Positions 1 to 64,000 of a stretch of DNA of 64,000 nucleotides are shown here, piece after piece. The stretch is from Prevotella sp. E2-28 (GTDB lineage Bacteria > Bacteroidota > Bacteroidia > Bacteroidales > Bacteroidaceae): NCBI RefSeq assembly GCF_022024055.1, contig NZ_CP091788.1, positions 2,542,001 through 2,606,000 of the forward strand, in the 5' to 3' direction. The notes below the pieces were generated by a model that did not search any database, was not told the DNA's origin, and saw only the letters and a program-made list of their open reading frames with translations. The position numbers were made by a program, and so were the translations under genes. Within the stretch, counting starts at the first letter, position 1. Each line of letters opens with the position of its first letter.

Positions 1-480
1 TCAGTAAGCGAAATCAAAGCTGCCACATCAACATCACAGGAAAAGTTGCGCATCCCCGAGACCTACTACGTAGGTATCGAGTTAGACAAGGCGCTAGCCA
101 ACCCTGGTTCCGATGAAGATATCGTACTCCGTGAAGGCGACCGATTAGTGGTGCCTGGTATGACTAGTACCGTAAAGATTAGTGGTGAAGTGATGTATCC
201 TAACACCGTAGGCTATGTGGCTGGCCAAAAAGCAAAATACTATATCAATCAGGCCGGTGGCTATGGCACAAATGCCAAGAAGAAGAAAGCTTACATTATC
301 TATATGAATGGTGACGTGGCAAAAATCAAGAGCGGTACAAAGGTACGCCCTGGTTGCGAGATTGTGGTACCCCAAAAATCCATTAGCCGTATGACCACGG
401 CCGAGACGGTAACTTTGGGTACAGGTATCGCCTCTATCGCCACCATGATTGCTACGCTGGCGAATATCCTGACGAAGTAA
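1..480 (+). CDS. Polysaccharide export outer-membrane protein (Wza-like), C-terminal part
   Basis: The reading frame is open from the first base, so the gene starts before the window; the TTG at 46 is not a credible start. The visible 159 residues hold the end of one SLBB-type domain and a second one (ISGEVMYPNTVGYVAGQKAKY...). A hydrophobic C-terminal segment (VTLGTGIASIATMIATLANI) follows, as in Wza-family proteins of Bacteroidetes. The family forms the outer-membrane channel through which exopolysaccharide leaves the cell. It lies directly upstream of a Wzz-like gene, the usual order for capsule and EPS export loci. The family call is good; polymer identity cannot be read from it. Confidence 0.8.
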   Translation, partial: SVSEIKAATSTSQEKLRIPETYYVGIELDKALANPGSDEDIVLREGDRLVVPGMTSTVKISGEVMYPNTVGYVAGQKAKYYINQAGGYGTNAKKKKAYIIYMNGDVAKIKSGTKVRPGCEIVVPQKSISRMTTAETVTLGTGIASIATMIATLANILTK

Positions 481-537
481 GATGTAAGAAGTAAGATGTA
501 AGAAGTAAAATGTAAGAAGTAAAATGTAAGAAGTAAG
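481..537 (+). repeat. Four tandem copies of a 14-nt unit between wza-like and wzz-like genes
   Basis: The unit is close to ATGTAAGAAGTAAA and is repeated four times with few changes, filling most of the gap to the next start codon. Each unit carries TAA, so it is not coding. No promoter is visible here, so the two genes are probably cotranscribed through it. Confidence 0.75.
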
Positions 538-566
538 AGGATAGTAAAAGAAAAAAGATAAAAAAA

Positions 567-1610
567 ATGGCTGAGAATAATAATACAGGGGTTATTGACC
601 TGCAACAAATACTGCAGACGATTTGGAAACAGAGAAGACTGTTCGCAAAAGTGCTGCCAACAGTTTTCATTGTATCGTGCCTATATATCATCTGTATTCC
701 ACGGACCTACAGCACCGATATGAAACTGGCACCGGAGATTAGTAACGGCATGTCGGGAGGTACACTGGGCGACATCGCATCGTCATTAGGATTCAACCTG
801 AACGACATGCAGACCAGTGACGCCATCACTCCCCTGCTCTACCCCGACCTCATGGATGACAACAAGTTCGTGGCAGAACTGGCAGGCATCCAGGTGGAGA
901 GCCTGGACGGAGAGATTAAGTGCAACTACCACGACTACCTGAAGGACTACCAGAAGAAGCCTTGGTGGGGCGACGTCACCGACTGGATCAAGAGTCTGCT
1001 TCCCAAAGGCGAGGATGAAGACGAGGTCATGGCGGCAAAAGGACTCGAGAACAGTCCCTACCTGCTGACGAAGGATGAAGACAAACTATTGGAAGCTGTC
1101 AGAAATAACATCTCGCTGAGAGTGGACAAGAAAACGGGTATCATCACTATCAACACAAAAGCACAGGATGCCCTTATTTGTAAGACGTTGGCTGACAGCG
1201 CTTGCGCCCGTCTGCAGACCTTTATCACGGACTATCGTACAAAGAAGGCATGCGTGGACGAGAAACACTACAAACAATTGATGGAGGAGGCCAAGGCCAG
1301 CTATGAGAAGGCCCGCCGTGCTTATTCGGGCTATGCAGACTCCCACAGCGAGGTGGTGCTGGAGAGTTATCGCTCGAAATTGAATGACCTGGAGAACGAG
1401 ATGCAGCTGAGATACAACACTTACACCACCATGACAGCCCAATATCAGGCTGCCCAGGCCAAGGTTCAGGAACGCACACCGGCTTTCACCATGCTGAAAG
1501 GTGCCACGGTGCCCATCAAGCCGACAGGCCCGAAACGTATGCTTTTCGTGGTGGGAATGCTTGTTTTTGCCACTATCCTGACTTCGCTCTACGTGACTAT
1601 CAAAAAATAA
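567..1610 (+). CDS. Wzz-like polysaccharide chain-length determinant protein
   Basis: A 347-residue inner-membrane protein. A transmembrane segment near residues 28-45 (VLPTVFIVSCLYIICI) is followed by a long periplasmic part with a coiled-coil stretch (about 215-300). A second membrane segment sits at the C-terminus (MLFVVGMLVFATILTSLYV), preceded by a proline-containing motif (PIKPTGPKR). This two-TM layout is that of Wzz/GNVR-type co-polymerases, which set chain length and work with the export channel. No tyrosine-kinase domain is fused. The ATG at 567 follows an A-rich stretch. Neighbouring wza-like and wzy-like genes fit a Wzx/Wzy-type pathway. Confidence 0.85.
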   Translation: MAENNNTGVIDLQQILQTIWKQRRLFAKVLPTVFIVSCLYIICIPRTYSTDMKLAPEISNGMSGGTLGDIASSLGFNLNDMQTSDAITPLLYPDLMDDNKFVAELAGIQVESLDGEIKCNYHDYLKDYQKKPWWGDVTDWIKSLLPKGEDEDEVMAAKGLENSPYLLTKDEDKLLEAVRNNISLRVDKKTGIITINTKAQDALICKTLADSACARLQTFITDYRTKKACVDEKHYKQLMEEAKASYEKARRAYSGYADSHSEVVLESYRSKLNDLENEMQLRYNTYTTMTAQYQAAQAKVQERTPAFTMLKGATVPIKPTGPKRMLFVVGMLVFATILTSLYVTIKK

Positions 1611-1642
1611 GAACCAGAGGGGATATTGACTGACACTATCTA

Positions 1643-2713
1643 ATGGTCATTGCTATATTATCAATTCTTCTCATCTGTATGGCTTTTTCTCTTATAGAAG
1701 AAGACATCAGAAGGAGTGATGTATTTATAGTTGTAAGTCTGATTGGCATGGTAATGATTATCGTAGCCGGTTCGAGGGGCGTTTATGACACCCCAGATTC
1801 TGACAACTACGAAATCTTATATTATAGCGTTAATTCATTAGACGATGACATTCGTGAGCCTTCAATGGTTTACCTTTCGTACTACTTAAATTCACTCGGA
1901 TTTGGGATTAATGCCTTCTTTTTCGCCTACGCAGCAATGTCGATTCCTCTCAGACTGACTGCTATTCTCAAGCTCTCACCACTGCCCATTCTTACACTGG
2001 CCATCTACATTTCATATTTCTATCAACTGCACGACCTGATGCAAATAAGATGTGCCGTGGCATCAGCTCTTTTTCTGTTTGCCCTGTACTTCCGGGCACA
2101 GAAGAAATGGTGGAAAGCGTTATTCTTCATACTCATTGGAATGCTATTTCACTACTCCGCTTTTGCAGGAATCGTCATTCTTTTTTTCAGCAACAAGGAA
2201 TTAAATGCATGGCAACGCATTGTCTTAGCCTCTTTGGTCCCACTCTGCCTGATGTTCTACTTCTTCGGTTTCGACTACTCTTACTTCATTCCCGATGAAT
2301 TGGGCGGAGACCGTCTCGCTGCATACAGAGAAATGAAAGACAAGGGTAAAGAAGATGACATGACATTTGTATTTTACAAACATCCCGTTTTCCTGCTCAA
2401 CGTAGTACTCTATTACGGCTGTCTGATATACTACAATACGCTAGCGAGAAACTATAAGTATATGCCCATTATGCTCAAGACTTTGGCTTTTGCGTTCTTC
2501 TGTATGCTTACCTTGAATACACTTAGCGGTGTGCTGGCTAGCCGACTGTACGAGTACTTTGCCATTGTGTCCATTTTCCTATGGACTGCAACTATCTATA
2601 TTTTCCGACCATTGAACTACGGAAAAATTCTCATCTGTGTCGTCATTTTCATACAATGTATGGCCAATATCTTTATCTATACTCTAGGCTGGTATACTAA
2701 CCATATGAAATGA
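1643..2713 (+). CDS. EpsG/Wzy-like polysaccharide polymerase
   Basis: A 356-residue polytopic membrane protein with about ten hydrophobic segments. The N-terminal part contains a conserved-looking DTPDSDNYEILYY loop after the second segment; 'D..DY..Y' signatures of this kind are typical of EpsG-family proteins. The family is believed to polymerise lipid-linked repeat units at the periplasmic face. Its stop overlaps the start of the flippase gene by four bases (ATGA), so the two are translationally coupled. Base composition from here to about 4.9 kb is more AT-rich than the flanking genes, as is common in serotype-specific segments. Confidence 0.75.
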   Translation: MVIAILSILLICMAFSLIEEDIRRSDVFIVVSLIGMVMIIVAGSRGVYDTPDSDNYEILYYSVNSLDDDIREPSMVYLSYYLNSLGFGINAFFFAYAAMSIPLRLTAILKLSPLPILTLAIYISYFYQLHDLMQIRCAVASALFLFALYFRAQKKWWKALFFILIGMLFHYSAFAGIVILFFSNKELNAWQRIVLASLVPLCLMFYFFGFDYSYFIPDELGGDRLAAYREMKDKGKEDDMTFVFYKHPVFLLNVVLYYGCLIYYNTLARNYKYMPIMLKTLAFAFFCMLTLNTLSGVLASRLYEYFAIVSIFLWTATIYIFRPLNYGKILICVVIFIQCMANIFIYTLGWYTNHMK

Positions 2714-4044
2714 ATATGGATTTTCAAGCATTAAACAACACAACCAATAAAAGGTCGGCTCTTCTGATCAAGAATGTGATCGCATCCTTTATCATTAAAG
2801 GATGGTCGGCTGTCATTGTACTTTTAATGGTTCCTTTGACTCTGAAAATGCTTGGGGTATACTGTAATGGTGTCTGGCTCACCATCAGTAGCGTGTTGAT
2901 ATGGCTCGATCTAATGGATATTGGACTTGGAAACGGTCTTCGAAATGCTGTTGCCAACTACATTGCCAAAGGAGAGCATGAGAAAGTCAGACAGGCCGTT
3001 TCGTCCACCTATTTCATGCTTCTGATTATCGTGATACCTATCGTACTGATACTCTATAGCATCATCTGGGGATTCGACATGTATGCAGCCATTGGTGTCA
3101 ACAAAGATATGGTGCCAAACCTAAATACGATTCTGGCTGTTGCTGTTTCTTTCGCATCTGCTACTTTTATATTGAAATCGGTGGGCAATTTCTATATGGG
3201 CTTGCAACTTCCTGCAGTTAACAATCTGATTGTATGCCTAGGACAGACATTGGCACTGATACTCACTTTTGCGGCCTATATCATTGGTATTCGTTCCCTT
3301 CTTTGCGTAGTGACAATCAACACAATGACCCCACTTCTCATATGGGCCGCTTGCATACCCTATACATATAAAAAGAGGTATCCCCAATACTGCCCTGGCA
3401 TCAAATATATCAATACGAGAATGGCCTATAGTCTCTGCTCTACAGGTATGCAATTCTTTGTTCTTCAAATATGCGGAGTCATTCTGTTTATGACGACTAA
3501 TATAATTATAAGCAAATTGTTTTCTCCTGCAGAAGTAACGCCATATCAAGTCGCATATCGTTATTTCCACCTTACATTTGTTGTGTTTAGCACTATTTGC
3601 ATGCCTTTCTGGAATGCCACAACAGATGCTTTTGCCCGCAACGACATTGATTGGCTGCGTAAATCTGACAGAAAACTGAATCTCTTGATGGTTGGTGCTA
3701 TCATAGCATTGGTCGTAATGGTTTTTCTTTCCGATTTTGTGTATCGGATATGGGTCGGAACGGATATCATAATTTCAAAAGATTTGTCAGTTTGCGTTGC
3801 TGTATATATGCTTATTCTTATTCTAAGCCAACGCTACTCATATATTTTGAATGGTCTTGGCGTTTTAAGAATTCAGCTCATCTTTACAACAATAGCCACA
3901 GCATCTTTCCTTCCACTTGCATGGTATGTATGCAAAACATATGAATCTGTGACTGGTTTAGTCTGGGTCATGTGCATAGTCAACACACCTGGACTCATTG
4001 CCAATTATTGGAAATATCATTCTGTGATAAACAAAACAAAGTAA
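2710..4044 (+). CDS. Wzx-like polysaccharide flippase (MOP superfamily)
   Basis: A 444-residue membrane protein with roughly twelve hydrophobic segments. It has the N-terminal pattern of O-antigen/teichoic-acid flippases: a first TM with KGWSAVIVLLMVPLTLKMLG, then GVWLTISSVLIWLDLMDIGLGNGLRN. 'D.GLG.G.RN' near residue 75 is a signature of this group. It is expected to flip undecaprenyl-linked repeat units across the inner membrane for the polymerase encoded just upstream. The start codon overlaps the previous stop, and a second in-frame ATG two codons later is also possible. Confidence 0.85.
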   Translation: MNMDFQALNNTTNKRSALLIKNVIASFIIKGWSAVIVLLMVPLTLKMLGVYCNGVWLTISSVLIWLDLMDIGLGNGLRNAVANYIAKGEHEKVRQAVSSTYFMLLIIVIPIVLILYSIIWGFDMYAAIGVNKDMVPNLNTILAVAVSFASATFILKSVGNFYMGLQLPAVNNLIVCLGQTLALILTFAAYIIGIRSLLCVVTINTMTPLLIWAACIPYTYKKRYPQYCPGIKYINTRMAYSLCSTGMQFFVLQICGVILFMTTNIIISKLFSPAEVTPYQVAYRYFHLTFVVFSTICMPFWNATTDAFARNDIDWLRKSDRKLNLLMVGAIIALVVMVFLSDFVYRIWVGTDIIISKDLSVCVAVYMLILILSQRYSYILNGLGVLRIQLIFTTIATASFLPLAWYVCKTYESVTGLVWVMCIVNTPGLIANYWKYHSVINKTK

Positions 4045-4048
4045 AAGT

Positions 4049-4903
4049 ATGAACGATAAAGATAAAGAAATAGCCATTCTGATGGCAACCTATAATGGAG
4101 AGAAGTTTCTTGCAGAGCAAATCGATTCCCTACTACAGCAAACCTACCAGGTATGGCATCTTTATATACATGACGATGGGTCAAAAGACAATACAGTAAG
4201 TATTATCAAAGATTATATAACCTCGTATCCAGATAAGATTACTCTGTTAGAATATGAGACGCAAGGAGGAGCTTGCATGAACTTTCTTAGCCTGTTAGAA
4301 AGGGTCGAAGCCCCTTACTATATGTTCTGCGATCAAGACGATGTTTGGTTACCAGATAAGATTGAGTTATCGATGCAAGCAATGGAAACAATTCGCCAAC
4401 GACATATCCAATGCCCTATTATCATATTCACTGATATGTTTGTGGTTGACGAAAATCTTTCAATAATACACAACTCGTACTGGAAATACTCAAAAATATA
4501 CCCACAGTATATTAGAAGTTTTAATGATTGTGCCGCAACTGCTGCCGTCTCAGGCTGTACAATGCTTTTTAACCATCAAGCAAAAGAATGTTGCGCACCA
4601 GCAGGGCCAAAAGTCTTTATGCACGACTGTTGGGTTTGTATTTGTACATTAAAAAAGAATGGCATTTTGCATTATATTGAAAAGCCACTCAATTATTATC
4701 GACAACATGGTGGCAACTGTATGGGGGCTGGCGAGAACACATCTAAAATGGGGCTTTACTATAGAATCACTCACATACGATCGCGGTATATTCGTAACAA
4801 AGCACAGCTATCTATGCTTAATCTATTAGGGTATGGCTCCGTTTTTAAATATATATTGTATAAAATAAAATATCAACAACGAATAAAATCGGGTAGATAT
4901 TAA
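4049..4903 (+). CDS. Family 2 glycosyltransferase
   Basis: A 284-residue GT-A fold enzyme. The N-terminal IAILMATYNGEKFLAEQIDS nucleotide-binding strand, HDDGSKDNT and the DXD-type motif CDQDDVW (about residues 93-99) are all present. This subtype, with a C-terminal Y(R)QHGGNC motif, resembles alpha-rhamnosyltransferase-like enzymes of O-antigen loci, but the sugar cannot be assigned. It lies four bases after the flippase gene in the same operon and presumably adds one sugar of the repeat unit on the cytoplasmic face. Confidence 0.85.
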   Translation: MNDKDKEIAILMATYNGEKFLAEQIDSLLQQTYQVWHLYIHDDGSKDNTVSIIKDYITSYPDKITLLEYETQGGACMNFLSLLERVEAPYYMFCDQDDVWLPDKIELSMQAMETIRQRHIQCPIIIFTDMFVVDENLSIIHNSYWKYSKIYPQYIRSFNDCAATAAVSGCTMLFNHQAKECCAPAGPKVFMHDCWVCICTLKKNGILHYIEKPLNYYRQHGGNCMGAGENTSKMGLYYRITHIRSRYIRNKAQLSMLNLLGYGSVFKYILYKIKYQQRIKSGRY

Positions 4904-4916
4904 AAACAAATGGATT

Positions 4917-5813
4917 ATGGCCAATCTAAAAAAGAAAATACAACTGTTAGGCGATGCCATTCTAGGCAACCTAGTCAAGATACAAGTGAAGTACGATCTC
5001 TACGTACGCCATTCCATCGACATATCAGGCGAAGTGGAGCCTTCTGTAATGGTGACACTCACCAGCTATGGACACCGTCTGCGCCATAGCGTAGAATACA
5101 CGCTTTACTCCATACTTAAACAGAGTCTTAGACCCGAGCGAATCATTGTCTGGGTGTATGAAGGCGAATATGCCGACAACCTACTACCCAAAAGCAGGAA
5201 GTTACTGGAAAAATACGGCGTTGAGTTTCACAAATATCCAAAGGATATCCGTTCATACAAGAAACTGATTCCCACACTTGAAGTCTTCCCTGATTATCAT
5301 CATATCATTGTAGATGATGACATTTACTATACCTCAACACTTATCAAGGAATTGTACGAACATCATCTTTCGCATCCAAAGGACATCATTGCCCATGCCA
5401 TTGCCATACCACAGTTTACAGGCAACGGAGACACTCTATTGCCCTACAAGCAATGGCCTCAATACAACAACATACAAAACAATTTCCAGTATAATCCCCA
5501 CACAGTTCTCCCTATCGGCTATGGTGGTATTTTCTATCCAAAAGATGCATTCGACAAGGAAGTAGAAAACGAGTCTGTGTTCCTACAGTTGTGTCCGCAA
5601 GCAGACGATTTATGGTTCTATGTCCACAGCTTACGCTTAGGATTAAAGAAAACGATGGTTACCAATTCCGATGTGCGGTATATACAAACAGACCTTATCC
5701 GGCAAGTTATCAGCAAAGACCGCTTGCACGACACGAACTTCGGTGAGGGACAGAATAATGTTCAGTTGGATAATCTGTTGAACCATTACAATCTAAGAAT
5801 TCAAAGATCATGA
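4917..5813 (+). CDS. Putative glycosyltransferase (GT-A-like, DXD motif)
   Basis: A 298-residue protein that does not match a classical GT2 exactly. It shows a GT-A-like opening (VMVTLTSYGHRLRHSVEYTL), a middle stretch with a putative metal-binding motif VDDDIYY (around residue 137) and a QADDLWFY motif further on. These resemble glycosyltransferases often annotated only as hypothetical in Bacteroidales capsule loci. It sits thirteen bases after the GT2 gene and overlaps the next gene by four bases. A role in repeat-unit assembly is inferred from context. Confidence 0.65.
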   Translation: MANLKKKIQLLGDAILGNLVKIQVKYDLYVRHSIDISGEVEPSVMVTLTSYGHRLRHSVEYTLYSILKQSLRPERIIVWVYEGEYADNLLPKSRKLLEKYGVEFHKYPKDIRSYKKLIPTLEVFPDYHHIIVDDDIYYTSTLIKELYEHHLSHPKDIIAHAIAIPQFTGNGDTLLPYKQWPQYNNIQNNFQYNPHTVLPIGYGGIFYPKDAFDKEVENESVFLQLCPQADDLWFYVHSLRLGLKKTMVTNSDVRYIQTDLIRQVISKDRLHDTNFGEGQNNVQLDNLLNHYNLRIQRS

Positions 5814-7072
5814 ACAAAATAGAAAGGTTAGTCTACGATTGCGTCAAATCAAGCCCTGCTCTGAAGTTTTTCATTAGGAATGTCTATCAGACGGCCTTTG
5901 ACCTTCTGCCCCACCCTCAGAACCAGTTCTCACAAAACTATTGCTACAAAGAAGGATTCTTCTTTGGCTTTCATGATTGTTCCCCATTCTCTAATGACGA
6001 TACAAAGATTCTTGCTAATCACACTACCATTCCTATTAGAATGCCATACAATGGGGAAACACTGGAAGTGGGATATTTTGACTTAGATGGGAATGGGCTG
6101 ATGACAAATTTCCATCCCTTAGGCCAATCTTCTGCATGGAACTACCACAAAGGATGCCGCCTGCAATGGTGTGGTAACAATAACCGTATTATATTCAACA
6201 CTGCTATCGATGGCATAGCCGTGTCAAAAATAGTCAACCTTGACGGAAAAGAAGAATGTACTATTCCATTTCCCATTGATACGGTATCATCTGATGGTAC
6301 CTTTGCAACATCTTTTAATTATGAAAGGCTGAACATTTTGATGCCAGGCTATGGCTACGAGCATTGCACGGGTAACAGTTATATCAATGAGAACAGTCCT
6401 GAGGAGACAGGACTATTCCTTGTTAATCTTCAAACACAAGAATGTCAGCTGCTGTTATCACTGAAAGAACTTGCCAACTCACTACCAAAGGAACAAAATA
6501 CTAATCAGTATAAGCACTACGTTACACACAGCGAGTTCTCACTCGATGGTCGCTACATATCTTTTCTTCACAGATGGATTGGTGACGACTATCGCAAACG
6601 CCATTCAAGGCTGATTGTTTACGACCGTACAACAGGGCAATGGACAGCATTACCAACAAACGATATGGTATCACATTATATCTGGAACAGCAAGAATCAA
6701 ATCATCGCTTATTGCACAGTGGAAGAAGGTAATGGTCATGTATGCTTTCAGATTCCAGATAACAATTACGTGCGTATTCTTCCTGGAATCATGAACGATG
6801 ATGGTCACCAGACCATGCTAACTAATGAAGTATTCGCTACCGACACCTATCCGGACAGAAGAAGAATGGCATCATTATTCCTTGTGGATAAAAAGAAGCA
6901 AGAACGAAAACGCATTGTCTATGTTTATTCACCAAAAGCCTTTCAAACAAAAGACTTTCATCAGCATATTGCCTGTGATTTGCATCCTCGCATCTCACCA
7001 TCAGGAAAGTATATCTGTTTTGACACTGCCTTTACAGGAAAGCGTTCTCTATGCGTCATGAAAATGCCATAG
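5810..7072 (+). CDS. Capsule-locus protein with probable beta-propeller fold
   Basis: A 420-residue protein of unknown function. It contains recurrent short motifs of the type S.DG.Y.SF, SPSGKYICFD and VNLDGKEE, which suggest TolB/WD40-like blades. The N-terminus carries FFFGFHDCSPFSNDDTKI, a phrase seen in capsule-locus proteins of this kind. No signal peptide is visible, so it is likely cytoplasmic or peripheral. It overlaps the preceding glycosyltransferase gene by four bases, so it belongs to the same operon. It is the last gene of the plus-strand cluster and converges on the next gene with a three-base gap. The function might be modification or scaffolding; the sequence does not decide. 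Confidence 0.5.
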   Translation: MNKIERLVYDCVKSSPALKFFIRNVYQTAFDLLPHPQNQFSQNYCYKEGFFFGFHDCSPFSNDDTKILANHTTIPIRMPYNGETLEVGYFDLDGNGLMTNFHPLGQSSAWNYHKGCRLQWCGNNNRIIFNTAIDGIAVSKIVNLDGKEECTIPFPIDTVSSDGTFATSFNYERLNILMPGYGYEHCTGNSYINENSPEETGLFLVNLQTQECQLLLSLKELANSLPKEQNTNQYKHYVTHSEFSLDGRYISFLHRWIGDDYRKRHSRLIVYDRTTGQWTALPTNDMVSHYIWNSKNQIIAYCTVEEGNGHVCFQIPDNNYVRILPGIMNDDGHQTMLTNEVFATDTYPDRRRMASLFLVDKKKQERKRIVYVYSPKAFQTKDFHQHIACDLHPRISPSGKYICFDTAFTGKRSLCVMKMP

Positions 7073-7075
7073 AAA

Positions 7076-8092
7076 TCATAAGAACTGCATCTTCTTTAAT
7101 TCTGCAACCGAAGAACACTGCTGAGCTTTAAGGAAATCGGTTGCAGTGACACTGTCTTTCAATACACTTTGTCTTAGAATCAATTTCACAAAATGTTCTG
7201 ACTCTCTCCATGATGTGATTCCTTTCTTCCTCAACAACACTATTACATAGACAGAATACAATCGTGACCAACAGGCATACTTCACTTTTGAAATGTGGAG
7301 ACGCATATCAATAAAGCGATTCAAATAGTATATATATATACGACCTATAGATGGCATATTGGTCACTGACATACTCACCTTATGATATATCACAGAATCA
7401 TATACACACGCCATATTTTTTTTTGCAGCATTCATACGAAGACATAATTCAAAATCTTCTTCTCCAAAAAAGAAGCGTTCTGTCAACAAACTCCCATCTG
7501 GCATAAGAATTGATGGAGTAAAGAACAATGCACATCCTGTGAGAAAGGTCACTTTCTTATACCCTGACAATTGTAATTGGCTTTTATCTCTTTTGGCAAA
7601 GAAATATTTACGGAATCCCCAAAACTGCCGGCCTCCTGCATTCCATATCTTTTGTGGGTCAGAATAATAACAAATCAAAGGAGTCATCGCATCTGCCTCT
7701 GGATGAATTCTTGCGAAATCACTCAACCGAGAAAGGAACGTTGCATCTACAACCGTATCGTTATTTAACAGCAAATAATAATCAAAAGTTCCAATATGAA
7801 ACAGCAACCTAAGAACTTCATTATTGCCCCGTGCAAATCCTAAGTTCTCATTCAACGAATATAGGATAACATCACCTCGTTGAGGCTTCGTGGCCAATTT
7901 CTCACCATACTGCAATACAGAATAGTGCACACCATTATGATGTAGGTAATCAACTATCTCTTCTGTTGAATAATCTGAAGAACCATTATCAGCAATAACT
8001 ACAAAAAAATCGCCCTCAGCCTTGAACAAAGACCGCAAGCAATCTATAGTGTCACCTGCTCCATTCCAATTCAATATAATAATAACTGTCAT
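7076..8092 (-). CDS. Family 2 glycosyltransferase
   Basis: A GT2 enzyme of about 338 residues beginning MTVIIILNWNGAGDTIDCLRS, with IADNGSSD and the LLNNDTVVD metal-binding motif near residue 108. A longer frame opens at 8119, but the minus-strand -7 element lies at 8117-8124, so that ATG would be inside or upstream of the promoter. I therefore start at 8092, which matches the usual family N-terminus. The C-terminal FFGEEDFELCLR segment is typical of rhamnosyltransferase-like GT2 enzymes. It is transcribed alone, convergent with the main cluster. Confidence 0.8.
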   Translation of the reverse strand: MTVIIILNWNGAGDTIDCLRSLFKAEGDFFVVIADNGSSDYSTEEIVDYLHHNGVHYSVLQYGEKLATKPQRGDVILYSLNENLGFARGNNEVLRLLFHIGTFDYYLLLNNDTVVDATFLSRLSDFARIHPEADAMTPLICYYSDPQKIWNAGGRQFWGFRKYFFAKRDKSQLQLSGYKKVTFLTGCALFFTPSILMPDGSLLTERFFFGEEDFELCLRMNAAKKNMACVYDSVIYHKVSMSVTNMPSIGRIYIYYLNRFIDMRLHISKVKYACWSRLYSVYVIVLLRKKGITSWRESEHFVKLILRQSVLKDSVTATDFLKAQQCSSVAELKKMQFL

Positions 8093-8116
8093 TCCGAACC
8101 TTGGCATTTTGCAATG

Positions 8117-8124
8117 CAAAAGTA
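8117..8124 (-). promoter_or_regulatory. Promoter -7 element for the 8092 glycosyltransferase
   Basis: TACTTTTG on the minus strand matches the Bacteroidetes -7 consensus TAnnTTTG. Transcription would start near 8110, which favours the ATG at 8092 over the upstream ATG at 8119. Confidence 0.65.
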
Positions 8125-8259
8125 CAAATTCTTCTTCATAAAGAAGTATGTCAAACTGTTAATAATTTAGAATAATCAACATCAATGTAAATTATTATTT
8201 TCCTTACAATGTATTTTAGCCATTTTTTTTTATTTTTGGCCAAAATACATTTTATCCTT

Positions 8260-11200
8260 CTATAAAGAAATCTTTTTCACATACGAGTTGTTTGCTCGAT
8301 TAATCTTTATAATATAACACTTTCCACGACGTAAAGATACTGGCAGGTCTATGTCAAAATTGTTATTATCGATAAATTCATCAGAAATTGGTCCCGAATA
8401 TACATTAGCTCCCGATGTGGTGTATATTTGTACAGATAGAGGGGTGTGAGTATCTTGAATATTATTTACGCTTGTTTTTTGTTGAGATTTTAATTCTGCA
8501 TTGACCTTTGGATTGTTATTCTTCTTCAAACAGCTCAAATTTGTTGTTAGTTCGTAGACTTTGATTCCACCTTCATCTAACTCACATTCTTTAATATGAG
8601 ACAATTTTATGCGTTTTCTTAATAGCTTGGGTAATTGAAGATTGTCTTCATCAGATTTGACATAGTCTGATCTAATAAGAAATGTTTGCTTCTTGCTAAA
8701 ATCCTTATTAACTATAACCATATATGATTTATCACCATTTTTTAAGAATGAAATGACGGCCCCTTTACTTTCAGAAGCGTTTTGAGGCGATATATGTAAC
8801 TTTAATGCGTCTATGTAATCCTTATAATTTTTAGTTCCATCAAGGCTGGAATCACCTAAATGGTATATATCCTCAATGTGTCCATTCGCAAATAATGAAC
8901 TAACTTCGGCAATTTCTTCGTTAAGTTGATTTACCCAATTGTATATAACATCGTTCCTTGTTCCATCGCAATTTATTGGGGAGTGTGAATAATCTTGGAA
9001 ATCATTCTCAGGATTCCAATAGTATAGATATTCTAAAGCTTTTGCTCCATAAGCAAGATTAACATTTGCTTGAAGTCTTAATTTCTCTAAAGACGGTTCG
9101 ATGGTTCCACTAAGTTTCGTACATTGAATACTTCCCCAAAAATCTTTATTGTTATCCATGCTTTTCATGCTTATTACTTCCAAATATTTGTACCAATTAT
9201 TATCTAATTCGCCATCGTTTTCAGGTCTAAAGACCTTATATCTATATGTTATTGCCTTTATATCCAAACTGCATATTGAATCTATATATCTTAAGAAACC
9301 GACACCATTGTTGTCTTGATAATGTCCATAATAAAATGCAGGTTTCGCCTTTATATAGCAAAATGCGTCACCATTGATCTTATGGATATTATTAATTCTA
9401 TTCTTAACATTAGTCATTTGGGCAGAATCTGGTTCGTCTCTTATTATATAGCCAGATAATGATTTGAAATCTTTCGTATTACGAACTAAATATGAATCGT
9501 CATAATTATAACCCGTTTTTCCAAGGAGAACCTTGACATTTGCAGAGTCTGCAAATTGTAGTATTCTTTCTGCTTTTTTTTCTTTATTAATTGGTCTCAA
9601 GCTAATGTCAAAACCTGCATTATAAAGTTCGTCGTAAGCTTCTACACTTGCTTTATCCTCTGGCACGCCCCAATATGCAACAATAGGAATCTTGCTTCGT
9701 CTTTGTGTCAAGTTGAATATAAGAATGTCTCCTGCATCAATAGTATAGTCGCCAGTAGTTATTGCTTCATTTTTTAGATTAAGCTTAGAAACATGATATA
9801 AGTATTTATTACCTGTGATGTGGAGCTTTATAGGATTTCTAAAATCCTTATTAACAATTGCAAGGAAAGATGAATCTCCTTTTGTGATGATCGAAGCTAT
9901 TGCGCCCGCATTCTTATCGTCTTCAATACTTAATGAACTTATATTGTCAGGAAGATGGTTTTGGTCTAATTCTTTGACCAATGTGTTTGATGGTGCAAGT
10001 TCATCAGTTGGTTTAGCAGATTTTCCTTTCATATGGAAAACACGTTTGACGGTGCCTTCTGCAAACAATGGGCTGATGCGTGCCATTTCTTCATTGACAC
10101 GGTTCACGGTGTCGTATAGTTCCGCTTTTCGTTGACCAAATGAATCAATTGGCGCAACGTATGCTCCTTCCCCTGACAGCCATCTGTGCCAATAGGTGTA
10201 ATACGCAATAGATTTAGCACCGTAGGCCAAGTTAGCATACATCTGTAGCCGCATTTTCCCCAGTGTTGGCGTTAAGTAGTCAAGATGCTTCGCAGATAGA
10301 ACATATCCGCAAAACGGTATGCCATACTTGATACTCTTACTTCGAATTATTTCTAAATTATCAAACCATTGACGTCTGAGAACTTCATCTCCCTGATACT
10401 TGATGATGGAATAGTTGTCAAATGCGATCGTTTTCAATCCTAATTTTAAGACACAGGAGTCAATATAATCAGAATACATTTGATTATCATAAGTTTTGTC
10501 TTCTTTTATCGTTTCCGGACCATATATAGGATTCAGACAGACACGAATATTGGCTTTTGAATCTATTTGACGAATGGAATCTGCTATTGGGGCTAAACTA
10601 TCAATAGTGGTATGATTAGGATATTGGGAATTATATTGCAAGAAAGGCTCATCACCTATATAATAAGCATAAATAGACGATTTTAAATCTCGTACACTAT
10701 CCACCAAGGCACTATAACTAACAGTTTTACCACCACCTATTACAAGTTTCATACCTTTCTTCATTGCGCGTTTCAGCATATTCTTAGATGTGTTTTTGCC
10801 TGCATCACATATACTGACATCAAATCCAGCATACAACATACCCAAGTAGGCCTTTTCCATTTTAAGACCATTCCCCAAATCTATATTTCCAGGTACTCCT
10901 CCATGCCCAATAATGGGAATCATACTTCTGTGGCCAATCGTGAATTTTTCAGATTCTCCTTGTGCCAGTGTCTTCGAATATGTGTATTCTGAGTCAACCT
11001 TTTCTTTGCCAACGGGATCATCGTAGGGATGCACGAACCCATTGCAGACTAAATTGAATCGAACACTTTTCTGGTTTTCATTAATCAGAATTAGATTAAT
11101 CTTTCTTCCTTCAAGATAGGTATATACCTTTAATGGTAAATCGTCAGAAGTAGTTATATAATAAACATTGTCAAGTTTCGTACCACACCGACACACATTT

Positions 11201-11337
11201 TTTACATAAAACTCTTCTAATAGTATGTAATCATCTGGTAGTCCTAATGTGTTAGGCACAGACGCTTTTACAAAAGACGTGTTAAATGATATTTGAAAAC
11301 ATGCAAACATCATTAAGGACAATAAAAGTTTTTTCAT
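8260..11337 (-). CDS. Large secreted protein, two TIM-barrel-like domains and T9SS-type tail (copy A)
   Basis: A 1,025-residue protein starting MKKLLLSLMMFACFQIS, a signal peptide. Two halves repeat the same motifs: PIIGHGGVPG / PIVAYWGVPEDK, YYIGDEP / YIIRDEP, NLAYGAK followed by YYTYW or YLYYW, and IVNKDF. This suggests two glycoside-hydrolase-like (beta/alpha)8 domains, each followed by a beta-rich part. The last about 75 residues (SVQIYTTSGANVYSGP ... CYIIKINRANNSYVKKISL) resemble a type IX secretion sorting domain, so surface delivery is likely. It is a close paralogue of the gene at 15079-18150, in the opposite orientation. There is no stop codon between the upstream broken glycosyltransferase and this start, so the frame is continuous to 12120; I take the signal-peptide ATG as the true start because the paralogue begins at the same point. 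AT-rich relative to flanking genes. Enzymatic activity is inference. Confidence 0.75.
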   Translation of the reverse strand: MKKLLLSLMMFACFQISFNTSFVKASVPNTLGLPDDYILLEEFYVKNVCRCGTKLDNVYYITTSDDLPLKVYTYLEGRKINLILINENQKSVRFNLVCNGFVHPYDDPVGKEKVDSEYTYSKTLAQGESEKFTIGHRSMIPIIGHGGVPGNIDLGNGLKMEKAYLGMLYAGFDVSICDAGKNTSKNMLKRAMKKGMKLVIGGGKTVSYSALVDSVRDLKSSIYAYYIGDEPFLQYNSQYPNHTTIDSLAPIADSIRQIDSKANIRVCLNPIYGPETIKEDKTYDNQMYSDYIDSCVLKLGLKTIAFDNYSIIKYQGDEVLRRQWFDNLEIIRSKSIKYGIPFCGYVLSAKHLDYLTPTLGKMRLQMYANLAYGAKSIAYYTYWHRWLSGEGAYVAPIDSFGQRKAELYDTVNRVNEEMARISPLFAEGTVKRVFHMKGKSAKPTDELAPSNTLVKELDQNHLPDNISSLSIEDDKNAGAIASIITKGDSSFLAIVNKDFRNPIKLHITGNKYLYHVSKLNLKNEAITTGDYTIDAGDILIFNLTQRRSKIPIVAYWGVPEDKASVEAYDELYNAGFDISLRPINKEKKAERILQFADSANVKVLLGKTGYNYDDSYLVRNTKDFKSLSGYIIRDEPDSAQMTNVKNRINNIHKINGDAFCYIKAKPAFYYGHYQDNNGVGFLRYIDSICSLDIKAITYRYKVFRPENDGELDNNWYKYLEVISMKSMDNNKDFWGSIQCTKLSGTIEPSLEKLRLQANVNLAYGAKALEYLYYWNPENDFQDYSHSPINCDGTRNDVIYNWVNQLNEEIAEVSSLFANGHIEDIYHLGDSSLDGTKNYKDYIDALKLHISPQNASESKGAVISFLKNGDKSYMVIVNKDFSKKQTFLIRSDYVKSDEDNLQLPKLLRKRIKLSHIKECELDEGGIKVYELTTNLSCLKKNNNPKVNAELKSQQKTSVNNIQDTHTPLSVQIYTTSGANVYSGPISDEFIDNNNFDIDLPVSLRRGKCYIIKINRANNSYVKKISL

Positions 11338-12397
11338 TTGTTTTGTTATTTTAAAGTTTTCGCGGCCATCTAAGATTTCTGTAACACGCCTCGGCCAATC
11401 TTCAAACTTATCTAGACTCAAGAAGGAGCATAGTCCCATGTCAATCTCGTCAGACACCATATCTGATGTAACAATAGGCATACCCATAATCTGCGCCTCG
11501 ATGAAAGCTATGCTCAGTCCCTCCCACAAACTGGGTGCTATCATTACATCTGCCATAGCCTGCAATTCTCTCACGTTGGTATCTTGAGGCATACGCTTCA
11601 CATAGCCAGTCATATTGTTTTCACTGACAAATCTGTCCACCTCGTCATCATAACTGCCCATTCCAACAAAAAAAAGTTTGATAGCGGGATTCTGTTTATG
11701 CACCTCTTTCATCACACGCAACGCAAAAATAGGATTTTTCTGTTTCTCCATTCTGCCAATAAATACTGCTACCTTCTCATTAGTCAATCCATAAGCCTGA
11801 CGCAGAGCAGGAACATCATAATTATTTGGATTCCAGAGATCGTAATCTATACCATTATATAATGTATGGGCCTTGCCAGAACGAAATGCCTTTTCCCCAT
11901 ACAGATAGCGGGTGGCTGCATCAGAGCAGCCAAGACAGTCTGTTGCAACACGCAGCAAAAGAGGACGAGACACCACCTCGAAACATCTTTTCAGGAAGGA
12001 AGGAAGGAGGCTGCGTAAAATTATTGTGGCAATGAGAAACCAACTTACGCACGCCTGCGAGTCTGGCACATAGCAAGAAGTAGGCATTGCTGAAGTAGCA
12101 CTGACTGTGCACCACATCATATCGATTTTCCTTACACACTTTATATAGACGATACATCTGCAACAGGCAATCCTTCACATTCTTTGTTCCATTTTCAGAG
12201 ATGAAGAAAACGCGTCCCCCCATCCGTTCTATTTCAGGGCCGAGAATACCCATACCGCTGGCTGTAACCGCGAAATCAAACTGAATTTTCTCGCGGTCAA
12301 CCTTACGATACACATTCATCAAAAATGCCCCAATTCCTCCTGCCTCAAGATTGCGCATTATATGCAGGACTCTTTTTGTTTCAGAACTATTTTTCAT
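11338..12397 (-). pseudogene. GT4-family glycosyltransferase, frameshifted and missing its 3' end
   Basis: The first part starts at 12397 (MKNSSETKRVLHIM, then GGIGAFLMNVYRK) and runs to KLVSHCHNN. The rest (ATDCLGCSDAATRYLYG, NGIDYDLWN, VAVFIGRMEKQKNP, PSLWEGLSIAFIEAQ) lies in another frame. The switch falls on a TCCT repeat at 11993-12008. Removing one four-base unit gives a single frame of 352 codons (FTQPPSFLKRCFEVV at the join). The protein would be an EpsF-type GT4 retaining enzyme with the usual E(x7)E-like region. After residue 352 the sequence runs in frame into the signal peptide of copy A, so the native last residues (about 20 in relatives) and stop are gone. It could be a phase-off allele, a decaying gene or a sequencing error at the repeat. 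Confidence 0.75.
11993..12008 (-). repeat. Four copies of TCCT at the frameshift in the GT4 gene
   Basis: The plus strand reads AGGA four times without interruption. Loss of one unit (or gain of two) restores the glycosyltransferase frame, as expected for slipped-strand phase variation. Confidence 0.85.
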
Positions 12398-12405
12398 TGC
12401 AGGTG

Positions 12406-12413
12406 CAAAGATA
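12406..12413 (-). promoter_or_regulatory. Promoter -7 element for the GT4 gene
   Basis: TATCTTTG on the minus strand, with TTTG about 20 nt upstream (TATTTGTCG). The expected transcription start is almost at the ATG at 12397, so the transcript would have little or no leader. Confidence 0.65.
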
Positions 12414-12457
12414 ATAACTTTTCTCGACAAATACATCTTTCATTTAAAAAAAATATC

Positions 12458-12517
12458 ACCTCTCACCAAAATCTCTCAAAATGCCTGTAAACAAAGGCTT
12501 TGAGAGTCATGAGAGGT
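12458..12517. other. Nested inverted repeat upstream of the VapE gene
   Basis: The outer arms are ACCTCTCA (12458-12465) and TGAGAGGT (12510-12517). The inner arms are CTCTCAAA (12473-12480) with TTTGAGAG (12499-12506), and GCCT (12483-12486) with AGGC (12495-12498). More CCTCAC-type motifs follow at 12525-12550. It could be a terminator, or a recognition structure linked to the VapE element. Confidence 0.6.
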
Positions 12518-12584
12518 ATTCTTATCCCCTCACCATTCCCTCACTAACCTCAGTAAAAAGGCCAAGAAACTACTGAGTGAAAAC

Positions 12585-12626
12585 GAGTCCGAAGGCATCG
12601 GACTCTGAGTCCGCTCCCAGCGGACT
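12585..12626. other. Two adjacent perfect hairpins upstream of the VapE gene
   Basis: The first is GAGTCCGA-loop of 5-TCGGACTC (12585-12605). The second is AGTCCGCT-loop of 3-AGCGGACT (12608-12626). No T-run follows, so neither is a normal terminator. The rest of 12437-12880 holds the nested repeat, these hairpins, a promoter and a leader; no convincing gene. Confidence 0.6.
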
Positions 12627-12746
12627 GCAAGTCCAATCAGGTCGGGCAGAAGCCCTTCCTGTTCATCGTTCTGATTTCGGCCAATCTTAAAGAATAAACA
12701 GCTTATGTTTTTTATCAAAAAGCTTGCAAAACGACCATTTTTTTTG

Positions 12747-12754
12747 TATCTTTG
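12747..12754 (+). promoter_or_regulatory. Promoter -7 element for the VapE gene
   Basis: TATCTTTG, with TTG at 12724-12726 as a -33 candidate. It predicts a start near 12761 and a leader of about 120 nt before the VapE gene. Confidence 0.7.
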
Positions 12755-12765
12755 CAGTTGCAAAT

Positions 12766-12810
12766 ATGAGGCTGTTCACGCAGCTTTCTTTTGCCAAAGA
12801 AAAGAAATAG
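12766..12810 (+). other. Possible leader peptide (14 codons) in the VapE 5' UTR
   Basis: ATG to TAG encodes MRLFTQLSFAKEKK, starting a few bases after the predicted transcription start. It might be a regulatory upstream ORF or chance; nothing else supports it. Confidence 0.2.
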
Positions 12811-12880
12811 GCCCGACGCTATGAGAAACACCCATAAGCCAATCCTTGCCTAAATTATTAACCATTTAAAACTTTTATTT

Positions 12881-14113
12881 ATGAGTAAAAAACTTACCAT
12901 TAACGGTGAGGCTATGAATGCTTCGCTCGTAAAGACACTTGCTGCAGAACAGTTTCTGAATGACAAATTTCAATTCCGTCGTAATGTGCTGAACAGGAAA
13001 GTAGAGTTTGCAGAGAAGACACTAGATGGAAGGGAAATAGCATTCCGCCCGCTAACGCAGGAGGCCCTCAACAGTATCATTCTGCGAGCCAAACGTGAGG
13101 ATATCTCTGAGGGGAAAAATCCGAAGGCAGACATCGTGGAGTATCTTAACTCTGAGGAAGTAGAAACCTTCAATCCCATTCAGGCATATCTCAACGAGCT
13201 GCCCCTGTGGGACGGACAGAACCATGTGGCTCAGCTCTTCGGTCGTATTCCAGGCATCAGCACAGAGCAACTGGCGTTCCTTAGTATCTGGATGCGCTCT
13301 ATGGTGGCCCACTGGCTCCAGATGGACACCCTTCATGGCAATGAAATTGTACCAACGCTGATTGGTGCTCAGGGGTGTGGTAAGACGACATTCTTGAAAC
13401 GCCTACTTCCCCAACATCTGCGTCCATATTTCCTAGATCACCTGAACCTTTCGAATAAGTTCGACAAGGAGATGGCACTAACAAACAACCTTTTGGTATG
13501 TCTCGATGAGTTGGAGGCTATCCGTCCCAGTCAGCATGCCTCACTGAAGCAGACACTCTCGAAGAGCAAAGTGAACGGACGACCCATCTACGGTGCATCG
13601 CAGGAAGACCGCGATCGCTATGCCTCGTTTGTAGCCACGACGAATAATCTGCATCCCTTAACGGATGCTACAGGTTCGCGTCGATACATCTGTATGGAGA
13701 TTCCAAAGGGACAGTTCATCGATAACGCTGGCAACATCGACTATGATCAGCTTTATGCGCAGGTGCTCTATGAACTGCGTGAACAGAAAGCCCCCTACTG
13801 GTTCAACAATGATGAGGTGGCACGCATACAGCAGTTGAATCAGGATTATATGGAACAAAAGGACATCGCGGAGATGATAAAGATTTGTTTCCGTAAGCCA
13901 GATGAGGGCGAACGCGTGAAACCGATGAGTGCCACAGAGTTGCTAGAGTATATCCAAAACAAATACCCATCGCTGCAATGCTCCCTAAGCAATAAGGTTC
14001 GCTTGGGACTAGCCATGAAGTTCTTGGGATTCGATAGCTTTAGCCGAGGTCACATCTCTTATTATAAAGTAGTGCCCGCAAAACCTGAACGAACAACATT
14101 CAAGGCCGCCTGA
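12881..14113 (+). CDS. VapE-like P-loop helicase/ATPase (DUF3874-type C-terminus)
   Basis: A 410-residue protein. The Walker A motif GAQGCGKTTF lies near residue 165, the Walker B-like LLVCLDELEA near 207, and a sensor-like FVATTNN followed by GSRRYICMEI at about 250-270. This arrangement marks virulence-associated protein E (VapE), a superfamily 3-like helicase of phages and phage satellites. The C-terminal stretch (MSATELLEYIQNKYP ... LGFDSFSRGHISYYKV) resembles the DUF3874 end found in Bacteroidales homologues. Such genes often sit beside capsule loci as single-gene or few-gene islands. It has its own promoter and structured DNA on both sides. No integrase or primase accompanies it here, so it is likely a remnant or a domesticated element. 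Confidence 0.85.
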   Translation: MSKKLTINGEAMNASLVKTLAAEQFLNDKFQFRRNVLNRKVEFAEKTLDGREIAFRPLTQEALNSIILRAKREDISEGKNPKADIVEYLNSEEVETFNPIQAYLNELPLWDGQNHVAQLFGRIPGISTEQLAFLSIWMRSMVAHWLQMDTLHGNEIVPTLIGAQGCGKTTFLKRLLPQHLRPYFLDHLNLSNKFDKEMALTNNLLVCLDELEAIRPSQHASLKQTLSKSKVNGRPIYGASQEDRDRYASFVATTNNLHPLTDATGSRRYICMEIPKGQFIDNAGNIDYDQLYAQVLYELREQKAPYWFNNDEVARIQQLNQDYMEQKDIAEMIKICFRKPDEGERVKPMSATELLEYIQNKYPSLQCSLSNKVRLGLAMKFLGFDSFSRGHISYYKVVPAKPERTTFKAA

Positions 14114-14118
14114 AAATT

Positions 14119-14160
14119 TGAGGGGTTATGAGGGGTTAAAGCAACCCCTCATGGCCCTCA
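14119..14160. other. Long hairpin directly after the VapE gene
   Basis: Two direct copies of TGAGGGGTTA form the left arm. The inner stem ATGAGGGGTT pairs perfectly with AACCCCTCAT around a 5-nt loop, and an outer TGAGGG/CCCTCA stem extends it. No T-run follows. The CCCTCA core recurs on the other side of the VapE gene. Confidence 0.7.
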
Positions 14161-14264
14161 AAGTCTCTGCAATCGGTCGTTTCAAGAGATTTTGATGAGA
14201 GATTGCCATATAACTAAAAGAAAGCCATAAAAGAAACAACAACCATTAAAAACTAAATACAAAG

Positions 14265-14705
14265 ATGAAAGAACTAGTTTTATTCAAGGAAAAAGCCATT
14301 AAAGGCTATACTGTATGTACATCTGAACAGTGCCCCATAAAAGATAAGTGCCTGCGATGGAAGGTGGGCCAACAGATGCCAGACAATATTCGTTTTTACA
14401 GTTGCGTCAACCCACATTATCAGGATGTAGGCACAAAACAATGTCCATCTTTCCGAAAGTCAGAGAAGGTGAAATTTGCAAAAGGCATGACTAACATCTT
14501 CACCGATGATATGCCCCAGCGGGTGGTAACATACGTGCGTCAGTATCTTATCTCCGCCTATTGTCGCACTTATTATTTCGAGTATCGCAACGGTCAGCGT
14601 CTTATTCCCCCCGCCATTCAGAAGGAGATACGAACCGTGTTCCGTGATGCCGGTTGGAACGAGGAGGTCTTTTTCGATGGGTATGTAGAAGATTATGAAT
14701 GGTAA
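14265..14705 (+). CDS. Small cysteine-containing protein, DUF6078-like
   Basis: A 146-residue soluble protein. The N-terminal part has a CSEQCPIKDKCLRW-like cysteine cluster (TSEQCPIKDKCLRW, about residues 19-32) and a further CVNPHY/CPSF pair, so a metal-binding or disulfide-linked N-terminal half is possible. The second half is basic and aromatic (RQYLISAYCRTYYFEYRNGQR). I recall Bacteroidales proteins grouped as DUF6078 with this look, but this is from memory. It follows the VapE gene in the same direction, after a hairpin and an AT-rich spacer, and probably belongs to the same accessory module. Function unknown. Confidence 0.6.
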   Translation: MKELVLFKEKAIKGYTVCTSEQCPIKDKCLRWKVGQQMPDNIRFYSCVNPHYQDVGTKQCPSFRKSEKVKFAKGMTNIFTDDMPQRVVTYVRQYLISAYCRTYYFEYRNGQRLIPPAIQKEIRTVFRDAGWNEEVFFDGYVEDYEW

Positions 14706-14719
14706 AAGACTATCAAAAA

Positions 14720-14751
14720 TTTGGTTGTTTCGCAATTAATGACTACCTTTG
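14720..14751 (+). promoter_or_regulatory. Full-consensus promoter upstream of a 38-codon ORF
   Basis: TTTG (14720-14723), 20 nt, then TACCTTTG (14744-14751): an exact match to the Bacteroides-type consensus. It would fire into the small ORF at 14780 and possibly on into the gene at 15079. Confidence 0.75.
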
Positions 14752-14779
14752 CAGCACGGAAAGATTGTTTAATTATATT

Positions 14780-14896
14780 ATGAAAACATTTTACACATCT
14801 CTTGTTAACCATATCACCTATACTGTCGCCGAGGTTGACGGCATCTATTATGACTTAAACACGAAACTACCAACAACGACTTTGATGATTAAATAA
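14780..14896 (+). CDS. Hypothetical 38-residue peptide
   Basis: ATG to TAA encodes a peptide starting MKTFYTSLVNHITYTVAEVDG. It lies about 22 nt after the predicted transcription start of a consensus promoter. An alternative longer frame (from 14699) starts inside the previous gene and before the promoter, so I reject it. The peptide is not hydrophobic and matches nothing I recognise. Confidence 0.4.
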   Translation: MKTFYTSLVNHITYTVAEVDGIYYDLNTKLPTTTLMIK

Positions 14897-15078
14897 AAAA
14901 ATAATTGAATTATAGAGTTCACTTTTTTGCCTATATCCATTTGATAATAGGCACAGTTATCTTTTTTAATTCGTTTTTCAATAAATCATTGAATACAATT
15001 TATTCTATATAAATATCCCAAATTTTTCTAGGATATAGTAAAGTAGTAAAAATACTTAATCAAAAAAAAACAAAACAA

Positions 15079-18000
15079 ATGAAAAGACTTTTATTGTCCT
15101 TAATGATGTTTGCATGTTTTCAAATATCATTTAACACTTCCTTTGCGAGAGCATCAGTGTCTAGTACTTTAGAACTACCAGATGATTGCATTCTATTAGA
15201 AGAGTTTTATGTAAAAAATGTATGCTGGTGTGGTACGAAGCTTGACAATGTTCATTATATCATTACTTCTGATGAGCTACCTTTAAAGGTATGTACCTAT
15301 CTTGAAGGAAGAAAGATTAATCTAATTCTAATTAATGAGAACAACAAAAGTGTTAGATTCAATTTAATCTGCAATGGGTTCGTGCATCCCTACGAGGATC
15401 CTGTTGGAAAAGAAAAAGTTGACTCAGATTACACATATACCAAGACACTGGCACAAGGAGAATCTGAGAAGTACACGATTGGTCACAGAAGTATGATTCC
15501 CATTATTGGACATGGAGGAGTACCTGAAGAAACAAAAGACTTAGGCAAAGCATACTTGGATATGCTATATAGTGGTTTTGACGTTAGTACATGTCATTCA
15601 TGTCATACAGATTCAATAAACAAAATGCTATGCGCCGCTAAAGACAAGGGATTGAAACTAATAATTGGACATGGATATCAAAATCCATCTTGGTATAGTG
15701 ATTTGGTTAACAATACCCAAAACAACAAGAATTCAATTTATGGTTATTATATTGGAGATGAACCTTTTTTAGAAAAGGACAACAATCATCCAAACCATGC
15801 CACAATAGAGAATTTAGTACCAAAAGCGAATGAAATACGTTGCGCAGATTCTAATGCAAATATTCATATCTGCCTAAATCCTATTTATTGGTCTGTAATG
15901 AAAGTATATGATAATAACAAAAATCATATAGGCTACAATAATCAACTATATTCTGACTATATAGACTCATGTATAAAGAGACTAGAGCTATCAAATATCG
16001 CATTCGATAACTATTCTATTAGCACTAACTCTAATGGGAAACGAGTAATAAAATGCCAATGGTTCGACAACTTGGAGATTATACGCAGCCAAAGCCTGAA
16101 ACACAATATTCCATTTCGCGGATATATTCTTTCTTCTCAACATCTATATTACTTAATGCCGACTTTAGGAACAATGAGATTGCAGATGTATGCAAACTTG
16201 GCATACGGAGCTAAGTCAATAGCCTATTATACCTACTGGCACAGATGGCTTCCAGGAGAAGGTTCTTACGTAGCTCCTATCGATTCTTTCGGTCAACGAA
16301 GAGCAGAACTATACAACGTCGTAAATCGTGTTAATGAAGAAATGGCACGTATCAGTCCATTGTTTGCAGAAGGCACTGTCAAACGTGTCTTTCACATTAA
16401 CGGTGCGTCTTCAAATAAGTTAGTCAGGAATTTAACTCAAGATCATTTACCTGACAATATAGAATCCCTAAGTATTGAAAGAGATGCAAGCGTTGACAGC
16501 GCGAGCGCAATAGCCTCCATCATCACAAAAGGAGATTCTTCTTTTCTTGCAATTGTCAATAAGGATTTCGATAATCCGATAAAACTCCACATCAAGGGAA
16601 ACAAATACTTATATCATGTTTCTAAGTTAGATTTAAAAAATGAAGCAATCACTACAGGTGACTATACTATAGACGCAGGAGATATTATCATATTCAACTT
16701 GACACAAAGACGAAGCAAGGTTCCTATTGTTGCATATTGGGGCGTGCCAGAGGATAAGGCAAGTGTAGAAGCTTACGATGAACTTTATAATGCAGGTTTT
16801 GATATCAGTTTGAGACCAATAAACAATGAAAATAAAGCCATAAAAAGTCTACAATATGCCGACACAGCAAATATCAAACTTATCTTAGGAAATGCAAGTT
16901 ATGAATTTAATGATGCATCGTTAGTCCCAAAAACAAAAGATTATGAATCTTTATATGGCTATTTTGTAAGAGACGAGCCTAATTCTGCCGACTTGCCAAA
17001 TGTTAAAAAACGTATTGATAACATTCACAAATATGCCAGCAATCGGTTCTGTTATGTCAAAATGAAACCTGCATATTATACAAACTTCTACAATGATATT
17101 GATTTCACAAACTATTTAAATTCTATATCACAGTTAGACATAAAAGTTCTTACATATAGATATACACCATTCTTTACCACTGCAGAGAAAGAGGATGATA
17201 ATTGGTATAGATATTTGGAAAAAATAAGAAAGGCCAACAAAGATTTCTGGGGATGTATACAATGTACAAAACAACAATGGGTGGTTCAGCCCACTTTGGG
17301 GAAATTAAGACTTCAAACTAGCGTAAATCTTGCATACGGAGCCAAAGCTTTAGAATATCTTTACTATTGGAATCCTAAGAAAGATTCCGAATCTGCAGAA
17401 GGATGTTCATACTCACCAATAAAATACGATGGGAATAGAAATACAGAAGTTTATAGTTGGGTTAATATGCTTAACGAAGAAATTGCCGAAGTTAGTTCAA
17501 AATTTGCAAACGGCATAATAGAAGAAGTATATCATATTAATAGTATTCCTACAGGAACATCAGATTTCAAAGACTTTATCAATACTGACAAATTAAATAT
17601 AACTATATCAGGAAATCAAGGAGGTATTGTCTCCTTCTTAAAAAATAATGGCAAGACATATATGGTTATAGTTAATAAGGATTTTAATAATCAACGATTA
17701 TTTTCTATTTCGCCAAAAAATATCGTTATAACAGATTCGGATATTGATTCTTTAGATAACACCCCTCAACTACCAAAATCAAGAGAAAATGCGACAGAAT
17801 TGAGAATAATTAATAAATTGATAGTTCAAATACCTGCAGGTGGAATCAAAGTCTACAAGCTAAATACAGACTTGTGCTTTTTGAAGAAAGAAAACAAACC
17901 CAAAACTATGGCTGAGCCACAATCTTCACAAAAAATAAGCGTAAATAATATCCCTGATACTCATACTCCTGTATCTGTACAAATATACACCACATCAGGA

Positions 18001-18150
18001 GTTAATGTATATTCGGGACCTATTTCAGGAGGTTTCATCGATAATAACATTTTTGACATAGAACTTCCTAATTCTTTACGTCGGGGAAAATGTTATATAA
18101 TAAAGGTTAATTGTGCGAATAATTCATATGTGAAAAAGATTGCTCTGTAA
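15079..18150 (+). CDS. Large secreted protein, two TIM-barrel-like domains and T9SS-type tail (copy B)
   Basis: A 1,023-residue paralogue of copy A. Residues 1-24 are a signal peptide and 25-135 a beta-rich N-terminal part. The first barrel-like domain covers about 138-430, with GDEP at 226-229 and NLAYGAKSIAYYTYW near 373. A beta part (LAIVNKDF near 490) comes next. The second barrel covers about 547-800, with RDEP at 631-634 and NLAYGAKALEYLYYW, followed by a second IVNKDF beta part. A T9SS-like tail starts near 950. The repeated D-E pair at the end of a strand recalls TIM-barrel glycosidases such as GH123, where adjacent Asp-Glu residues act in catalysis; this is analogy only. The start is fixed by the signal peptide. 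It ends 36 bases before a perfect palindromic terminator. AT-rich. Confidence 0.75.
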   Translation: MKRLLLSLMMFACFQISFNTSFARASVSSTLELPDDCILLEEFYVKNVCWCGTKLDNVHYIITSDELPLKVCTYLEGRKINLILINENNKSVRFNLICNGFVHPYEDPVGKEKVDSDYTYTKTLAQGESEKYTIGHRSMIPIIGHGGVPEETKDLGKAYLDMLYSGFDVSTCHSCHTDSINKMLCAAKDKGLKLIIGHGYQNPSWYSDLVNNTQNNKNSIYGYYIGDEPFLEKDNNHPNHATIENLVPKANEIRCADSNANIHICLNPIYWSVMKVYDNNKNHIGYNNQLYSDYIDSCIKRLELSNIAFDNYSISTNSNGKRVIKCQWFDNLEIIRSQSLKHNIPFRGYILSSQHLYYLMPTLGTMRLQMYANLAYGAKSIAYYTYWHRWLPGEGSYVAPIDSFGQRRAELYNVVNRVNEEMARISPLFAEGTVKRVFHINGASSNKLVRNLTQDHLPDNIESLSIERDASVDSASAIASIITKGDSSFLAIVNKDFDNPIKLHIKGNKYLYHVSKLDLKNEAITTGDYTIDAGDIIIFNLTQRRSKVPIVAYWGVPEDKASVEAYDELYNAGFDISLRPINNENKAIKSLQYADTANIKLILGNASYEFNDASLVPKTKDYESLYGYFVRDEPNSADLPNVKKRIDNIHKYASNRFCYVKMKPAYYTNFYNDIDFTNYLNSISQLDIKVLTYRYTPFFTTAEKEDDNWYRYLEKIRKANKDFWGCIQCTKQQWVVQPTLGKLRLQTSVNLAYGAKALEYLYYWNPKKDSESAEGCSYSPIKYDGNRNTEVYSWVNMLNEEIAEVSSKFANGIIEEVYHINSIPTGTSDFKDFINTDKLNITISGNQGGIVSFLKNNGKTYMVIVNKDFNNQRLFSISPKNIVITDSDIDSLDNTPQLPKSRENATELRIINKLIVQIPAGGIKVYKLNTDLCFLKKENKPKTMAEPQSSQKISVNNIPDTHTPVSVQIYTTSGVNVYSGPISGGFIDNNIFDIELPNSLRRGKCYIIKVNCANNSYVKKIAL

Positions 18151-18186
18151 GAAAGAACGCATTTGACGAACTACAAAAGATTATCA

Positions 18187-18224
18187 AAAGAACAGCTGCT
18201 ATGACGTCATAGCAGCTGTTCTTT
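18187..18224 (+). terminator. 38-bp perfect palindrome, terminator of copy B
   Basis: AAAGAACAGCTGCTATGAC and its exact reverse complement meet without a spacer, followed by CGTTTTTC. It acts as a terminator if transcribed; as DNA it could also form a cruciform. Confidence 0.75.
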
Positions 18225-18338
18225 CGTTTTTCGACTTTCAAAGTTAAGGAATCAGATGTTTGCATTTTTTTGACCACTGCAGTTTTTTATACAACAATAT
18301 TTTTTTAAGAAATAAAGTGGTCTTTCGATTATTTTTTG

Positions 18339-18346
18339 TACCTTTG
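18339..18346 (+). promoter_or_regulatory. Promoter -7 element for the 18368 glycosyltransferase
   Basis: TACCTTTG; transcription should start near 18353, about 15 nt before the ATG at 18368, which rules out the longer frame from 18260. Confidence 0.7.
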
Positions 18347-18367
18347 CAGCCAAATTGCAAAAAAGGA

Positions 18368-19165
18368 ATGACTAGTGATCTTGTATCAGTCATTATGCCA
18401 TCATACAACTCGGCAAAACATCTTGCAGAGAGTATTGACAGCATTCTGAACCAAACATATAAGCATCTGGAACTACTCATTACAGATGACCATTCAGATG
18501 ACATGGAAACCCTGGAAATCCTTCGCTCATATAGCGAGAAGGACGAAAGGGTCAATGTGGTATTCCTTGACAGCAACCACGGCCCCGGCTATGCACGCAA
18601 CAAATCGATAGAGCGGGCAAAAGGACGCTACATCGCCTTCTGCGACAGCGATGACAGATGGTTTCCCGAAAAACTGGAACGTCAGATAGCATTCATGGAG
18701 CAGAAGAAATCTACACTCTGCTACGCTTCCTATATTATATGCGATGACAATAATACGGAGGAGGGCATTGTCATTGCCCCATCGAGCATCACTTTCGGAC
18801 AATTGAAGCGCGATAATAAGATTGGATGTCTTACCGCCATCTATGACACCCAACTTTTAGGCAAGAAATATTATATGCCTGCCATCCGCAAACGTCAGGA
18901 CTGGGGATTATTCCTTTCCATCCTACGTGACAGCAAGAAAGCATACGCTATTCAAGAGCCTTTAGCATATTACAGAAACAGGCAGAACTCGGTGTCTAGC
19001 AATAAGTTAGGACTTATCAAGTACAACATTCTGATTTATCAGAAAGTACTTGGTTTTTCAAAGTTAAAATCGCACTTATTTTTCTTCTGTTTGTTCATAC
19101 CAACCCATTTTCTAAAGCTTATAAAAAAAAGGATTGATAGCCTATTGTTTAAAATCAAAAAATAA
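18368..19165 (+). CDS. Family 2 glycosyltransferase
   Basis: A 265-residue GT2 enzyme: MTSDLVSVIMPSYNSAKHL opening, TDDHSDD, GPGYARNKSIERAKGRYIAF and the CDSDDRW metal-binding motif near residue 95. The RKRQDWGLFL stretch after the DXD motif fits enzymes of the WcaA/EpsJ type, which extend lipid-linked oligosaccharides. The frame is open from 18260, but the promoter at 18339-18346 and the family N-terminus fix the start at 18368. The basic, hydrophobic C-terminus may bind the membrane. It lies just upstream of the initiating transferase gene. Confidence 0.85.
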   Translation: MTSDLVSVIMPSYNSAKHLAESIDSILNQTYKHLELLITDDHSDDMETLEILRSYSEKDERVNVVFLDSNHGPGYARNKSIERAKGRYIAFCDSDDRWFPEKLERQIAFMEQKKSTLCYASYIICDDNNTEEGIVIAPSSITFGQLKRDNKIGCLTAIYDTQLLGKKYYMPAIRKRQDWGLFLSILRDSKKAYAIQEPLAYYRNRQNSVSSNKLGLIKYNILIYQKVLGFSKLKSHLFFFCLFIPTHFLKLIKKRIDSLLFKIKK

Positions 19166-19244
19166 TTCTTTTCTTTATATAATATTATTACATTTATAAC
19201 GTTACTATAGTGTATTAAAACCATTGAGGATATACCCTATAGAT

Positions 19245-19874
19245 ATGACAAAACTGGAGAACGGCTATGTATTAGACGGCATGAACGAGTTTGAACGCAA
19301 CATCAAACGAATAATCGACTTTTGTATTGCGCTGACTTGTCTTATCGTTTTTTCACCATTGTTTCTTATCTGCTATATACTTGTGAAACGTGAAGACGGC
19401 GGCCCCGCAATCTACCGACAGGAGCGTATTGGCCGATTTGGTCGTCCATTCAAAATCTACAAATTTCGCAGTATGTGTGTAGATGCCGAGAAAAACGGGC
19501 CAGCCCTCTTTAATCTAAATGAAGAAAAACGCTTGACAAAAATAGGAAAGTTTCTGCGTGACCATCATTTGGATGAACTTCCACAGTTATGGAATGTATT
19601 GATAGGTGACATGGCTTTTATCGGACCACGTCCAGAACGCGATTTCTATATCAAGCAGATTATAGAGCGCGACCCTCGTTATGTGTATCTCTACCAAATC
19701 CGTCCTGGAGTTACTTCTTATGCCACTCTTTATAACGGTTATACAGACACCTTGGAGAAAATGCTGCGACGTCTGGAACTGGACCTCTATTACTTAGAGC
19801 ATCGTTCTTGGTGGTTTGACATTAAGATTTTGTTCAAGACATTTATAAATATTGTGTTTGGAAAAAAATTTTAA
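19245..19874 (+). CDS. Initiating sugar-1-phosphate transferase (WcaJ/WbaP-type)
   Basis: A 209-residue bacterial sugar transferase. One N-terminal membrane helix (FCIALTCLIVFSPLFLICYIL) precedes the catalytic domain with YRQERIGRFGRPFKIYKFRSM, LRDHHLDELPQLWNVLIGDM and FIGPRPERDFY. These are the signatures of polyisoprenyl-phosphate hexose-1-phosphate transferases. The enzyme moves a sugar phosphate from a UDP-sugar to undecaprenyl phosphate, the first step of repeat-unit synthesis. It is the short, PglC-like form without the WbaP N-terminal helices. A TTG at 19224 would add seven residues; the ATG at 19245 is the better start. Confidence 0.9.
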   Translation: MTKLENGYVLDGMNEFERNIKRIIDFCIALTCLIVFSPLFLICYILVKREDGGPAIYRQERIGRFGRPFKIYKFRSMCVDAEKNGPALFNLNEEKRLTKIGKFLRDHHLDELPQLWNVLIGDMAFIGPRPERDFYIKQIIERDPRYVYLYQIRPGVTSYATLYNGYTDTLEKMLRRLELDLYYLEHRSWWFDIKILFKTFINIVFGKKF

Positions 19875-19885
19875 ATTTTTCCATT

Positions 19886-21406
19886 ATGACTTACAAAAAA
19901 TACCTTCTTATTTCAACATGTCTTTGTTGTTACGTAGCATCATGGGCACAAGATACCTCAAAGACAGAACTAACCTATGACTTATCAACTGAGGCAGCCG
20001 TAGGTTCTGGAGACTACACCGCATTTCAATTAGTCACAAATCGGCATCACACATTGGCCACACGAGCCAACACGGCTTATATGCGAGGTGCTGTGAATAT
20101 AGAGCATTCGCTGGGAAATGACCTGACTGTGTCAGGGGCCGTAGATGCCATTGCCTCAGTACATGCTGACCACAAAGCCTATTTGCAGCAATGCTATGCT
20201 AACCTGTCGTACCAGACGTTCTTTATCGAGGCAGGCACACGCGAAGAGAAACAGGCTGTGCGCAACGACTTGCTCTCCAGCGGATCGTTTGTTAAGGGCA
20301 CTAATGCTAAGCCATTTGCACAACTTCATATCGGCACCAAGGATTTCTGGACTGTGCCATTCACAAAAGATTGGATACAGATACACTTCGACGGAGGATA
20401 TGGCAGATACCTAGATGGTAACTATCGTGAGAATGCTTTCTACAAAGGAGTTACTGCCAGTGGGAAAAACGTTAACGAGAAATATGCCACTGGCATCTAT
20501 ATGCACCAAAAGCATTTGTATATCCGTACCAACCCCAATAAGCGATTCTTCGCTATGGTAGGCATGGAACACATGGTGCAGTTTGGAGGAACAGCCTATA
20601 AATATAATAAAGAAGGAGTGCTGGTCAAAAAGAACAAACCAACAGACCTGAAGGCCTGTTTCGACGTATTTCTGCCTTTTGGCGACAGTAATTATGCTGA
20701 ACATGATGCCATGGAGGACTGGATTTTCGGTAACCACGTGGGCATGATGACTGTACAATTTGGATGGAATATCAACAAAGACCATCTGTTGCAGACATAT
20801 GTAGATAATCCATTTGAAGACGGTTCCGGTATACGTAAAGGAAACGGTTGGGACGGACTATGGGGAATAGAATACACCAACAAAACTTCTGGCGTGCAAT
20901 ATGTGAGAGGTGCAGTGATAGAATATTTCCAAACAACAAACCAGTCTGGTCCTCTACATTGGGACAGTAGGGATTACCCTCAACTGAAAAACAGTGCTAT
21001 AGACGACTATGTTACAGGTAATGACGAATACTATAACCATACCTGCTACGACAGTTACACACATTATGGTATGACACCTGGTAATGCACTTATTACCTCA
21101 CCTATCTATAATAAAGATGGATACACTGCTTTCCGTGACAATCGCGTAAAAGCATGGCATGCCGGAGTGAACGGAGAAATTACAGAACATCTTGGCTACC
21201 TCGTGAAAGGATCCTATCGCGAAGGATGGGGCACTTATAATAAACCATTAGCCACTAAGCATCACTCTTTTGATGCCATGGTGCAAGGCATTTACAGCGC
21301 AGGTCCTTGGCAATTTAGTGCTTCCTATGCTTTCGACAAAGGAAACATCTATGGTGACAACTCTACATTTGACATAAAAATTGGATATCATGGCAAAATT
21401 TTGTAA
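19886..21406 (+). CDS. Wzi-like capsule assembly outer-membrane protein
   Basis: A 506-residue protein with a signal peptide (MTYKKYLLISTCLCCYVASWAQ). It has many alternating aromatic strands typical of an outer-membrane beta-barrel and ends with an aromatic-rich strand (FDIKIGYHGKIL). The overall pattern (AAVGSGDYTAFQLVTNRHH..., FIEAGTREEKQ) agrees with the Bacteroidetes branch of the Caps_assemb_Wzi family, whose members help attach or organise polymer at the surface. It is twelve bases after the initiating transferase gene and overlaps the small lipoprotein gene, so all three are probably one unit. Confidence 0.8.
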   Translation: MTYKKYLLISTCLCCYVASWAQDTSKTELTYDLSTEAAVGSGDYTAFQLVTNRHHTLATRANTAYMRGAVNIEHSLGNDLTVSGAVDAIASVHADHKAYLQQCYANLSYQTFFIEAGTREEKQAVRNDLLSSGSFVKGTNAKPFAQLHIGTKDFWTVPFTKDWIQIHFDGGYGRYLDGNYRENAFYKGVTASGKNVNEKYATGIYMHQKHLYIRTNPNKRFFAMVGMEHMVQFGGTAYKYNKEGVLVKKNKPTDLKACFDVFLPFGDSNYAEHDAMEDWIFGNHVGMMTVQFGWNINKDHLLQTYVDNPFEDGSGIRKGNGWDGLWGIEYTNKTSGVQYVRGAVIEYFQTTNQSGPLHWDSRDYPQLKNSAIDDYVTGNDEYYNHTCYDSYTHYGMTPGNALITSPIYNKDGYTAFRDNRVKAWHAGVNGEITEHLGYLVKGSYREGWGTYNKPLATKHHSFDAMVQGIYSAGPWQFSASYAFDKGNIYGDNSTFDIKIGYHGKIL

Positions 21407-21773
21407 ATACCTCTTCCTTCTTACATCATCCATTATCCTTCTATCTTCATGTCAGGAAGGAGGCGAGGCTGGTGATTTGTTTGGCCAGTGGCGCTTGAAA
21501 GATTCTGATTCAAAATATATAAGTTTCTCAGGATCGATAACGCTGTTTCGTGATATTGACGGCAGTCAGGTCTTCGGAAAATTCAAGCATAACGGCGACA
21601 GCCTGTTTATCGAGTGTGTATCTATTGATGGTAGATTATCAGATACTGTTTTCGTAGAAACAGGATTTGGCTTCAAGCCATTCACGGACATTCGGTTGAA
21701 AATAGACAAATTAAACTCCGACGATCTGGTATTGAGTAAAGACGGCCAGACCTGGAGTTTCTACAAGTATTAA
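21390..21773 (+). CDS. Small lipocalin-like lipoprotein
   Basis: A 127-residue lipoprotein beginning MAKFCKYLFLLTSSIILLSSC, a type II signal with Cys at 21. The mature part has FGQWRLKDSDSKYISF and repeated beta-strand spacing, as in lipocalin-like lipoproteins of Bacteroidetes. The start is inside the end of the wzi-like gene (17-nt overlap), so the two are likely coupled. The in-frame TTG at 21381 would put extra residues before the signal. A strong terminator follows, closing the EPS locus. Confidence 0.7.
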   Translation: MAKFCKYLFLLTSSIILLSSCQEGGEAGDLFGQWRLKDSDSKYISFSGSITLFRDIDGSQVFGKFKHNGDSLFIECVSIDGRLSDTVFVETGFGFKPFTDIRLKIDKLNSDDLVLSKDGQTWSFYKY

Positions 21774-21794
21774 TCTCATTCACCTATCAAACAT

Positions 21795-21834
21795 AGGGAT
21801 TTTCCTCTAAGCATTTAGGGAAAATCCCTTTTTT
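21795..21834 (+). terminator. Intrinsic terminator of the EPS locus
   Basis: AGGGATTTTCC (21795-21805) pairs with GGAAAATCCCT (21819-21829), followed by a T-run. Confidence 0.85.
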
Positions 21835-21851
21835 CGTACATAGAATTGTCG

Positions 21852-21859
21852 TACTTTTG
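21852..21859 (+). promoter_or_regulatory. Promoter -7 element for the repeat-rich secreted protein
   Basis: TACTTTTG, with TTTTTTCG about 20 nt upstream. Confidence 0.65.
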
Positions 21860-21906
21860 CATCAGAGAAATAAAACAGAATGTCAAACCATCTAAAGAAT
21901 ACGATT

Positions 21907-22869
21907 ATGAAAAAGATGTTGTTTACCCTAGTTTCCATGCTGACGATAGCAGTATCGGCAAACGCCATGTCATACGAGCAGGCTCGCAATGAAGCACTTT
22001 TCCTGACGGACAAGATGGCCTATGAACTGAACCTGACTGACGCACAGTATGAGGCAGCTTATGAGATTAATCTTGACTACCTAATGGGGGTTACTTCATA
22101 CAATAATGTATATGGTCCATATTGGGAGCGTCGCAACTTAGACTTGAGCTATATTCTCTATCAGTGGCAGTGGGATTTATACCGTGCAGCCAGTTATTTC
22201 TACCGTCCACTTTATTGGGACGCTGGTCGCTGGCACTTCGGCATCTATATCCATTACCCACGTCGTGACTACTTCTATTTCGGCCGGCCTCACTTCTACG
22301 CAACCTATCGTGGCGGACACAGTTGGCGTCATAATGGTGGAAGAAGTTGGTACGAGGGTCGTCACCATCATTACCGCCCTGAGGTTCATCGCGATCATCA
22401 CGTAGGAATGCGTAATAGTTGGGACCGTGGCGACTATCGCAATAATGGCGGTCGCAGTTCTACTCGCATCACCGAAGGACACGGCAGAAATTTGGACAGG
22501 AATCACCACAATGAAGGAAACCGTAGCATCGAAGGCAATCGCAACCTAGGTGGTCACCGCAACAACGGAGGTTCGTTCGATACCAACCGCAACAGTGGAA
22601 GAGGTTCATTCGACACAAACCGCAACAGTGGAAGAAGTTCGTTCGATACTAACCGTAGCAGTGGAAGAAGTTCATTTGATACTAACCGCAGCAATGGAAG
22701 AGGTTCGTTCGACACCAACCGCAACGGTGGAAGTGGAAACCATTCATTCAGTGGAAGCCGAAGCAGTAGCAGTCATTCGTCTAGCGGAAATTTCTCACGT
22801 GGCTCTTCTAGCCATAGTAGCCGAGGTAACGCAAGTGGAAGTCGCAGCAATAGTGGTGGAAGAAGATAA
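21907..22869 (+). CDS. Secreted protein with His/Arg/Tyr-rich middle and SFDTNR repeats
   Basis: A 320-residue protein with a clear signal peptide (MKKMLFTLVSMLTIAVSANA). An N-terminal globular part (to about 110) contains MAYELNLTDAQYEAAYEINLDYL, a helical motif common in small Bacteroidales exported proteins. A His/Tyr/Arg-rich stretch follows, then five 11-residue repeats of the type SSFDTNRNSGR, and a Ser/Gly/Arg tail. The highly basic, low-complexity second half may bind polysaccharide, nucleic acid or cell surface. The ATG at 21880 would place nine residues before the signal, so 21907 is preferred. Function unknown. Confidence 0.75.
   Translation: MKKMLFTLVSMLTIAVSANAMSYEQARNEALFLTDKMAYELNLTDAQYEAAYEINLDYLMGVTSYNNVYGPYWERRNLDLSYILYQWQWDLYRAASYFYRPLYWDAGRWHFGIYIHYPRRDYFYFGRPHFYATYRGGHSWRHNGGRSWYEGRHHHYRPEVHRDHHVGMRNSWDRGDYRNNGGRSSTRITEGHGRNLDRNHHNEGNRSIEGNRNLGGHRNNGGSFDTNRNSGRGSFDTNRNSGRSSFDTNRSSGRSSFDTNRSNGRGSFDTNRNGGSGNHSFSGSRSSSSHSSSGNFSRGSSSHSSRGNASGSRSNSGGRR
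22570..22734 (+). repeat. Five in-frame 33-bp repeats inside the secreted protein gene
   Basis: Units start at 22570, 22603, 22636, 22669 and 22702 and encode an 11-residue motif with the core SFDTNR. The unit length keeps the frame, so copy-number change would alter only protein length. Confidence 0.9.
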
Positions 22870-22901
22870 AAGAAGTATAAATAGTTAATGATAAATGTAT
22901 G

Positions 22902-23411
22902 TTAAATGTCGAGGATTCTCACCTCGACATTTTTCATTTTCTCTATTTCATACATTTCCTTATGCCAATATACTGCTTGAATGGCCTTATTAATGATTCC
23001 ATGACCAACAGCAAGCACTTGGCAATCAGGATAGTTATCACGAACATAGTCAAGGAATCGCCCTGCCCTATCCATCATTGCTGGTAGCGACTCTATATCA
23101 TCGGGCCAAGGTTTCACATCTTTCAAGTTTGGGATAAAACGCCCTGTAAAACTCCCCCAGTCGCGCTCACGAAGCAAAGGCGTTGTGACCACTTCAAGAC
23201 CATGCGGTTCGGCAAGGATACGTGCCGTATGGACAGACCGCCAAAGGTCACTAGCCACAATAGCATCAAAACATATATCCGCCAGCTGACGGCTTAAAGC
23301 CTCAGCCTGGCGGATGCCTGTAGGATTCAGTTCACCCTGTGTCTGTCCCTGCATAATCTGACGCTCATTATCAAACGTCTCACCATGGCGAACCAAATAA
23401 AGTTTGGTCAT
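22902..23411 (-). CDS. Histidine phosphatase (phosphoglycerate mutase-like)
   Basis: A 169-residue protein starting MTKLYLVRHGETFDNERQIMQG. The RHGE catalytic motif, the second Arg of the SDLWRSVHTA stretch, the acid in RERDWGSFTGR and the second His in VLAVGHGII are all present. The superfamily includes alpha-ribazole phosphatases, sugar phosphatases and nucleotide phosphatases; the substrate is not evident. It is 16 nt after uridine kinase in the same direction, so a role in nucleotide or sugar-phosphate metabolism is plausible. The start at 23411 is set by the family N-terminus; the extra 13 residues upstream would overlap the udk end. Confidence 0.85.
   Translation of the reverse strand: MTKLYLVRHGETFDNERQIMQGQTQGELNPTGIRQAEALSRQLADICFDAIVASDLWRSVHTARILAEPHGLEVVTTPLLRERDWGSFTGRFIPNLKDVKPWPDDIESLPAMMDRAGRFLDYVRDNYPDCQVLAVGHGIINKAIQAVYWHKEMYEIEKMKNVEVRILDI
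22904..22932. terminator. Bidirectional terminator between convergent genes
   Basis: AAATGTCGAGG (22904-22914) pairs with CCTCGACATTT (22922-22932), with T-runs on both strands. It overlaps the last codons of the minus-strand gene. Confidence 0.8.
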
Positions 23412-23427
23412 GCGATAATAAACTTTT

Positions 23428-24039
23428 TCACTTAACCACAATACCCTCAATATAGGTCTTCAGAATATGGATACCCGTACGATTGTCGCCTCCCCAAGGA
23501 ACTATCAGGTCAGCAAACTTCTTCGTTGGCTCGATAAACTGCTCATGCATGGGCTTCAACACCTTTTCATAGCGATCAAGCACCATTTCCACTGTACGTC
23601 CACGCTCCACTACATCACGACGGATGTTTCTGATGAGTCGAACATCGTTATCGGTATCGACAAATATTTTCAGATCCATTGCATCGCGCAACTTCTTATT
23701 GTGCAACGCCATGATTCCCTCAATAATAATAACGGGCTTGGGCTCTACGTGAATAGTCTCTTTCTGACGGTTACTCTCTATATAGGAATAAGTCGGCTGT
23801 TCCACGGCTTCACCATTCTTCAACTTCTTCACATGCTCAGTCAGCAATTTCCAGTCGAAAGCGTCTGGATGATCAAAGTTGATAGCCTTGCGCTCCTCAG
23901 GCGTCATATTTGTCGTATCATTATAATACGAGTCAATAGGAACTACAGCCACACAATGAGGAGGCAGTGCTTGGGCAATCTTTCTCACAACGGTGGTCTT
24001 GCCCGAACCCGTGCCGCCTGCTATGCCAATTATTGTCAT
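23428..24039 (-). CDS. udk: Uridine kinase
   Basis: A 203-residue cytoplasmic enzyme that phosphorylates uridine and cytidine with ATP or GTP in pyrimidine salvage. It has the P-loop GIAGGTGSGKTT at residues 5-16, the PIDSYYND uridine-binding motif, NFDHPDAFDW, and IIIEGIMALHN with RRDVVERGRT lid residues. Length matches the family (200-215 aa). It lies 40 nt downstream of a secreted EEP-family enzyme and upstream of a histidine phosphatase, giving an operon that could connect extracellular nucleic-acid breakdown with nucleoside salvage. Confidence 0.95.
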   Translation of the reverse strand: MTIIGIAGGTGSGKTTVVRKIAQALPPHCVAVVPIDSYYNDTTNMTPEERKAINFDHPDAFDWKLLTEHVKKLKNGEAVEQPTYSYIESNRQKETIHVEPKPVIIIEGIMALHNKKLRDAMDLKIFVDTDNDVRLIRNIRRDVVERGRTVEMVLDRYEKVLKPMHEQFIEPTKKFADLIVPWGGDNRTGIHILKTYIEGIVVK

Positions 24040-24079
24040 CGGTATTTTAACTATAAACTATGCACAAATAAACTTTAAA

Positions 24080-25129
24080 TCATTTCGCCTCTTTCACAAC
24101 ATAGACAACTGTTGGGAAGTGGTCACTATAGCCATTCAACCAAACGCCTCCTGCATGTGTACGCAGTGAACTACCTTTATACTTGCCCTCTTTCTGGAAC
24201 AGATAGTCACGATGGAATATCTGATGAGCGAAGTATTTTAATGTTCTGTAGTCCTTTTTCTTCTTTTGGTCAAGCAATGACTGCGACAAGATAATCTGGT
24301 CAAACAGATTCCACTTGCCGTCATACATCAAAGTGCCAGTACCATTAGCCAGTGTATCCCACCAAGGGTTCCATAGTCCGCCCTTCTCTACATCTTTCAT
24401 CTTTCGCTTTGCTCCAAGTGCTGTGGCCATAGAAGGATCCTGCGGATCATCGTTCATATCGCCCATGACAAAGATTTTGAAATCAGGATCTACACGAAGT
24501 AGTGAATCCTTTACAAGGCGAATCTGACGGCCTCCTTCCTCACGATAGAACGAACCAGCAAAACGAGATGGCAAGTGATTGACGATAACGGCCACATGCT
24601 CACCTGCGAGCTTACCACTTACAGTAAGGAAGCCACGAGTATGGCGATTGCTATCCTCTGGAAGGGTATAAATATAGGGCATCAGAGTTACATTCTCAAC
24701 AGAGAAGAAACGTGGATTGTAAATCATAGCGCAATCGACACCACGATTGTCAGGACCTTCTACATGAACAAACTTATAACCGCGCTTTTTCAATGGTTCC
24801 TGCTCACACAAATCTGCCATACACTTGGCATTCTCAACTTCCGAAACACCAATGATTGCACAACCTATGCCGGGCAGTTTATCCGTGCCCATTTCAGAGA
24901 GCACACGAGCCATATTCTTCAACTTACTGGAATACTTCAAGCCAGTCCACTTATATTGTCCATCTGGCAGGAACTGATAGTCATTATGACCCTCATCGTG
25001 ACACGTATCAAACAGATTCTCAAGATTATAGAATCCTACGCCATACAATGAAAATTTCTTCTCCTGAGCAAAAGCGGAACCTACACCTACCAAGAGCGCC
25101 AGCACCAGCAAAAACATTGTCTTTTTCAT
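24080..25129 (-). CDS. Secreted endonuclease/exonuclease/phosphatase-family protein
   Basis: A 349-residue protein with a signal peptide (MKKTMFLLVLALLVGVGSAFAQ). The EEP fold motifs are in order: FYNLENLFD near 33, the catalytic Glu of VSEVENAKC, VNHLPSR, the GDMNDDPQD metal/nucleophile-activating motif and the final SDHFPTV. It acts outside the inner membrane, as a DNase I-like nuclease or a phosphodiesterase; the substrate is not known. The frame opens earlier (25201), but the signal peptide and the promoter at 25174-25181 fix 25129. It shares a divergent promoter region with the TonB-dependent receptor at 25318. Confidence 0.85.
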   Translation of the reverse strand: MKKTMFLLVLALLVGVGSAFAQEKKFSLYGVGFYNLENLFDTCHDEGHNDYQFLPDGQYKWTGLKYSSKLKNMARVLSEMGTDKLPGIGCAIIGVSEVENAKCMADLCEQEPLKKRGYKFVHVEGPDNRGVDCAMIYNPRFFSVENVTLMPYIYTLPEDSNRHTRGFLTVSGKLAGEHVAVIVNHLPSRFAGSFYREEGGRQIRLVKDSLLRVDPDFKIFVMGDMNDDPQDPSMATALGAKRKMKDVEKGGLWNPWWDTLANGTGTLMYDGKWNLFDQIILSQSLLDQKKKKDYRTLKYFAHQIFHRDYLFQKEGKYKGSSLRTHAGGVWLNGYSDHFPTVVYVVKEAK

Positions 25130-25173
25130 ATTCAGATCTTTATTATTTAGGCTTAGTGAATAAATCTTGAGTG

Positions 25174-25181
25174 CAAAGATA
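25174..25181 (-). promoter_or_regulatory. Promoter -7 element for the EEP-udk-phosphatase operon
   Basis: TATCTTTG on the minus strand; leader of about 40 nt to the ATG at 25129. Confidence 0.7.
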
Positions 25182-25274
25182 CAAAAAATTCTGATAAACA
25201 ATGCAATTTCACCATATATTTTGTGATTGAGAAAAGTTTTTTATGAAATACTTTGCCATTACATTTTTTTGATG

Positions 25275-25282
25275 TATCTTTG
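25275..25282 (+). promoter_or_regulatory. Promoter -7 element for the TonB-dependent receptor operon
   Basis: TATCTTTG about 35 nt before the ATG at 25318; it diverges from the minus-strand promoter at 25174-25181. Confidence 0.75.
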
Positions 25283-25317
25283 CACACAACAACATTTTTT
25301 ATTAATCTTAAAATTCT

Positions 25318-27891
25318 ATGAATAAAAAGCTGAAAATCGTGATGATGGCGCTATGTGTCGCTCCTGTTGCCATGGCTCAGAATGAGATTGACTCACTGGG
25401 TGTGCAGGACGAACAGGCCTTCACTTTCACGGAAGCACAGTTGGGCGAGGACGATGACATGTCGCAAAATGTGACAATCACTGGTTCAAACTCAAACATT
25501 TACGCTTCGCAAGTGGGCTATCTGTTCAGCCCCATGCGCTTCCGCTATCGTGCTTTGAATCAAAAGTACAATGACATCTACATTAATGGCGTGCAGATGA
25601 ACGACATGGAGACGGGCCAGTTCCGCTACTCTATCGTCGGCGGATTGAACCAGCAGACACGTGGTATGGAGAACTCACTGCCTTTCGAAGACAACAACTT
25701 CTCTATGAGCGGTATGGCCGGTTCCAACAACTACAACTTCCGTCCATCGGCCTTTGCCACTGGACAGCGCATCACACTGTCAGGTGCCAACCGCAACTAT
25801 ACACTTCGCGGCATGTACACCTATAATAGCGGTGTGAAAGAAAACGGATGGGCCTATTCCGCTAACGTAACCTATCGTTGGGCAAACATGAACACAGCGT
25901 ATGTAGATGGTACGTTCTATAATGCGCTGAGCTACTTCTTCGGAGTAGAGAAGTTCATCAATGACCAGCACCACCTCTCATTCGTTACATGGGGTAACCC
26001 CACCGAGCGCGCATCGCAGGGTGCCGCTACTGACGAGATGTACTGGTTGGCTAATGACCGCTACTACAACCCCTACTGGGGCTTCCAAAATGGCAAGAAG
26101 CGTAACTCACGCGTTGTCAACGACTTCGCTCCTACAGCCCTATTTACTTGGGACTGGAACATAAACGACCAGATGAAGTTAGTGACAACACTGACCGGTC
26201 GCTATTCTATGTATAAGAGTACCAAGTTAAACTACAATAACGCGGACAATCCCCACCCCAACTACTGGAAGAACTTGCCCAGTAGCTATTTTGATGTATG
26301 GTTCGAGGAAGATGCTAATAACCGTACAGAGGCAGGTGCCAGCGACTGGCTGCGCGCCAAGAACCTGTTGTCAGGATATCAGCGCGACCGCCAGATTGAC
26401 TTCGACAAGCTCTATTTGGCCAACCGCAACGCTGCAGCACAGGGAGCTGATGCCATGTATTATATCCAGGCTAAGCACAACGACAACCTGAACATTGCAT
26501 TGTCTTCTAATCTGAGTTTTGACCTAAACAAAGACCAGCGTCTGAACTTGGGATTCCAGTTAGCCACCAACAAAGGTATGCACTACCAGACGATGGATGA
26601 CCTGATGGGAGCCACCATGTTCCATAACATCAACACCTACGCACTTGGCACATACGCTGCCGATGATGCACGCGTACAGTACGACGCTAATAATCCTAAT
26701 GCCGTAGTACGTGAGGGCGACAAGTTCGGTTATGACTACAATATCTTCGTCAATAAGGCCAACGTATGGATGACATACGCAGCCAATATAGGTAGCAACA
26801 CCCACGCTTTCATCAGTGGACGCGTTGGCGGTGTTGAGATGCAGCGCGAGGGTAAGATGAAGAACGGTATGTTCCTCAACAACTCTTACGGCAAGAGCAG
26901 CACAGCCCACTTTCTGGAAGGCGGCGGTAAGACAGGTGCAGTCATCAATCTGGGTCACGGCCATTCTATCAATGGTGGCTTTGGCGTAGAGGTTCGCGCA
27001 CCACAGGCTCAGGCAGCCTTCGTATCACCAGAGATGAACAACGACTTCGTGGTTGATCTGAAGAACGAGAAGAATTACTCTGCTGAGATTGGCTACCAGA
27101 TGCAGAACTCTTGGCTAAAAGCAAACATCATTGCCTATGGTGCTATCATTGAGGATGCTACCGAATGGCAGAACTTCTACTTCGATGATATCAACTCGTT
27201 CTCATACGTTTCTATGACAGGCATGTCGAAAGAGTACTACGGTGTGGAATGGGGTCTGAACTTTAAGCTCACCGACGCTATCAACATCAAGACCTTGGGT
27301 ACCGTAAGCGAGGCTCGCAACACCAACAATGCACAGGTATGGTATATGAGCAGCACTAAGGGCACCTTCAACGATGCCAATAATGGTCAGCCCGAGATTG
27401 TATATAATAAGAACATGCGCGAGGCAGGAACACCGCTTACAGCTCTGAGTCTGATTCTGAGCTACCATAAGAACGGTTGGTTCATCGACCTCAACGGCAA
27501 CTGGTATGATCGCATCTACCTCAGCTACTCACCCTCATACCGTTATCAGTCTACACTCGACAAGCGTAACCGTTTGGACTTCGAGCCTGTATACGACAAC
27601 AACGGCAACGTATTGGAGAGCGCTGTTGCACAAGCTAAGGGCAAGGGTGGCTTCATGCTCGATGCCTCTATAGGAAAGAGCCTTTATCTGAGCAAGGGTC
27701 GTTCTATGAGCATCAACCTAATGATTACCAACCTGCTGAACAATCAGAAGATAGTCACTGGTGGTTATGAGCAGAGCCGTTCCAGCTACACATCCAGCGA
27801 CAACGTACGTGCTTATCAGTTCCAGAAGAATCCGTTCAAATACTATGCTTATGGTATCAATGGAATGCTGAATATTGCTTACAAGTTCTAA
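25318..27891 (+). CDS. TonB-dependent receptor-like outer-membrane protein
   Basis: An 857-residue protein with a signal peptide (MNKKLKIVMMALCVAPVAMAQ). There is no carboxypeptidase-regulatory-like domain at the N-terminus. A plug-like stretch (FRYRALNQKYNDIYINGVQMNDMETGQFRYS) is followed by many aromatic beta-strands, and it ends in an aromatic-rich barrel strand with a terminal F (NIAYKF). This shorter type of receptor is often paired with DUF5689-type lipoproteins. The two lipoprotein genes that follow (22 and 24 nt gaps) are in the same operon and probably serve as its surface-exposed binding partners. Confidence 0.85.
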   Translation: MNKKLKIVMMALCVAPVAMAQNEIDSLGVQDEQAFTFTEAQLGEDDDMSQNVTITGSNSNIYASQVGYLFSPMRFRYRALNQKYNDIYINGVQMNDMETGQFRYSIVGGLNQQTRGMENSLPFEDNNFSMSGMAGSNNYNFRPSAFATGQRITLSGANRNYTLRGMYTYNSGVKENGWAYSANVTYRWANMNTAYVDGTFYNALSYFFGVEKFINDQHHLSFVTWGNPTERASQGAATDEMYWLANDRYYNPYWGFQNGKKRNSRVVNDFAPTALFTWDWNINDQMKLVTTLTGRYSMYKSTKLNYNNADNPHPNYWKNLPSSYFDVWFEEDANNRTEAGASDWLRAKNLLSGYQRDRQIDFDKLYLANRNAAAQGADAMYYIQAKHNDNLNIALSSNLSFDLNKDQRLNLGFQLATNKGMHYQTMDDLMGATMFHNINTYALGTYAADDARVQYDANNPNAVVREGDKFGYDYNIFVNKANVWMTYAANIGSNTHAFISGRVGGVEMQREGKMKNGMFLNNSYGKSSTAHFLEGGGKTGAVINLGHGHSINGGFGVEVRAPQAQAAFVSPEMNNDFVVDLKNEKNYSAEIGYQMQNSWLKANIIAYGAIIEDATEWQNFYFDDINSFSYVSMTGMSKEYYGVEWGLNFKLTDAINIKTLGTVSEARNTNNAQVWYMSSTKGTFNDANNGQPEIVYNKNMREAGTPLTALSLILSYHKNGWFIDLNGNWYDRIYLSYSPSYRYQSTLDKRNRLDFEPVYDNNGNVLESAVAQAKGKGGFMLDASIGKSLYLSKGRSMSINLMITNLLNNQKIVTGGYEQSRSSYTSSDNVRAYQFQKNPFKYYAYGINGMLNIAYKF

Positions 27892-27913
27892 TTGAAATTA
27901 AAGATTGAAGATT

Positions 27914-28813
27914 ATGAAAAAGATACAGTATTTGTTATTAGCACTTGTAGGTGGACTTTTCGCCAGTTGTATGGATGGCGACGACAAGTTGTTCAACGAC
28001 GACTGGAGCGTACCCGATTCTTTGGGTACCAACCTCTATGGCAATCCATATATCAAGGAGACCAACCTCGTCACCATCGCTCAGCTAAAGAGCAAGTTCA
28101 ACACCGAGGTGTCTACAGAAGGAAAATACAAGCAAGTTACTGAGCCCATGCAGATCAAGGCCTATGTTACAGCCAATGACATTCAGGGCAATATGTACAA
28201 CGAAATCAGTGTACAGGATGAGACGGGAGCCATCTTCATTGGCATTGCCCAAGGTGGTGTCTATGGCTACCTCGCTGTAGGTCAGGAGATTCTAATTGAG
28301 TTGAAAGACCTCTACATCGGCAACTATCGCCTCAGCGCCACTATCGGCACACCTTACACCAGTTCTTCTGGCGATGTCAGCGTGAGCCGTATGCCTCGAG
28401 CCTTATGGCAGCAGCACTTCACTTATACAGGTAAAACAAAGGCTATCGAGCCCGAGGAATTCTCAAGTTCGTGGGACCTCAGCAAGGATGCCGGTAAACT
28501 GTGCGTCATCAAGGGTGTAAGCATCAAGAAGGGCGGCTACTACAACAGCGACACAAAGCAGTATGTAGATAACGTGCCTTTCGTAAAGGGCGAGTCTACT
28601 TTCTCTCATCCCGACTACTCTACCTCATGGTACTTCAATGAGTTAACCGATGCCCAGAAAGGTGGCGTGCAGATCTACACCAGCAACTATGCTGACTTTG
28701 CTGCAATGAAGTTGCCTACAGGCAAGATGAACCTCACGGGTGTTATTAAGCGCTATCGCGACCAGTGGGAGCTCATCATCCGCTCTATTGACGATGTGGA
28801 AGTATTAAACTAA
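27914..28813 (+). CDS. DUF5689-like lipoprotein
   Basis: A 299-residue lipoprotein starting MKKIQYLLLALVGGLFASC (Cys at 19). The mature part has TIAQLKSKFNTEVSTEGKYKQVTEPMQIKAYVTANDIQGNMYNEISVQDETGAIFIGI. That pattern of 'I.AYV.....GN.Y..I.VQD..GAI' matches DUF5689, an OB-fold-like domain of Bacteroidetes lipoproteins. It ends with MNLTGVIKRYRDQWELIIRSIDDVEVLN, the closing strands of such folds. A TTG at 27905 would add three residues; the lipobox favours 27914. It is placed between the receptor and a second OB-fold lipoprotein. Ligand binding at the cell surface is inference. Confidence 0.75.
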   Translation: MKKIQYLLLALVGGLFASCMDGDDKLFNDDWSVPDSLGTNLYGNPYIKETNLVTIAQLKSKFNTEVSTEGKYKQVTEPMQIKAYVTANDIQGNMYNEISVQDETGAIFIGIAQGGVYGYLAVGQEILIELKDLYIGNYRLSATIGTPYTSSSGDVSVSRMPRALWQQHFTYTGKTKAIEPEEFSSSWDLSKDAGKLCVIKGVSIKKGGYYNSDTKQYVDNVPFVKGESTFSHPDYSTSWYFNELTDAQKGGVQIYTSNYADFAAMKLPTGKMNLTGVIKRYRDQWELIIRSIDDVEVLN

Positions 28814-28837
28814 TAAATAATTGAAAATTTAAGACTT

Positions 28838-30634
28838 ATGAAAAAGATATATTCAAGCATGATGGCTATTGCCATCGCAGCATTCACCTTCACTGCATGT
28901 GAAGATGTGCCCGAGCCATACAACAATCCGTACGACTCGCTTAAACCAGATGAGCCCGAGGTAGTTATCGAACCTGCTGGCGAAGGAACTGCCACAGATC
29001 CATACAATATCGCGAAAGCATTACAAGTATGTCAAGAGGTTGGCGAAACAGGAACTACAGAGGATGTATACGCCAAAGGTATTATCACCAGCATTAGCGA
29101 CATCGACACTGGCCAGTACGGAAATGCGACATTCATGATTTCTGACGATTCAAAGGGCACAAACACTATTACAGTGTATCGTGCATATCCCGGTAAAGAT
29201 AAGAAATTTACAAGTGACACTGAAATCGCTGTGGGTGACACAGTTGTTATCGTAGGTAAACTGGTGAACTACAAGAGCAACACACCTGAATTCACACAAG
29301 GTTGCTACATCTATTCTCTAAAGAAGGGCGAAGGTGGTAGCACTGAGCAGCCTGACGCTCCTGGCACACTGGAAGCACCTTTGACCGTAGCTCAGGCTCT
29401 GGCCTATATTGATAACCTTGGTGCCGACAAGCAGTCACCTGTGGGCTATGTAAAGGGTAAGATTGTTGCCGTTTCTGAGATTAGTACCTCTTATGGCAAT
29501 GCCACCTATACAATCTCTGATGATGGTACAGAAGCTAATACCCTGCAGATTTACCGTGGTCTTGGTCTTGGCGGCGAGAAGTTCACTTCTGAGGATGCCA
29601 TCAAGGCTGGTGATATTGTTGTTGTTTCTGGTAAGCTCGTTAACTTCAAGGGCAATACCAAGCAGTTCGCTCAGGGCAGCAAGATTGTAGAGCTCAACGG
29701 CCAGAAAGCAGATAATGGCGGTGACACTCCTAGTGGTGAAGCCACTGGTAATGGTACAGAAAATTCTCCTTTCAACGTAGCAGCTGCAGTTGCTAAGTGT
29801 GTAGAAACAGGAGAAACTGCAACTAACGATATCTTCTTCGTTAAAGGTATTGTGGATGCTGAATACACCGTTGACAGCTACAAGAATGCTACAATAGTTC
29901 TGGTTGACGCAGAGGGTGCTTCACAGAAGTTCACAGCATACCGTGTAAAGGGAGCTGACGGCAAAAGCCTCAAGGAAGGCTACAAGATTCCCAAAGGTGC
30001 TACAGTCATTGTAAGCGGTAAACTTGTAAACTTTAAAGGCAACACTCCGGAAACTGCCCAGAACTCAGGCACACTTATCAGCGTAAACGGTCAGGCTCCT
30101 GAACTCGATGGTGAAAGCGGCGAAGGCGGCGAAGGTGGTGAAGGTGGTGGCAGCGGTGATGTTGTCACGACATTGACCAATGGTGACTTTGAAACATGGG
30201 CAGAAGGTCTGCCCACTGGATGGAAGTCGGCCAGTTCTGCCAGCTCTGCAACATTGGAACAGAGCACCGATGCACATGGTGGCAGCTACTCTGTAAACGT
30301 GAAAGGCAACGAAAGTTCAAACAAGCGTCTGGCTTCTCAGGAAATAACTCTTGAAGCAGGTACTTACACTTTCTCATTCTGGGCTAAAGCAACTGTATCG
30401 GATGCATCTCAGGCTCGTCCTGGCTTTGTTCCTGTTGTAGATGGTACTGCGGTTTCGAGTTCTTATACTTACGGTGATTACGCTACACTCAGCACAGATT
30501 GGCAGCAGGTTAGCTATGAGTTTACACTTACTGCAGAAACAACTGTTTGTTTGCTAGTAATGAACCCCAAGAAGTCCAGTTACTCTTCAGGTAAGGACAT
30601 TCTGATTGATGACGCTACACTGACAAAGAAATAA
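28838..30634 (+). CDS. Lipoprotein with three OB-fold-like repeats and a carbohydrate-binding-like C-terminal domain
   Basis: A 598-residue lipoprotein (MKKIYSSMMAIAIAAFTFTAC). Three similar blocks at about 50-165, 185-285 and 305-415 each have the form PYNIAKAL / PLTVAQAL / PFNVAAAV, then VYAKGII-type strands, YGNATFMISDD-type, and a closing GDTVVIVGKLVNYKSNTPEF-type stretch. These look like the OB-fold nucleic-acid-binding-like domains found in extracellular Bacteroidetes proteins. After a Gly/Glu linker a jelly-roll-like domain (NGDFETWAEGLPTGWKSAS ... DDATLTKK) resembles CBM4/9-type modules. The gene closes the receptor operon and is followed by a terminator. Confidence 0.75.
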   Translation: MKKIYSSMMAIAIAAFTFTACEDVPEPYNNPYDSLKPDEPEVVIEPAGEGTATDPYNIAKALQVCQEVGETGTTEDVYAKGIITSISDIDTGQYGNATFMISDDSKGTNTITVYRAYPGKDKKFTSDTEIAVGDTVVIVGKLVNYKSNTPEFTQGCYIYSLKKGEGGSTEQPDAPGTLEAPLTVAQALAYIDNLGADKQSPVGYVKGKIVAVSEISTSYGNATYTISDDGTEANTLQIYRGLGLGGEKFTSEDAIKAGDIVVVSGKLVNFKGNTKQFAQGSKIVELNGQKADNGGDTPSGEATGNGTENSPFNVAAAVAKCVETGETATNDIFFVKGIVDAEYTVDSYKNATIVLVDAEGASQKFTAYRVKGADGKSLKEGYKIPKGATVIVSGKLVNFKGNTPETAQNSGTLISVNGQAPELDGESGEGGEGGEGGGSGDVVTTLTNGDFETWAEGLPTGWKSASSASSATLEQSTDAHGGSYSVNVKGNESSNKRLASQEITLEAGTYTFSFWAKATVSDASQARPGFVPVVDGTAVSSSYTYGDYATLSTDWQQVSYEFTLTAETTVCLLVMNPKKSSYSSGKDILIDDATLTKK

Positions 30635-30660
30635 GAATCATATCTGAATTTATAAAAAAC

Positions 30661-30690
30661 AAAGCTGCGACCACAAGTTGCAGCTTTTTT
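30661..30690 (+). terminator. Terminator of the receptor-lipoprotein operon
   Basis: AAAGCTGC (30661-30668) pairs with GCAGCTTT (30680-30687), followed by T's. Confidence 0.8.
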
Positions 30691-30724
30691 TATAGAAAAG
30701 TTTGCAGGATTCAGAAAAAGTTTG

Positions 30725-30732
30725 TACCTTTG
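30725..30732 (+). promoter_or_regulatory. Promoter -7 element for ribosomal protein L31
   Basis: TACCTTTG with TTTG-type sequence (AAGTTTGCAG) upstream; leader about 54 nt. Confidence 0.75.
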
Positions 30733-30792
30733 CACCCTGTTAGGGCGCATTGTGCGCAAAGACATAGTATTTATCAACAATTATAAAAAGAA

Positions 30793-31047
30793 ATGAAACA
30801 AGGAATTCATCCCGAAAACTATCGCCCCGTCGTGTTTAAGGACATGTCCAACGGCGATATGTTCCTTACGAAGTCTACTGCAAAGACTAACGACACTGTA
30901 GAGTTCGAAGGCGAAACTTACCCCGTGGTAAAAGTTGAAATCTCTAGCAGCTCTCACCCCTTCTACACTGGTAAGAGCAAGCTCGTCGACACCGCTGGTC
31001 GCGTCGATAAGTTCATGAGCCGCTACGGTAAGGCTTCGAAGAAGTAA
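30793..31047 (+). CDS. rpmE2: 50S ribosomal protein L31, type B
   Basis: An 84-residue basic protein. [21 protein letters not shown] at the start and [29 protein letters not shown] in the second half are diagnostic for bL31. The zinc-binding CXXC cysteines of type A L31 are absent, so it is the type B (C-minus) form. It has its own promoter and is followed by a hairpin. Confidence 0.95.
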
Positions 31048-31074
31048 GATATTTCTAGGAAATGACACTTACGC

Positions 31075-31118
31075 GAAGGTGCGTCCAGGGTAGTTGCATA
31101 TGCCTTGTACGCACCTTC
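31075..31118 (+). terminator. Hairpin after rpmE2
   Basis: GAAGGTGCGT (31075-31084) pairs with ACGCACCTTC (31109-31118); the loop is long and only TTGACTTTTC follows, so termination may be partial and allow reading into the nuclease gene. Confidence 0.5.
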
Positions 31119-31139
31119 ATTGACTTTTCACAAAAACAG

Positions 31140-32066
31140 ATGAAACTACTAAAAGTACTTTCGCTATTCATCACTATCCTGACATTTGCAGCCTGTAGCG
31201 ATGATAACGATAGCGATAGCAACACATCAGGCAACGCCAACAAGAATGTAGCTAAATATGCTGCATTACAATTTCCAAAGGCAAAAGGCGGAGATAGCGA
31301 TATCATCACCCACTCTACCTCAGACTATGGCGATACCTATTCTTTTGAATGGGATCATAAGTTAAAGGCACAGCGCTGGACTTGCTATTACTTCACCAGC
31401 AAGAACAACAAGAAAAACTGGAGCCGCAACCAATGGTATGGTGCCTCATGGGACGGACGCACGTGGAATGGCGATCCTTTCCAGAAAGACCCGTTGGTGC
31501 CCGACCGCGAACAGCCCAGTGTCACTGGAGAGTTTAGCGGAAGCAGTTTCCCCGATAAAGGTTTCTCTTATTTTCAGCGTGGACATATCTGCGCCTCTGA
31601 AGACCGTATGGTATCGAAGGAAGCTAACGGACAAACCTTCTACATGACGAACATGATGCCTCAAGGCGAGCAGTTCAATGGCAAGCTATGGTCGAAAATG
31701 GAAGCATTTGTACGCGATAAGTGGGGACGAAAGATTACTGGAAACGACACACTATTCGTTGTCAAGGGCGGCACTATAGACAAAGAGAGCCAAATCCTTT
31801 GTCGCACGCGCAATGGCTTCATCGTGCCTCGCTACTTCTTCATGGCGCTCCTACTAAAGCGTAATAACAGTTATCAGGCAATGGGCTTCTATGTAGAGCA
31901 TATCAATAGCGACCAATCAGGCGATGCCCTTACATCATACACTTACAATATTGATGCGCTAGAAGAAAAAACAGGCATCGACTTCTTCTGCAACCTGCCT
32001 GACGTAGAGGAAGATGCTGTTGAGAAGCAAGATCCAACCGTAATAAAACGCCTGTGGGATCTATAA
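31140..32066 (+). CDS. DNA/RNA non-specific endonuclease (NUC1-type) lipoprotein
   Basis: A 308-residue lipoprotein beginning MKLLKVLSLFITILTFAAC (Cys at 19). The active-site region reads FQRGHICASEDRM, a variant of the DRGH motif with Gln in place of Asp. TNMMPQGEQFNGKLWSKME supplies the metal-binding Asn. The C-terminal FIVPRYFFMALLL strand agrees with the NUC1/beta-beta-alpha-metal fold. The enzyme should cut DNA and RNA at the cell surface. The frame opens at 31062, but that start lies in the L31 terminator; 31140 gives the lipobox. The Q for D change is worth noting, since Asp is usual. Confidence 0.85.
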   Translation: MKLLKVLSLFITILTFAACSDDNDSDSNTSGNANKNVAKYAALQFPKAKGGDSDIITHSTSDYGDTYSFEWDHKLKAQRWTCYYFTSKNNKKNWSRNQWYGASWDGRTWNGDPFQKDPLVPDREQPSVTGEFSGSSFPDKGFSYFQRGHICASEDRMVSKEANGQTFYMTNMMPQGEQFNGKLWSKMEAFVRDKWGRKITGNDTLFVVKGGTIDKESQILCRTRNGFIVPRYFFMALLLKRNNSYQAMGFYVEHINSDQSGDALTSYTYNIDALEEKTGIDFFCNLPDVEEDAVEKQDPTVIKRLWDL

Positions 32067-32106
32067 ATAAGAACACTATTAATAACAAATACAAACCAAT
32101 TAAACA

Positions 32107-32655
32107 ATGAAAACTGTTTATGATTTCACTGTCAAGGACAGAAAAGGAAAGGATGTTTCACTGAAAGAGTATGCCAATGAAGTGCTACTCATCGTAAACA
32201 CTGCCACAAAGTGCGGATTTACCCCTCAGTACGATGAATTAGAGAAACTGTATGAGAAATACCACAGCCAGGGTTTTGAGATCCTGGACTTCCCCTGTAA
32301 CCAGTTCGGACAGCAAGCTCCCGGTACCGATGAGAGCATCCATGAGTTCTGTAAGTTGAACTTCGGCACTGAGTTCCCCCGCTTCAAGAAGGTGAAAGTG
32401 AATGGTGACGATGCCGATCCCCTGTTCAAATTCCTCACAGAGCAGAAAGGCTTTGCGGGTTGGGATATGACCCACCCCATCGCTCCCATCCTTGACGATA
32501 TGCTGTCAAAGACCGATCCTAACTACAAGGAGAGTGCCGACATCAAGTGGAACTTCACCAAGTTCCTCATCAACAAAAAAGGACAAGTCGTTACACGCTT
32601 CGAGCCTACTGAGAAAATTGAAAACATTGCCAAGCAGATTGAAGAACTGCTGTAA
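32107..32655 (+). CDS. Glutathione peroxidase-family thiol peroxidase
   Basis: A 182-residue enzyme that reduces hydroperoxides. The peroxidatic cysteine is in VNTATKCGFTPQY (Cys instead of selenocysteine), with the FPCNQFGQQAPG motif and WNFTKFLINKKG carrying the Gln/Trp/Asn catalytic set. Bacterial homologues usually take electrons from thioredoxin, and trxB follows after 20 nt, which supports a thioredoxin-dependent role here. No promoter is evident in the 40-nt gap after the nuclease gene, so it may be cotranscribed with it. Confidence 0.9.
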   Translation: MKTVYDFTVKDRKGKDVSLKEYANEVLLIVNTATKCGFTPQYDELEKLYEKYHSQGFEILDFPCNQFGQQAPGTDESIHEFCKLNFGTEFPRFKKVKVNGDDADPLFKFLTEQKGFAGWDMTHPIAPILDDMLSKTDPNYKESADIKWNFTKFLINKKGQVVTRFEPTEKIENIAKQIEELL

Positions 32656-32675
32656 CAAGTTCAAACTTCGAGGTT

Positions 32676-33608
32676 ATGAAGACAAAATGCTTGATTATCG
32701 GTAGCGGTCCCGCTGGTTATACCGCTGCCATTTATGCTTCCAGAGCTAATCTGCAGCCCATAGAATATAGCGGTATGCAGCCTGGCGGCCAGCTCACGCA
32801 GACCACGGAGGTTGAGAATTTTCCCGGCTATCCTAACGGAGTGGACGGAAACCAGATGATGATGGATCTTCGCGAACAGGCTGAGCGTTTTGGCACTGAC
32901 ATCCGCGACGGTATCATCACGAAGGTGGACTTCTCAAAAGCCCCATATAAGGCGTGGGATGATTCTGATAATGAGATTGAGGCAGACACAGTGATTATCG
33001 CCACAGGTGCCTCAGCTAAATACCTTGGACTCGACGATGAGCGAAAATACAATGGTATGGGCGTTAGTGCTTGCGCCACATGTGACGGTTTCTTCTATCG
33101 CAAGAAGACGGTTGCCGTAGTTGGTGGTGGTGATACCGCTTGCGAGGATGCCCTCTACCTGAGTGGTCTCTGCAAGAAGGTCTATCTCATTGTCCGAAAG
33201 AACTACCTGCGTGCTTCAAAGGTGATGCAACAGCGCGTCATGGAGCGCGAGAATATTGAGATTCTGTTTGAGCATAACACTCTGGGACTGTTCGGTGAGG
33301 ACGGTGTAGAGGGTGCTCATCTGGTGAAACGTAAGGGCGAACCCGATGAAGAGTTGGTAGATATCGCTATTGACGGATTCTTCCTCGCCATTGGTCATAA
33401 ACCCAATACAGATATCTTCAAGGAATGGCTCGACACCGACGAGGTTGGCTATCTGAAAAAGATCGACGGCACCCCAAAGACCAAGATTCCTGGTATATTT
33501 GTAGCTGGCGACTGTGCCGATCCTACTTATCGTCAAGCTATTAGCGCTGCAGGAACCGGTTGTCAGGCTGCAATAGAGGCAGAACGATACCTTCTAAACA
33601 AGAATTAA
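32676..33608 (+). CDS. trxB: Thioredoxin-disulfide reductase
   Basis: A 310-residue flavoprotein that reduces thioredoxin with NADPH. The FAD-binding IIGSGPAGYTAAIYASRA is at residues 7-24 and the redox pair is ACATCDGFF (CATC near 136). The NAD(P)-binding VVGGGDTACEDALYLS comes next, then GIFVAGDC near the C-terminus. Length is normal. It is downstream of the peroxidase gene, forming a small oxidative-stress unit, and ends at a good terminator. Confidence 0.95.
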   Translation: MKTKCLIIGSGPAGYTAAIYASRANLQPIEYSGMQPGGQLTQTTEVENFPGYPNGVDGNQMMMDLREQAERFGTDIRDGIITKVDFSKAPYKAWDDSDNEIEADTVIIATGASAKYLGLDDERKYNGMGVSACATCDGFFYRKKTVAVVGGGDTACEDALYLSGLCKKVYLIVRKNYLRASKVMQQRVMERENIEILFEHNTLGLFGEDGVEGAHLVKRKGEPDEELVDIAIDGFFLAIGHKPNTDIFKEWLDTDEVGYLKKIDGTPKTKIPGIFVAGDCADPTYRQAISAAGTGCQAAIEAERYLLNKN

Positions 33609-33633
33609 TCAATCTTGTAAAACGAAAAAGAAT

Positions 33634-33662
33634 AGGAGTTTCCAATGGAGACTCCTTTTTTT
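33634..33662 (+). terminator. Terminator of gpx-trxB
   Basis: AGGAGTTTCC-AAT-GGAGACTCCT hairpin (33634-33656) followed by a long T-run. Confidence 0.85.
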
Positions 33663-33689
33663 TATTGCCATATAACATATATCCATAAA

Positions 33690-33722
33690 AAAAGCCACCC
33701 GAAAAAAAAATCGAGTGGCTTA
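33690..33722 (-). terminator. Terminator of gapA
   Basis: On the minus strand AAGCCACTCGA pairs with the CGGGTGGCTT arm, followed by T's; it lies 24 nt after the gapA stop. Confidence 0.8.
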
Positions 33723-33745
33723 AATATTGTCAATTAAGAATAATC

Positions 33746-34771
33746 TTATTTGAGCTCAGCGAGGTACTTAATGGTGCGAACCATCTGAGAAGTGTAAGAG
33801 TTCTCATTGTCGTACCAAGCAACAACCTGTACGAGAGAGTTGCCATCACCGATCTTAGAAACCATGGTCTGGTTAGCGTCGAACAGTGAACCGAACTTCA
33901 TACCGATGATGTCGCTAGAAACCAGCTTCTCCTCAGTGTAACCGAAGCTCTCGTTCTGAGCAGCCTTCATGGCAGCGTTGATATCCTCAACAGTTACCTC
34001 ACCCTTAACAACAGCGTGCAGGATAGTGGTAGAACCTGTAGGAGTTGGAACGCGCTGAGCAGCACCGATCAGCTTACCGTTCAGCTCGGGGATAACGAGA
34101 CCGATAGCCTTAGCAGCACCAGTTGAGTTAGGAACGATGTTCTGAGCACCGGCACGAGCACGCTGCAGGTCACCCTTGCGCTGAGGACCGTCCAGAATCA
34201 TCTGGTCGCCAGTGTAAGCGTGTACAGTTGTCATGATACCGCTCTGGATAGGAGCAAAGTCATTCAGAGCCTTGGTCATAGGAGCCAAGCAGTTTGTGGT
34301 GCAAGAAGCAGCTGAGATAACGGTATCAGCAGGAGTCAGAGTCTTGTGGTTTACGTTGTAAACGATAGTGGGCAGATCGTTACCAGCAGGAGCTGAGATA
34401 ACAACCTTCTTAGCACCAGCTGTCAGGTGAGCAGAAGCCTTCTCCTTAGAAGTATAGAAACCTGTGCACTCCAGAACAACGTCTACGTCCAGCTTGCCCC
34501 AAGGCAGCTCAGCAGCGTTAGGAATAGCATAGATAGTGATCTTCTTACCATCAACTACGATGAAGTCCTCACCAGCCTCAACGGTGTGCTTGTTCTCACC
34601 GAACTTGCCACAGAAACCACCCTGAGCGGTGTCATACTTCAACAGGTGAGCCAGCATTTTGGGGCTGGTCAAGTCGTTGATTGCTACTACTTCATAACCT
34701 TCAGCCTCGAACATCTGACGGAAAGCGAGGCGACCGATACGGCCAAAGCCGTTAATAGCTACTTTTGTCAT
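33746..34771 (-). CDS. gapA: Glyceraldehyde-3-phosphate dehydrogenase, type I
   Basis: A 341-residue glycolytic enzyme. [14 protein letters not shown] is the NAD-binding start, [15 protein letters not shown] holds the catalytic Cys, and [25 protein letters not shown] and [14 protein letters not shown] are family signatures. INDL at residues 31-34 supplies the Asp that selects NAD over NADP. It is transcribed alone from a divergent promoter shared with mscL. Confidence 0.97.
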
Positions 34772-34857
34772 CTTTTTTTAATTATTTATTAAAAGGGTTT
34801 AATATAAAAATCCAATGTTTTTTGCCCGTTTCGAGCATTTTTTTCTCTTTTCGCGTG

Positions 34858-34865
34858 CAAAGTTA
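34858..34865 (-). promoter_or_regulatory. gapA promoter -7 element
   Basis: TAACTTTG on the minus strand, about 85 nt before the gapA start. Confidence 0.65.
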
Positions 34866-34877
34866 CGAAAAAGTTCT

Positions 34878-34885
34878 TATATTTG
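34878..34885 (+). promoter_or_regulatory. mscL promoter -7 element
   Basis: TATATTTG on the plus strand; it lies back to back with the gapA element, 12 nt apart, and gives a leader of about 130 nt. Confidence 0.65.
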
Positions 34886-35019
34886 CACCCAGAATCAGTC
34901 TTAATTAAAGTGAAAAGTTAGAATGACGTCAGAAAACTGATTTTCATCAAGACGGAAAGGACTGGATTGCAAAATAAAGATTACAATTTATATATTAACC
35001 AATTAAACAATTTAAAACT

Positions 35020-35445
35020 ATGGGATTTATTAAGGAATTCAAGGAGTTTGCCATGCGCGGCAACGTGATGGACATGGCAGTCGGTGTTATCATTGGCGGT
35101 GCCTTTGGTAAGATTGTGAGTTCATTGGTCAATGATGTTATCATGCCCCCTATCGGCTGGCTTATCGGTGGCATTAATTTTACCGATTTAAGCTACCAAC
35201 TACCACTTAACCCACTGAAGCCCGATCTGGAACCTGTAACAATCAATTACGGATCATTCCTGCAGACAACACTGGATTTCCTCATTGTGGCATTCTGTAT
35301 TTTCCTTGTTATCAAAGCTATCAATAAGCTGTCAAACCTGAAAAAGAAGGAAGAGGCGCCTGCACCAGAGCCCGAAGCTCCCAAGGGTCCCACCCAGGAA
35401 GAACTGCTGGCTGAGATTCGCGATTTGCTGAAGGAGAAGAAATAA
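35020..35445 (+). CDS. mscL: Large-conductance mechanosensitive channel
   Basis: A 141-residue inner-membrane protein that opens under membrane tension during hypo-osmotic shock. [24 protein letters not shown] is the conserved N-terminal helix and first TM, with [13 protein letters not shown] after it. TM2 is [18 protein letters not shown], and the C-terminal helical bundle ([15 protein letters not shown]) follows a Pro/Glu-rich linker. Length is normal. Confidence 0.96.
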
Positions 35446-35470
35446 GCAACACCTTTTTATTATAATATGG

Positions 35471-35499
35471 GGGCGAGTTCAATAAAAACTCGCCCTTTT
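35471..35499 (+). terminator. Terminator of mscL
   Basis: GGGCGAGTT (35471-35479) pairs with AACTCGCCC (35487-35495), followed by TTTT. Confidence 0.85.
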
Positions 35500-35591
35500 C
35501 CTTCTACAACCTCAGCACGACATAAATCAAGAAAACTGGGTGTAATAGCCTATTGTTATCGCACACAGGCATGTATTTTATTTTTAATGCA

Positions 35592-35599
35592 TAACTTTG
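35592..35599 (+). promoter_or_regulatory. Promoter -7 element for the SulP transporter
   Basis: TAACTTTG, 33 nt before the ATG at 35632. Confidence 0.7.
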
Positions 35600-35631
35600 C
35601 AGCCGTTTTTTAAAGGATAATATAATTAATA

Positions 35632-37308
35632 ATGAAAACCTTAGATTTTAAGCCGAAATTGGTATCGGCCATTAAGAATTACAACAAACAGACTTTCATG
35701 GCCGACTTGATGGCTGGTGTCATTGTTGGCATTGTAGCCCTTCCTTTGGCAATTGCTTTTGGTATTGCAAGCGGCGTTTCTCCTGAAAAAGGTATTATTA
35801 CAGCTATCGTGGCAGGATTCGTAATTTCAGCCATGGGTGGCTCGAAAGTGCAGATTGGCGGTCCTACAGGTGCATTCATCGTCATCGTGGCAGGCATCAT
35901 CAACCAATACGGTATGCAGGGACTGACCATTGCCACACTGATGGCAGGTGTTTTCCTTATAGGTTTTGGTCTGCTGCATCTGGGTACTATCATTAAGTAT
36001 ATTCCCTACCCTATCATCGTAGGTTTCACGAGTGGTATTGCTGTAACCATCTTCACCACTCAGGTAAAGGACTTGCTGGGTATGCAGATGGACAGCGTGC
36101 CCAGCGACTTCATTGAGAAATGGATTGCCTACGGACAGAACATCATGCATATAGACCCTTGGAGTGCTGGCATAGGACTGATGAGTGTTGCCATCATTGC
36201 ATCGGCTCCGAAATTCAGCAAAAGAATCCCTGGTTCACTGATTGCTATCATCGTGATGACCATTGTAGCACTGCTGCTTAAGCAATATGCAGGTATCACA
36301 TCTATTGAGACTATCGGTGACCGTTTCAGTATTTCTTCTGAACTGCCTGATGCCATTGTACCCGAATTGACATGGGAAACCGTAAAAGGTCTGGTTGCAC
36401 CTGCTATGACTATCGCCATTCTCGGTGCTATTGAATCATTGCTGTCAGCCACCGTGGCCGATGGTGTGATTGGCGACCACCACAACTCCAACACAGAGCT
36501 CATTGGTCAGGGTGTGGCCAACATCGTATCGCCCATCTTCGGCGGTATTCCTGCTACTGGCGCTATTGCCCGTACCATGACTAATATTAATAATGGTGGA
36601 CGCACCCCTATCGCTGGTATTATACATGCTTTAGTGTTGCTGCTTATTTTCCTGTTCCTGATGCCACTGGCACAATATATCCCCATGGCTTGTCTGGCAG
36701 GTGTTCTGGTAGTAGTAAGCTATGGCATGAGCGGCTGGCGCTCATTCACAGCTCTGATGCGCAATCCTAAGAGTGACATCACCGTGCTGCTACTGACGTT
36801 CTTCCTGACCATCATCTTCGACCTGACAGTAGCTATCGAAGTGGGTATCGTCTGCGCTTGTCTGCTGTTCATGCGCCGTATGTCAGAAACTACCGATGTG
36901 AAGGCCGTCTATGACGAGATTGACCTGAACGAGGATGCCGATATGGAGCGTGGCAATCTGGAACACCTGACTATTCCTAAAGGTGTAGAGGTGTACGAAA
37001 TCAACGGTCCGTACTTCTTCGGAGCAGGCAATAAGTTTGAAGACCTGATGGGTAGCTACGGCGATCGCCCCAAGGTGCGCATTATCCGTATGCGTAAGGT
37101 GCCCTTCATTGACTCCACAGGCCTTCACAACCTTGAAAACATGTGCCTGATGAGTCAGAAGGATGGCATCACCGTTGTGCTCTCGGGAGTCAACGAAAAA
37201 GTGGAAGCCGTGCTTCGTCGCAACAACTTCCACAAGTTATTAGGTGAGAATAACATCTGCAACCACATAGACTTGGCCTTGGCTCGTGCAAACGAGCTGG
37301 TGGCCTAG
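35632..37308 (+). CDS. SulP-family anion transporter with STAS domain
   Basis: A 558-residue polytopic protein. The N-terminal DLMAGVIVGIVALPLAIAFGIASG and GPTGAFIVIVAGI motifs mark the SulP transport core. A cytoplasmic C-terminal STAS domain includes PFIDSTGLHNLENM near 500. SulP proteins carry sulfate, bicarbonate or dicarboxylates, usually with sodium or protons; the substrate cannot be told from the sequence. It is a single-gene unit; its stop overlaps the stop of the convergent lipoprotein gene by four bases. Confidence 0.92.
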   Translation: MKTLDFKPKLVSAIKNYNKQTFMADLMAGVIVGIVALPLAIAFGIASGVSPEKGIITAIVAGFVISAMGGSKVQIGGPTGAFIVIVAGIINQYGMQGLTIATLMAGVFLIGFGLLHLGTIIKYIPYPIIVGFTSGIAVTIFTTQVKDLLGMQMDSVPSDFIEKWIAYGQNIMHIDPWSAGIGLMSVAIIASAPKFSKRIPGSLIAIIVMTIVALLLKQYAGITSIETIGDRFSISSELPDAIVPELTWETVKGLVAPAMTIAILGAIESLLSATVADGVIGDHHNSNTELIGQGVANIVSPIFGGIPATGAIARTMTNINNGGRTPIAGIIHALVLLLIFLFLMPLAQYIPMACLAGVLVVVSYGMSGWRSFTALMRNPKSDITVLLLTFFLTIIFDLTVAIEVGIVCACLLFMRRMSETTDVKAVYDEIDLNEDADMERGNLEHLTIPKGVEVYEINGPYFFGAGNKFEDLMGSYGDRPKVRIIRMRKVPFIDSTGLHNLENMCLMSQKDGITVVLSGVNEKVEAVLRRNNFHKLLGENNICNHIDLALARANELVA

Positions 37309-38162
37309 TCGGTCTGGATAATCAGGTAGCGGCTCAAGCTCCAGAAGCGGGCAACATCCTTAATCTGGAGTACGCTGCTGTTACCATTACGAGAAATAGT
37401 GTAGGAGTCAGTCGGGGCATTCGTAAGCACCTTAGCCTTCTTGCTAGGGATATTAATCTGAGTCACATTACGAATGTCAACCTTCACGAAGAGTGACTTG
37501 TCAATATTATCAAACTCCACTTTCTTCTTTTTGAAGATATTACCACCAGAGGTCAGCCCTTTCTCTTTCAACTCACGAGAGGTTCCCATGATGTAGTAGC
37601 CCTCATTGAGTGCGGCATCTTGCGACTCAATAGCACGGCGCTGCTGCTCGTTCTCATCCTGCAGCGAACCAATAGCCGTATTCAGGTTATTCATCTCGCC
37701 ACGCATACGGTCTATATTCGCATTAGCACTCTGAAGCTCTTCCTCCAACTGTGCAATACGCTGCTGTTTGGCCTCCAGTTCACCATTCAGGTATTTCACC
37801 AGCTTACCCAACTTAGCCAGCTCGTCCTCACGTCCTGCTAGTTTCTTTTCCAGTTCTGCCAGTTTTGATTTGTTCTCTTCAAGCGTAGCCTTGAAAGCAG
37901 CCAGGTTCTCAAGCATCTGCTCCTTAGTCAGAACAGGACCCTCACTGGCATCACGCAGCATACCTTCACCGGCAGCGATAGAGTCAATGCTAGCCGACAC
38001 CTCAACGAGCGAAGAAGTCAGATCGTCAAGCACCTGACGCTGCTGCTCGTTCACATTCATCACAGAATCTTTTTCATTCTGCCACTTGCCCTCGTTTCCG
38101 CCAATGCAAGAGGCCATTGTTGCTGCGATTGCAGCAATCAACATGAAACTCAGTTTTCTCAT
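37305..38162 (-). CDS. Coiled-coil lipoprotein
   Basis: A 285-residue lipoprotein (MRKLSFMLIAAIAATMASC, Cys at 19). Residues about 35-195 are almost continuous heptad repeats (e.g. LAELEKKLAGREDELAKLGK). A C-terminal beta-rich domain of about 85 residues follows. It is the last of three minus-strand genes behind a PP2C-type phosphatase and a single-TM protein, with 10- and 34-nt gaps. I do not recognise a family; a periplasmic spacer or envelope sensor is possible. Confidence 0.7.
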   Translation of the reverse strand: MRKLSFMLIAAIAATMASCIGGNEGKWQNEKDSVMNVNEQQRQVLDDLTSSLVEVSASIDSIAAGEGMLRDASEGPVLTKEQMLENLAAFKATLEENKSKLAELEKKLAGREDELAKLGKLVKYLNGELEAKQQRIAQLEEELQSANANIDRMRGEMNNLNTAIGSLQDENEQQRRAIESQDAALNEGYYIMGTSRELKEKGLTSGGNIFKKKKVEFDNIDKSLFVKVDIRNVTQINIPSKKAKVLTNAPTDSYTISRNGNSSVLQIKDVARFWSLSRYLIIQTD

Positions 38163-38172
38163 TGTTTTCTAT

Positions 38173-38712
38173 TTAATTGTTATGACTTTTTTGAATCTCT
38201 TCTTCCACCTTTACACGGAAATCCGCAAAGTTCTCTATGCGCCCATCAATATATTCAAACTGCTGCTGATCGGCGTCTGACAAGCTAAAGAACCAGCTGA
38301 ACGCATGAAGCTGACGCTCAGACAACTCGCCTGCACGTAGCATATACACATTCTTTAAACGCTTCAGACTATGTTGATCCACGAGGAAACACTCCGTATA
38401 AACGTGTTTCAGGGCCTTAATACGACGTTCCAGGATCTGCTCCTGCTCCATTGTCCCGTCATGAGCCACACGGTTCTCTACATCCTGAATTCTGCTCAAC
38501 GAGAGGTCTTCACTATCAAGGATACTGATAGCCTCGCCCGTGCTGAGCACCTCTATCTCTACCGTCTCCGTAGCATCCTCATCTAGCGTAACATATCGGT
38601 AAATACCGTAGCCCACGCCAGCGGCCACCAAAAGCAGGAAGAAAAGAACTACAGGAATGAGCAAAAGCCACATTTTGTTAAATCCACTTTTCTTTACAGG
38701 TTGTTGATTCAT
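38173..38712 (-). CDS. Single-pass membrane protein of the PP2C cassette
   Basis: A 179-residue protein. A short cytoplasmic N-terminus with lysines precedes a strong TM helix (MWLLLIPVVLFFLLLVAAGVG, about 14-34), followed by a soluble, acidic, probably helical extracytoplasmic part. It is between the phosphatase and the coiled-coil lipoprotein genes in one operon. It could relay signals across the membrane, but no known domain is visible. Confidence 0.65.
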   Translation of the reverse strand: MNQQPVKKSGFNKMWLLLIPVVLFFLLLVAAGVGYGIYRYVTLDEDATETVEIEVLSTGEAISILDSEDLSLSRIQDVENRVAHDGTMEQEQILERRIKALKHVYTECFLVDQHSLKRLKNVYMLRAGELSERQLHAFSWFFSLSDADQQQFEYIDGRIENFADFRVKVEEEIQKSHNN

Positions 38713-38746
38713 AGCTATTACAGTTTTTAATTATGTTCAAAATGTT

Positions 38747-39649
38747 TTAGAGAAACACAGCAATTCCTGCTGCGATACCAGCCAATAACGACAAGACCGA
38801 AAGTCCTATTGCCACAACGGATATTTTACTATTTTTCTTAGGTTCTGGAGCCACAGGCAGATTGTCAGACTCCTCTTCAACGTCTGTAACATCTTTCACC
38901 TGTATCAGATAGGCAGAATGGTTATCAGCATTGTTAGCCGTTGCATTTATCAGTCGCTGACGCTTCTGCTCATCAGTATCGGTGCTACATACGATACTCA
39001 TCAACCCGCTATCCTCCATCCGTTCCAGCATTCCGTCGGTACAAAGATAGAAATAATCACCAGGCTTCACGTCCATGATATTCACCAAGGTAGCTCCTGT
39101 GCGTTGCTCCAAGTGGGGCTGCATGGCTTTTAGGATAACATTCTTGCGAGGTGAGGTCTTCATCTCCTCATAACTTATCTCACCCTGTTCATAGAGTTGC
39201 TGCACCAGCGAGTGATCGCGCGAGCGATACAGCACACCTTTCTCAGGACCCAACGAAGGGCGCAGGTGATAGATACGGCTATCACCGATATGTGCCACCA
39301 TACAACCGCCATCGTGAAAACAAAGGAAGGTCATCGTGGTACCCATTGAGGCCTCGTTATTCGGATCCGCGGCATCCAAGGCATCATAAGCATTCGACAA
39401 ACACTGGCGGAAGTCCTCATCGGTAAACACAGGTACGGCACTAAGGATTGCATCTGCCATCTGACCAAGAGCCTTACTCACGGCCTCACTAGCCACCTCT
39501 CCTTTATCTAGTCCGCCCATGCCGTCGCAGACCACAAACACACGTCGTTCCACAGAAGCCTCACCCGCCAAAGGGTAGATGGAATCTTCCTGATTACTGC
39601 GGCCTCCTAATTCGTTAATAGCCTGCGGTTGATACAATTGAAACTTCAT
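38747..39649 (-). CDS. PP2C-type serine/threonine phosphatase with C-terminal membrane anchor
   Basis: A 300-residue protein. The PP2C metal-binding motifs are all present: GGRSNQEDS, VVCDGMGGLDKGE, MVAHIGDSRIYHL and LCTDGMLERM. A hydrophobic C-terminal helix (ISVVAIGLSVLSLLAGIAAGIAVFL) anchors the catalytic domain in the cytoplasm, at the inner membrane. The frame is open from 39739 but the promoter at 39712-39719 and the family start point to 39649. No kinase gene is adjacent, which is unusual for a signalling pair. Confidence 0.88.
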   Translation of the reverse strand: MKFQLYQPQAINELGGRSNQEDSIYPLAGEASVERRVFVVCDGMGGLDKGEVASEAVSKALGQMADAILSAVPVFTDEDFRQCLSNAYDALDAADPNNEASMGTTMTFLCFHDGGCMVAHIGDSRIYHLRPSLGPEKGVLYRSRDHSLVQQLYEQGEISYEEMKTSPRKNVILKAMQPHLEQRTGATLVNIMDVKPGDYFYLCTDGMLERMEDSGLMSIVCSTDTDEQKRQRLINATANNADNHSAYLIQVKDVTDVEEESDNLPVAPEPKKNSKISVVAIGLSVLSLLAGIAAGIAVFL

Positions 39650-39711
39650 CCTAAATACTTCATGACCAACAATCTGATTATCATTATGTTGGTTGTTAAT
39701 AATCGTTTGGG

Positions 39712-39719
39712 CAAAGGTA
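39712..39719 (-). promoter_or_regulatory. Promoter -7 element for the PP2C cassette
   Basis: TACCTTTG on the minus strand with TTTTTTG upstream; leader about 55 nt. Confidence 0.7.
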
Positions 39720-39897
39720 AACAAAAAAGCCGAAAGCACAAAAATAATTACGAACTATTTTCAGGTTCCCACCTTTTTCCTACCTCATGTTCAGCTGAAA
39801 AACAAAGGATATTAAGCGTGTTTTAGCGAGAATAAAGCAAAACCTATTATTTATATAAAATTGATAACCAATATTTTAAATAACTAAACTTTATGTT

Positions 39898-40452
39898 TTA
39901 CTTCACAATCCAATAACCATTCTTGTTGGCACCCACTCGCTCCAGCACCCCTTTCTTACGCAGAGAAGCCAGGATTTTATTGATTCCAGCCTCAGAAAGA
40001 TGGGCTTTTTGACTCAATTCTACGATGGTGAGGTGGGAATTATTGGCTAAAAGCGACACAACACGCTGTTCAGAACTGCTCAGACGCATAGAAGGAGCCT
40101 TATCCTCTACCATTTTAACACTTTTATCCTCTACTTTCTGACGTTCTCGTACTTCCTTTTTATCCTTTACTTTGCACCTTATTTTATCTTCTACTTCGCG
40201 GTTTATCTTATCCTGTACTTTTCTTATAACCTCCTGGCGCACCGTCTCCTGTAGAGTATGCAAAATATAAGTTACGAACGCGGTACTATCAGTACTTTCA
40301 GGTACAGAAGGGGTAGAATCCGACGAATTTTCGTCCGATTTCATCGAAAAATCATCGATTTCATCCAGCGCACGTAGAATTCCTGCCTGCGAAGCTATAT
40401 CTGAAACCAAGCGCAGTATCTCAGGTGTAAGTTTAAAAGGAGGTATGTACAT
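39898..40452 (-). CDS. Fic-related regulator lacking the Fic domain (winged-helix C-terminus)
   Basis: A 184-residue protein. The start, MYIPPFKLTPEILRLVSDIASQAG, resembles the N-terminal helices of Fic/DOC proteins. The end (SSSEQRVVSLLANNSHLTIVELSQKAHLSEAGINKILASLRKKGVLERVGANKNGYWIVK) is the winged-helix domain that closes many Fic proteins. The HPFxxGNGR catalytic core is absent; instead a charged stretch (about 78-118) holds five V[QEK]DK units. It may be a DNA-binding derivative or a decay product that stayed in frame. It has a full-consensus promoter, which argues for expression. Confidence 0.55.
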   Translation of the reverse strand: MYIPPFKLTPEILRLVSDIASQAGILRALDEIDDFSMKSDENSSDSTPSVPESTDSTAFVTYILHTLQETVRQEVIRKVQDKINREVEDKIRCKVKDKKEVRERQKVEDKSVKMVEDKAPSMRLSSSEQRVVSLLANNSHLTIVELSQKAHLSEAGINKILASLRKKGVLERVGANKNGYWIVK

Positions 40453-40478
40453 ATCTTATACTATAGTTTATTCTGCCG

Positions 40479-40510
40479 CAAAGATACGAATAAACTATTA
40501 AACCGCCAAA
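40479..40510 (-). promoter_or_regulatory. Full-consensus promoter for the Fic-related gene
   Basis: On the minus strand TTTG (40510-40507), 20 nt, then TATCTTTG (40486-40479). Confidence 0.8.
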
Positions 40511-41084
40511 TTATTACAGGATAAATTAATTTTGGCCATCATCAACCCGATTCAGCCCCCTCGCAACACCCCATCTACCAAGATTTATGATATGTTAGGC
40601 TGCATACCAGACACAAATTTTACCAGCACGCCTCCGCTGATTCCACCACCCTACCCCATCGCCAAGATCAGCACTCCAAACGAATATTACAGATAATGAC
40701 AGATGACAAATGACAGTTACAAAACACCGTCTACCACCCACGATGATACGTTGCTGTTAGAGTTATATCATTATAGGTCTATATATTATTTATTATACTT
40801 ATTTATATTTATATATATCTATATTTATTTATATATATATTATTAAAAATATAAATAATAATAAGAATATATATAGAGGTATAAAGGGAAGCGAAGGAGG
40901 TATGAGAGATGTGCAATGGTTGTGATTTTTAACTGTCATTTGTCATTTGTAATTGATTGTCATTGCTGCTAAATGAATGACGTGCTCAAGGGGTGCGAAC
41001 GGCTTGTTCAAGGTGCTTCAGCGGCGTGCTCAAGGGGTGCGAATGACGTGCTCACGGCCTTTGAATGAGCGGCATCTGGCGACA
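40511..41084. other. Repeat-rich intergenic region without a gene
   Basis: No convincing ORF. It contains a 17-bp inverted repeat (40703-40719 and 40930-40946, core ACAAATGACAGTTA), an almost pure A/T block between them (about 40761-40885), and tandem repeats at 40981-41057 (CGTGCTCAAGGGGTGCGAA at 40981-40999 and 41025-41043, partial copy at 41047). Confidence 0.8.
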
Positions 41085-41087
41085 AAA

Positions 41088-41122
41088 AAATAGGGCTCCC
41101 GAGAGATTCGAGAACCCTATTT
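41088..41122 (-). terminator. Terminator of guaA
   Basis: AAATAGGG (41088-41095) pairs with CCCTATTT (41115-41122), extended by imperfect inner pairing; the minus-strand run after it is AT-rich with T's. Confidence 0.8.
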
Positions 41123-41146
41123 ATGGTATTTTATGGGGAGAAAGAA

Positions 41147-42757
41147 TTACTCCCACTCGATTGTTGCAGGTGGTTTTGACGAGATGTCATAGCAAACGCG
41201 GTTCACGCCACGCACCTTATTGATAATCTCGTTGCTGACCTTTGCCATGAACTCGTAAGGCAGATGTGCCCAGTCGGCTGTCATAGCATCGGTAGAGGTG
41301 ACGGCACGCAGAGCTACGGGGTGCTCATAGGTACGCTCATCGCCCATCACGCCTACACTACGCACGGTAGAGAGGAGGATAGCACCTGCCTGCCAAATCT
41401 GGTCGTAGAGCGAAACCTCAATCTCGCCATCCTTCATATCGGCAGGAATACCAGCAGCCAGCACCTTACGGGCTTCCTCGCCACTAAGCTTCACTTTATA
41501 ATCACGCAAGCCGCGGATATAGATATCATCGGCATCCTGAAGGATCTGCACCTTCTCACGAGTGATATCACCAAGGATACGCACAGCCAAGCCAGGACCG
41601 GGGAAGGGATGACGAGTGATAAGATGCTCAGGCATACCCATCTGACGGCCTACACGGCGTACCTCGTCCTTAAACAGCCACTTCAGGGGCTCGCAAAGCT
41701 GCAGGTGCATCTCTTTAGGCAGACCACCCACGTTATGATGGCTCTTGATGACCTTACCCGTGATGTTCAGCGACTCAATACGGTCGGGATAAATAGTGCC
41801 CTGTGCCAACCACTTGGCATCAGTAATCTTCTTAGCCTCAGCATTGAACACCTCCACGAAGTCGCGACCGATAATCTTTCTCTTCTGCTCAGGATCGGTA
41901 ACGCCTGCCAGGTCTGAGAAGAATTTTTCGCTGGCATCAACGCCTATCACGTTCAGGCCCAGCACTTTATAGTCTTCCATTACCTGCTGGAACTCGTTCT
42001 TGCGCAGCATACCGTGATCTACGAAGATACAGGTAAGGTTGCTGCCAATAGCCTTGTTCAGCAGCACAGCAGCTACTGATGAGTCAACGCCACCAGAGAG
42101 ACCCAGAATCACACGGTCATTGCCCACCTGAGCCTTGAGCTCTGCAACGGTAGTATCAACGAACGAAGCCGCACTCCACTCCTGCTTTGAGCCACAGATG
42201 TTTACCACGAAGTTGTGCAGCAAGGTCTTTCCCTGAATAGTGTGGAACACCTCAGGATGGAACTGCACGGCCCAAATGGGCTGCTTGGTAGAAGCAAAGG
42301 CAGCGTTCTTCACATCCTTTGTAGAACCAATCACCTCGAAGTCAGAGGGGATAGCCGTGATGGTGTCACCGTGACTCATCCACACCTGCGAACCTTTCAC
42401 GAAGCCCTTAAACAGGGGATTTTCAAGGTTAATGGTCTCAAGGTTAGCACGACCATACTCACGAGAGTCGGCCTTCTCAACCTTACCACCCAGGGTGTTT
42501 GAGATAAACTGAGCACCATAGCAGATGCCCAGCACAGGCACTTTGCCTACGAATTGCGAGAGATCTACCTTAAACGCCTCTGGGTCGTGGACCGAATAGG
42601 GCGAACCGCTAAGGATAACGCCAATAACATCGGCATCATCGCCCTTAGGGTACTTGTTGTAAGGCAGAATTTCGCAAAAGGTGTCCAGCTCGCGGACACG
42701 ACGGCCAATGAGCTGGGTCGTCTGCGAACCGAAATCTAAAATGATAATCTTTTGCAT
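41147..42757 (-). CDS. guaA: GMP synthase (glutamine-hydrolysing)
   Basis: A 536-residue enzyme converting XMP to GMP with ATP and glutamine. The N-terminal class I amidotransferase has VLGICYGAQ (catalytic Cys) and VQFHPEVFH. The ATP-pyrophosphatase domain has [17 protein letters not shown], and the dimerisation domain ends in [17 protein letters not shown]. The start is the ATG at 42757 ([20 protein letters not shown]); the frame extends upstream but into the neighbour. Seven nt separate it from the MurU-like gene on the same strand, so they are cotranscribed. Confidence 0.96.
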
Positions 42758-42764
42758 TGAATAT

Positions 42765-43514
42765 TTATTGATTAATGAATTGTTCCGCTTGGTCAAGGGT
42801 CTCAATCTTTCCTACGTCCATGAGGCGCAGGTCGTCCTTCACAAGTCCCACGATCTTAGAACGGTGGCAGACGCTGAGATAGAAATCTATGATGGGGAAA
42901 CGCTCAGGAAACTGGTCCATGAGCGCAAACAAACGAGGCGAGAAAGAATGAATGCCACTGAAAGCATACTCGTTGAACGGTTCGCCATGCTGGGAAAGGC
43001 CTGTACGGCGTACATACTCGTAAGGACTACGAATCTCGCCCGTCTCAATATTCTTCCAGCCCATCAGTCGCATGGCATTATCGAAGAGCAGATAGCGCTT
43101 GGTCTTACGCTTACTGACCAAGAGCACGGCATCCTCTTCAGGCAGATGCTGACGCGAGAACCAACCGAAATCTACGTTATCCAGAATATCGACATTATGA
43201 ATAAGGATGGGCTCGTCATCATTAAACAGCGGGGCAGCCTTTTTCAGCCCCCCACCCGTTTCAAGCAACTGGTCGCTCTCATCGCTAAACTGCACCAGCG
43301 GGGCGTAGTCTTGCTGCGCCACGTGGTCTTTAATCATCTGAGCAAAATGATGGATGTTTACAATGAAACGATCATAACCCTGATCACGAAGTCTGTTGAT
43401 AATAATGTCGAGCAAAGGGCGGCCTCCCACTGGCACCAATGCTTTCGGCATTGTGTCTGTAAGCGGTTTTAAGCGGGTTCCCAAGCCTGCCGCGAATATC
43501 ATCGCCTGTTTCAT
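42765..43514 (-). CDS. Nucleotidyltransferase, MurU-like (amino-sugar-1-phosphate uridylyltransferase)
   Basis: A 249-residue NTP transferase: [28 protein letters not shown] at the start is the nucleotide-binding signature, and [11 protein letters not shown] is the metal-binding region. Its size and sequence resemble MurU, which makes UDP-MurNAc from MurNAc-1-phosphate in peptidoglycan recycling. The upstream gene encodes an AmgK-like kinase fused to a RapZ C-terminal domain, and AmgK with MurU is the known anomeric-kinase recycling route. The -7 element (43520-43527) is so close to the ATG that the mRNA is probably leaderless. Confidence 0.75.
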
Positions 43515-43519
43515 GGGTG

Positions 43520-43527
43520 CAAAGGTA
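43520..43527 (-). promoter_or_regulatory. Promoter -7 element for the MurU-like/guaA operon
   Basis: TACCTTTG on the minus strand, ending five bases before the ATG at 43514; predicts a leaderless transcript. Confidence 0.7.
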
Positions 43528-43535
43528 CGAAAAAT

Positions 43536-43566
43536 AAGTGAAAAGTGAAAAGTGAAAAGTGAAAAA
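43536..43566. repeat. Tandem 7-nt repeat (AAAAGTG, about four copies)
   Basis: The units lie between the -7 element and the kinase/RapZ stop. A partial inverted copy (CTTCACTTTCACTTTTT) follows at about 43579, so on the minus strand it may form a terminator-like hairpin. Confidence 0.7.
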
Positions 43567-43586
43567 TTTATTTCCGTACTTCACTT

Positions 43587-45134
43587 TCACTTTTTGCTAC
43601 CGTTTTCCGCAGCTAAAACCTGCTTGATGTTCTGTTCACGATGACAGATACGCACCTCTATGCCAAACTTCTCATGGATATGTTCAGCCAGATGCTGGGC
43701 AGAATAGACGCTACGATGCTGACCACCCGTACAGCCGAAGCAGAACATCAGCGAGGTGAAGCCACGTTGAATATAGCGGTGTACATGAGCATCAGCCAGT
43801 TTATAGACGCTGTCAAGGAAGGTCAGAATCTCGCCATCATCCTCCAAGAAGCGGATTACAGGCTCGTCAAGTCCTGTCAGTTTCTTATAGGGCTCATATC
43901 GGCCTGGGTTGTGCGTAGAACGACAGTCGAACACATAACCGCCACCATTACCACTCTCGTCCTCGGGAATTCCCTTGCCGTAAGAGAAGCTGAACACCTT
44001 AACCACCAAAGGACCTTGAGCATCGTATTTCGAGAACGTGGCAGGGCCGTCCTGAGGATGGGGCTTATAGGGGTTATTCTCCGTTATCTTATAACCATCG
44101 GCACGGGGAGCCATCGTCTCTATCTGCTGGAACTGCGGCATTTCCGTAAGGCGTGTCAACAAGGAAACAAGATAAGGATAATGGAAATCATCATTCTGAA
44201 GCAGTTCACGCAGATTCTGGATAGCCGGCGGAATACTGGCTATAAAGTGCTGTTTGCGCTCAAAATAGCCTCGGAAACCATAGGCACCAAGTACCTGCAT
44301 CACACGGAACAGCACAAACAACTGCAGGCGCTGGTCAAAATGCGGGCGTTTGGGCATCTCGATAAACTGCTGGGCGGCCTCATAATATTCATCTAACAAC
44401 TCGCTGCGAAGTTTCTCAGGATACTTTGCACTGGCCTGCCAAAGGAATGACGCCAAATCATAGTAGAACGGCCCACGACGGCCACCTTGGAAATCAATGA
44501 AATAAGGATTTCCCTTATCATCAAGCATCACATTACGTGCCTGAAAATCCCTATAGAGGAAACTATCACAAGATTCTGCCGTCAGGTCTTTCACCAGCAA
44601 ACGGAAGTCGGCCTCCAACTTCAACTCGTGGAAATCGAGTTCTGTGGCTTTAAGGAAACAATACTTAAAGTAATTGAGGTCGAAAAGTATGCCTTCAGCA
44701 TCAAACTCTGGCTGAGGATAACAATGAGAGAAATCAAGCTCACGAGCGCCACGGAACTGTATATTCGGCAATTCACGAATAGTACGTTTCAACAGTTCCT
44801 GCTCTGCCAAAGTATAGCGTCCGCCAGCCTCGCGTCCACCACGGATAGCGTCAAAAAGCGACACAGAACCTAAGTCGGTCTGCAAATAGCGCAACTCATC
44901 ACTGCTCACTGCAAGTATCTGAGGGACAGGAAGTTTTCGCATAGAAAAATGACGAGCCAGATAGACAAAGGCATGATTCTCGTCACGACTGGTACCTATG
45001 CATCCCACAACGCTACCCCCATCAGCATCTGTAAACCTGTAATACGCACGGTTACTACCTGCTCCAGGGAGCTTCTCTGTCGTTGCGGGCTCTGCGCCAC
45101 ACCATTCCTTATACAGTTCTATGAGTTGTTTCAT
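43587..45134 (-). CDS. AmgK-like sugar kinase fused to a RapZ C-terminal domain
   Basis: A 515-residue two-domain protein. Residues 1-335 form an aminoglycoside-phosphotransferase-type kinase: GAGSNRAYYRF, DLGSVSLFDAI, FLYRDFQARNVML (catalytic Asp) and YFIDFQGGRRGP (DFG-like metal site). After a linker, residues about 385-510 match the RapZ C-terminal domain (VKVFSFSYGKGIPEDESG, GGYVFDCRSTHNPGRY, CFGCTGGQHRSVYSAQHLAEHI). In E. coli that domain binds glucosamine-6-phosphate. The N-terminal P-loop ATPase of RapZ is missing. AmgK phosphorylates MurNAc/GlcNAc at C1, so the protein may couple recycling to amino-sugar sensing. The start at 45134 follows a promoter at 45159-45166. Confidence 0.85.
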   Translation of the reverse strand: MKQLIELYKEWCGAEPATTEKLPGAGSNRAYYRFTDADGGSVVGCIGTSRDENHAFVYLARHFSMRKLPVPQILAVSSDELRYLQTDLGSVSLFDAIRGGREAGGRYTLAEQELLKRTIRELPNIQFRGARELDFSHCYPQPEFDAEGILFDLNYFKYCFLKATELDFHELKLEADFRLLVKDLTAESCDSFLYRDFQARNVMLDDKGNPYFIDFQGGRRGPFYYDLASFLWQASAKYPEKLRSELLDEYYEAAQQFIEMPKRPHFDQRLQLFVLFRVMQVLGAYGFRGYFERKQHFIASIPPAIQNLRELLQNDDFHYPYLVSLLTRLTEMPQFQQIETMAPRADGYKITENNPYKPHPQDGPATFSKYDAQGPLVVKVFSFSYGKGIPEDESGNGGGYVFDCRSTHNPGRYEPYKKLTGLDEPVIRFLEDDGEILTFLDSVYKLADAHVHRYIQRGFTSLMFCFGCTGGQHRSVYSAQHLAEHIHEKFGIEVRICHREQNIKQVLAAENGSKK

Positions 45135-45158
45135 ACTATCACATTTACTTTTCGTCCG

Positions 45159-45166
45159 CAAAGATA
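45159..45166 (-). promoter_or_regulatory. Promoter -7 element for the kinase/RapZ gene
   Basis: TATCTTTG on the minus strand; leader about 18 nt. Confidence 0.7.
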
Positions 45167-45195
45167 ATACTTTTTTAGGAAATCTCCAATAATTA

Positions 45196-48108
45196 TTATT
45201 GAAACGTAACACCCATCAATCCTATCACCACGTCGTTTGACAGGGTTCGCAGGGTGAGACGTCGGAGTTTCTTCTGAGGATTCAGAGGCATACGCAGCAT
45301 CTGGGCTGCACCTCCAGGAATCTCTCGACCATAAACGCCCTTGATATCCAATGCCTTTCCTAAGTCACGGCTCACAGTACCCGTACCCAGACAAACACGA
45401 TACGGGCGAAGAGGGTTTGTATAGAACGCCTTGCCATCTACGTAATAGTCTTGCTCTATAGGGCACCAGTTGTCAGGATTCCTCAATGCCAATGTGTCAG
45501 TAGTATTGTCAGTATAGGTCACAACAACGAGGCCGTTATCTATTCGGCTCTGCATGTGATTCGTACTACCTGCCATCAGCAGATAAGCCGCAGAAGCCTT
45601 GCCTTTCAAGGGCACAACGATACCGTCAGGATAGTTGTCCCAGAGCGATGTATAAACGATATTCCAGCCCTCCTTAGGTGTACGGAAAGGCACGCCAGCC
45701 ACAGAGAACGTGTTATCCTGAATCAACGTACGGAATACGGAGTCATTGATCACAGGGGTATATTGCGGATGACACCACTCGCCCACTCCCTGCACAGGAA
45801 TCTGAAGGGTCGTGGTCTGAGGACGAGGCGACAGGTACTGATTCTTGAAGATATCATCCACCTCACTATTGAAGTAGCCAGAGATATCCTGCATCTTGAA
45901 GGGCTTTGAAAGGTCGGGCTCGTCGAGTCCTAAGCTGCGCGGGGCGCCTACGATATGATGCGAAGTGCTAATCACATATCCAGTTCTTTCCACTTTTATC
46001 ACCTGATGATGCTCCGAGGTGCCCTCGATATCGCGATAGCCACCCATACCTGTATTCAGACGGATCACGATCTTCAGTGGCTGACGGAAATGCTGCGTCA
46101 CCTCGAAGTGCTCCTCATCATCCTTGCATATATACTTATACTCCAAATAAGGGGTCTTTACATATGCACTATCCCATGAACTGGGGAACCCTGGACGGAT
46201 GATGCACTGACCATAGAGTGCCTGAGGGATAATGCCAAAGAGTCCCTGAACAAGCGTACGGCTGCTAATGCCAATACAGTCGCCAAAGTCACGATAGCAC
46301 TCACCACGGGCAGCGTCATAATGCGAAAGCTGTCCGAAGTTGGCTGGCGACTGTCCATAGTACATATTATCCATCACACTACCCATTAGCAGGTTGTAGC
46401 CCTGTATAGCGTCTCCTGCCTCAAAACAGGCTAACGCCGTGTGCATTGTCTCGGCCGTTGCCACATTATTGATACTCCAAGAATAAGGCATCCAGTTGGA
46501 CGTGGCAATGGTTTTATAGTTGGTATCCTCCACCTTAAAATGTGGAATATTCATCCGCACCCACCTCACGGCCTTGTAAGCCTGAGATGAAGAACAAGCC
46601 CCACAGTCAACAGGTGTGTAGATACTCCAAACAGCAGGCGATTCATGCTTACGCCTTAAACCCATAACATCTTGATACTCAGCCCATACACCTTTATCCG
46701 CTAACCATAAGCTTTTATTCATTGCCTTGAGGATAGCCTCAGCTTCTTGCTGATAAGGTTTGGCATCTTCGCCAATGATTTCTGCGATGCGAGCAGCCAA
46801 CAGATTGCCGCGATAGTTATAGGCCGACGAATGGGTCACAGCACCACCGTTATAATACAAAGCATCGCTGGCCCAGATGCAGCAGTAGGCATCATAGAGA
46901 TGGTCACCATCCGAATCATAGTTGCGTTTTTCCCAAGCCAGATGACTCTTAATGACAGGCCACATTTTGCGCATATAGGCCGTATCGGCATCATATTGGA
47001 AATGCCACAACAACTCATCCATATAGTTCAGGTTCATGTCGTAATGATGCATCTGGTCGTTGCGCTCCGGATTTCTGCAGATATAACCATTAGAGTACAT
47101 CTGTGTGCCCCACTTCTTCTCGGCACGAGCCATATTCATCTTCGCATCCTGAGAGGGATGAGGTATTGTAGGCTCCACGTTAGTCACCTGACTCTTAGCA
47201 TAGGCATCGAAATGACTGATCTGGCGGTCATTCCAGCCCAGCACATCGCCTACGTAAGCAGCACGCCAGCCAGCCAACGGCATACGCCAGCCAATACATC
47301 CGTGAAGCCACGTCTTTCCGTCCCAATCGCCATCAGCTGCCAAAGCCAATGCACTGCCAAGCGTATTAATATAGGGATCAGGAGTCTTAAACGATATTCT
47401 GTTAGCCAAATTTCCATTATACATCACGGCTTGCAGGAACATTTTTCGGGCCTGCTCATCGCTGACAGACGATATCTGATTGATTGAGTCAATGACAAAA
47501 TAGGTCTCGCGACCTCCGTTCCAAATACTTCCAGTCAGATTTCCCTTCTTGGGTGAAGCCTCGAAACAGCCAGTTTTATCGGCACCGATGTCACCATTAC
47601 GACTGAGTTTGGGATTGGCAATATTGCATACCTCAGCACGAAAAACAGCTTCCTTATTGAAATTCTGATCATCAAACAGCCATACTGCCCCTTCCCTGTC
47701 AGGCATCGCCACCACGCTCAGTTTCAGATAGGCATCCTTTCCCCATCGCTTATCCTGCAGGCGATAGATACGCATACCATTCACATAGCTCGCCTTACAA
47801 TAGTCGGTAGAGTCAAGGGCAACGCCATTCACCTTAAAGCAGATATGACGATGATGATTTTTCTTAACTACCGCAAATACAGGGCGATCGGAAGTTTCCA
47901 GGCGCCAATCGGTATGACTACCATAAAGGGCACGCGTAAATCGGTTATTCCCGTTCTCGCAGACAAAAGCATCACCTTCAGGGAAATACTGCTGGACACG
48001 CTTTTCCTCCTTGCCATCATTATACGAGGGCAACGCGCCTGCTATCTGTGCCTCAGAAGACGAGAAACACACCAGGGCAAGCGAAAACGTCAATAGCCAA
48101 CCTTTCAT
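45196..48108 (-). CDS. Large exported protein, six-hairpin glycosidase-like (DUF4450-like)
   Basis: A 970-residue protein with a signal peptide (MKGWLLTFSLALVCFSSSEAQ). After an N-terminal beta-sandwich, a central region (about 240-640) has the helical, Trp/Tyr-rich pattern of (alpha/alpha)6 barrels (AALAADGDWDGKTWLHGCIGW, YNYRGNLLAARIAEIIG, NNVATAETMHTALACFEAGD). A long beta-rich C-terminus follows. I believe relatives are annotated as DUF4450 proteins in Bacteroidales; the exact activity is not known to me. The upstream 63-residue membrane protein overlaps it by four bases. A GH28 pectinase is nearby (50649-52004), which hints at plant polysaccharide use. Confidence 0.6.
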   Translation of the reverse strand: MKGWLLTFSLALVCFSSSEAQIAGALPSYNDGKEEKRVQQYFPEGDAFVCENGNNRFTRALYGSHTDWRLETSDRPVFAVVKKNHHRHICFKVNGVALDSTDYCKASYVNGMRIYRLQDKRWGKDAYLKLSVVAMPDREGAVWLFDDQNFNKEAVFRAEVCNIANPKLSRNGDIGADKTGCFEASPKKGNLTGSIWNGGRETYFVIDSINQISSVSDEQARKMFLQAVMYNGNLANRISFKTPDPYINTLGSALALAADGDWDGKTWLHGCIGWRMPLAGWRAAYVGDVLGWNDRQISHFDAYAKSQVTNVEPTIPHPSQDAKMNMARAEKKWGTQMYSNGYICRNPERNDQMHHYDMNLNYMDELLWHFQYDADTAYMRKMWPVIKSHLAWEKRNYDSDGDHLYDAYCCIWASDALYYNGGAVTHSSAYNYRGNLLAARIAEIIGEDAKPYQQEAEAILKAMNKSLWLADKGVWAEYQDVMGLRRKHESPAVWSIYTPVDCGACSSSQAYKAVRWVRMNIPHFKVEDTNYKTIATSNWMPYSWSINNVATAETMHTALACFEAGDAIQGYNLLMGSVMDNMYYGQSPANFGQLSHYDAARGECYRDFGDCIGISSRTLVQGLFGIIPQALYGQCIIRPGFPSSWDSAYVKTPYLEYKYICKDDEEHFEVTQHFRQPLKIVIRLNTGMGGYRDIEGTSEHHQVIKVERTGYVISTSHHIVGAPRSLGLDEPDLSKPFKMQDISGYFNSEVDDIFKNQYLSPRPQTTTLQIPVQGVGEWCHPQYTPVINDSVFRTLIQDNTFSVAGVPFRTPKEGWNIVYTSLWDNYPDGIVVPLKGKASAAYLLMAGSTNHMQSRIDNGLVVVTYTDNTTDTLALRNPDNWCPIEQDYYVDGKAFYTNPLRPYRVCLGTGTVSRDLGKALDIKGVYGREIPGGAAQMLRMPLNPQKKLRRLTLRTLSNDVVIGLMGVTFQ

Positions 48109-48296
48109 TTGCGGCGTTCCTTCCACTTTTCAATCCAATCGATAACGTAGCTTTCCAATATCGCAATAAATATCAGAAAACCTATGGCCATCACAAAAGC
48201 CCACCACAAACTATTCGTCAATTTGGCAGCATACGAATACACCACCATACACAAGGAGAACTTGACAGCCCAGCCAATAATAAACTTCCAATTCAT
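48105..48296 (-). CDS. Small membrane protein
   Basis: A 63-residue protein with two hydrophobic helices (FIIGWAVKFSLCMVVYSYAA and LWWAFVMAIGFLIFIAILES) and a basic tail (WIEKWKERRK). The start at 48296 (MNWKF) is set by the promoter at 48305-48312; the frame is longer upstream. It overlaps the start of the exported protein gene by four bases. Function unknown. Confidence 0.7.
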   Translation of the reverse strand: MNWKFIIGWAVKFSLCMVVYSYAAKLTNSLWWAFVMAIGFLIFIAILESYVIDWIEKWKERRK

Positions 48297-48304
48297 AACA
48301 GGCA

Positions 48305-48312
48305 CAAAGGTA
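48305..48312 (-). promoter_or_regulatory. Promoter -7 element for the small membrane protein
   Basis: TACCTTTG on the minus strand, nine bases from the ATG at 48296; short or no leader. Confidence 0.65.
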
Positions 48313-48345
48313 ATCGTTTTTTTTGATAACGCCAAAGAAAAAGCA

Positions 48346-48436
48346 AAATAAAAGCCGACTGTCTCACGACAACCGGCTTCAAAAACAAACTACTTAAAAA
48401 CTAATCTACTAAAACAAATCAAAAAATATCTTTTTC
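48346..48436 (-). ncRNA. Candidate small RNA (about 90 nt) between groL and the small membrane protein
   Basis: On the minus strand a full-consensus promoter (TTTG at 48474-48471, 20 nt, TACCTTTG at 48450-48443) fires into a region with no ORF. The transcript would end at a terminator-like hairpin (AAGCCG at 48379-48374 pairing with CGGCTT at 48357-48352, inner TGT/ACA), followed by TTATTTT. It ends before the next promoter, so the unit looks self-contained. No RNA family recognised. Confidence 0.5.
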
Positions 48437-48442
48437 TGTTTG

Positions 48443-48474
48443 CAAAGGTATGCATTAATTTCTTTCTCGCCAAA
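48443..48474 (-). promoter_or_regulatory. Orphan full-consensus promoter
   Basis: TTTG-N20-TACCTTTG on the minus strand, 100 nt after the groL stop and with no start codon downstream before a terminator-like hairpin. Confidence 0.75.
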
Positions 48475-48577
48475 TGATTTTATATCAAAAATTATAGTCT
48501 CTTGACATAAATCAAAGAAAATGAGACGTATTGAATACATCTCATTCCCTTTTGTTATATAGAGTTATCAATTTGGC

Positions 48578-50221
<1,644 letters not shown>

Positions 50222-50260
50222 TTAATTTTTAATGTTTAATGTATCATATAAATGTATACA

Positions 50261-50533
50261 TTACTTCTCTATGATAGCAAGCACATCGCTCTGACGCATC
50301 ATCAGGAACTTCTCACCATCAAGTTCGATTTCAGTTCCACTATACTTGCCGTAGAGCACTTCGTCACCAGCCTTCAGGATCATCTCTTCATCCTTAGTAC
50401 CCTTACCTACGGCCTTAACAATACCACGAAGGGGCTTTTCCTTTGCTGTGTCGGGAATAATGATTCCACCGATTTTCTCTTCAGCCGGTGCAGGAACTAC
50501 GAGCACGCGGTCTGCCAATGGTTTGATATTCAT
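50261..50533 (-). CDS. groS: Co-chaperonin GroES
   Basis: A 90-residue protein forming the lid of Gro[33 protein letters not shown] contains the mobile loop, and [33 protein letters not shown] is the usual C-terminal part. No -7 TAnnTTTG element is evident upstream; a sigma-54-like site may be used instead (50582-50597). Confidence 0.98.
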
Positions 50534-50581
50534 AATTCTATGTATTTAATGTTTTTAATTTGAATGTTCTGCCACTGAATA

Positions 50582-50597
50582 TGCCAAAAGCGTGCCA
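50582..50597 (-). promoter_or_regulatory. Possible sigma-54-type promoter of groS-groL
   Basis: The minus strand reads TGGCACGCTTTTGGCA. GG and GC are separated by exactly 10 nt, as in the -24/-12 consensus (TGGCAC-N5-TTGCA), with one mismatch in the -12 box. It predicts a start near 50570 and a leader of about 38 nt. It overlaps the terminator of the pectinase gene, so chance is possible. Confidence 0.45.
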
Positions 50598-50629
50598 AAC
50601 TGACTTCACTGACAATTTGACACGCTTTT
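50586..50629 (-). terminator. Terminator of the GH28 gene
   Basis: AAAAGCGTG (50586-50594) pairs with CACGCTTTT (50621-50629), and CAAA with TTTG inside; located 20 nt after the GH28 stop. Confidence 0.7.
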
Positions 50630-50648
50630 GTTTGTCTTTCAATTCTCG

Positions 50649-52004
50649 CTAATCTTTCTTCACATCGTTTATTACGACATTCTTGACATGACAATTCTCA
50701 ATAAACGAAGGACTGAAAGCCTCCTTCTTATCCGTCACCTTGATATTCTCAAAAGAAAAATCTTTCAGACGGTATTTATCAGAAGTGCCCACATCGAAGA
50801 AATTCTGACAATCCATCTGGATATTACGAATTGTAATGTTATCACATTGCGAAAGGGGCATATCCTTACGTTCTTCCGGCTTAAAGAACTGCGTCCAAGG
50901 ACGTACAACAAGGAAAGAAGTACAATCGCCAGTAAGGTCTTCCACTGTAACATACTCATAATGCTGAGGCGTATCCGGGCGCATCTTCAACCAAATAACA
51001 CGATTAGCTTCATGAACCTTACAACGACGAAGTATTACATTCTTGTCGTGAAGGCTTTCAGAGCCCAACGTCATACAGCCATGCACTTTGCCATAAGTAC
51101 AATCGCTGACTATAATATTCTCGCAAGGACCGTTATCAGGCATCGTGTCAGCCCACGTACCCTTACCGCCTTTCAGCACGACAGCATCATCACAAACGCT
51201 CATATAGCATCCGCTAACCAACACGTTCTTGCACACATCCAAGTCGATTGCATCACTCGATGGAGCCCCGCGTTTAGGATCTACAGGCGTCACATTATTA
51301 GTCGGCGCAAAGATGTAGCATCCCAGATAGCGCACGTTCTCACATTTATAGAGGTGATTAGTCCAGAAAGCCGAATTAATGATACGTACATCCTGCACAG
51401 TAATATTCTTACTATTTGAGATATACACATTTCGAGGGCGCATCGCCTCCAAGTTCGTACAGTTCTTATTAATCTTTCTGCGAATCCAAAATTCCTCCCA
51501 GAAAGCATGACCATTACCGTTAATCGTACCAGGACCCGTAATGGTAAAGCCATCCACGCCATCGGCATTCACCAGCGCTGCAAAATAGTCGAGCGTCTGT
51601 CCCTCCAAACGTGTCTTCAAAATCTTATAATCACGAATACGGTCACTACCACGCAGTTCACCATTTTCTTCAATCAGCAGATGCGTACCTGGCTTAAAAA
51701 ACAGCGACCCACTGACCACGAAGCCACGAGGCACCACAATCACGCCCCCACCCTCGTTAGCACAACGGTCAATCACAGCCTGTATTTTCTCTGTCTGAAC
51801 CTGTTCCGAGTAGTTCTTTACACCATAATCGGTTATCACGTACCGCTTACCCAACTTTCCAACATCAACCCTTGAAGTATCGCTGAACCATTCTGAAATA
51901 GGTGTTCCATCAGGCCATAGATCCTGTTTCGCCACCTTTTTCTTTCCCATAGCCACCGTGCAGAGCATCAGTATGGCAAAGCCTAGTATCAATTTCTGTT
52001 TCAT
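50649..52004 (-). CDS. GH28-family polygalacturonase-like enzyme
   Basis: A 451-residue exported protein (MKQKLILGFAILMLCTVAMG signal). The middle is a right-handed beta-helix with GPGTINGNGHAFWEE, APSSDAIDLDVC and SVCDDAVVLKGG (the catalytic aspartates of GH28), GCMTLGSE (a variant of the GHG motif) and VIWLKMR (the RIK-type region). GH28 enzymes hydrolyse galacturonic-acid linkages in pectin. Here it stands alone, without SusCD genes next to it. Own promoter at 52040-52047. Confidence 0.85.
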   Translation of the reverse strand: MKQKLILGFAILMLCTVAMGKKKVAKQDLWPDGTPISEWFSDTSRVDVGKLGKRYVITDYGVKNYSEQVQTEKIQAVIDRCANEGGGVIVVPRGFVVSGSLFFKPGTHLLIEENGELRGSDRIRDYKILKTRLEGQTLDYFAALVNADGVDGFTITGPGTINGNGHAFWEEFWIRRKINKNCTNLEAMRPRNVYISNSKNITVQDVRIINSAFWTNHLYKCENVRYLGCYIFAPTNNVTPVDPKRGAPSSDAIDLDVCKNVLVSGCYMSVCDDAVVLKGGKGTWADTMPDNGPCENIIVSDCTYGKVHGCMTLGSESLHDKNVILRRCKVHEANRVIWLKMRPDTPQHYEYVTVEDLTGDCTSFLVVRPWTQFFKPEERKDMPLSQCDNITIRNIQMDCQNFFDVGTSDKYRLKDFSFENIKVTDKKEAFSPSFIENCHVKNVVINDVKKD

Positions 52005-52039
52005 TCTTTTAATTATGCTTTATGATTAGTTTCGTGGTG

Positions 52040-52047
52040 CAAAGATA
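52040..52047 (-). promoter_or_regulatory. Promoter -7 element for the GH28 gene
   Basis: TATCTTTG on the minus strand; leader about 30 nt. Confidence 0.7.
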
Positions 52048-52121
52048 GTGCATACAGAGCAAAAAACCAAACAAAGTCAACATTTTGTAGATTTTTTGCA
52101 TGAAGATAAAAAAAAATATTG

Positions 52122-52129
52122 TAACTTTG
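52122..52129 (+). promoter_or_regulatory. Promoter -7 element for the sppA operon
   Basis: TAACTTTG, 38 nt before the sppA ATG; divergent from the GH28 promoter. Confidence 0.7.
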
Positions 52130-52167
52130 CACAGAATAAGCTTAAACCTAAAGATTAGAAAAGAATT

Positions 52168-53961
52168 ATGAAAGAGTTCTTCAAGTACACATTAGCTACC
52201 ATTTGCGGCATTATCACACTTGGTATTGTAGCAGGAATCATTATGATGATTTCATTTGCCGGTATGATGGCAAGTGGGAATGCCACAACCGAGATAAAAG
52301 AAAACTCGGTATTAGTGTTCAGATTGAACGGGGCTATCAATGAGCGTTCCGAAGAAGGCACGCCTTTTGACGCGTTGCTTGGCGCAGCCGACATGTCTAG
52401 CATGGGACTGGACGATATTCTTTGCGCCATCAAGAAGGCAAAAGAGAACGATGACATCAAAGGTATCTACATTGAGGGTGGCGTCACCACCTTCGACTCA
52501 CCCGCTACGGCTCAACAAATCCGTGATGCACTGGAGGACTTCAAAAAGAGTGGAAAATGGATCATCGCATATGCGGATCAATATTTACAGGCCAGCTATT
52601 ACGTTGCATCTGTAGCCGACAGTCTGTTTATCAACAAGACTGGCATGATAGATTTCAAAGGTATGGGTGGCAAAGGTTACTACTGGACTGGGCTCTACGA
52701 GAAGCTCGGTATAAAATACCAATGTACGCGCGTAGGAAAATACAAGAGTGCTGTTGAAAGTGTCACTCGCAAGGATATGAGTGAAAATGACCGCGAGCAA
52801 CGTATGGCTATGTATCAGGGAATCTGGCAACACTGGTTAAAGCAGATGGCCGAAAGCCGTAAGGTAACAGCAGAGCAGCTGAACAAAGTTGCCGACGACA
52901 GCATCATGGTCTTCGCCAGCATAAATGACTACAAGACAGTTAAACTGATTGATGGCGCGATGTACCCAGAAGCTATCAAGAACGTCATCAAGGGTAAGCT
53001 AGGACTTGACGAGGACGACGAAATCAACCAAGTGATGATGAGTGATATGCTCAACTTGCCAGAAGATGATAAGGAAGAAGGTGGAAAGATTGCCATCTAC
53101 TACGCCTACGGCGAAATAGTTGACCAGCCCCTTAGCGGATTCTCATCAGAGCATGCGATTATTGGCAGCAAAACTGTAGAAGATTTACAGAAGTTGGCTA
53201 AAGACGATGATATCAAAGCCGTAGTAATGCGCGTCAATTCTCCTGGCGGTAGCGCAGTAGCCAGCGAACAGATTTGGCATGCCATCAAGATGCTGAAAGA
53301 GAAGAAGCCCGTTGTTGTATCCATGGGTGGCTATGCTGCCTCTGGTGGTTACATGATCAGTGCTCCCGCCAACTTTATCGTCGCAGAGCCTACCACCGTC
53401 ACTGGTTCTATTGGCATCTTTGGTTTGATTCCTAATGTCAGTGAACTGGTCAGCGAGAAGCTAGGTATCACTTGGGATGGTGTGCAGACCAACAAACACA
53501 GCGACTATGAAACCAACCTCGTCTTCACAAAAGACAACGAAGAAGAACTCAAATATATGCAGACTTACGTGGATCGTGGTTACGACACATTCCTCGGCAT
53601 CGTTGCTGAAGGTCGTGGAATGACGAAAGAACAGGTACATGAGATTGCACAAGGCCGCGTATGGGTGGCTACTGATGCTTTACCCATTAAGCTCGTTGAC
53701 AAGATTGGTTCACTTGACGATGCTGTCAAAAAGGCAGCCGAACTGGCTGAGTGCAGTGAATATTACACAGCTTCTTATCCTGAACAGCCTAGTTGGATTG
53801 ATCAGTTGCTGGCTGCTACAGAGGATTCTAAAGGAACTTATTTGGATCAGCAGTTACAAGAAACACTTGGTGAACTCTATGAGCCAATCATTGAGCTACG
53901 CAAGGACCGTCAGCGCAACCGTCTGCAGGCTCGCATGCCATTCACCACTGTGATTAAATAA
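52168..53961 (+). CDS. sppA: Signal peptide peptidase SppA (67K type)
   Basis: A 597-residue membrane-anchored serine protease that digests leftover signal peptides. One N-terminal TM (TLATICGIITLGIVAGIIMMISF) precedes two tandem protease-like domains. The catalytic Lys is in RVGKYKSAVESVTR in the first domain and the nucleophilic Ser in MGGYAASGGYMIS in the second, as in the long SppA form. NSPGGSAVASEQIW is the second conserved block. It is the first gene of an operon with lpxK, punA and thiL. Confidence 0.93.
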   Translation: MKEFFKYTLATICGIITLGIVAGIIMMISFAGMMASGNATTEIKENSVLVFRLNGAINERSEEGTPFDALLGAADMSSMGLDDILCAIKKAKENDDIKGIYIEGGVTTFDSPATAQQIRDALEDFKKSGKWIIAYADQYLQASYYVASVADSLFINKTGMIDFKGMGGKGYYWTGLYEKLGIKYQCTRVGKYKSAVESVTRKDMSENDREQRMAMYQGIWQHWLKQMAESRKVTAEQLNKVADDSIMVFASINDYKTVKLIDGAMYPEAIKNVIKGKLGLDEDDEINQVMMSDMLNLPEDDKEEGGKIAIYYAYGEIVDQPLSGFSSEHAIIGSKTVEDLQKLAKDDDIKAVVMRVNSPGGSAVASEQIWHAIKMLKEKKPVVVSMGGYAASGGYMISAPANFIVAEPTTVTGSIGIFGLIPNVSELVSEKLGITWDGVQTNKHSDYETNLVFTKDNEEELKYMQTYVDRGYDTFLGIVAEGRGMTKEQVHEIAQGRVWVATDALPIKLVDKIGSLDDAVKKAAELAECSEYYTASYPEQPSWIDQLLAATEDSKGTYLDQQLQETLGELYEPIIELRKDRQRNRLQARMPFTTVIK

Positions 53962-54002
53962 TCCACGAAAGAAAAGTAACATTGTAACGAAAGAAAACAA
54001 TT

Positions 54003-55022
54003 TTGGAAGGCGATTTCATCAAAATAAACCGTTGGTTATCACCACTGAGTTGGTTGTACGGATTAGGAGTACGCTTTAGGAACACTCTTTTTGAGACGGG
54101 TATTCTGAAAAGCAAGGCCTTCTCCATGCCAGTTATCTCCGTGGGTAACATCACCGTGGGAGGGACAGGAAAGACCCCTCACGTGGAATTTTTGATTGAA
54201 TTACTTCAAGACAAATTTCACGTAGCTGTACTTAGTCGCGGATATAAGCGGAAATCACATGGATTCCATATTGCCGACAAGAATAGCACAGCCAGCACTA
54301 TTGGTGATGAGCCCTACCAGATGAAACAGAAGTTTCCAAAAGTCATTGTAGCTGTCGATAAAAAACGTGTTCATGGCATCGAAACGTTGAAACAGCAATA
54401 TAAAGATCTTGATGTCATACTGCTCGATGACGCTTTCCAACATCGTTATGTCAAGCCGGGCATCAACATCCTGCTGGTAGATTATCACCGACTGATTATT
54501 TACGACACTTTGTTGCCTGCAGGACGTCTGCGTGAACCACTGAGCGGAAAGAACCGTGCTGATATTGTCATCATCACGAAATGCCCTAAGGAGTTAAAAC
54601 CCATGGAATATCGTGTAATTACGAAAGCTATGGATTTGTATCCCTACCAACAGATTTTCTTTACCACGCTGGAATACGGCCAGTTGAAGCCTGTATTCAA
54701 TGCCAACGGAGATTTTTCAACTCTCGAAGAGCTCAAGCATTATAATATTCTTCTGCTCACAGGCATTGCATCACCGCGTCAAATGAAAGAAGACCTCACC
54801 CCACAGGTATCAAATCTTTCTATGCTTAGTTTTCCTGATCACCACAGTTTCCAGCAGAAGGATATTGAGCTCATTGACAGTAATTTTGCAGCCCTGCCAT
54901 CACCTAAGTGCATTATCACCACAGAGAAAGATGCCGCACGAATCATAGGACTGGAAGGCCTCAGTGAAAGAAATAAAGAACAACATTTACATACTTCCTG
55001 TACGCATCAAGTTCATGCTTAA
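54003..55022 (+). CDS. lpxK: Tetraacyldisaccharide 4'-kinase, frameshifted near the 3' end
   Basis: The enzyme adds the 4'-phosphate of lipid A at the inner membrane. The P-loop VGNITVGGTGKTPHVE is at residues 47-62, then DDAFQHRYVKPG. As read, the frame ends at 55022 with unrelated residues after LEGLS. The conserved family tail (NNIYILPVRIKFMLNQEEKFN, GYVRKNSRNS) is present in the +1 frame and runs to a stop at 55173. Removing one A from AAA at 54967-54969 gives LEGLSEEIKNNIYILPV and joins the frames. The start is a TTG (MEGDFIKINRWLSPLSWLYG), supported by family N-termini; no in-frame ATG is available. Confidence 0.85.
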   Translation: MEGDFIKINRWLSPLSWLYGLGVRFRNTLFETGILKSKAFSMPVISVGNITVGGTGKTPHVEFLIELLQDKFHVAVLSRGYKRKSHGFHIADKNSTASTIGDEPYQMKQKFPKVIVAVDKKRVHGIETLKQQYKDLDVILLDDAFQHRYVKPGINILLVDYHRLIIYDTLLPAGRLREPLSGKNRADIVIITKCPKELKPMEYRVITKAMDLYPYQQIFFTTLEYGQLKPVFNANGDFSTLEELKHYNILLLTGIASPRQMKEDLTPQVSNLSMLSFPDHHSFQQKDIELIDSNFAALPSPKCIITTEKDAARIIGLEGLSERNKEQHLHTSCTHQVHA

Positions 55023-55057
55023 TCAGGAAGAGAAGTTTAACGAAAACATTATAGGCT

Positions 55058-55933
55058 ATGTACGAAAAAATTCTAGAAACAGCATCTTGGCTAAAGGCAA
55101 GGATGACCACAAGTCCGAAGACAGCAATCATTCTGGGGACAGGCCTCGGACAATTAGCTTCAGAAATAACTGACGCACTTGAGATACCCTACAGTGACAT
55201 TCCAAACTTCCCCGTTTCTACGGTAGAAGGTCATAGCGGCAAACTTATCTTTGGTAAGCTTGGCGGTGTGGACATTATGGCCATGAAAGGTCGTTTCCAT
55301 TTCTATGAAGGCTATTCAATGAAAGAAGTAACCTTCCCTGTACGCGTCATGTACGAACTTGGCATAAAAACCCTCTTTGTAAGTAATGCCGCCGGCGGCA
55401 TGAACCCTGGTTTCAAAATTGGCGACCTGATGGTTATCACAGACCATATCAACTTTTTCCCTGAGCACCCACTGCGTGGTAAGAACTTCCCTACGGGTCC
55501 GCGCTTCCCAGATATGCACGAGACCTATGACCAGTCGCTCATCAAGTTGGCTAGTCAGATAGCACGCGAAAAGAAGATTCGCCTGCAATATGGCGTCTAT
55601 ATGGGCGTTCAGGGTCCCACCTTTGAGACTCCTGCAGAATATAAGATGTATCGCATCCTTGGTGGCGACACCGTAGGTATGAGTACCGTACCAGAGGTTA
55701 TCGTTGCTCACCACTGCGGCATCCGTACCTTTGGTATTTCTGTTGTCACTGACCTAGGCGGTTTCGACAACCCTGTTGAGGTGAGCCACGAGGAGGTTCA
55801 GGAAGCAGCCGACAAGGCCCAGCCGATCATGACCGAGATCATGCGTGAGATGATTGTACGCTCGGAAGCCATTGAGCATAGTAAGACTGAGAAGTTTAAT
55901 ACCGATCATCCAACAGAGACTTTCAAAAAGTAA
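55058..55933 (+). CDS. punA: Purine-nucleoside phosphorylase
   Basis: A 291-residue trimeric-type PNP that splits inosine and guanosine with phosphate. Motifs are ILGTGLGQLA (phosphate site), VEGHSGKL, GRFHFYEGYSM, VSNAAGGMN and GVYMGVQGPTFETPAEY. The ATG at 55058 lies inside the restored lpxK 3' end, so the genes overlap by about 116 nt. It belongs to purine salvage. Confidence 0.95.
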   Translation: MYEKILETASWLKARMTTSPKTAIILGTGLGQLASEITDALEIPYSDIPNFPVSTVEGHSGKLIFGKLGGVDIMAMKGRFHFYEGYSMKEVTFPVRVMYELGIKTLFVSNAAGGMNPGFKIGDLMVITDHINFFPEHPLRGKNFPTGPRFPDMHETYDQSLIKLASQIAREKKIRLQYGVYMGVQGPTFETPAEYKMYRILGGDTVGMSTVPEVIVAHHCGIRTFGISVVTDLGGFDNPVEVSHEEVQEAADKAQPIMTEIMREMIVRSEAIEHSKTEKFNTDHPTETFKK

Positions 55934-55949
55934 TCCTTTAATCCCATTT

Positions 55950-57011
55950 ATGGAAATAGCAAAATTAGGAGAGTTCGGCCTCATAGACCGGCTGACAAAA
56001 GACTTAGAAAATAAAAACGGATCAACTAAGTACGGCGTGGGTGATGACTGCGCCGTACTTCACTACCCTGATAGCGAAGTGCTCGTTACCACCGATTTAT
56101 TAATGGAGGGCGTCCACTTTGACCTCACCTATATCGACTTGAAGCATTTGGGTTACAAGTCGGCAATGGTAAATATCAGCGATATTTTCGCCATGAACGG
56201 CACACCGCGCCAGATTACCGTTTCGTTAGCCCTCAGCAAACGTTTCACCGTTGAGGATATGGAGGAGTTCTATGCCGGCCTGCGACTGGCCTGCGAAAAA
56301 TGGGGTGTTGACATCGTTGGGGGCGACACTACCTCTTCTTATACAGGACTGGCAATCAGCATCACTTGCATCGGCGAGGCCCGCAAAGAGGATATTGTAT
56401 ATCGTAACGGAGCCAAGAACACTGACCTTATCTGCGTCAGCGGTGACCTGGGAGCAGCCTATATGGGACTGCAGCTCTTGGAACGTGAGAAAAGCGTGTA
56501 CTATGGTCAGGTGAATGACGCTAAGAAGAAAGGCGACAAGAAAGCCCTTGAGGAACTGGCCCATTTCAGTCCCGACTTTGCAGGTAAGGAATACCTACTT
56601 CAGCGCCAGCTTCAGACGGAAGCCCGCGGCGACATCATTCAGAAACTGCGCGAGGTTGGCATCCGCCCAACTTCAATGATGGACGTCAGCGACGGTCTAT
56701 CGTCAGAATTGATGCACATCTGCAAACAAAGCCATGTAGGTTGTCGTATTTACGAGAAAGAAATCCCCATTGACTATCAGACTGCAGTAATGGCTGAGGA
56801 GATGAATATGAACGTCACTACCTGCGCTCTCAATGGCGGTGAGGACTATGAACTGCTTTTCACCGTGCCCATCGGCGATCTCGATAAAGTAAAAGAGATG
56901 GAGGGCGTACGTATGATAGGCCATATCACCGAAGAAAAATATGGTCAAATACTCGTCACACGTGACAATCAGGAGTTTGAGCTCAAGGCTCAAGGCTGGA
57001 ATCCGCTATAA
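55950..57011 (+). CDS. thiL: Thiamine-monophosphate kinase
   Basis: A 353-residue ATP-dependent enzyme making thiamine pyrophosphate from TMP. GVGDDCAVLH and TTDLLMEGVHFDL are the metal and nucleotide motifs, VGGDTTSS and ISVTC-like SITCIGE follow, and MMDVSDGLSSELMHI and NGGEDYELLFTVP are the C-terminal signatures. The start at 55950 (MEIAKLGEFGLIDRL) is the family start; the frame continues upstream into punA. It is last in the sppA operon, 16 nt after punA. No thiamine riboswitch is seen. Confidence 0.95.
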   Translation: MEIAKLGEFGLIDRLTKDLENKNGSTKYGVGDDCAVLHYPDSEVLVTTDLLMEGVHFDLTYIDLKHLGYKSAMVNISDIFAMNGTPRQITVSLALSKRFTVEDMEEFYAGLRLACEKWGVDIVGGDTTSSYTGLAISITCIGEARKEDIVYRNGAKNTDLICVSGDLGAAYMGLQLLEREKSVYYGQVNDAKKKGDKKALEELAHFSPDFAGKEYLLQRQLQTEARGDIIQKLREVGIRPTSMMDVSDGLSSELMHICKQSHVGCRIYEKEIPIDYQTAVMAEEMNMNVTTCALNGGEDYELLFTVPIGDLDKVKEMEGVRMIGHITEEKYGQILVTRDNQEFELKAQGWNPL

Positions 57012-57069
57012 TTTTCTTAAAAACTGCAAAATAATTGGCCAAATGTTTGGCCAATTACTTTTTTATTCG

Positions 57070-57077
57070 TACCTTTG
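57070..57077 (+). promoter_or_regulatory. tRNA-Phe promoter -7 element
   Basis: TACCTTTG, 36 nt before the tRNA. Confidence 0.7.
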
Positions 57078-57113
57078 CACCCGCAAACGAAAGGATTGCA
57101 GTGAACACATGAT

Positions 57114-57186
57114 GGTGCCTTAGCTCAGTTGGTAGAGCATCGGACTGAAAATCCGTGTGTCCCCGGTTCGATTCCTGGAGGTACCA
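57114..57186 (+). tRNA. tRNA-Phe (GAA)
   Basis: 73 nt including the discriminator A; GGTGCCT pairs with AGGTACC (one G-T), D-loop AGCTCAGTTGGTAGAGC, anticodon loop CTGAAAA with anticodon GAA, T-loop TTCGATT. The 3' CCA is not encoded. One T-stem pair (C-T) and the outermost anticodon-stem pair are mismatched. Confidence 0.95.
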
Positions 57187-57203
57187 CTCCTCCTTTCATT
57201 ATG

Positions 57204-57240
57204 AATCCCGCGAAAGTCGTATGACTGTAGCGGGATTTTC
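57204..57240 (+). terminator. Terminator after tRNA-Phe
   Basis: AATCCCGC (57204-57211) pairs with GCGGGATT (57230-57237), followed by T's. Confidence 0.8.
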
Positions 57241-57297
57241 ATTTACCATCCCCTCCCCTGTTTCTATAGAAGAAAAAAAAAAGGAGTAACCTGTGCG

Positions 57298-57918
57298 TTA
57301 CTCCATTGGAAATAGTCCAAATAGTTTTGCATCTATCATATCCGTTACCTGCTTGAAGTCCTCGGGATTATCACCAAACTTACAATGGTCGCCATCAACA
57401 ACTATCAACTGACCCTTATAATCAGCAATCCATTCTTCATAACGACGGCTTAGTCCCTCTAGATAATCCAAACGCATGGTCTGCTCATATTCACGGCCAC
57501 GTTTCTGAATCTGCGCTACTAGCGTGGGAATACTGCTACGGATATATATCATCAGTTCCGGCAGTTTTACCAGTGACATCATCAGGTCAAACAAATCCTT
57601 ATAGTTATTAAAGTCACGGTCACTCATCATACCCTGCCCATGAAGATTTGGGGCAAAAATGCAGGCATCCTCAAAGATGGTACGATCCTGAATAATCGTC
57701 TCCTTTGAGTTAGCAATCTCTACCACCTCTTTGAAACGCTTGTTCAAGAAGTATATCTGCAGATTAAACGACCACCGCTTCATATCTGCATAGAAATCTT
57801 CCAAATACGGATTATTGTCAACGGGTTCAAACCTTGGCGTCCAACCATATCGGTGAGCCAACATCTTGGTCAATGTAGTCTTACCACTTCCAATGTTTCC
57901 TGCTATTGCTATATGCAT
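57298..57918 (-). CDS. Deoxynucleoside kinase (second of tandem pair)
   Basis: A 206-residue dNK-family enzyme. The P-loop GNIGSGKTTL is at 7-16, RWSFNLQIYFLNKRF forms the substrate-binding helix, QDRTIFEDA carries the DR(S/T) catalytic motif and QKRGREYEQ is the lid. It phosphorylates a deoxynucleoside with ATP. It is 13 nt downstream of a paralogue of the same length, from which it differs at many positions. Confidence 0.9.
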   Translation of the reverse strand: MHIAIAGNIGSGKTTLTKMLAHRYGWTPRFEPVDNNPYLEDFYADMKRWSFNLQIYFLNKRFKEVVEIANSKETIIQDRTIFEDACIFAPNLHGQGMMSDRDFNNYKDLFDLMMSLVKLPELMIYIRSSIPTLVAQIQKRGREYEQTMRLDYLEGLSRRYEEWIADYKGQLIVVDGDHCKFGDNPEDFKQVTDMIDAKLFGLFPME

Positions 57919-57931
57919 ATCTTATATTTTT

Positions 57932-58552
57932 TTATTCAGGGAATAAACCAAACAATGTACTGTCTATACGATCCACTATCTTAGCGAAATCCTTTGGGTT
58001 GTTCTGATAGTCAAGTTCGTCTTTTTCAATAATCATCACACGCCCTTTGTACATTTTATTAATAAACTCATCGTAACGGCGGTTCAGATTCTCCAGATAC
58101 TCCAGTTTCATGGTCTGCTCATATTCACGACCACGTTTCTGGATATTACCCACGAGATGAGGTACGGATGCACGGAGATAAATCATCAAATCTGGATAAC
58201 GTACCACGGTCATCATTTGCTCAAAGAGCTCCATATAGGTCTCATAATCACGGTCAGAGAGATTACCCATGGCCTTATTGTTCTGCATGAACACATACAC
58301 ACCCTCAAAAATGGAGCGATCCTGCACAATAGTATGTTCTGATTTCGAAATCTCTATAAGATCGCGGAAACGCTCTTTCAGGAAGAAAACCTCCAAATTG
58401 AACGACCAACGATGTATATCACGATAATAATCTTCCAAATATGGGTTATGGTCAACAGCCTCGAAACGTGCTTCCCATCCATAATGACGAGCCAGCATAC
58501 GAGTAAGTGTTGACTTTCCACTACCAATATTTCCTGCTACTGCTATATGCAT
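57932..58552 (-). CDS. Deoxynucleoside kinase (first of tandem pair)
   Basis: A 206-residue paralogue of the next gene: GNIGSGKSTL P-loop, RWSFNLEVFFLKERF, QDRSIFEGV and QKRGREYEQ. Tandem dNK genes in other bacteria (for example Lactobacillus dAK/dGK) encode subunits with different base preferences, so this pair could act as a heteromer; that is inference. Promoter at 58572-58579. Confidence 0.9.
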   Translation of the reverse strand: MHIAVAGNIGSGKSTLTRMLARHYGWEARFEAVDHNPYLEDYYRDIHRWSFNLEVFFLKERFRDLIEISKSEHTIVQDRSIFEGVYVFMQNNKAMGNLSDRDYETYMELFEQMMTVVRYPDLMIYLRASVPHLVGNIQKRGREYEQTMKLEYLENLNRRYDEFINKMYKGRVMIIEKDELDYQNNPKDFAKIVDRIDSTLFGLFPE

Positions 58553-58571
58553 TGTCTAAGGTTTCTGAGCG

Positions 58572-58579
58572 CAAAGGTA
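58572..58579 (-). promoter_or_regulatory. Promoter -7 element for the dNK pair
   Basis: TACCTTTG on the minus strand, 19 nt before the ATG at 58552. Confidence 0.7.
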
Positions 58580-58601
58580 CAAAAATATTACGAAACAACA
58601 A

Positions 58602-58632
58602 AATTCTTAATTCTTAATTCTTAATTCTTAAT
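58602..58632. repeat. Tandem 7-nt repeat (AATTCTT, about four copies)
   Basis: The repeat fills the space between two divergent promoters (58572-58579 minus, 58642-58649 plus). It places a length-variable tract in the -33 area of the coaW promoter. Confidence 0.75.
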
Positions 58633-58641
58633 TAAATTATG

Positions 58642-58649
58642 TACCTTTG
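58642..58649 (+). promoter_or_regulatory. coaW promoter -7 element
   Basis: TACCTTTG, 17 nt before the ATG at 58667. Confidence 0.7.
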
Positions 58650-58666
58650 CGCAAAATTCTTTTTAT

Positions 58667-59494
58667 ATGGGTATTATAATAGGTATAGACGTGGGCATCA
58701 GCACCACGAAGATTGTTGGACTAAAGAACGGTCGCGTTGTGTCTCCTATTCGCATCACTGCTGCCGACCAAGTGACTTCACTCTATGGAGCATTCGGAAA
58801 ATATCTTCACGACAACAAGGTGGAACTAAAGGATGTTGAGCAGGTTATGCTGACGGGAGTCGGTGCTGCTTATATCGACGAGCCTGTTTATGGCATCCCC
58901 ACACAGAAAGTAGATGAATTTATTGCCGATGGTTTAGGAGCCAGATTCGAAAGCGGACTATCCAAAGCTATCGTTGTATCAATGGGTACAGGTACCAGTT
59001 TCGTACAGTGCGATGGTGATGATATCCGTCATATTGGTGGACTGGGTATCGGCGGTGGCACACTGCAAGGCCTGAGCCGTGTAATGCTGAACACACGTGA
59101 CCCGAAGCAGATCCAAAGTCTGGCTATGCAGGGAGACATCCATAATATTAACCTACTTATTGGCGACATCTCCACACATCCACTTCCTGGCCTTCCCATG
59201 AACGCCACAGCCAGTCTTTTTTCCAAGGCACAATATGATGCGCCCAAAGAAGATATCGCGCTGGGGATTATCGTGATGGTACTTCAGAGCATTGGTTCTG
59301 CAGCTATCCTTTCGGCACTTAATTCAGGCATCAAGGACTTTGTGCTCATTGGCAACCTAACCTTGCTTCCTCAGTGCAAGGATGTATATCCCATGCTGGA
59401 GAAGCTCTATCAAGTACATTTCCACATACCGAAGTTTGCAGAGTTCTGCACAGCTATCGGCGCCGCACTAGCATACAAGAAGGATCAAAAATAA
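58667..59494 (+). CDS. coaW: Type II pantothenate kinase
   Basis: A 275-residue ASKHA-fold kinase for the first step of coenzyme A synthesis. IGIDVGISTTKIVGL is the phosphate-1 motif, MLTGVGAAYIDEPVYGIPTQKVDEF and VVSMGTGTSFVQCDGDDIRHIGGLGIGGGTLQGLS are typical of the staphylococcal/eukaryote-like type II enzyme. Type II enzymes are not inhibited by CoA in the way type I is. The metalloprotease gene follows after 14 nt, probably in the same operon. Confidence 0.9.
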   Translation: MGIIIGIDVGISTTKIVGLKNGRVVSPIRITAADQVTSLYGAFGKYLHDNKVELKDVEQVMLTGVGAAYIDEPVYGIPTQKVDEFIADGLGARFESGLSKAIVVSMGTGTSFVQCDGDDIRHIGGLGIGGGTLQGLSRVMLNTRDPKQIQSLAMQGDIHNINLLIGDISTHPLPGLPMNATASLFSKAQYDAPKEDIALGIIVMVLQSIGSAAILSALNSGIKDFVLIGNLTLLPQCKDVYPMLEKLYQVHFHIPKFAEFCTAIGAALAYKKDQK

Positions 59495-59508
59495 AACATA
59501 CAAAAACT

Positions 59509-61995
59509 ATGATTAGGACAAAAGTATTAGCAATAGCTTCAGGACTCATGCTGACTACTACGATTCAGGCCAGCCGAATCCTTGTTATCAAAACCGATTC
59601 TATCCCTCAGGACACAACAGTCGTTGACACGATGAAGGCCGAGAAGAAAGGTCCCAAAGCACCTGTGAAGAAGAATGAGCCAAAAGAGACAGAGTATCAG
59701 AAACTGATGAAGAAAGGCGGCACCGTCATGGATGGTATGTTCCGCGTACGCCATATTGAAGATAAATATTATTTCGAGGTTCCCGATTCCACATTAGGAC
59801 GTTACATTCTCTGCGTCACCCGCTTCACAGCCGTGCCCCAGAACTTCGGTCAGTTTGCCGGTGAGGAGCTCACCCACTCTACCATCTATTTCGAGAAGCG
59901 CGACACCAGTCAGATTATGATCAGGCAATATGTGCTGTCACATCTGGCTAACAACAAAGACAACATCTCTCGCACGCTGGAGCAATCAACTATTGATCCC
60001 ATCGTACAAGCCTTTAAAATTATTGGCCGTAACGAGGAGAAGGATGCCAGCCTCATCGAGGTGACATCACTTTTCAACAGCGACAACAACCTGACCAGTT
60101 TTTCAAGCACAGACAAGACAGCGTTGAAGGTGGGGGGTATTCAGAAAGACCGCACGTTTATTGACACAATGAAGGTGTTCCCCACCAACATTGAAATCGC
60201 AACGACACGCACCTATGGTGCCAGCACTTCCCGCTCAGAGGCTTCAAGGACAGGAACTATTACTATGGCATTCAACACGTCTATGGTTATGTTGCCAAAA
60301 GAGCCGATGCGCAAACGTCTGTGGGACGAGCGCGTGGGCTATTTCGTTAATAACTTTGTACGCTTCAGCGATGCTCAGCACAAAACCGAGCACGAGTCGT
60401 TCATCTCGCGCTATCGTCTGGTGCCAAAGAACAAGAAGAAATACCTGCGTGGCGAACTGACAGAGCCCGAGAAGCAGATTGTCTATTACATAGATCCTGC
60501 CACGCCAAAGAAATGGATTCCCTATTTGATTCAGGGTATAGAAGACTGGAATACAGCTTTCGAAGCTGCAGGTTTCAAGAATGCCATCACAGCAAAGGTA
60601 TTACCCGAGGATGATCCCAACGTCAGCCTGGAGGATGCACGCTACTCAGTAATACGCTATCTGCCTTCTGAGACAGAGAATGCCTACGGTCCTCGTATCG
60701 TTGACCCGCGCTCTGGTGAAATCATTGAAGCCCACATCTGCTGGTACCATAACGTCATGAACCTGCTGACAAAATGGTATATGGTGCAGTGCGGTGCTGT
60801 TGACAAGCGCGCCAGGACGATGAAGTTTGACGACAAACTGATGGGAGAACTCATCCGCTTTGTCAGCAGTCATGAGGTAGGCCACTCTCTGGGTCTCCGA
60901 CATAACATGGGAGCTTCGTTTGCTACACCTGTAGAGAAATTGCGCGACAAGGCATGGGTAGAGAAAAATGGTCACACGTCCAGCATCATGGACTATGCCC
61001 GCTTCAACTATGTGGCTCAACCTGAGGACAACATTTCCGAGAAAGGTCTGTTCCCACGTATCAACGATTACGACAGATGGGCCATCAAATGGGGATATCA
61101 GTGGCGTCCAGAGTTCAAGGATGAATACGAGGAAAAGGAAAAACTCATGACCGAAACCACCAATATCCTCAGGGGCAACCAGCGCCTTTGGTTCGGTGGC
61201 GAAGGCCGTAATGAAGACCCACGCGCACAGACAGAAGATTTGAGTGATAACAACGTAAAAGCTTCAGAATATGGTATCAAGAATCTGAAGCGCATCATGC
61301 AGAACCTACCCCAATGGACAAAGCAGGAGAACGACCAATACGATGATTTGCAGGAGATGCACAAGGCCGTGACCGATCAGTTCAACCGCTACATGAATCA
61401 TGTGGCAAAGAACATTGGCGGACGCTTTATCAACAATATGCCTGGTGCAGAGCCTTATGCACCTGTGCCCGCAGTTCGTCAGCGTGAAGCTCTTGAATAC
61501 CTTGGCCGTAATATTTTCGAAGCACCCGAATGGCTCTACCCTGCCAATATCATGTCAAAGACAGGTGCAGATGCCAGCGCCACACAACAGACGCAGCAGA
61601 CCAACCTGCTGACACGCCTGATGACTCCGCTGATGCTCAGCAATATCAGCACCAGTGATTATTCTATTGATCAATACCTTAACGACCTCTTCGCTCAGGT
61701 ATGGAAAGCACCTACAAGTAGCAGTGCGTTCCTGTCAAAGGCTCGCCGACAGCTGCAGCGTTCATACGTACAGAACCTGAACAGCATACTCAATCCCTCA
61801 GAGGCAGACCTGAAAGGTGCGCTGTCACGTAACTATAACTCAGACGCTATGCTCTATGTCCTGCAGAACCTGCAGAAGGTAGAGGAGTTCTGTCAGCAGC
61901 AGAAGACATCAGTTAACGGCATTGATGCCTTGCACTTCGAAGACCTGATCCGCGAAATAAAACTTATTCGCGATCGTCGCACTACAGTAAAATAA
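59509..61995 (+). CDS. Large exported zinc metalloprotease (DUF5117/DUF4953 type)
   Basis: An 828-residue protein with a signal peptide (MIRTKVLAIASGLMLTTTIQA). An N-terminal domain of about 340 residues (KYYFEVPDSTLGRYILCVTRF, RLWDERVGYFVNNFVRF) leads to the catalytic part with SSHEVGHSLGLRHNMGAS, a metzincin-like HExxHxxGxxH site, and a SIMDYARFNYVAQPED stretch resembling the Met-turn. This architecture is common in Bacteroidetes and annotated as zinc-dependent metalloprotease. The frame is open from 59374 inside coaW; the signal peptide sets 59509. The receptor gene begins two bases after its stop. Confidence 0.88.
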   Translation: MIRTKVLAIASGLMLTTTIQASRILVIKTDSIPQDTTVVDTMKAEKKGPKAPVKKNEPKETEYQKLMKKGGTVMDGMFRVRHIEDKYYFEVPDSTLGRYILCVTRFTAVPQNFGQFAGEELTHSTIYFEKRDTSQIMIRQYVLSHLANNKDNISRTLEQSTIDPIVQAFKIIGRNEEKDASLIEVTSLFNSDNNLTSFSSTDKTALKVGGIQKDRTFIDTMKVFPTNIEIATTRTYGASTSRSEASRTGTITMAFNTSMVMLPKEPMRKRLWDERVGYFVNNFVRFSDAQHKTEHESFISRYRLVPKNKKKYLRGELTEPEKQIVYYIDPATPKKWIPYLIQGIEDWNTAFEAAGFKNAITAKVLPEDDPNVSLEDARYSVIRYLPSETENAYGPRIVDPRSGEIIEAHICWYHNVMNLLTKWYMVQCGAVDKRARTMKFDDKLMGELIRFVSSHEVGHSLGLRHNMGASFATPVEKLRDKAWVEKNGHTSSIMDYARFNYVAQPEDNISEKGLFPRINDYDRWAIKWGYQWRPEFKDEYEEKEKLMTETTNILRGNQRLWFGGEGRNEDPRAQTEDLSDNNVKASEYGIKNLKRIMQNLPQWTKQENDQYDDLQEMHKAVTDQFNRYMNHVAKNIGGRFINNMPGAEPYAPVPAVRQREALEYLGRNIFEAPEWLYPANIMSKTGADASATQQTQQTNLLTRLMTPLMLSNISTSDYSIDQYLNDLFAQVWKAPTSSSAFLSKARRQLQRSYVQNLNSILNPSEADLKGALSRNYNSDAMLYVLQNLQKVEEFCQQQKTSVNGIDALHFEDLIREIKLIRDRRTTVK

Positions 61996-61996
61996 T

Positions 61997-64000
61997 ATGA
62001 TGCAGAAGCAGCAGTACAGAAGGACACTTATCACTGTGCTTCTCACGCTCATTGCAGCAGTGAGTTTTGCACAGAAGGGAGGGCACATACTTCGCCTCAC
62101 TGTAACCGACAAAGACACACAGGAGTCTATTATCATGGCCAGCATTCAACTGCAGCCCACAGGGGCTATGGCGGTGACGGACATGGACGGTAAGGCCACT
62201 ATCAACAATGTGCCAACGGGCGAATATACCCTGCAAATCAGTTATGTGGGTTACGAACCCGTCAACACCCGCATAAAAGTCAGTAGGGATATGACTATGC
62301 GCTTTCAGATGGTGCCCACCTCGCTATCGCTGCGTGAAGTACAGGTGGTGGCTAAACAGAAAGAGAGCGGCGCCTCTACATCAAGCGTTATTGGCCGACA
62401 AGCTATCGATCACCTGCAAGCCACCTCTCTGGCTGACGTGATGCAACTGATTCCCGGTCAGTTGATGGATCGTCCTGACTTGACACAACAGCAAGGACTG
62501 CAATTGCGCACACTACAGAACAACTCCACAATGGCTTTTGGTACCAGCATCGTTGTGGATGGTGTACCTATGTCCAATAATGGCACAATAGGTCAGGGTA
62601 CCTTCTCTGGAACAGCCTTTACCGGTTCGGATATGCGTCAGGTATCTGCCGATAACATTGAGGAAGTAGAAGTCATCCGCGGCATTCCGTCGGCAGAATA
62701 TGGCGACTTGACCAGCGGCCTCGTAGTAGTACACTCAAAAGTGGGTGTAACTCCTTGGCAGGCAAAAGCCAAGATTAATCCGGGACTTCAGAACTATAGT
62801 ATAGGCAAAGGTGTGAAGATAGGCAAGACTGGCATCATCAACGCAAATGTGGACTATGCCAAAGCCTGGGGCGACCCGCGCCAGAAGACCCGTTCGTTCG
62901 ACCGTTACACGGCTAATATAGGTTGGGGCTATGATATCACCAACCGTTGGCATGCTGACACAAAGTTCCGCTTCATGCAGGCTAAGGACTGGACCGGTCA
63001 AGATCCAGATGCTATTCAGGACGGTACGGAATCACTATCGAAGACAACAACCTTCGGACTGACTCATAACGGACGTATCAGAATGGACCTCCCACTGATG
63101 CGTACACTGAAATATACGCTAGGTGTCAGTATGTCGCAGATTGATAATGAAAACACCAGTTTCGTTGCTGTCAGCAGTGGACTGCTCCCTATCCTCACTG
63201 CTCGCGAAACGGGCTATTACTCCGTGGATTGGGTCACCTCTTCTTATAAAGCTACAGGTATTACCGAAAGCAGGCCTGGCAATGTATTCTTCAAACTGAC
63301 CGATGATTTCTTCCTGCGTTTAGGAAAGACCATCCAGAGTTTCAAAGTGGGCGTTGACTATCGCTACGACTGGAACACAGGACGCGGTTACTATAACGTA
63401 GATGAGACAAGACCCTATCGTCCTAACAGCAACGGACGTCCCCGCGCTTTTGATGATATTCCCGGATTGCATCAGTTGTCGGCCTTTGCAGAAGACCAGT
63501 TCACCTATAATATTAATAAGGTAAACCGCCTGCGTATCAACTTCGGCCTGCGCTTCACATCTCTCCAGCCTTTCAACGAAGTGGCTACCACGGCCTTATC
63601 CCCCAGACTGAACGTTGCTTTCAGCGTTACGAAATGGCTCGACATCCGCGGTGGTATCGGTATGAACTCTAAGACTCCTGGACTCATGCACCTCTACCCT
63701 GACAAGAAATATATTGATGACTTGGTAGGTAATTTCACGATGGCATCCACACCTGCCTACTACACCCATACTGAGGTCTATGATGTGCAGCGTTCAAAAG
63801 GATTGAAGAACGCCACGACGACGAAAGTGGAAGTGGGAGCCGACATCAAACTGCCAGAAGGTCGCAAACTGAGCATCCTGGCTTATCAGGACCGTACGCC
63901 AAATGGATTCGAGGCAGCCTCAGATTATTTCACCTACACATATAATCTGTTTGATGACACGCATATGCCGTCTATTGTCAACGGGCAGCCCGACTTCTCT
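61997..64000 (+). CDS. TonB-dependent receptor, 3' end beyond the window
   Basis: 668 codons are visible and the frame is open at the window end. There is a signal peptide (MMQKQQYRRTLITVLLTLIAAVSFAQ), a carboxypeptidase-regulatory-like domain (VTDKDTQESIIMASIQLQPTG ... GEYTLQISYVGYEP), a plug (ADVMQLIPGQ, VVDGVPMSNNG, NIEEVEVIRGIPSAEYGDLTSGLVVV) and the first barrel strands. It imports an unidentified ligand across the outer membrane. It starts directly after the metalloprotease stop, so peptides made by that enzyme are possible ligands; this is inference from position. Confidence 0.9.
   Translation, partial: MMQKQQYRRTLITVLLTLIAAVSFAQKGGHILRLTVTDKDTQESIIMASIQLQPTGAMAVTDMDGKATINNVPTGEYTLQISYVGYEPVNTRIKVSRDMTMRFQMVPTSLSLREVQVVAKQKESGASTSSVIGRQAIDHLQATSLADVMQLIPGQLMDRPDLTQQQGLQLRTLQNNSTMAFGTSIVVDGVPMSNNGTIGQGTFSGTAFTGSDMRQVSADNIEEVEVIRGIPSAEYGDLTSGLVVVHSKVGVTPWQAKAKINPGLQNYSIGKGVKIGKTGIINANVDYAKAWGDPRQKTRSFDRYTANIGWGYDITNRWHADTKFRFMQAKDWTGQDPDAIQDGTESLSKTTTFGLTHNGRIRMDLPLMRTLKYTLGVSMSQIDNENTSFVAVSSGLLPILTARETGYYSVDWVTSSYKATGITESRPGNVFFKLTDDFFLRLGKTIQSFKVGVDYRYDWNTGRGYYNVDETRPYRPNSNGRPRAFDDIPGLHQLSAFAEDQFTYNINKVNRLRINFGLRFTSLQPFNEVATTALSPRLNVAFSVTKWLDIRGGIGMNSKTPGLMHLYPDKKYIDDLVGNFTMASTPAYYTHTEVYDVQRSKGLKNATTTKVEVGADIKLPEGRKLSILAYQDRTPNGFEAASDYFTYTYNLFDDTHMPSIVNGQPDFS

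Follow-up and report, generated by a model that had tools for sequence, protein, structure and literature searches.

Why exopolysaccharide (EPS) loci carry genes for glycosidase-like proteins is named as an open question in the PslG paper (PMC9075953). The question arises in doubled form in Prevotella sp. E2-28, where two large paralogous genes, here called A and B, lie together in the window analysed (a stretch of 64,000 nucleotides) and differ from each other in blocks: what might their products do among EPS enzymes, and how did the pair become a patchwork? We propose, with a probability of roughly 0.6, that the two divergent genes of this EPS locus have very likely recombined in tracts and that their products, predicted to adopt a GH42 fold, likely bind or cut the EPS of the organism itself.

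A divergent gene pair in an exopolysaccharide locus

The Pfam labels of the neighbours in the window place A and B inside an EPS cluster (Table 1). The two 3.1-kb genes lie head to head around a core of VapE and DUF6078 genes, an arrangement that bears out the original description, and their homology runs from about 15 nt 5′ of each ATG to the stop codons, with 66% protein identity over 1050 aligned residues and 72.9% DNA identity over 3179 nt. Fold assignments for both genes rest on models of B.

Table 1 Features of the A/B locus, in window positions
Feature	Position	Strand	Details
EPS polymerase-like gene	1643..2713	+	EpsG, PF14897, over cut-off
Flippase-like gene	2710..4044	+	MatE 24.7 bits, cut-off 24.9
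Glycosyltransferase family 2, adjoins end of A	7076..8119	-	
Gene A	8260..11337	-	1025 aa; signal-like N terminus, β-sandwich, GH42-fold barrel 1, sandwich, barrel 2, T9SS-like tail (predicted)
Second low-divergence tract, A (residues 535-574)	9616..9735	-	dS 0.16; sandwich/barrel 2 junction
Inverted arm, 5′ end of A including ~15 nt before ATG	10890..11352	-	463 nt, 90% to 15064-15526
GT4 glycosyltransferase, directly upstream of A	11338..12436	-	Frameshifted at short tetranucleotide run
VapE-like gene	12881..14113	+	PF05272, DUF3874
DUF6078 gene	14265..14705	+	
Inverted arm, 5′ end of B, low synonymous divergence tract	15064..15526	+	Pairs with 10890-11352
Gene B	15079..18150	+	1023 aa; same architecture as gene A
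B N-terminal β-sandwich (residues 37-136)	15187..15486	+	88/100 identical to A
B barrel 1 (residues 142-431)	15502..16371	+	DEP 227-229, Asp310, Ser352 at GH42 nucleophile place
B C-terminal β-sandwich, module 1 (residues 433-540)	16375..16698	+	88/108 identical to A
Second low-divergence tract, B (residues 533-572)	16675..16794	+	Low dS
B barrel 2 (residues about 550-811)	16726..17511	+	DEP present, β-6 Asp missing
B C-terminal tail, T9SS type A sorting domain-like	17929..18144	+	Below cut-off
Glycosyltransferase family 2, adjoins end of B	18260..19165	+	
Initiating sugar transferase (Bac_transf)	19224..19874	+	Pfam, over cut-off

Protein identity between A and B, windowed with P0018 left out, stands at 87-90% over residues 31-150, 47-67% over 151-360, 83-97% over 361-450, 70% over 451-480 and 93% over 481-540. 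Uniform divergence along the genes, the outcome named beforehand as speaking against the original prediction, is clearly absent from identity and synonymous divergence (dS) alike; the predicted blockiness stands, but 'near-identical' overstates the conserved blocks, the best 100-column block reaching 94%. The diverged blocks were also correctly expected at the barrel entrances, as the β-α loops of the predicted active face are less identical in both barrels: 57 of 108 loop positions are shared in barrel 1 against 130 of 182 in the rest (Fisher p 0.0015); in barrel 2 the loops share 45 of 88 positions and the remainder 119 of 173 (p 0.0067). In the DNA, the core-adjacent inverted arms lie 3711 nt apart, a longer, weaker arm pair occupies 9380-9909 and 16501-17030 (530 nt, 82%), and exact matches reach at most 51 nt.

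Predicted fold and active-site residues

The predicted model has the catalytic-domain fold of GH42 (PF02449), a profile that scores 23.9 bits in B and 15.9 bits in A (curated cut-off 21) and is matched at E 0.01 or better by 18 of 39 family members. When solved structures were searched by sequence, the family profile returned AI-designed TIM barrels (best E 9.9e-5) and, weakly, β-galactosidases (best E 0.0051), while B alone gave nothing below E 0.086; full-length A and B had no matches in NCBIfam. Among the structural matches listed are GH42 β-galactosidases and the GH164 β-mannosidase Bs164, at 12-13% identity, from which the family differs in having Asp-Glu at β-4 and no acidic β-7 nucleophile.

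The GH42 acid/base signature at β-4 is Asn-Glu. All 39 members have Asp-Glu-Pro at the end of this strand, so that the Glu is present and the GH42 Asn absent. Position 352, which corresponds to the GH42 nucleophile (end of β-7, located through the model strand and not by superposition), is Ser in 32 members, Cys in 3, Ala in 2 and Thr in 2, and never Glu; ordinary retaining hydrolysis by the family is thus unlikely. With the Asp-Glu-Pro invariant and the β-7 acid missing, we considered the Asp-Glu, substrate-assisted chemistry of families GH123 and GH20, neither of which occurs among the 50 matches listed for either structural search, an absence that excludes nothing. Barrel 1 retains both the invariant Asp-Glu-Pro and the β-6 Asp. 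Barrel 2 lacks the β-6 Asp in both copies, which makes it more likely, as we infer, to bind than to cut.

The family in exopolysaccharide loci of the genus

In genome collections holding one genome per species, the family was found in 30 other genomes among 398 of the genus, and it lies amid EPS genes in 23 of the 30: 22 of the 29 scanned for context, plus L100, the source of reference sequences, which was read separately. Glycosyltransferase labels do not enter the count of 22, which uses those for polymerase, flippase, chain-length protein, Wza and initiating transferase; each label denotes similarity to genes of the window, L100 or L107, several references coming from the scanned loci themselves. 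Among these references, EpsG, the sugar transferase and the L107 flippase exceed the Pfam cut-off, and Wzz and the other flippase fall just short of it; a further one we take to be Wza. Five of the 29 loci, one of them a 3.2-kb contig, show neither EPS nor glycosyltransferase genes, and two show glycosyltransferases only. In many loci the family gene follows close behind an upstream gene on the same strand, and in 4 of 29 it forms one continuous reading frame with a glycosyltransferase or flippase gene. Searches of open-access PMC texts brought up neither such fusions nor the family itself.

One such junction lies in the window. No stop separates the second part of the frameshifted GT4 gene from A, with which it is in frame, and the open frame of A extends upstream into the glycosyltransferase (8260-12120), a feature absent from the earlier description. 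That frameshift would suit a relic, in which a decayed glycosyltransferase had been joined to A by deletion and A itself were decaying, leaving B as the working copy. We regard this as unlikely: an intact fusion of this kind exists as a database protein of 1364 aa (P0002) whose cluster has 15 members, and A keeps a full frame and the family-invariant residues of barrel 1.

It is also decidedly unlikely that A and B are T9SS-secreted scavengers of diet or host glycans that have come to lie in an EPS locus by chance, despite the GH42-like fold, the T9SS-like tail and the occurrence of distant members outside the genus in three stretches (L108-L110) with no EPS gene. The genome does contain T9SS machinery (GldM, 557 bits) and 15 sorting domains over cut-off. 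However, A and B are absent from its sorting-domain matches at E 0.001. Their tails score 16.5 bits (B) and 16.4 bits (A) against TIGR04183 (cut-off 23) and, for A only, 19.3 bits against PF18962 (cut-off 27). The recurrence of EPS genes around the family, the fusions to EPS enzymes and the close packing behind upstream genes likewise argue against scavenging. The tail would fit surface export, not an inner-membrane tether, and, with scores below cut-off, lends the originally predicted surface location weak support.

A carbohydrate-active protein encoded in an EPS cluster has parallels in PslG and the other EPS-operon glycosidases PelA, AlgL and PgaB. The A/B family differs from these in its GH42-like fold without a β-7 nucleophile, in being duplicated and double-barrelled, and in the in-frame fusions with a glycosyltransferase or flippase that occur among its relatives.

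Probable recombination in the pair and its proposed meaning

Synonymous divergence between A and B is about 0.3 in the first 120 codons and above 1 or saturated across much of the barrels, a blockiness equalled in 0 of 10,000 shuffles. This pattern indicates that tracts were very likely exchanged, and not just conserved. Protein selection does not explain dS near 0.3 beside saturated dS; the low values could stem from constraint on codons or RNA in the 5′ tract, an explanation that the high values of A-L003 and B-L003 in that tract oppose.

Segment trees were built from 21 of the 39 rows of alignment A2, into which all of a 25-protein set went except P0004 (99% to L003) and P0014 (a 294-aa fragment); P0018, too short, was omitted from the N-domain tree, and 7 extra distant rows served as outgroup in one analysis. 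In the N-terminal domain A and B are sisters (100/100), in conflict with the tree of the whole of barrel 1, where that relation is rejected (p-AU 0.02); it is not rejected for residues 151-290 alone (p-AU 0.128), the position of A shifts when distant rows are added, and the C-sandwich groups A with B weakly (77/62). Lineage-diagnostic sites in barrel 1 comprise 6 that ally A with lineage 1 and B with lineage 2, 2 that do the reverse and 17 common to A and B, compared with 1, 1 and 24 outside it (6/17 versus 1/24, Fisher p 0.044, the sites being few). No close relatives of barrel 2 were found. Because dS is blocky, with low-dS tracts between the paralogues, and the segment trees conflict, barrel 1 of A and that of B appear to come from different branches of the family within a shared framework. 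The predicted shuffling of domains by recombination is upheld at the scale of domains with its layout revised: the framework is the shared part, and the first barrels appear to have separate histories.

That the locus is invertible, with its core flipped and surface proteins shuffled by recombination at the arms, we hold to be very unlikely. The 90% identity of the 463-nt inverted arms, their exact runs and the very likely exchange tracts would favour it. Yet PF00239 recombinases number 0 in the genome and the nearest of its 9 PF00589 recombinases lies more than 320 kb from the pair; the one assembly shows a single orientation; and none of the 30 other matching genomes (398 of the genus searched) holds a second copy at 1e-30. 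The paired inverted homologues expected elsewhere thus did not appear in those 30; outside the genus, two distant members share a contig in the same direction in G411 and lie on different contigs in G419. Capsule and surface loci of Bacteroides contain invertible promoters and shufflons. Like these, the pair places inverted repeats around a segment of a capsule-type locus, but its repeats are imperfect and part of coding sequence, the vicinity has no PF00239 or PF00589 gene and one orientation was seen.

Nor does the core itself have an evident part in the pair. The VapE gene is an incidental member of a dispersed family, whose copies in this genome occupy unrelated neighbourhoods and share 63-87% protein identity where full length; none of the seven other copies, viewed to at most 6 kb on each side, lies between inverted paralogues, which gives no support to a role for VapE (these seven do not include L056, where the VapE locus is partial). 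An imperfect inverted repeat (12460-12532 and 14129-14201; 73 nt, 73%) suggested a mobile element around VapE, which we rejected as driver since its downstream arm has few, weak, partial genome matches and the VapE neighbourhoods are unrelated. Rfam at gathering score gave no RNA element in 7000-20000, the one tRNA in the window is at 57114, and megablast found no plasmid relatives of the region.

Least probable is that A and B are old duplicates under uneven selection, their loops drifting around a constrained framework with no exchange: module 1 strands and sandwiches are indeed more alike than loops and trees of residues 151-290 alone show no significant conflict, but the same blocks appear in synonymous sites and the whole-barrel and N-domain trees conflict.

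A and B are therefore best read as processors of the organism's own EPS with exchangeable barrels. A single-barrel ancestor of the kind seen in L003 may have gained a tail as well as a further barrel before being duplicated in inverted orientation. The copies would then have recombined homologously with each other, or with alleles entering by way of the conserved flanks. Such exchange would have held framework tracts, among them the N-terminal sandwich, close in sequence, while barrel 1 in each gene followed its own family lineage. From the packing close behind EPS glycosyltransferases and the recurrent in-frame fusions, also to a flippase, we infer an inner-membrane or periplasmic place of action while EPS is being assembled; there, two barrels of different ancestry could allow a single locus to deal with two variants of the repeat unit or with two linkages. 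In Kgp and Fim of Porphyromonas gingivalis, also Bacteroidota proteins, domain variants are reported to be exchanged between conserved parts (PMC5266723); exchange there is described between strains, whereas A and B are two copies in one genome and EPS-locus proteins.

A bolder and less probable version is that the proteins are membrane-tethered EPS editors. The GH42-fold barrel would be anchored through its signal sequence to the glycosyltransferase that builds the repeat unit, or to the flippase that transports it, and the barrel would read or trim each unit as it reached the periplasm. Were the EPS to change, the barrel would be replaced, cassette-like, within an unchanging frame, and the mirror-image pair would keep two barrels of different ancestry, so that editing specificity could be altered by recombination.

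For EPS biology in Prevotella, the finding is of a glycosidase-like family in EPS loci whose in-frame glycosyltransferase and flippase fusions point to the step at which it may act. Since A and B set different barrels in the same frame, a difference in substrate should be readable from two purified domains, and the mosaic pair would offer a natural experiment on barrel specificity.

Descent of the paired barrel genes

The proteins of genes A and B each begin with a single-barrel module (about 540 residues); a second barrel with 29–31% identity to the first comes next, and then a C-terminal tail. Relatives elsewhere (L003, a locus of a Prevotella metagenome-assembled genome from the same genus as the window genome, the locus L004 and the database proteins P0004–P0021) have one module of 492–534 residues (P0014 and P0018, which are fragments, excepted). 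The two-barrel form was found only in the A and B proteins when 5.8 billion clustered proteins were searched and the candidates sharing most words (7992 and 7991) were scored. Because one single-barrel gene of L003, with homologues of genes 5810 and 18260 on its two sides, holds the same slot in A's orientation, we infer that A occupies the older position and that B is the added copy.

The original prediction correctly placed the diverged blocks at the barrel entrances: the β–α loops are less alike than the remainder of the same barrel (p = 0.0015 for barrel 1 and 0.0067 for barrel 2). A–B identity in barrel 1 is 53% in β–α loops, 82% in strands, 68% in helices and 70% in α–β loops, with 88% and 81% in the N- and C-sandwiches of module 1; barrel 2 gives 51% in loops, 78% in strands and 66% in helices. 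Past barrel 2, identity is only 47% in the sandwich and 84% in the tail, and the linker ahead of the tail (35%) forms a further diverged block.

Over residues 31–150, A and B are 87–90% identical, and all 18 other rows compared are at most 77% identical to either. Over residues 211–360, every window contains some outside protein nearer to A than B is, at most 93% versus 67%. A and B are sisters in the N-domain tree (supports 100/100); in the barrel tree, B joins the L004 group (100/99) and A falls outside that group. The sister relation is rejected for the barrel under three settings (p-AU = 0.020, 0.027 and 0.016) and for residues 291–432 (p-AU = 0.002), and is not rejected for residues 151–290 alone (p-AU = 0.128); in the C-sandwich it is the best tree, with weak support (77/62). 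Lineage-diagnostic site counts, which have little power, agree in direction. On the basis of these identity windows, trees and sites, A and B appear to have a common frame and separately descended first barrels. Either the frame could have been homogenised by conversion or a barrel could have been imported through homologous flanks.

Synonymous divergence (dS; Nei–Gojobori, in windows) between A and B is 0.27–0.43 in four windows covering residues 1–165 of A, 0.16 at residues 535–574 and 0.40 at 947–986; many barrel windows exceed 1 or are saturated, and others lie at 0.66–0.97. None of 10,000 shuffles clusters synonymous identity as strongly as it is clustered along the pair. Both genes give dS of at least 1.5 or saturation against L003 in all windows, and 1.3–2.1 in N-terminal windows against L004 (minimum in any window, 0.94), which argues that the 5′ tract is not a slow-evolving region. 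The original observation holds, and domain-scale recombination between or into the copies, the core of the original prediction, gains independent support from the dS blocks and the tree conflict.

The VapE core

Inversion of the core had also been proposed. No finding points to a dedicated inversion system: of the two recombinase families searched, PF00239 has zero matches in the whole genome, and PF00589 has nine, all of them more than 320 kb away from genes A and B. Genome-wide, the VapE-like gene is present in seven near-full copies (that of the window and six more at 68–75%) and one broken copy, with seven further partial or distant matches. Seven copies were examined besides the window's own, six near-full and one broken; they have unrelated gene surroundings, and no pair of inverted paralogues flanks any of them within 6 kb. 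One sits between two same-direction large proteins sharing a 43-residue tail (63%) and a stretch at 27%. Inversion and the associated story of surface variation gain no independent support.

The VapE-like gene, which with the DUF6078 gene spans 12881–14705, belongs to a family dispersed across the genome, some copies being followed by DUF6078, as in L049; L053 has a distant DUF6078 relative, and L120, in another genome, a VapE/DUF6078 pair near an EPS locus. A frameshift at a short tetranucleotide run interrupts the GT4 gene, which has an intact relative in P0002; slippage or an assembly error could each account for it.

Barrel genes and their features in the window and in other loci
Feature	Location	Strand	Remarks
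Gene A	8260–11337	minus	divergent paralogue of B, inside the EPS locus
GT4 gene	between A and B	minus	frameshift in 11921–12120
VapE-like gene	between A and B	plus	
DUF6078 gene	between A and B	plus	
Imperfect inverted repeat	12460–12532 / 14129–14201		flanks VapE gene; 73 nt, 73%
Gene B	15079–18150	plus	divergent paralogue of A, inside the EPS locus
Perfect palindrome	18187–18224		38 nt, directly past B; probably a terminator
Flippase–barrel fusion	L107 6521–9115	minus	Pfam support
GT4–barrel fusion	L111 4636–6969		Pfam support
GT8–barrel fusion	L115, 699-aa frame		Pfam support; same gene as L065
GT4–barrel fusion	L124, 754-aa frame		similarity to L111 only

Association with exopolysaccharide enzymes

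From position 1 to about 19,900, the window reads as an exopolysaccharide (EPS) locus, with Pfam matches to an EpsG-type polymerase, several glycosyltransferases and an initiating sugar transferase; Wzz-like and flippase-like genes each fall just below the cut-off. The 5810–7072 protein has no Pfam family above cut-off and a weak Dpp5/TolB-like propeller match; its 45% homologue adjoins the barrel gene in L003.

Searched with a single-barrel protein at 1e-30, 31 of 398 genus genomes match, the window genome included, and it alone has more than one match; the only other close matches are those of genomes G265 (100% to the query) and G345 (71%). In 22 of 29 neighbourhoods the stretch includes a polymerase, flippase, chain-length, Wza or initiating-transferase gene; two have glycosyltransferases only and five neither (one a 3.2-kb contig). 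The locus of the thirtieth other genome (L100) is an EPS locus. Of 24 genomes from the order but outside the genus, two match at 1e-3 (G411 and G419), and EPS genes were not found in the three stretches read there; one, L110 (G411), carries two distant barrel relatives (5241–6527 and 8164–9483) with the same orientation on a single contig.

At unfused loci the upstream gene is on the barrel gene's strand in 21 of 25, and 17 of these 21 overlap the barrel gene or end within 15 nt of it (overlap of 4 nt in, for example, L101, L103, L120, L125 and L130); starts were taken at the first possible codon, so overlap lengths are upper bounds.

In-frame fusions join the predicted GH42-fold barrel to a flippase, a GT8 or a GT4 enzyme in four of the 29 loci, all EPS loci of other genus genomes (table). 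Database counterparts are P0029, a GT8-like fusion with 145 members whose GT8 score is below cut-off, and P0002, a GT4 fusion of the window's species or a near one, with 15 members. One hydrophobic stretch lies at the joint in L107, L111, L065 and P0029; the P0002 signal sequence is weaker, since no 17-residue hydrophobicity window passes 1.6. Behind a cytosolic enzyme, a hydrophobic joint would put the barrel in the periplasm; alternatively, signal peptidase cleavage would yield two proteins from one frame.

The closest precedent by role is PslG, whose inner-membrane anchoring matters for Psl synthesis (PMC9075953). The locus is notable for combining barrels of apparently different ancestry in one frame with a family that has physical links to EPS enzymes in several genomes.
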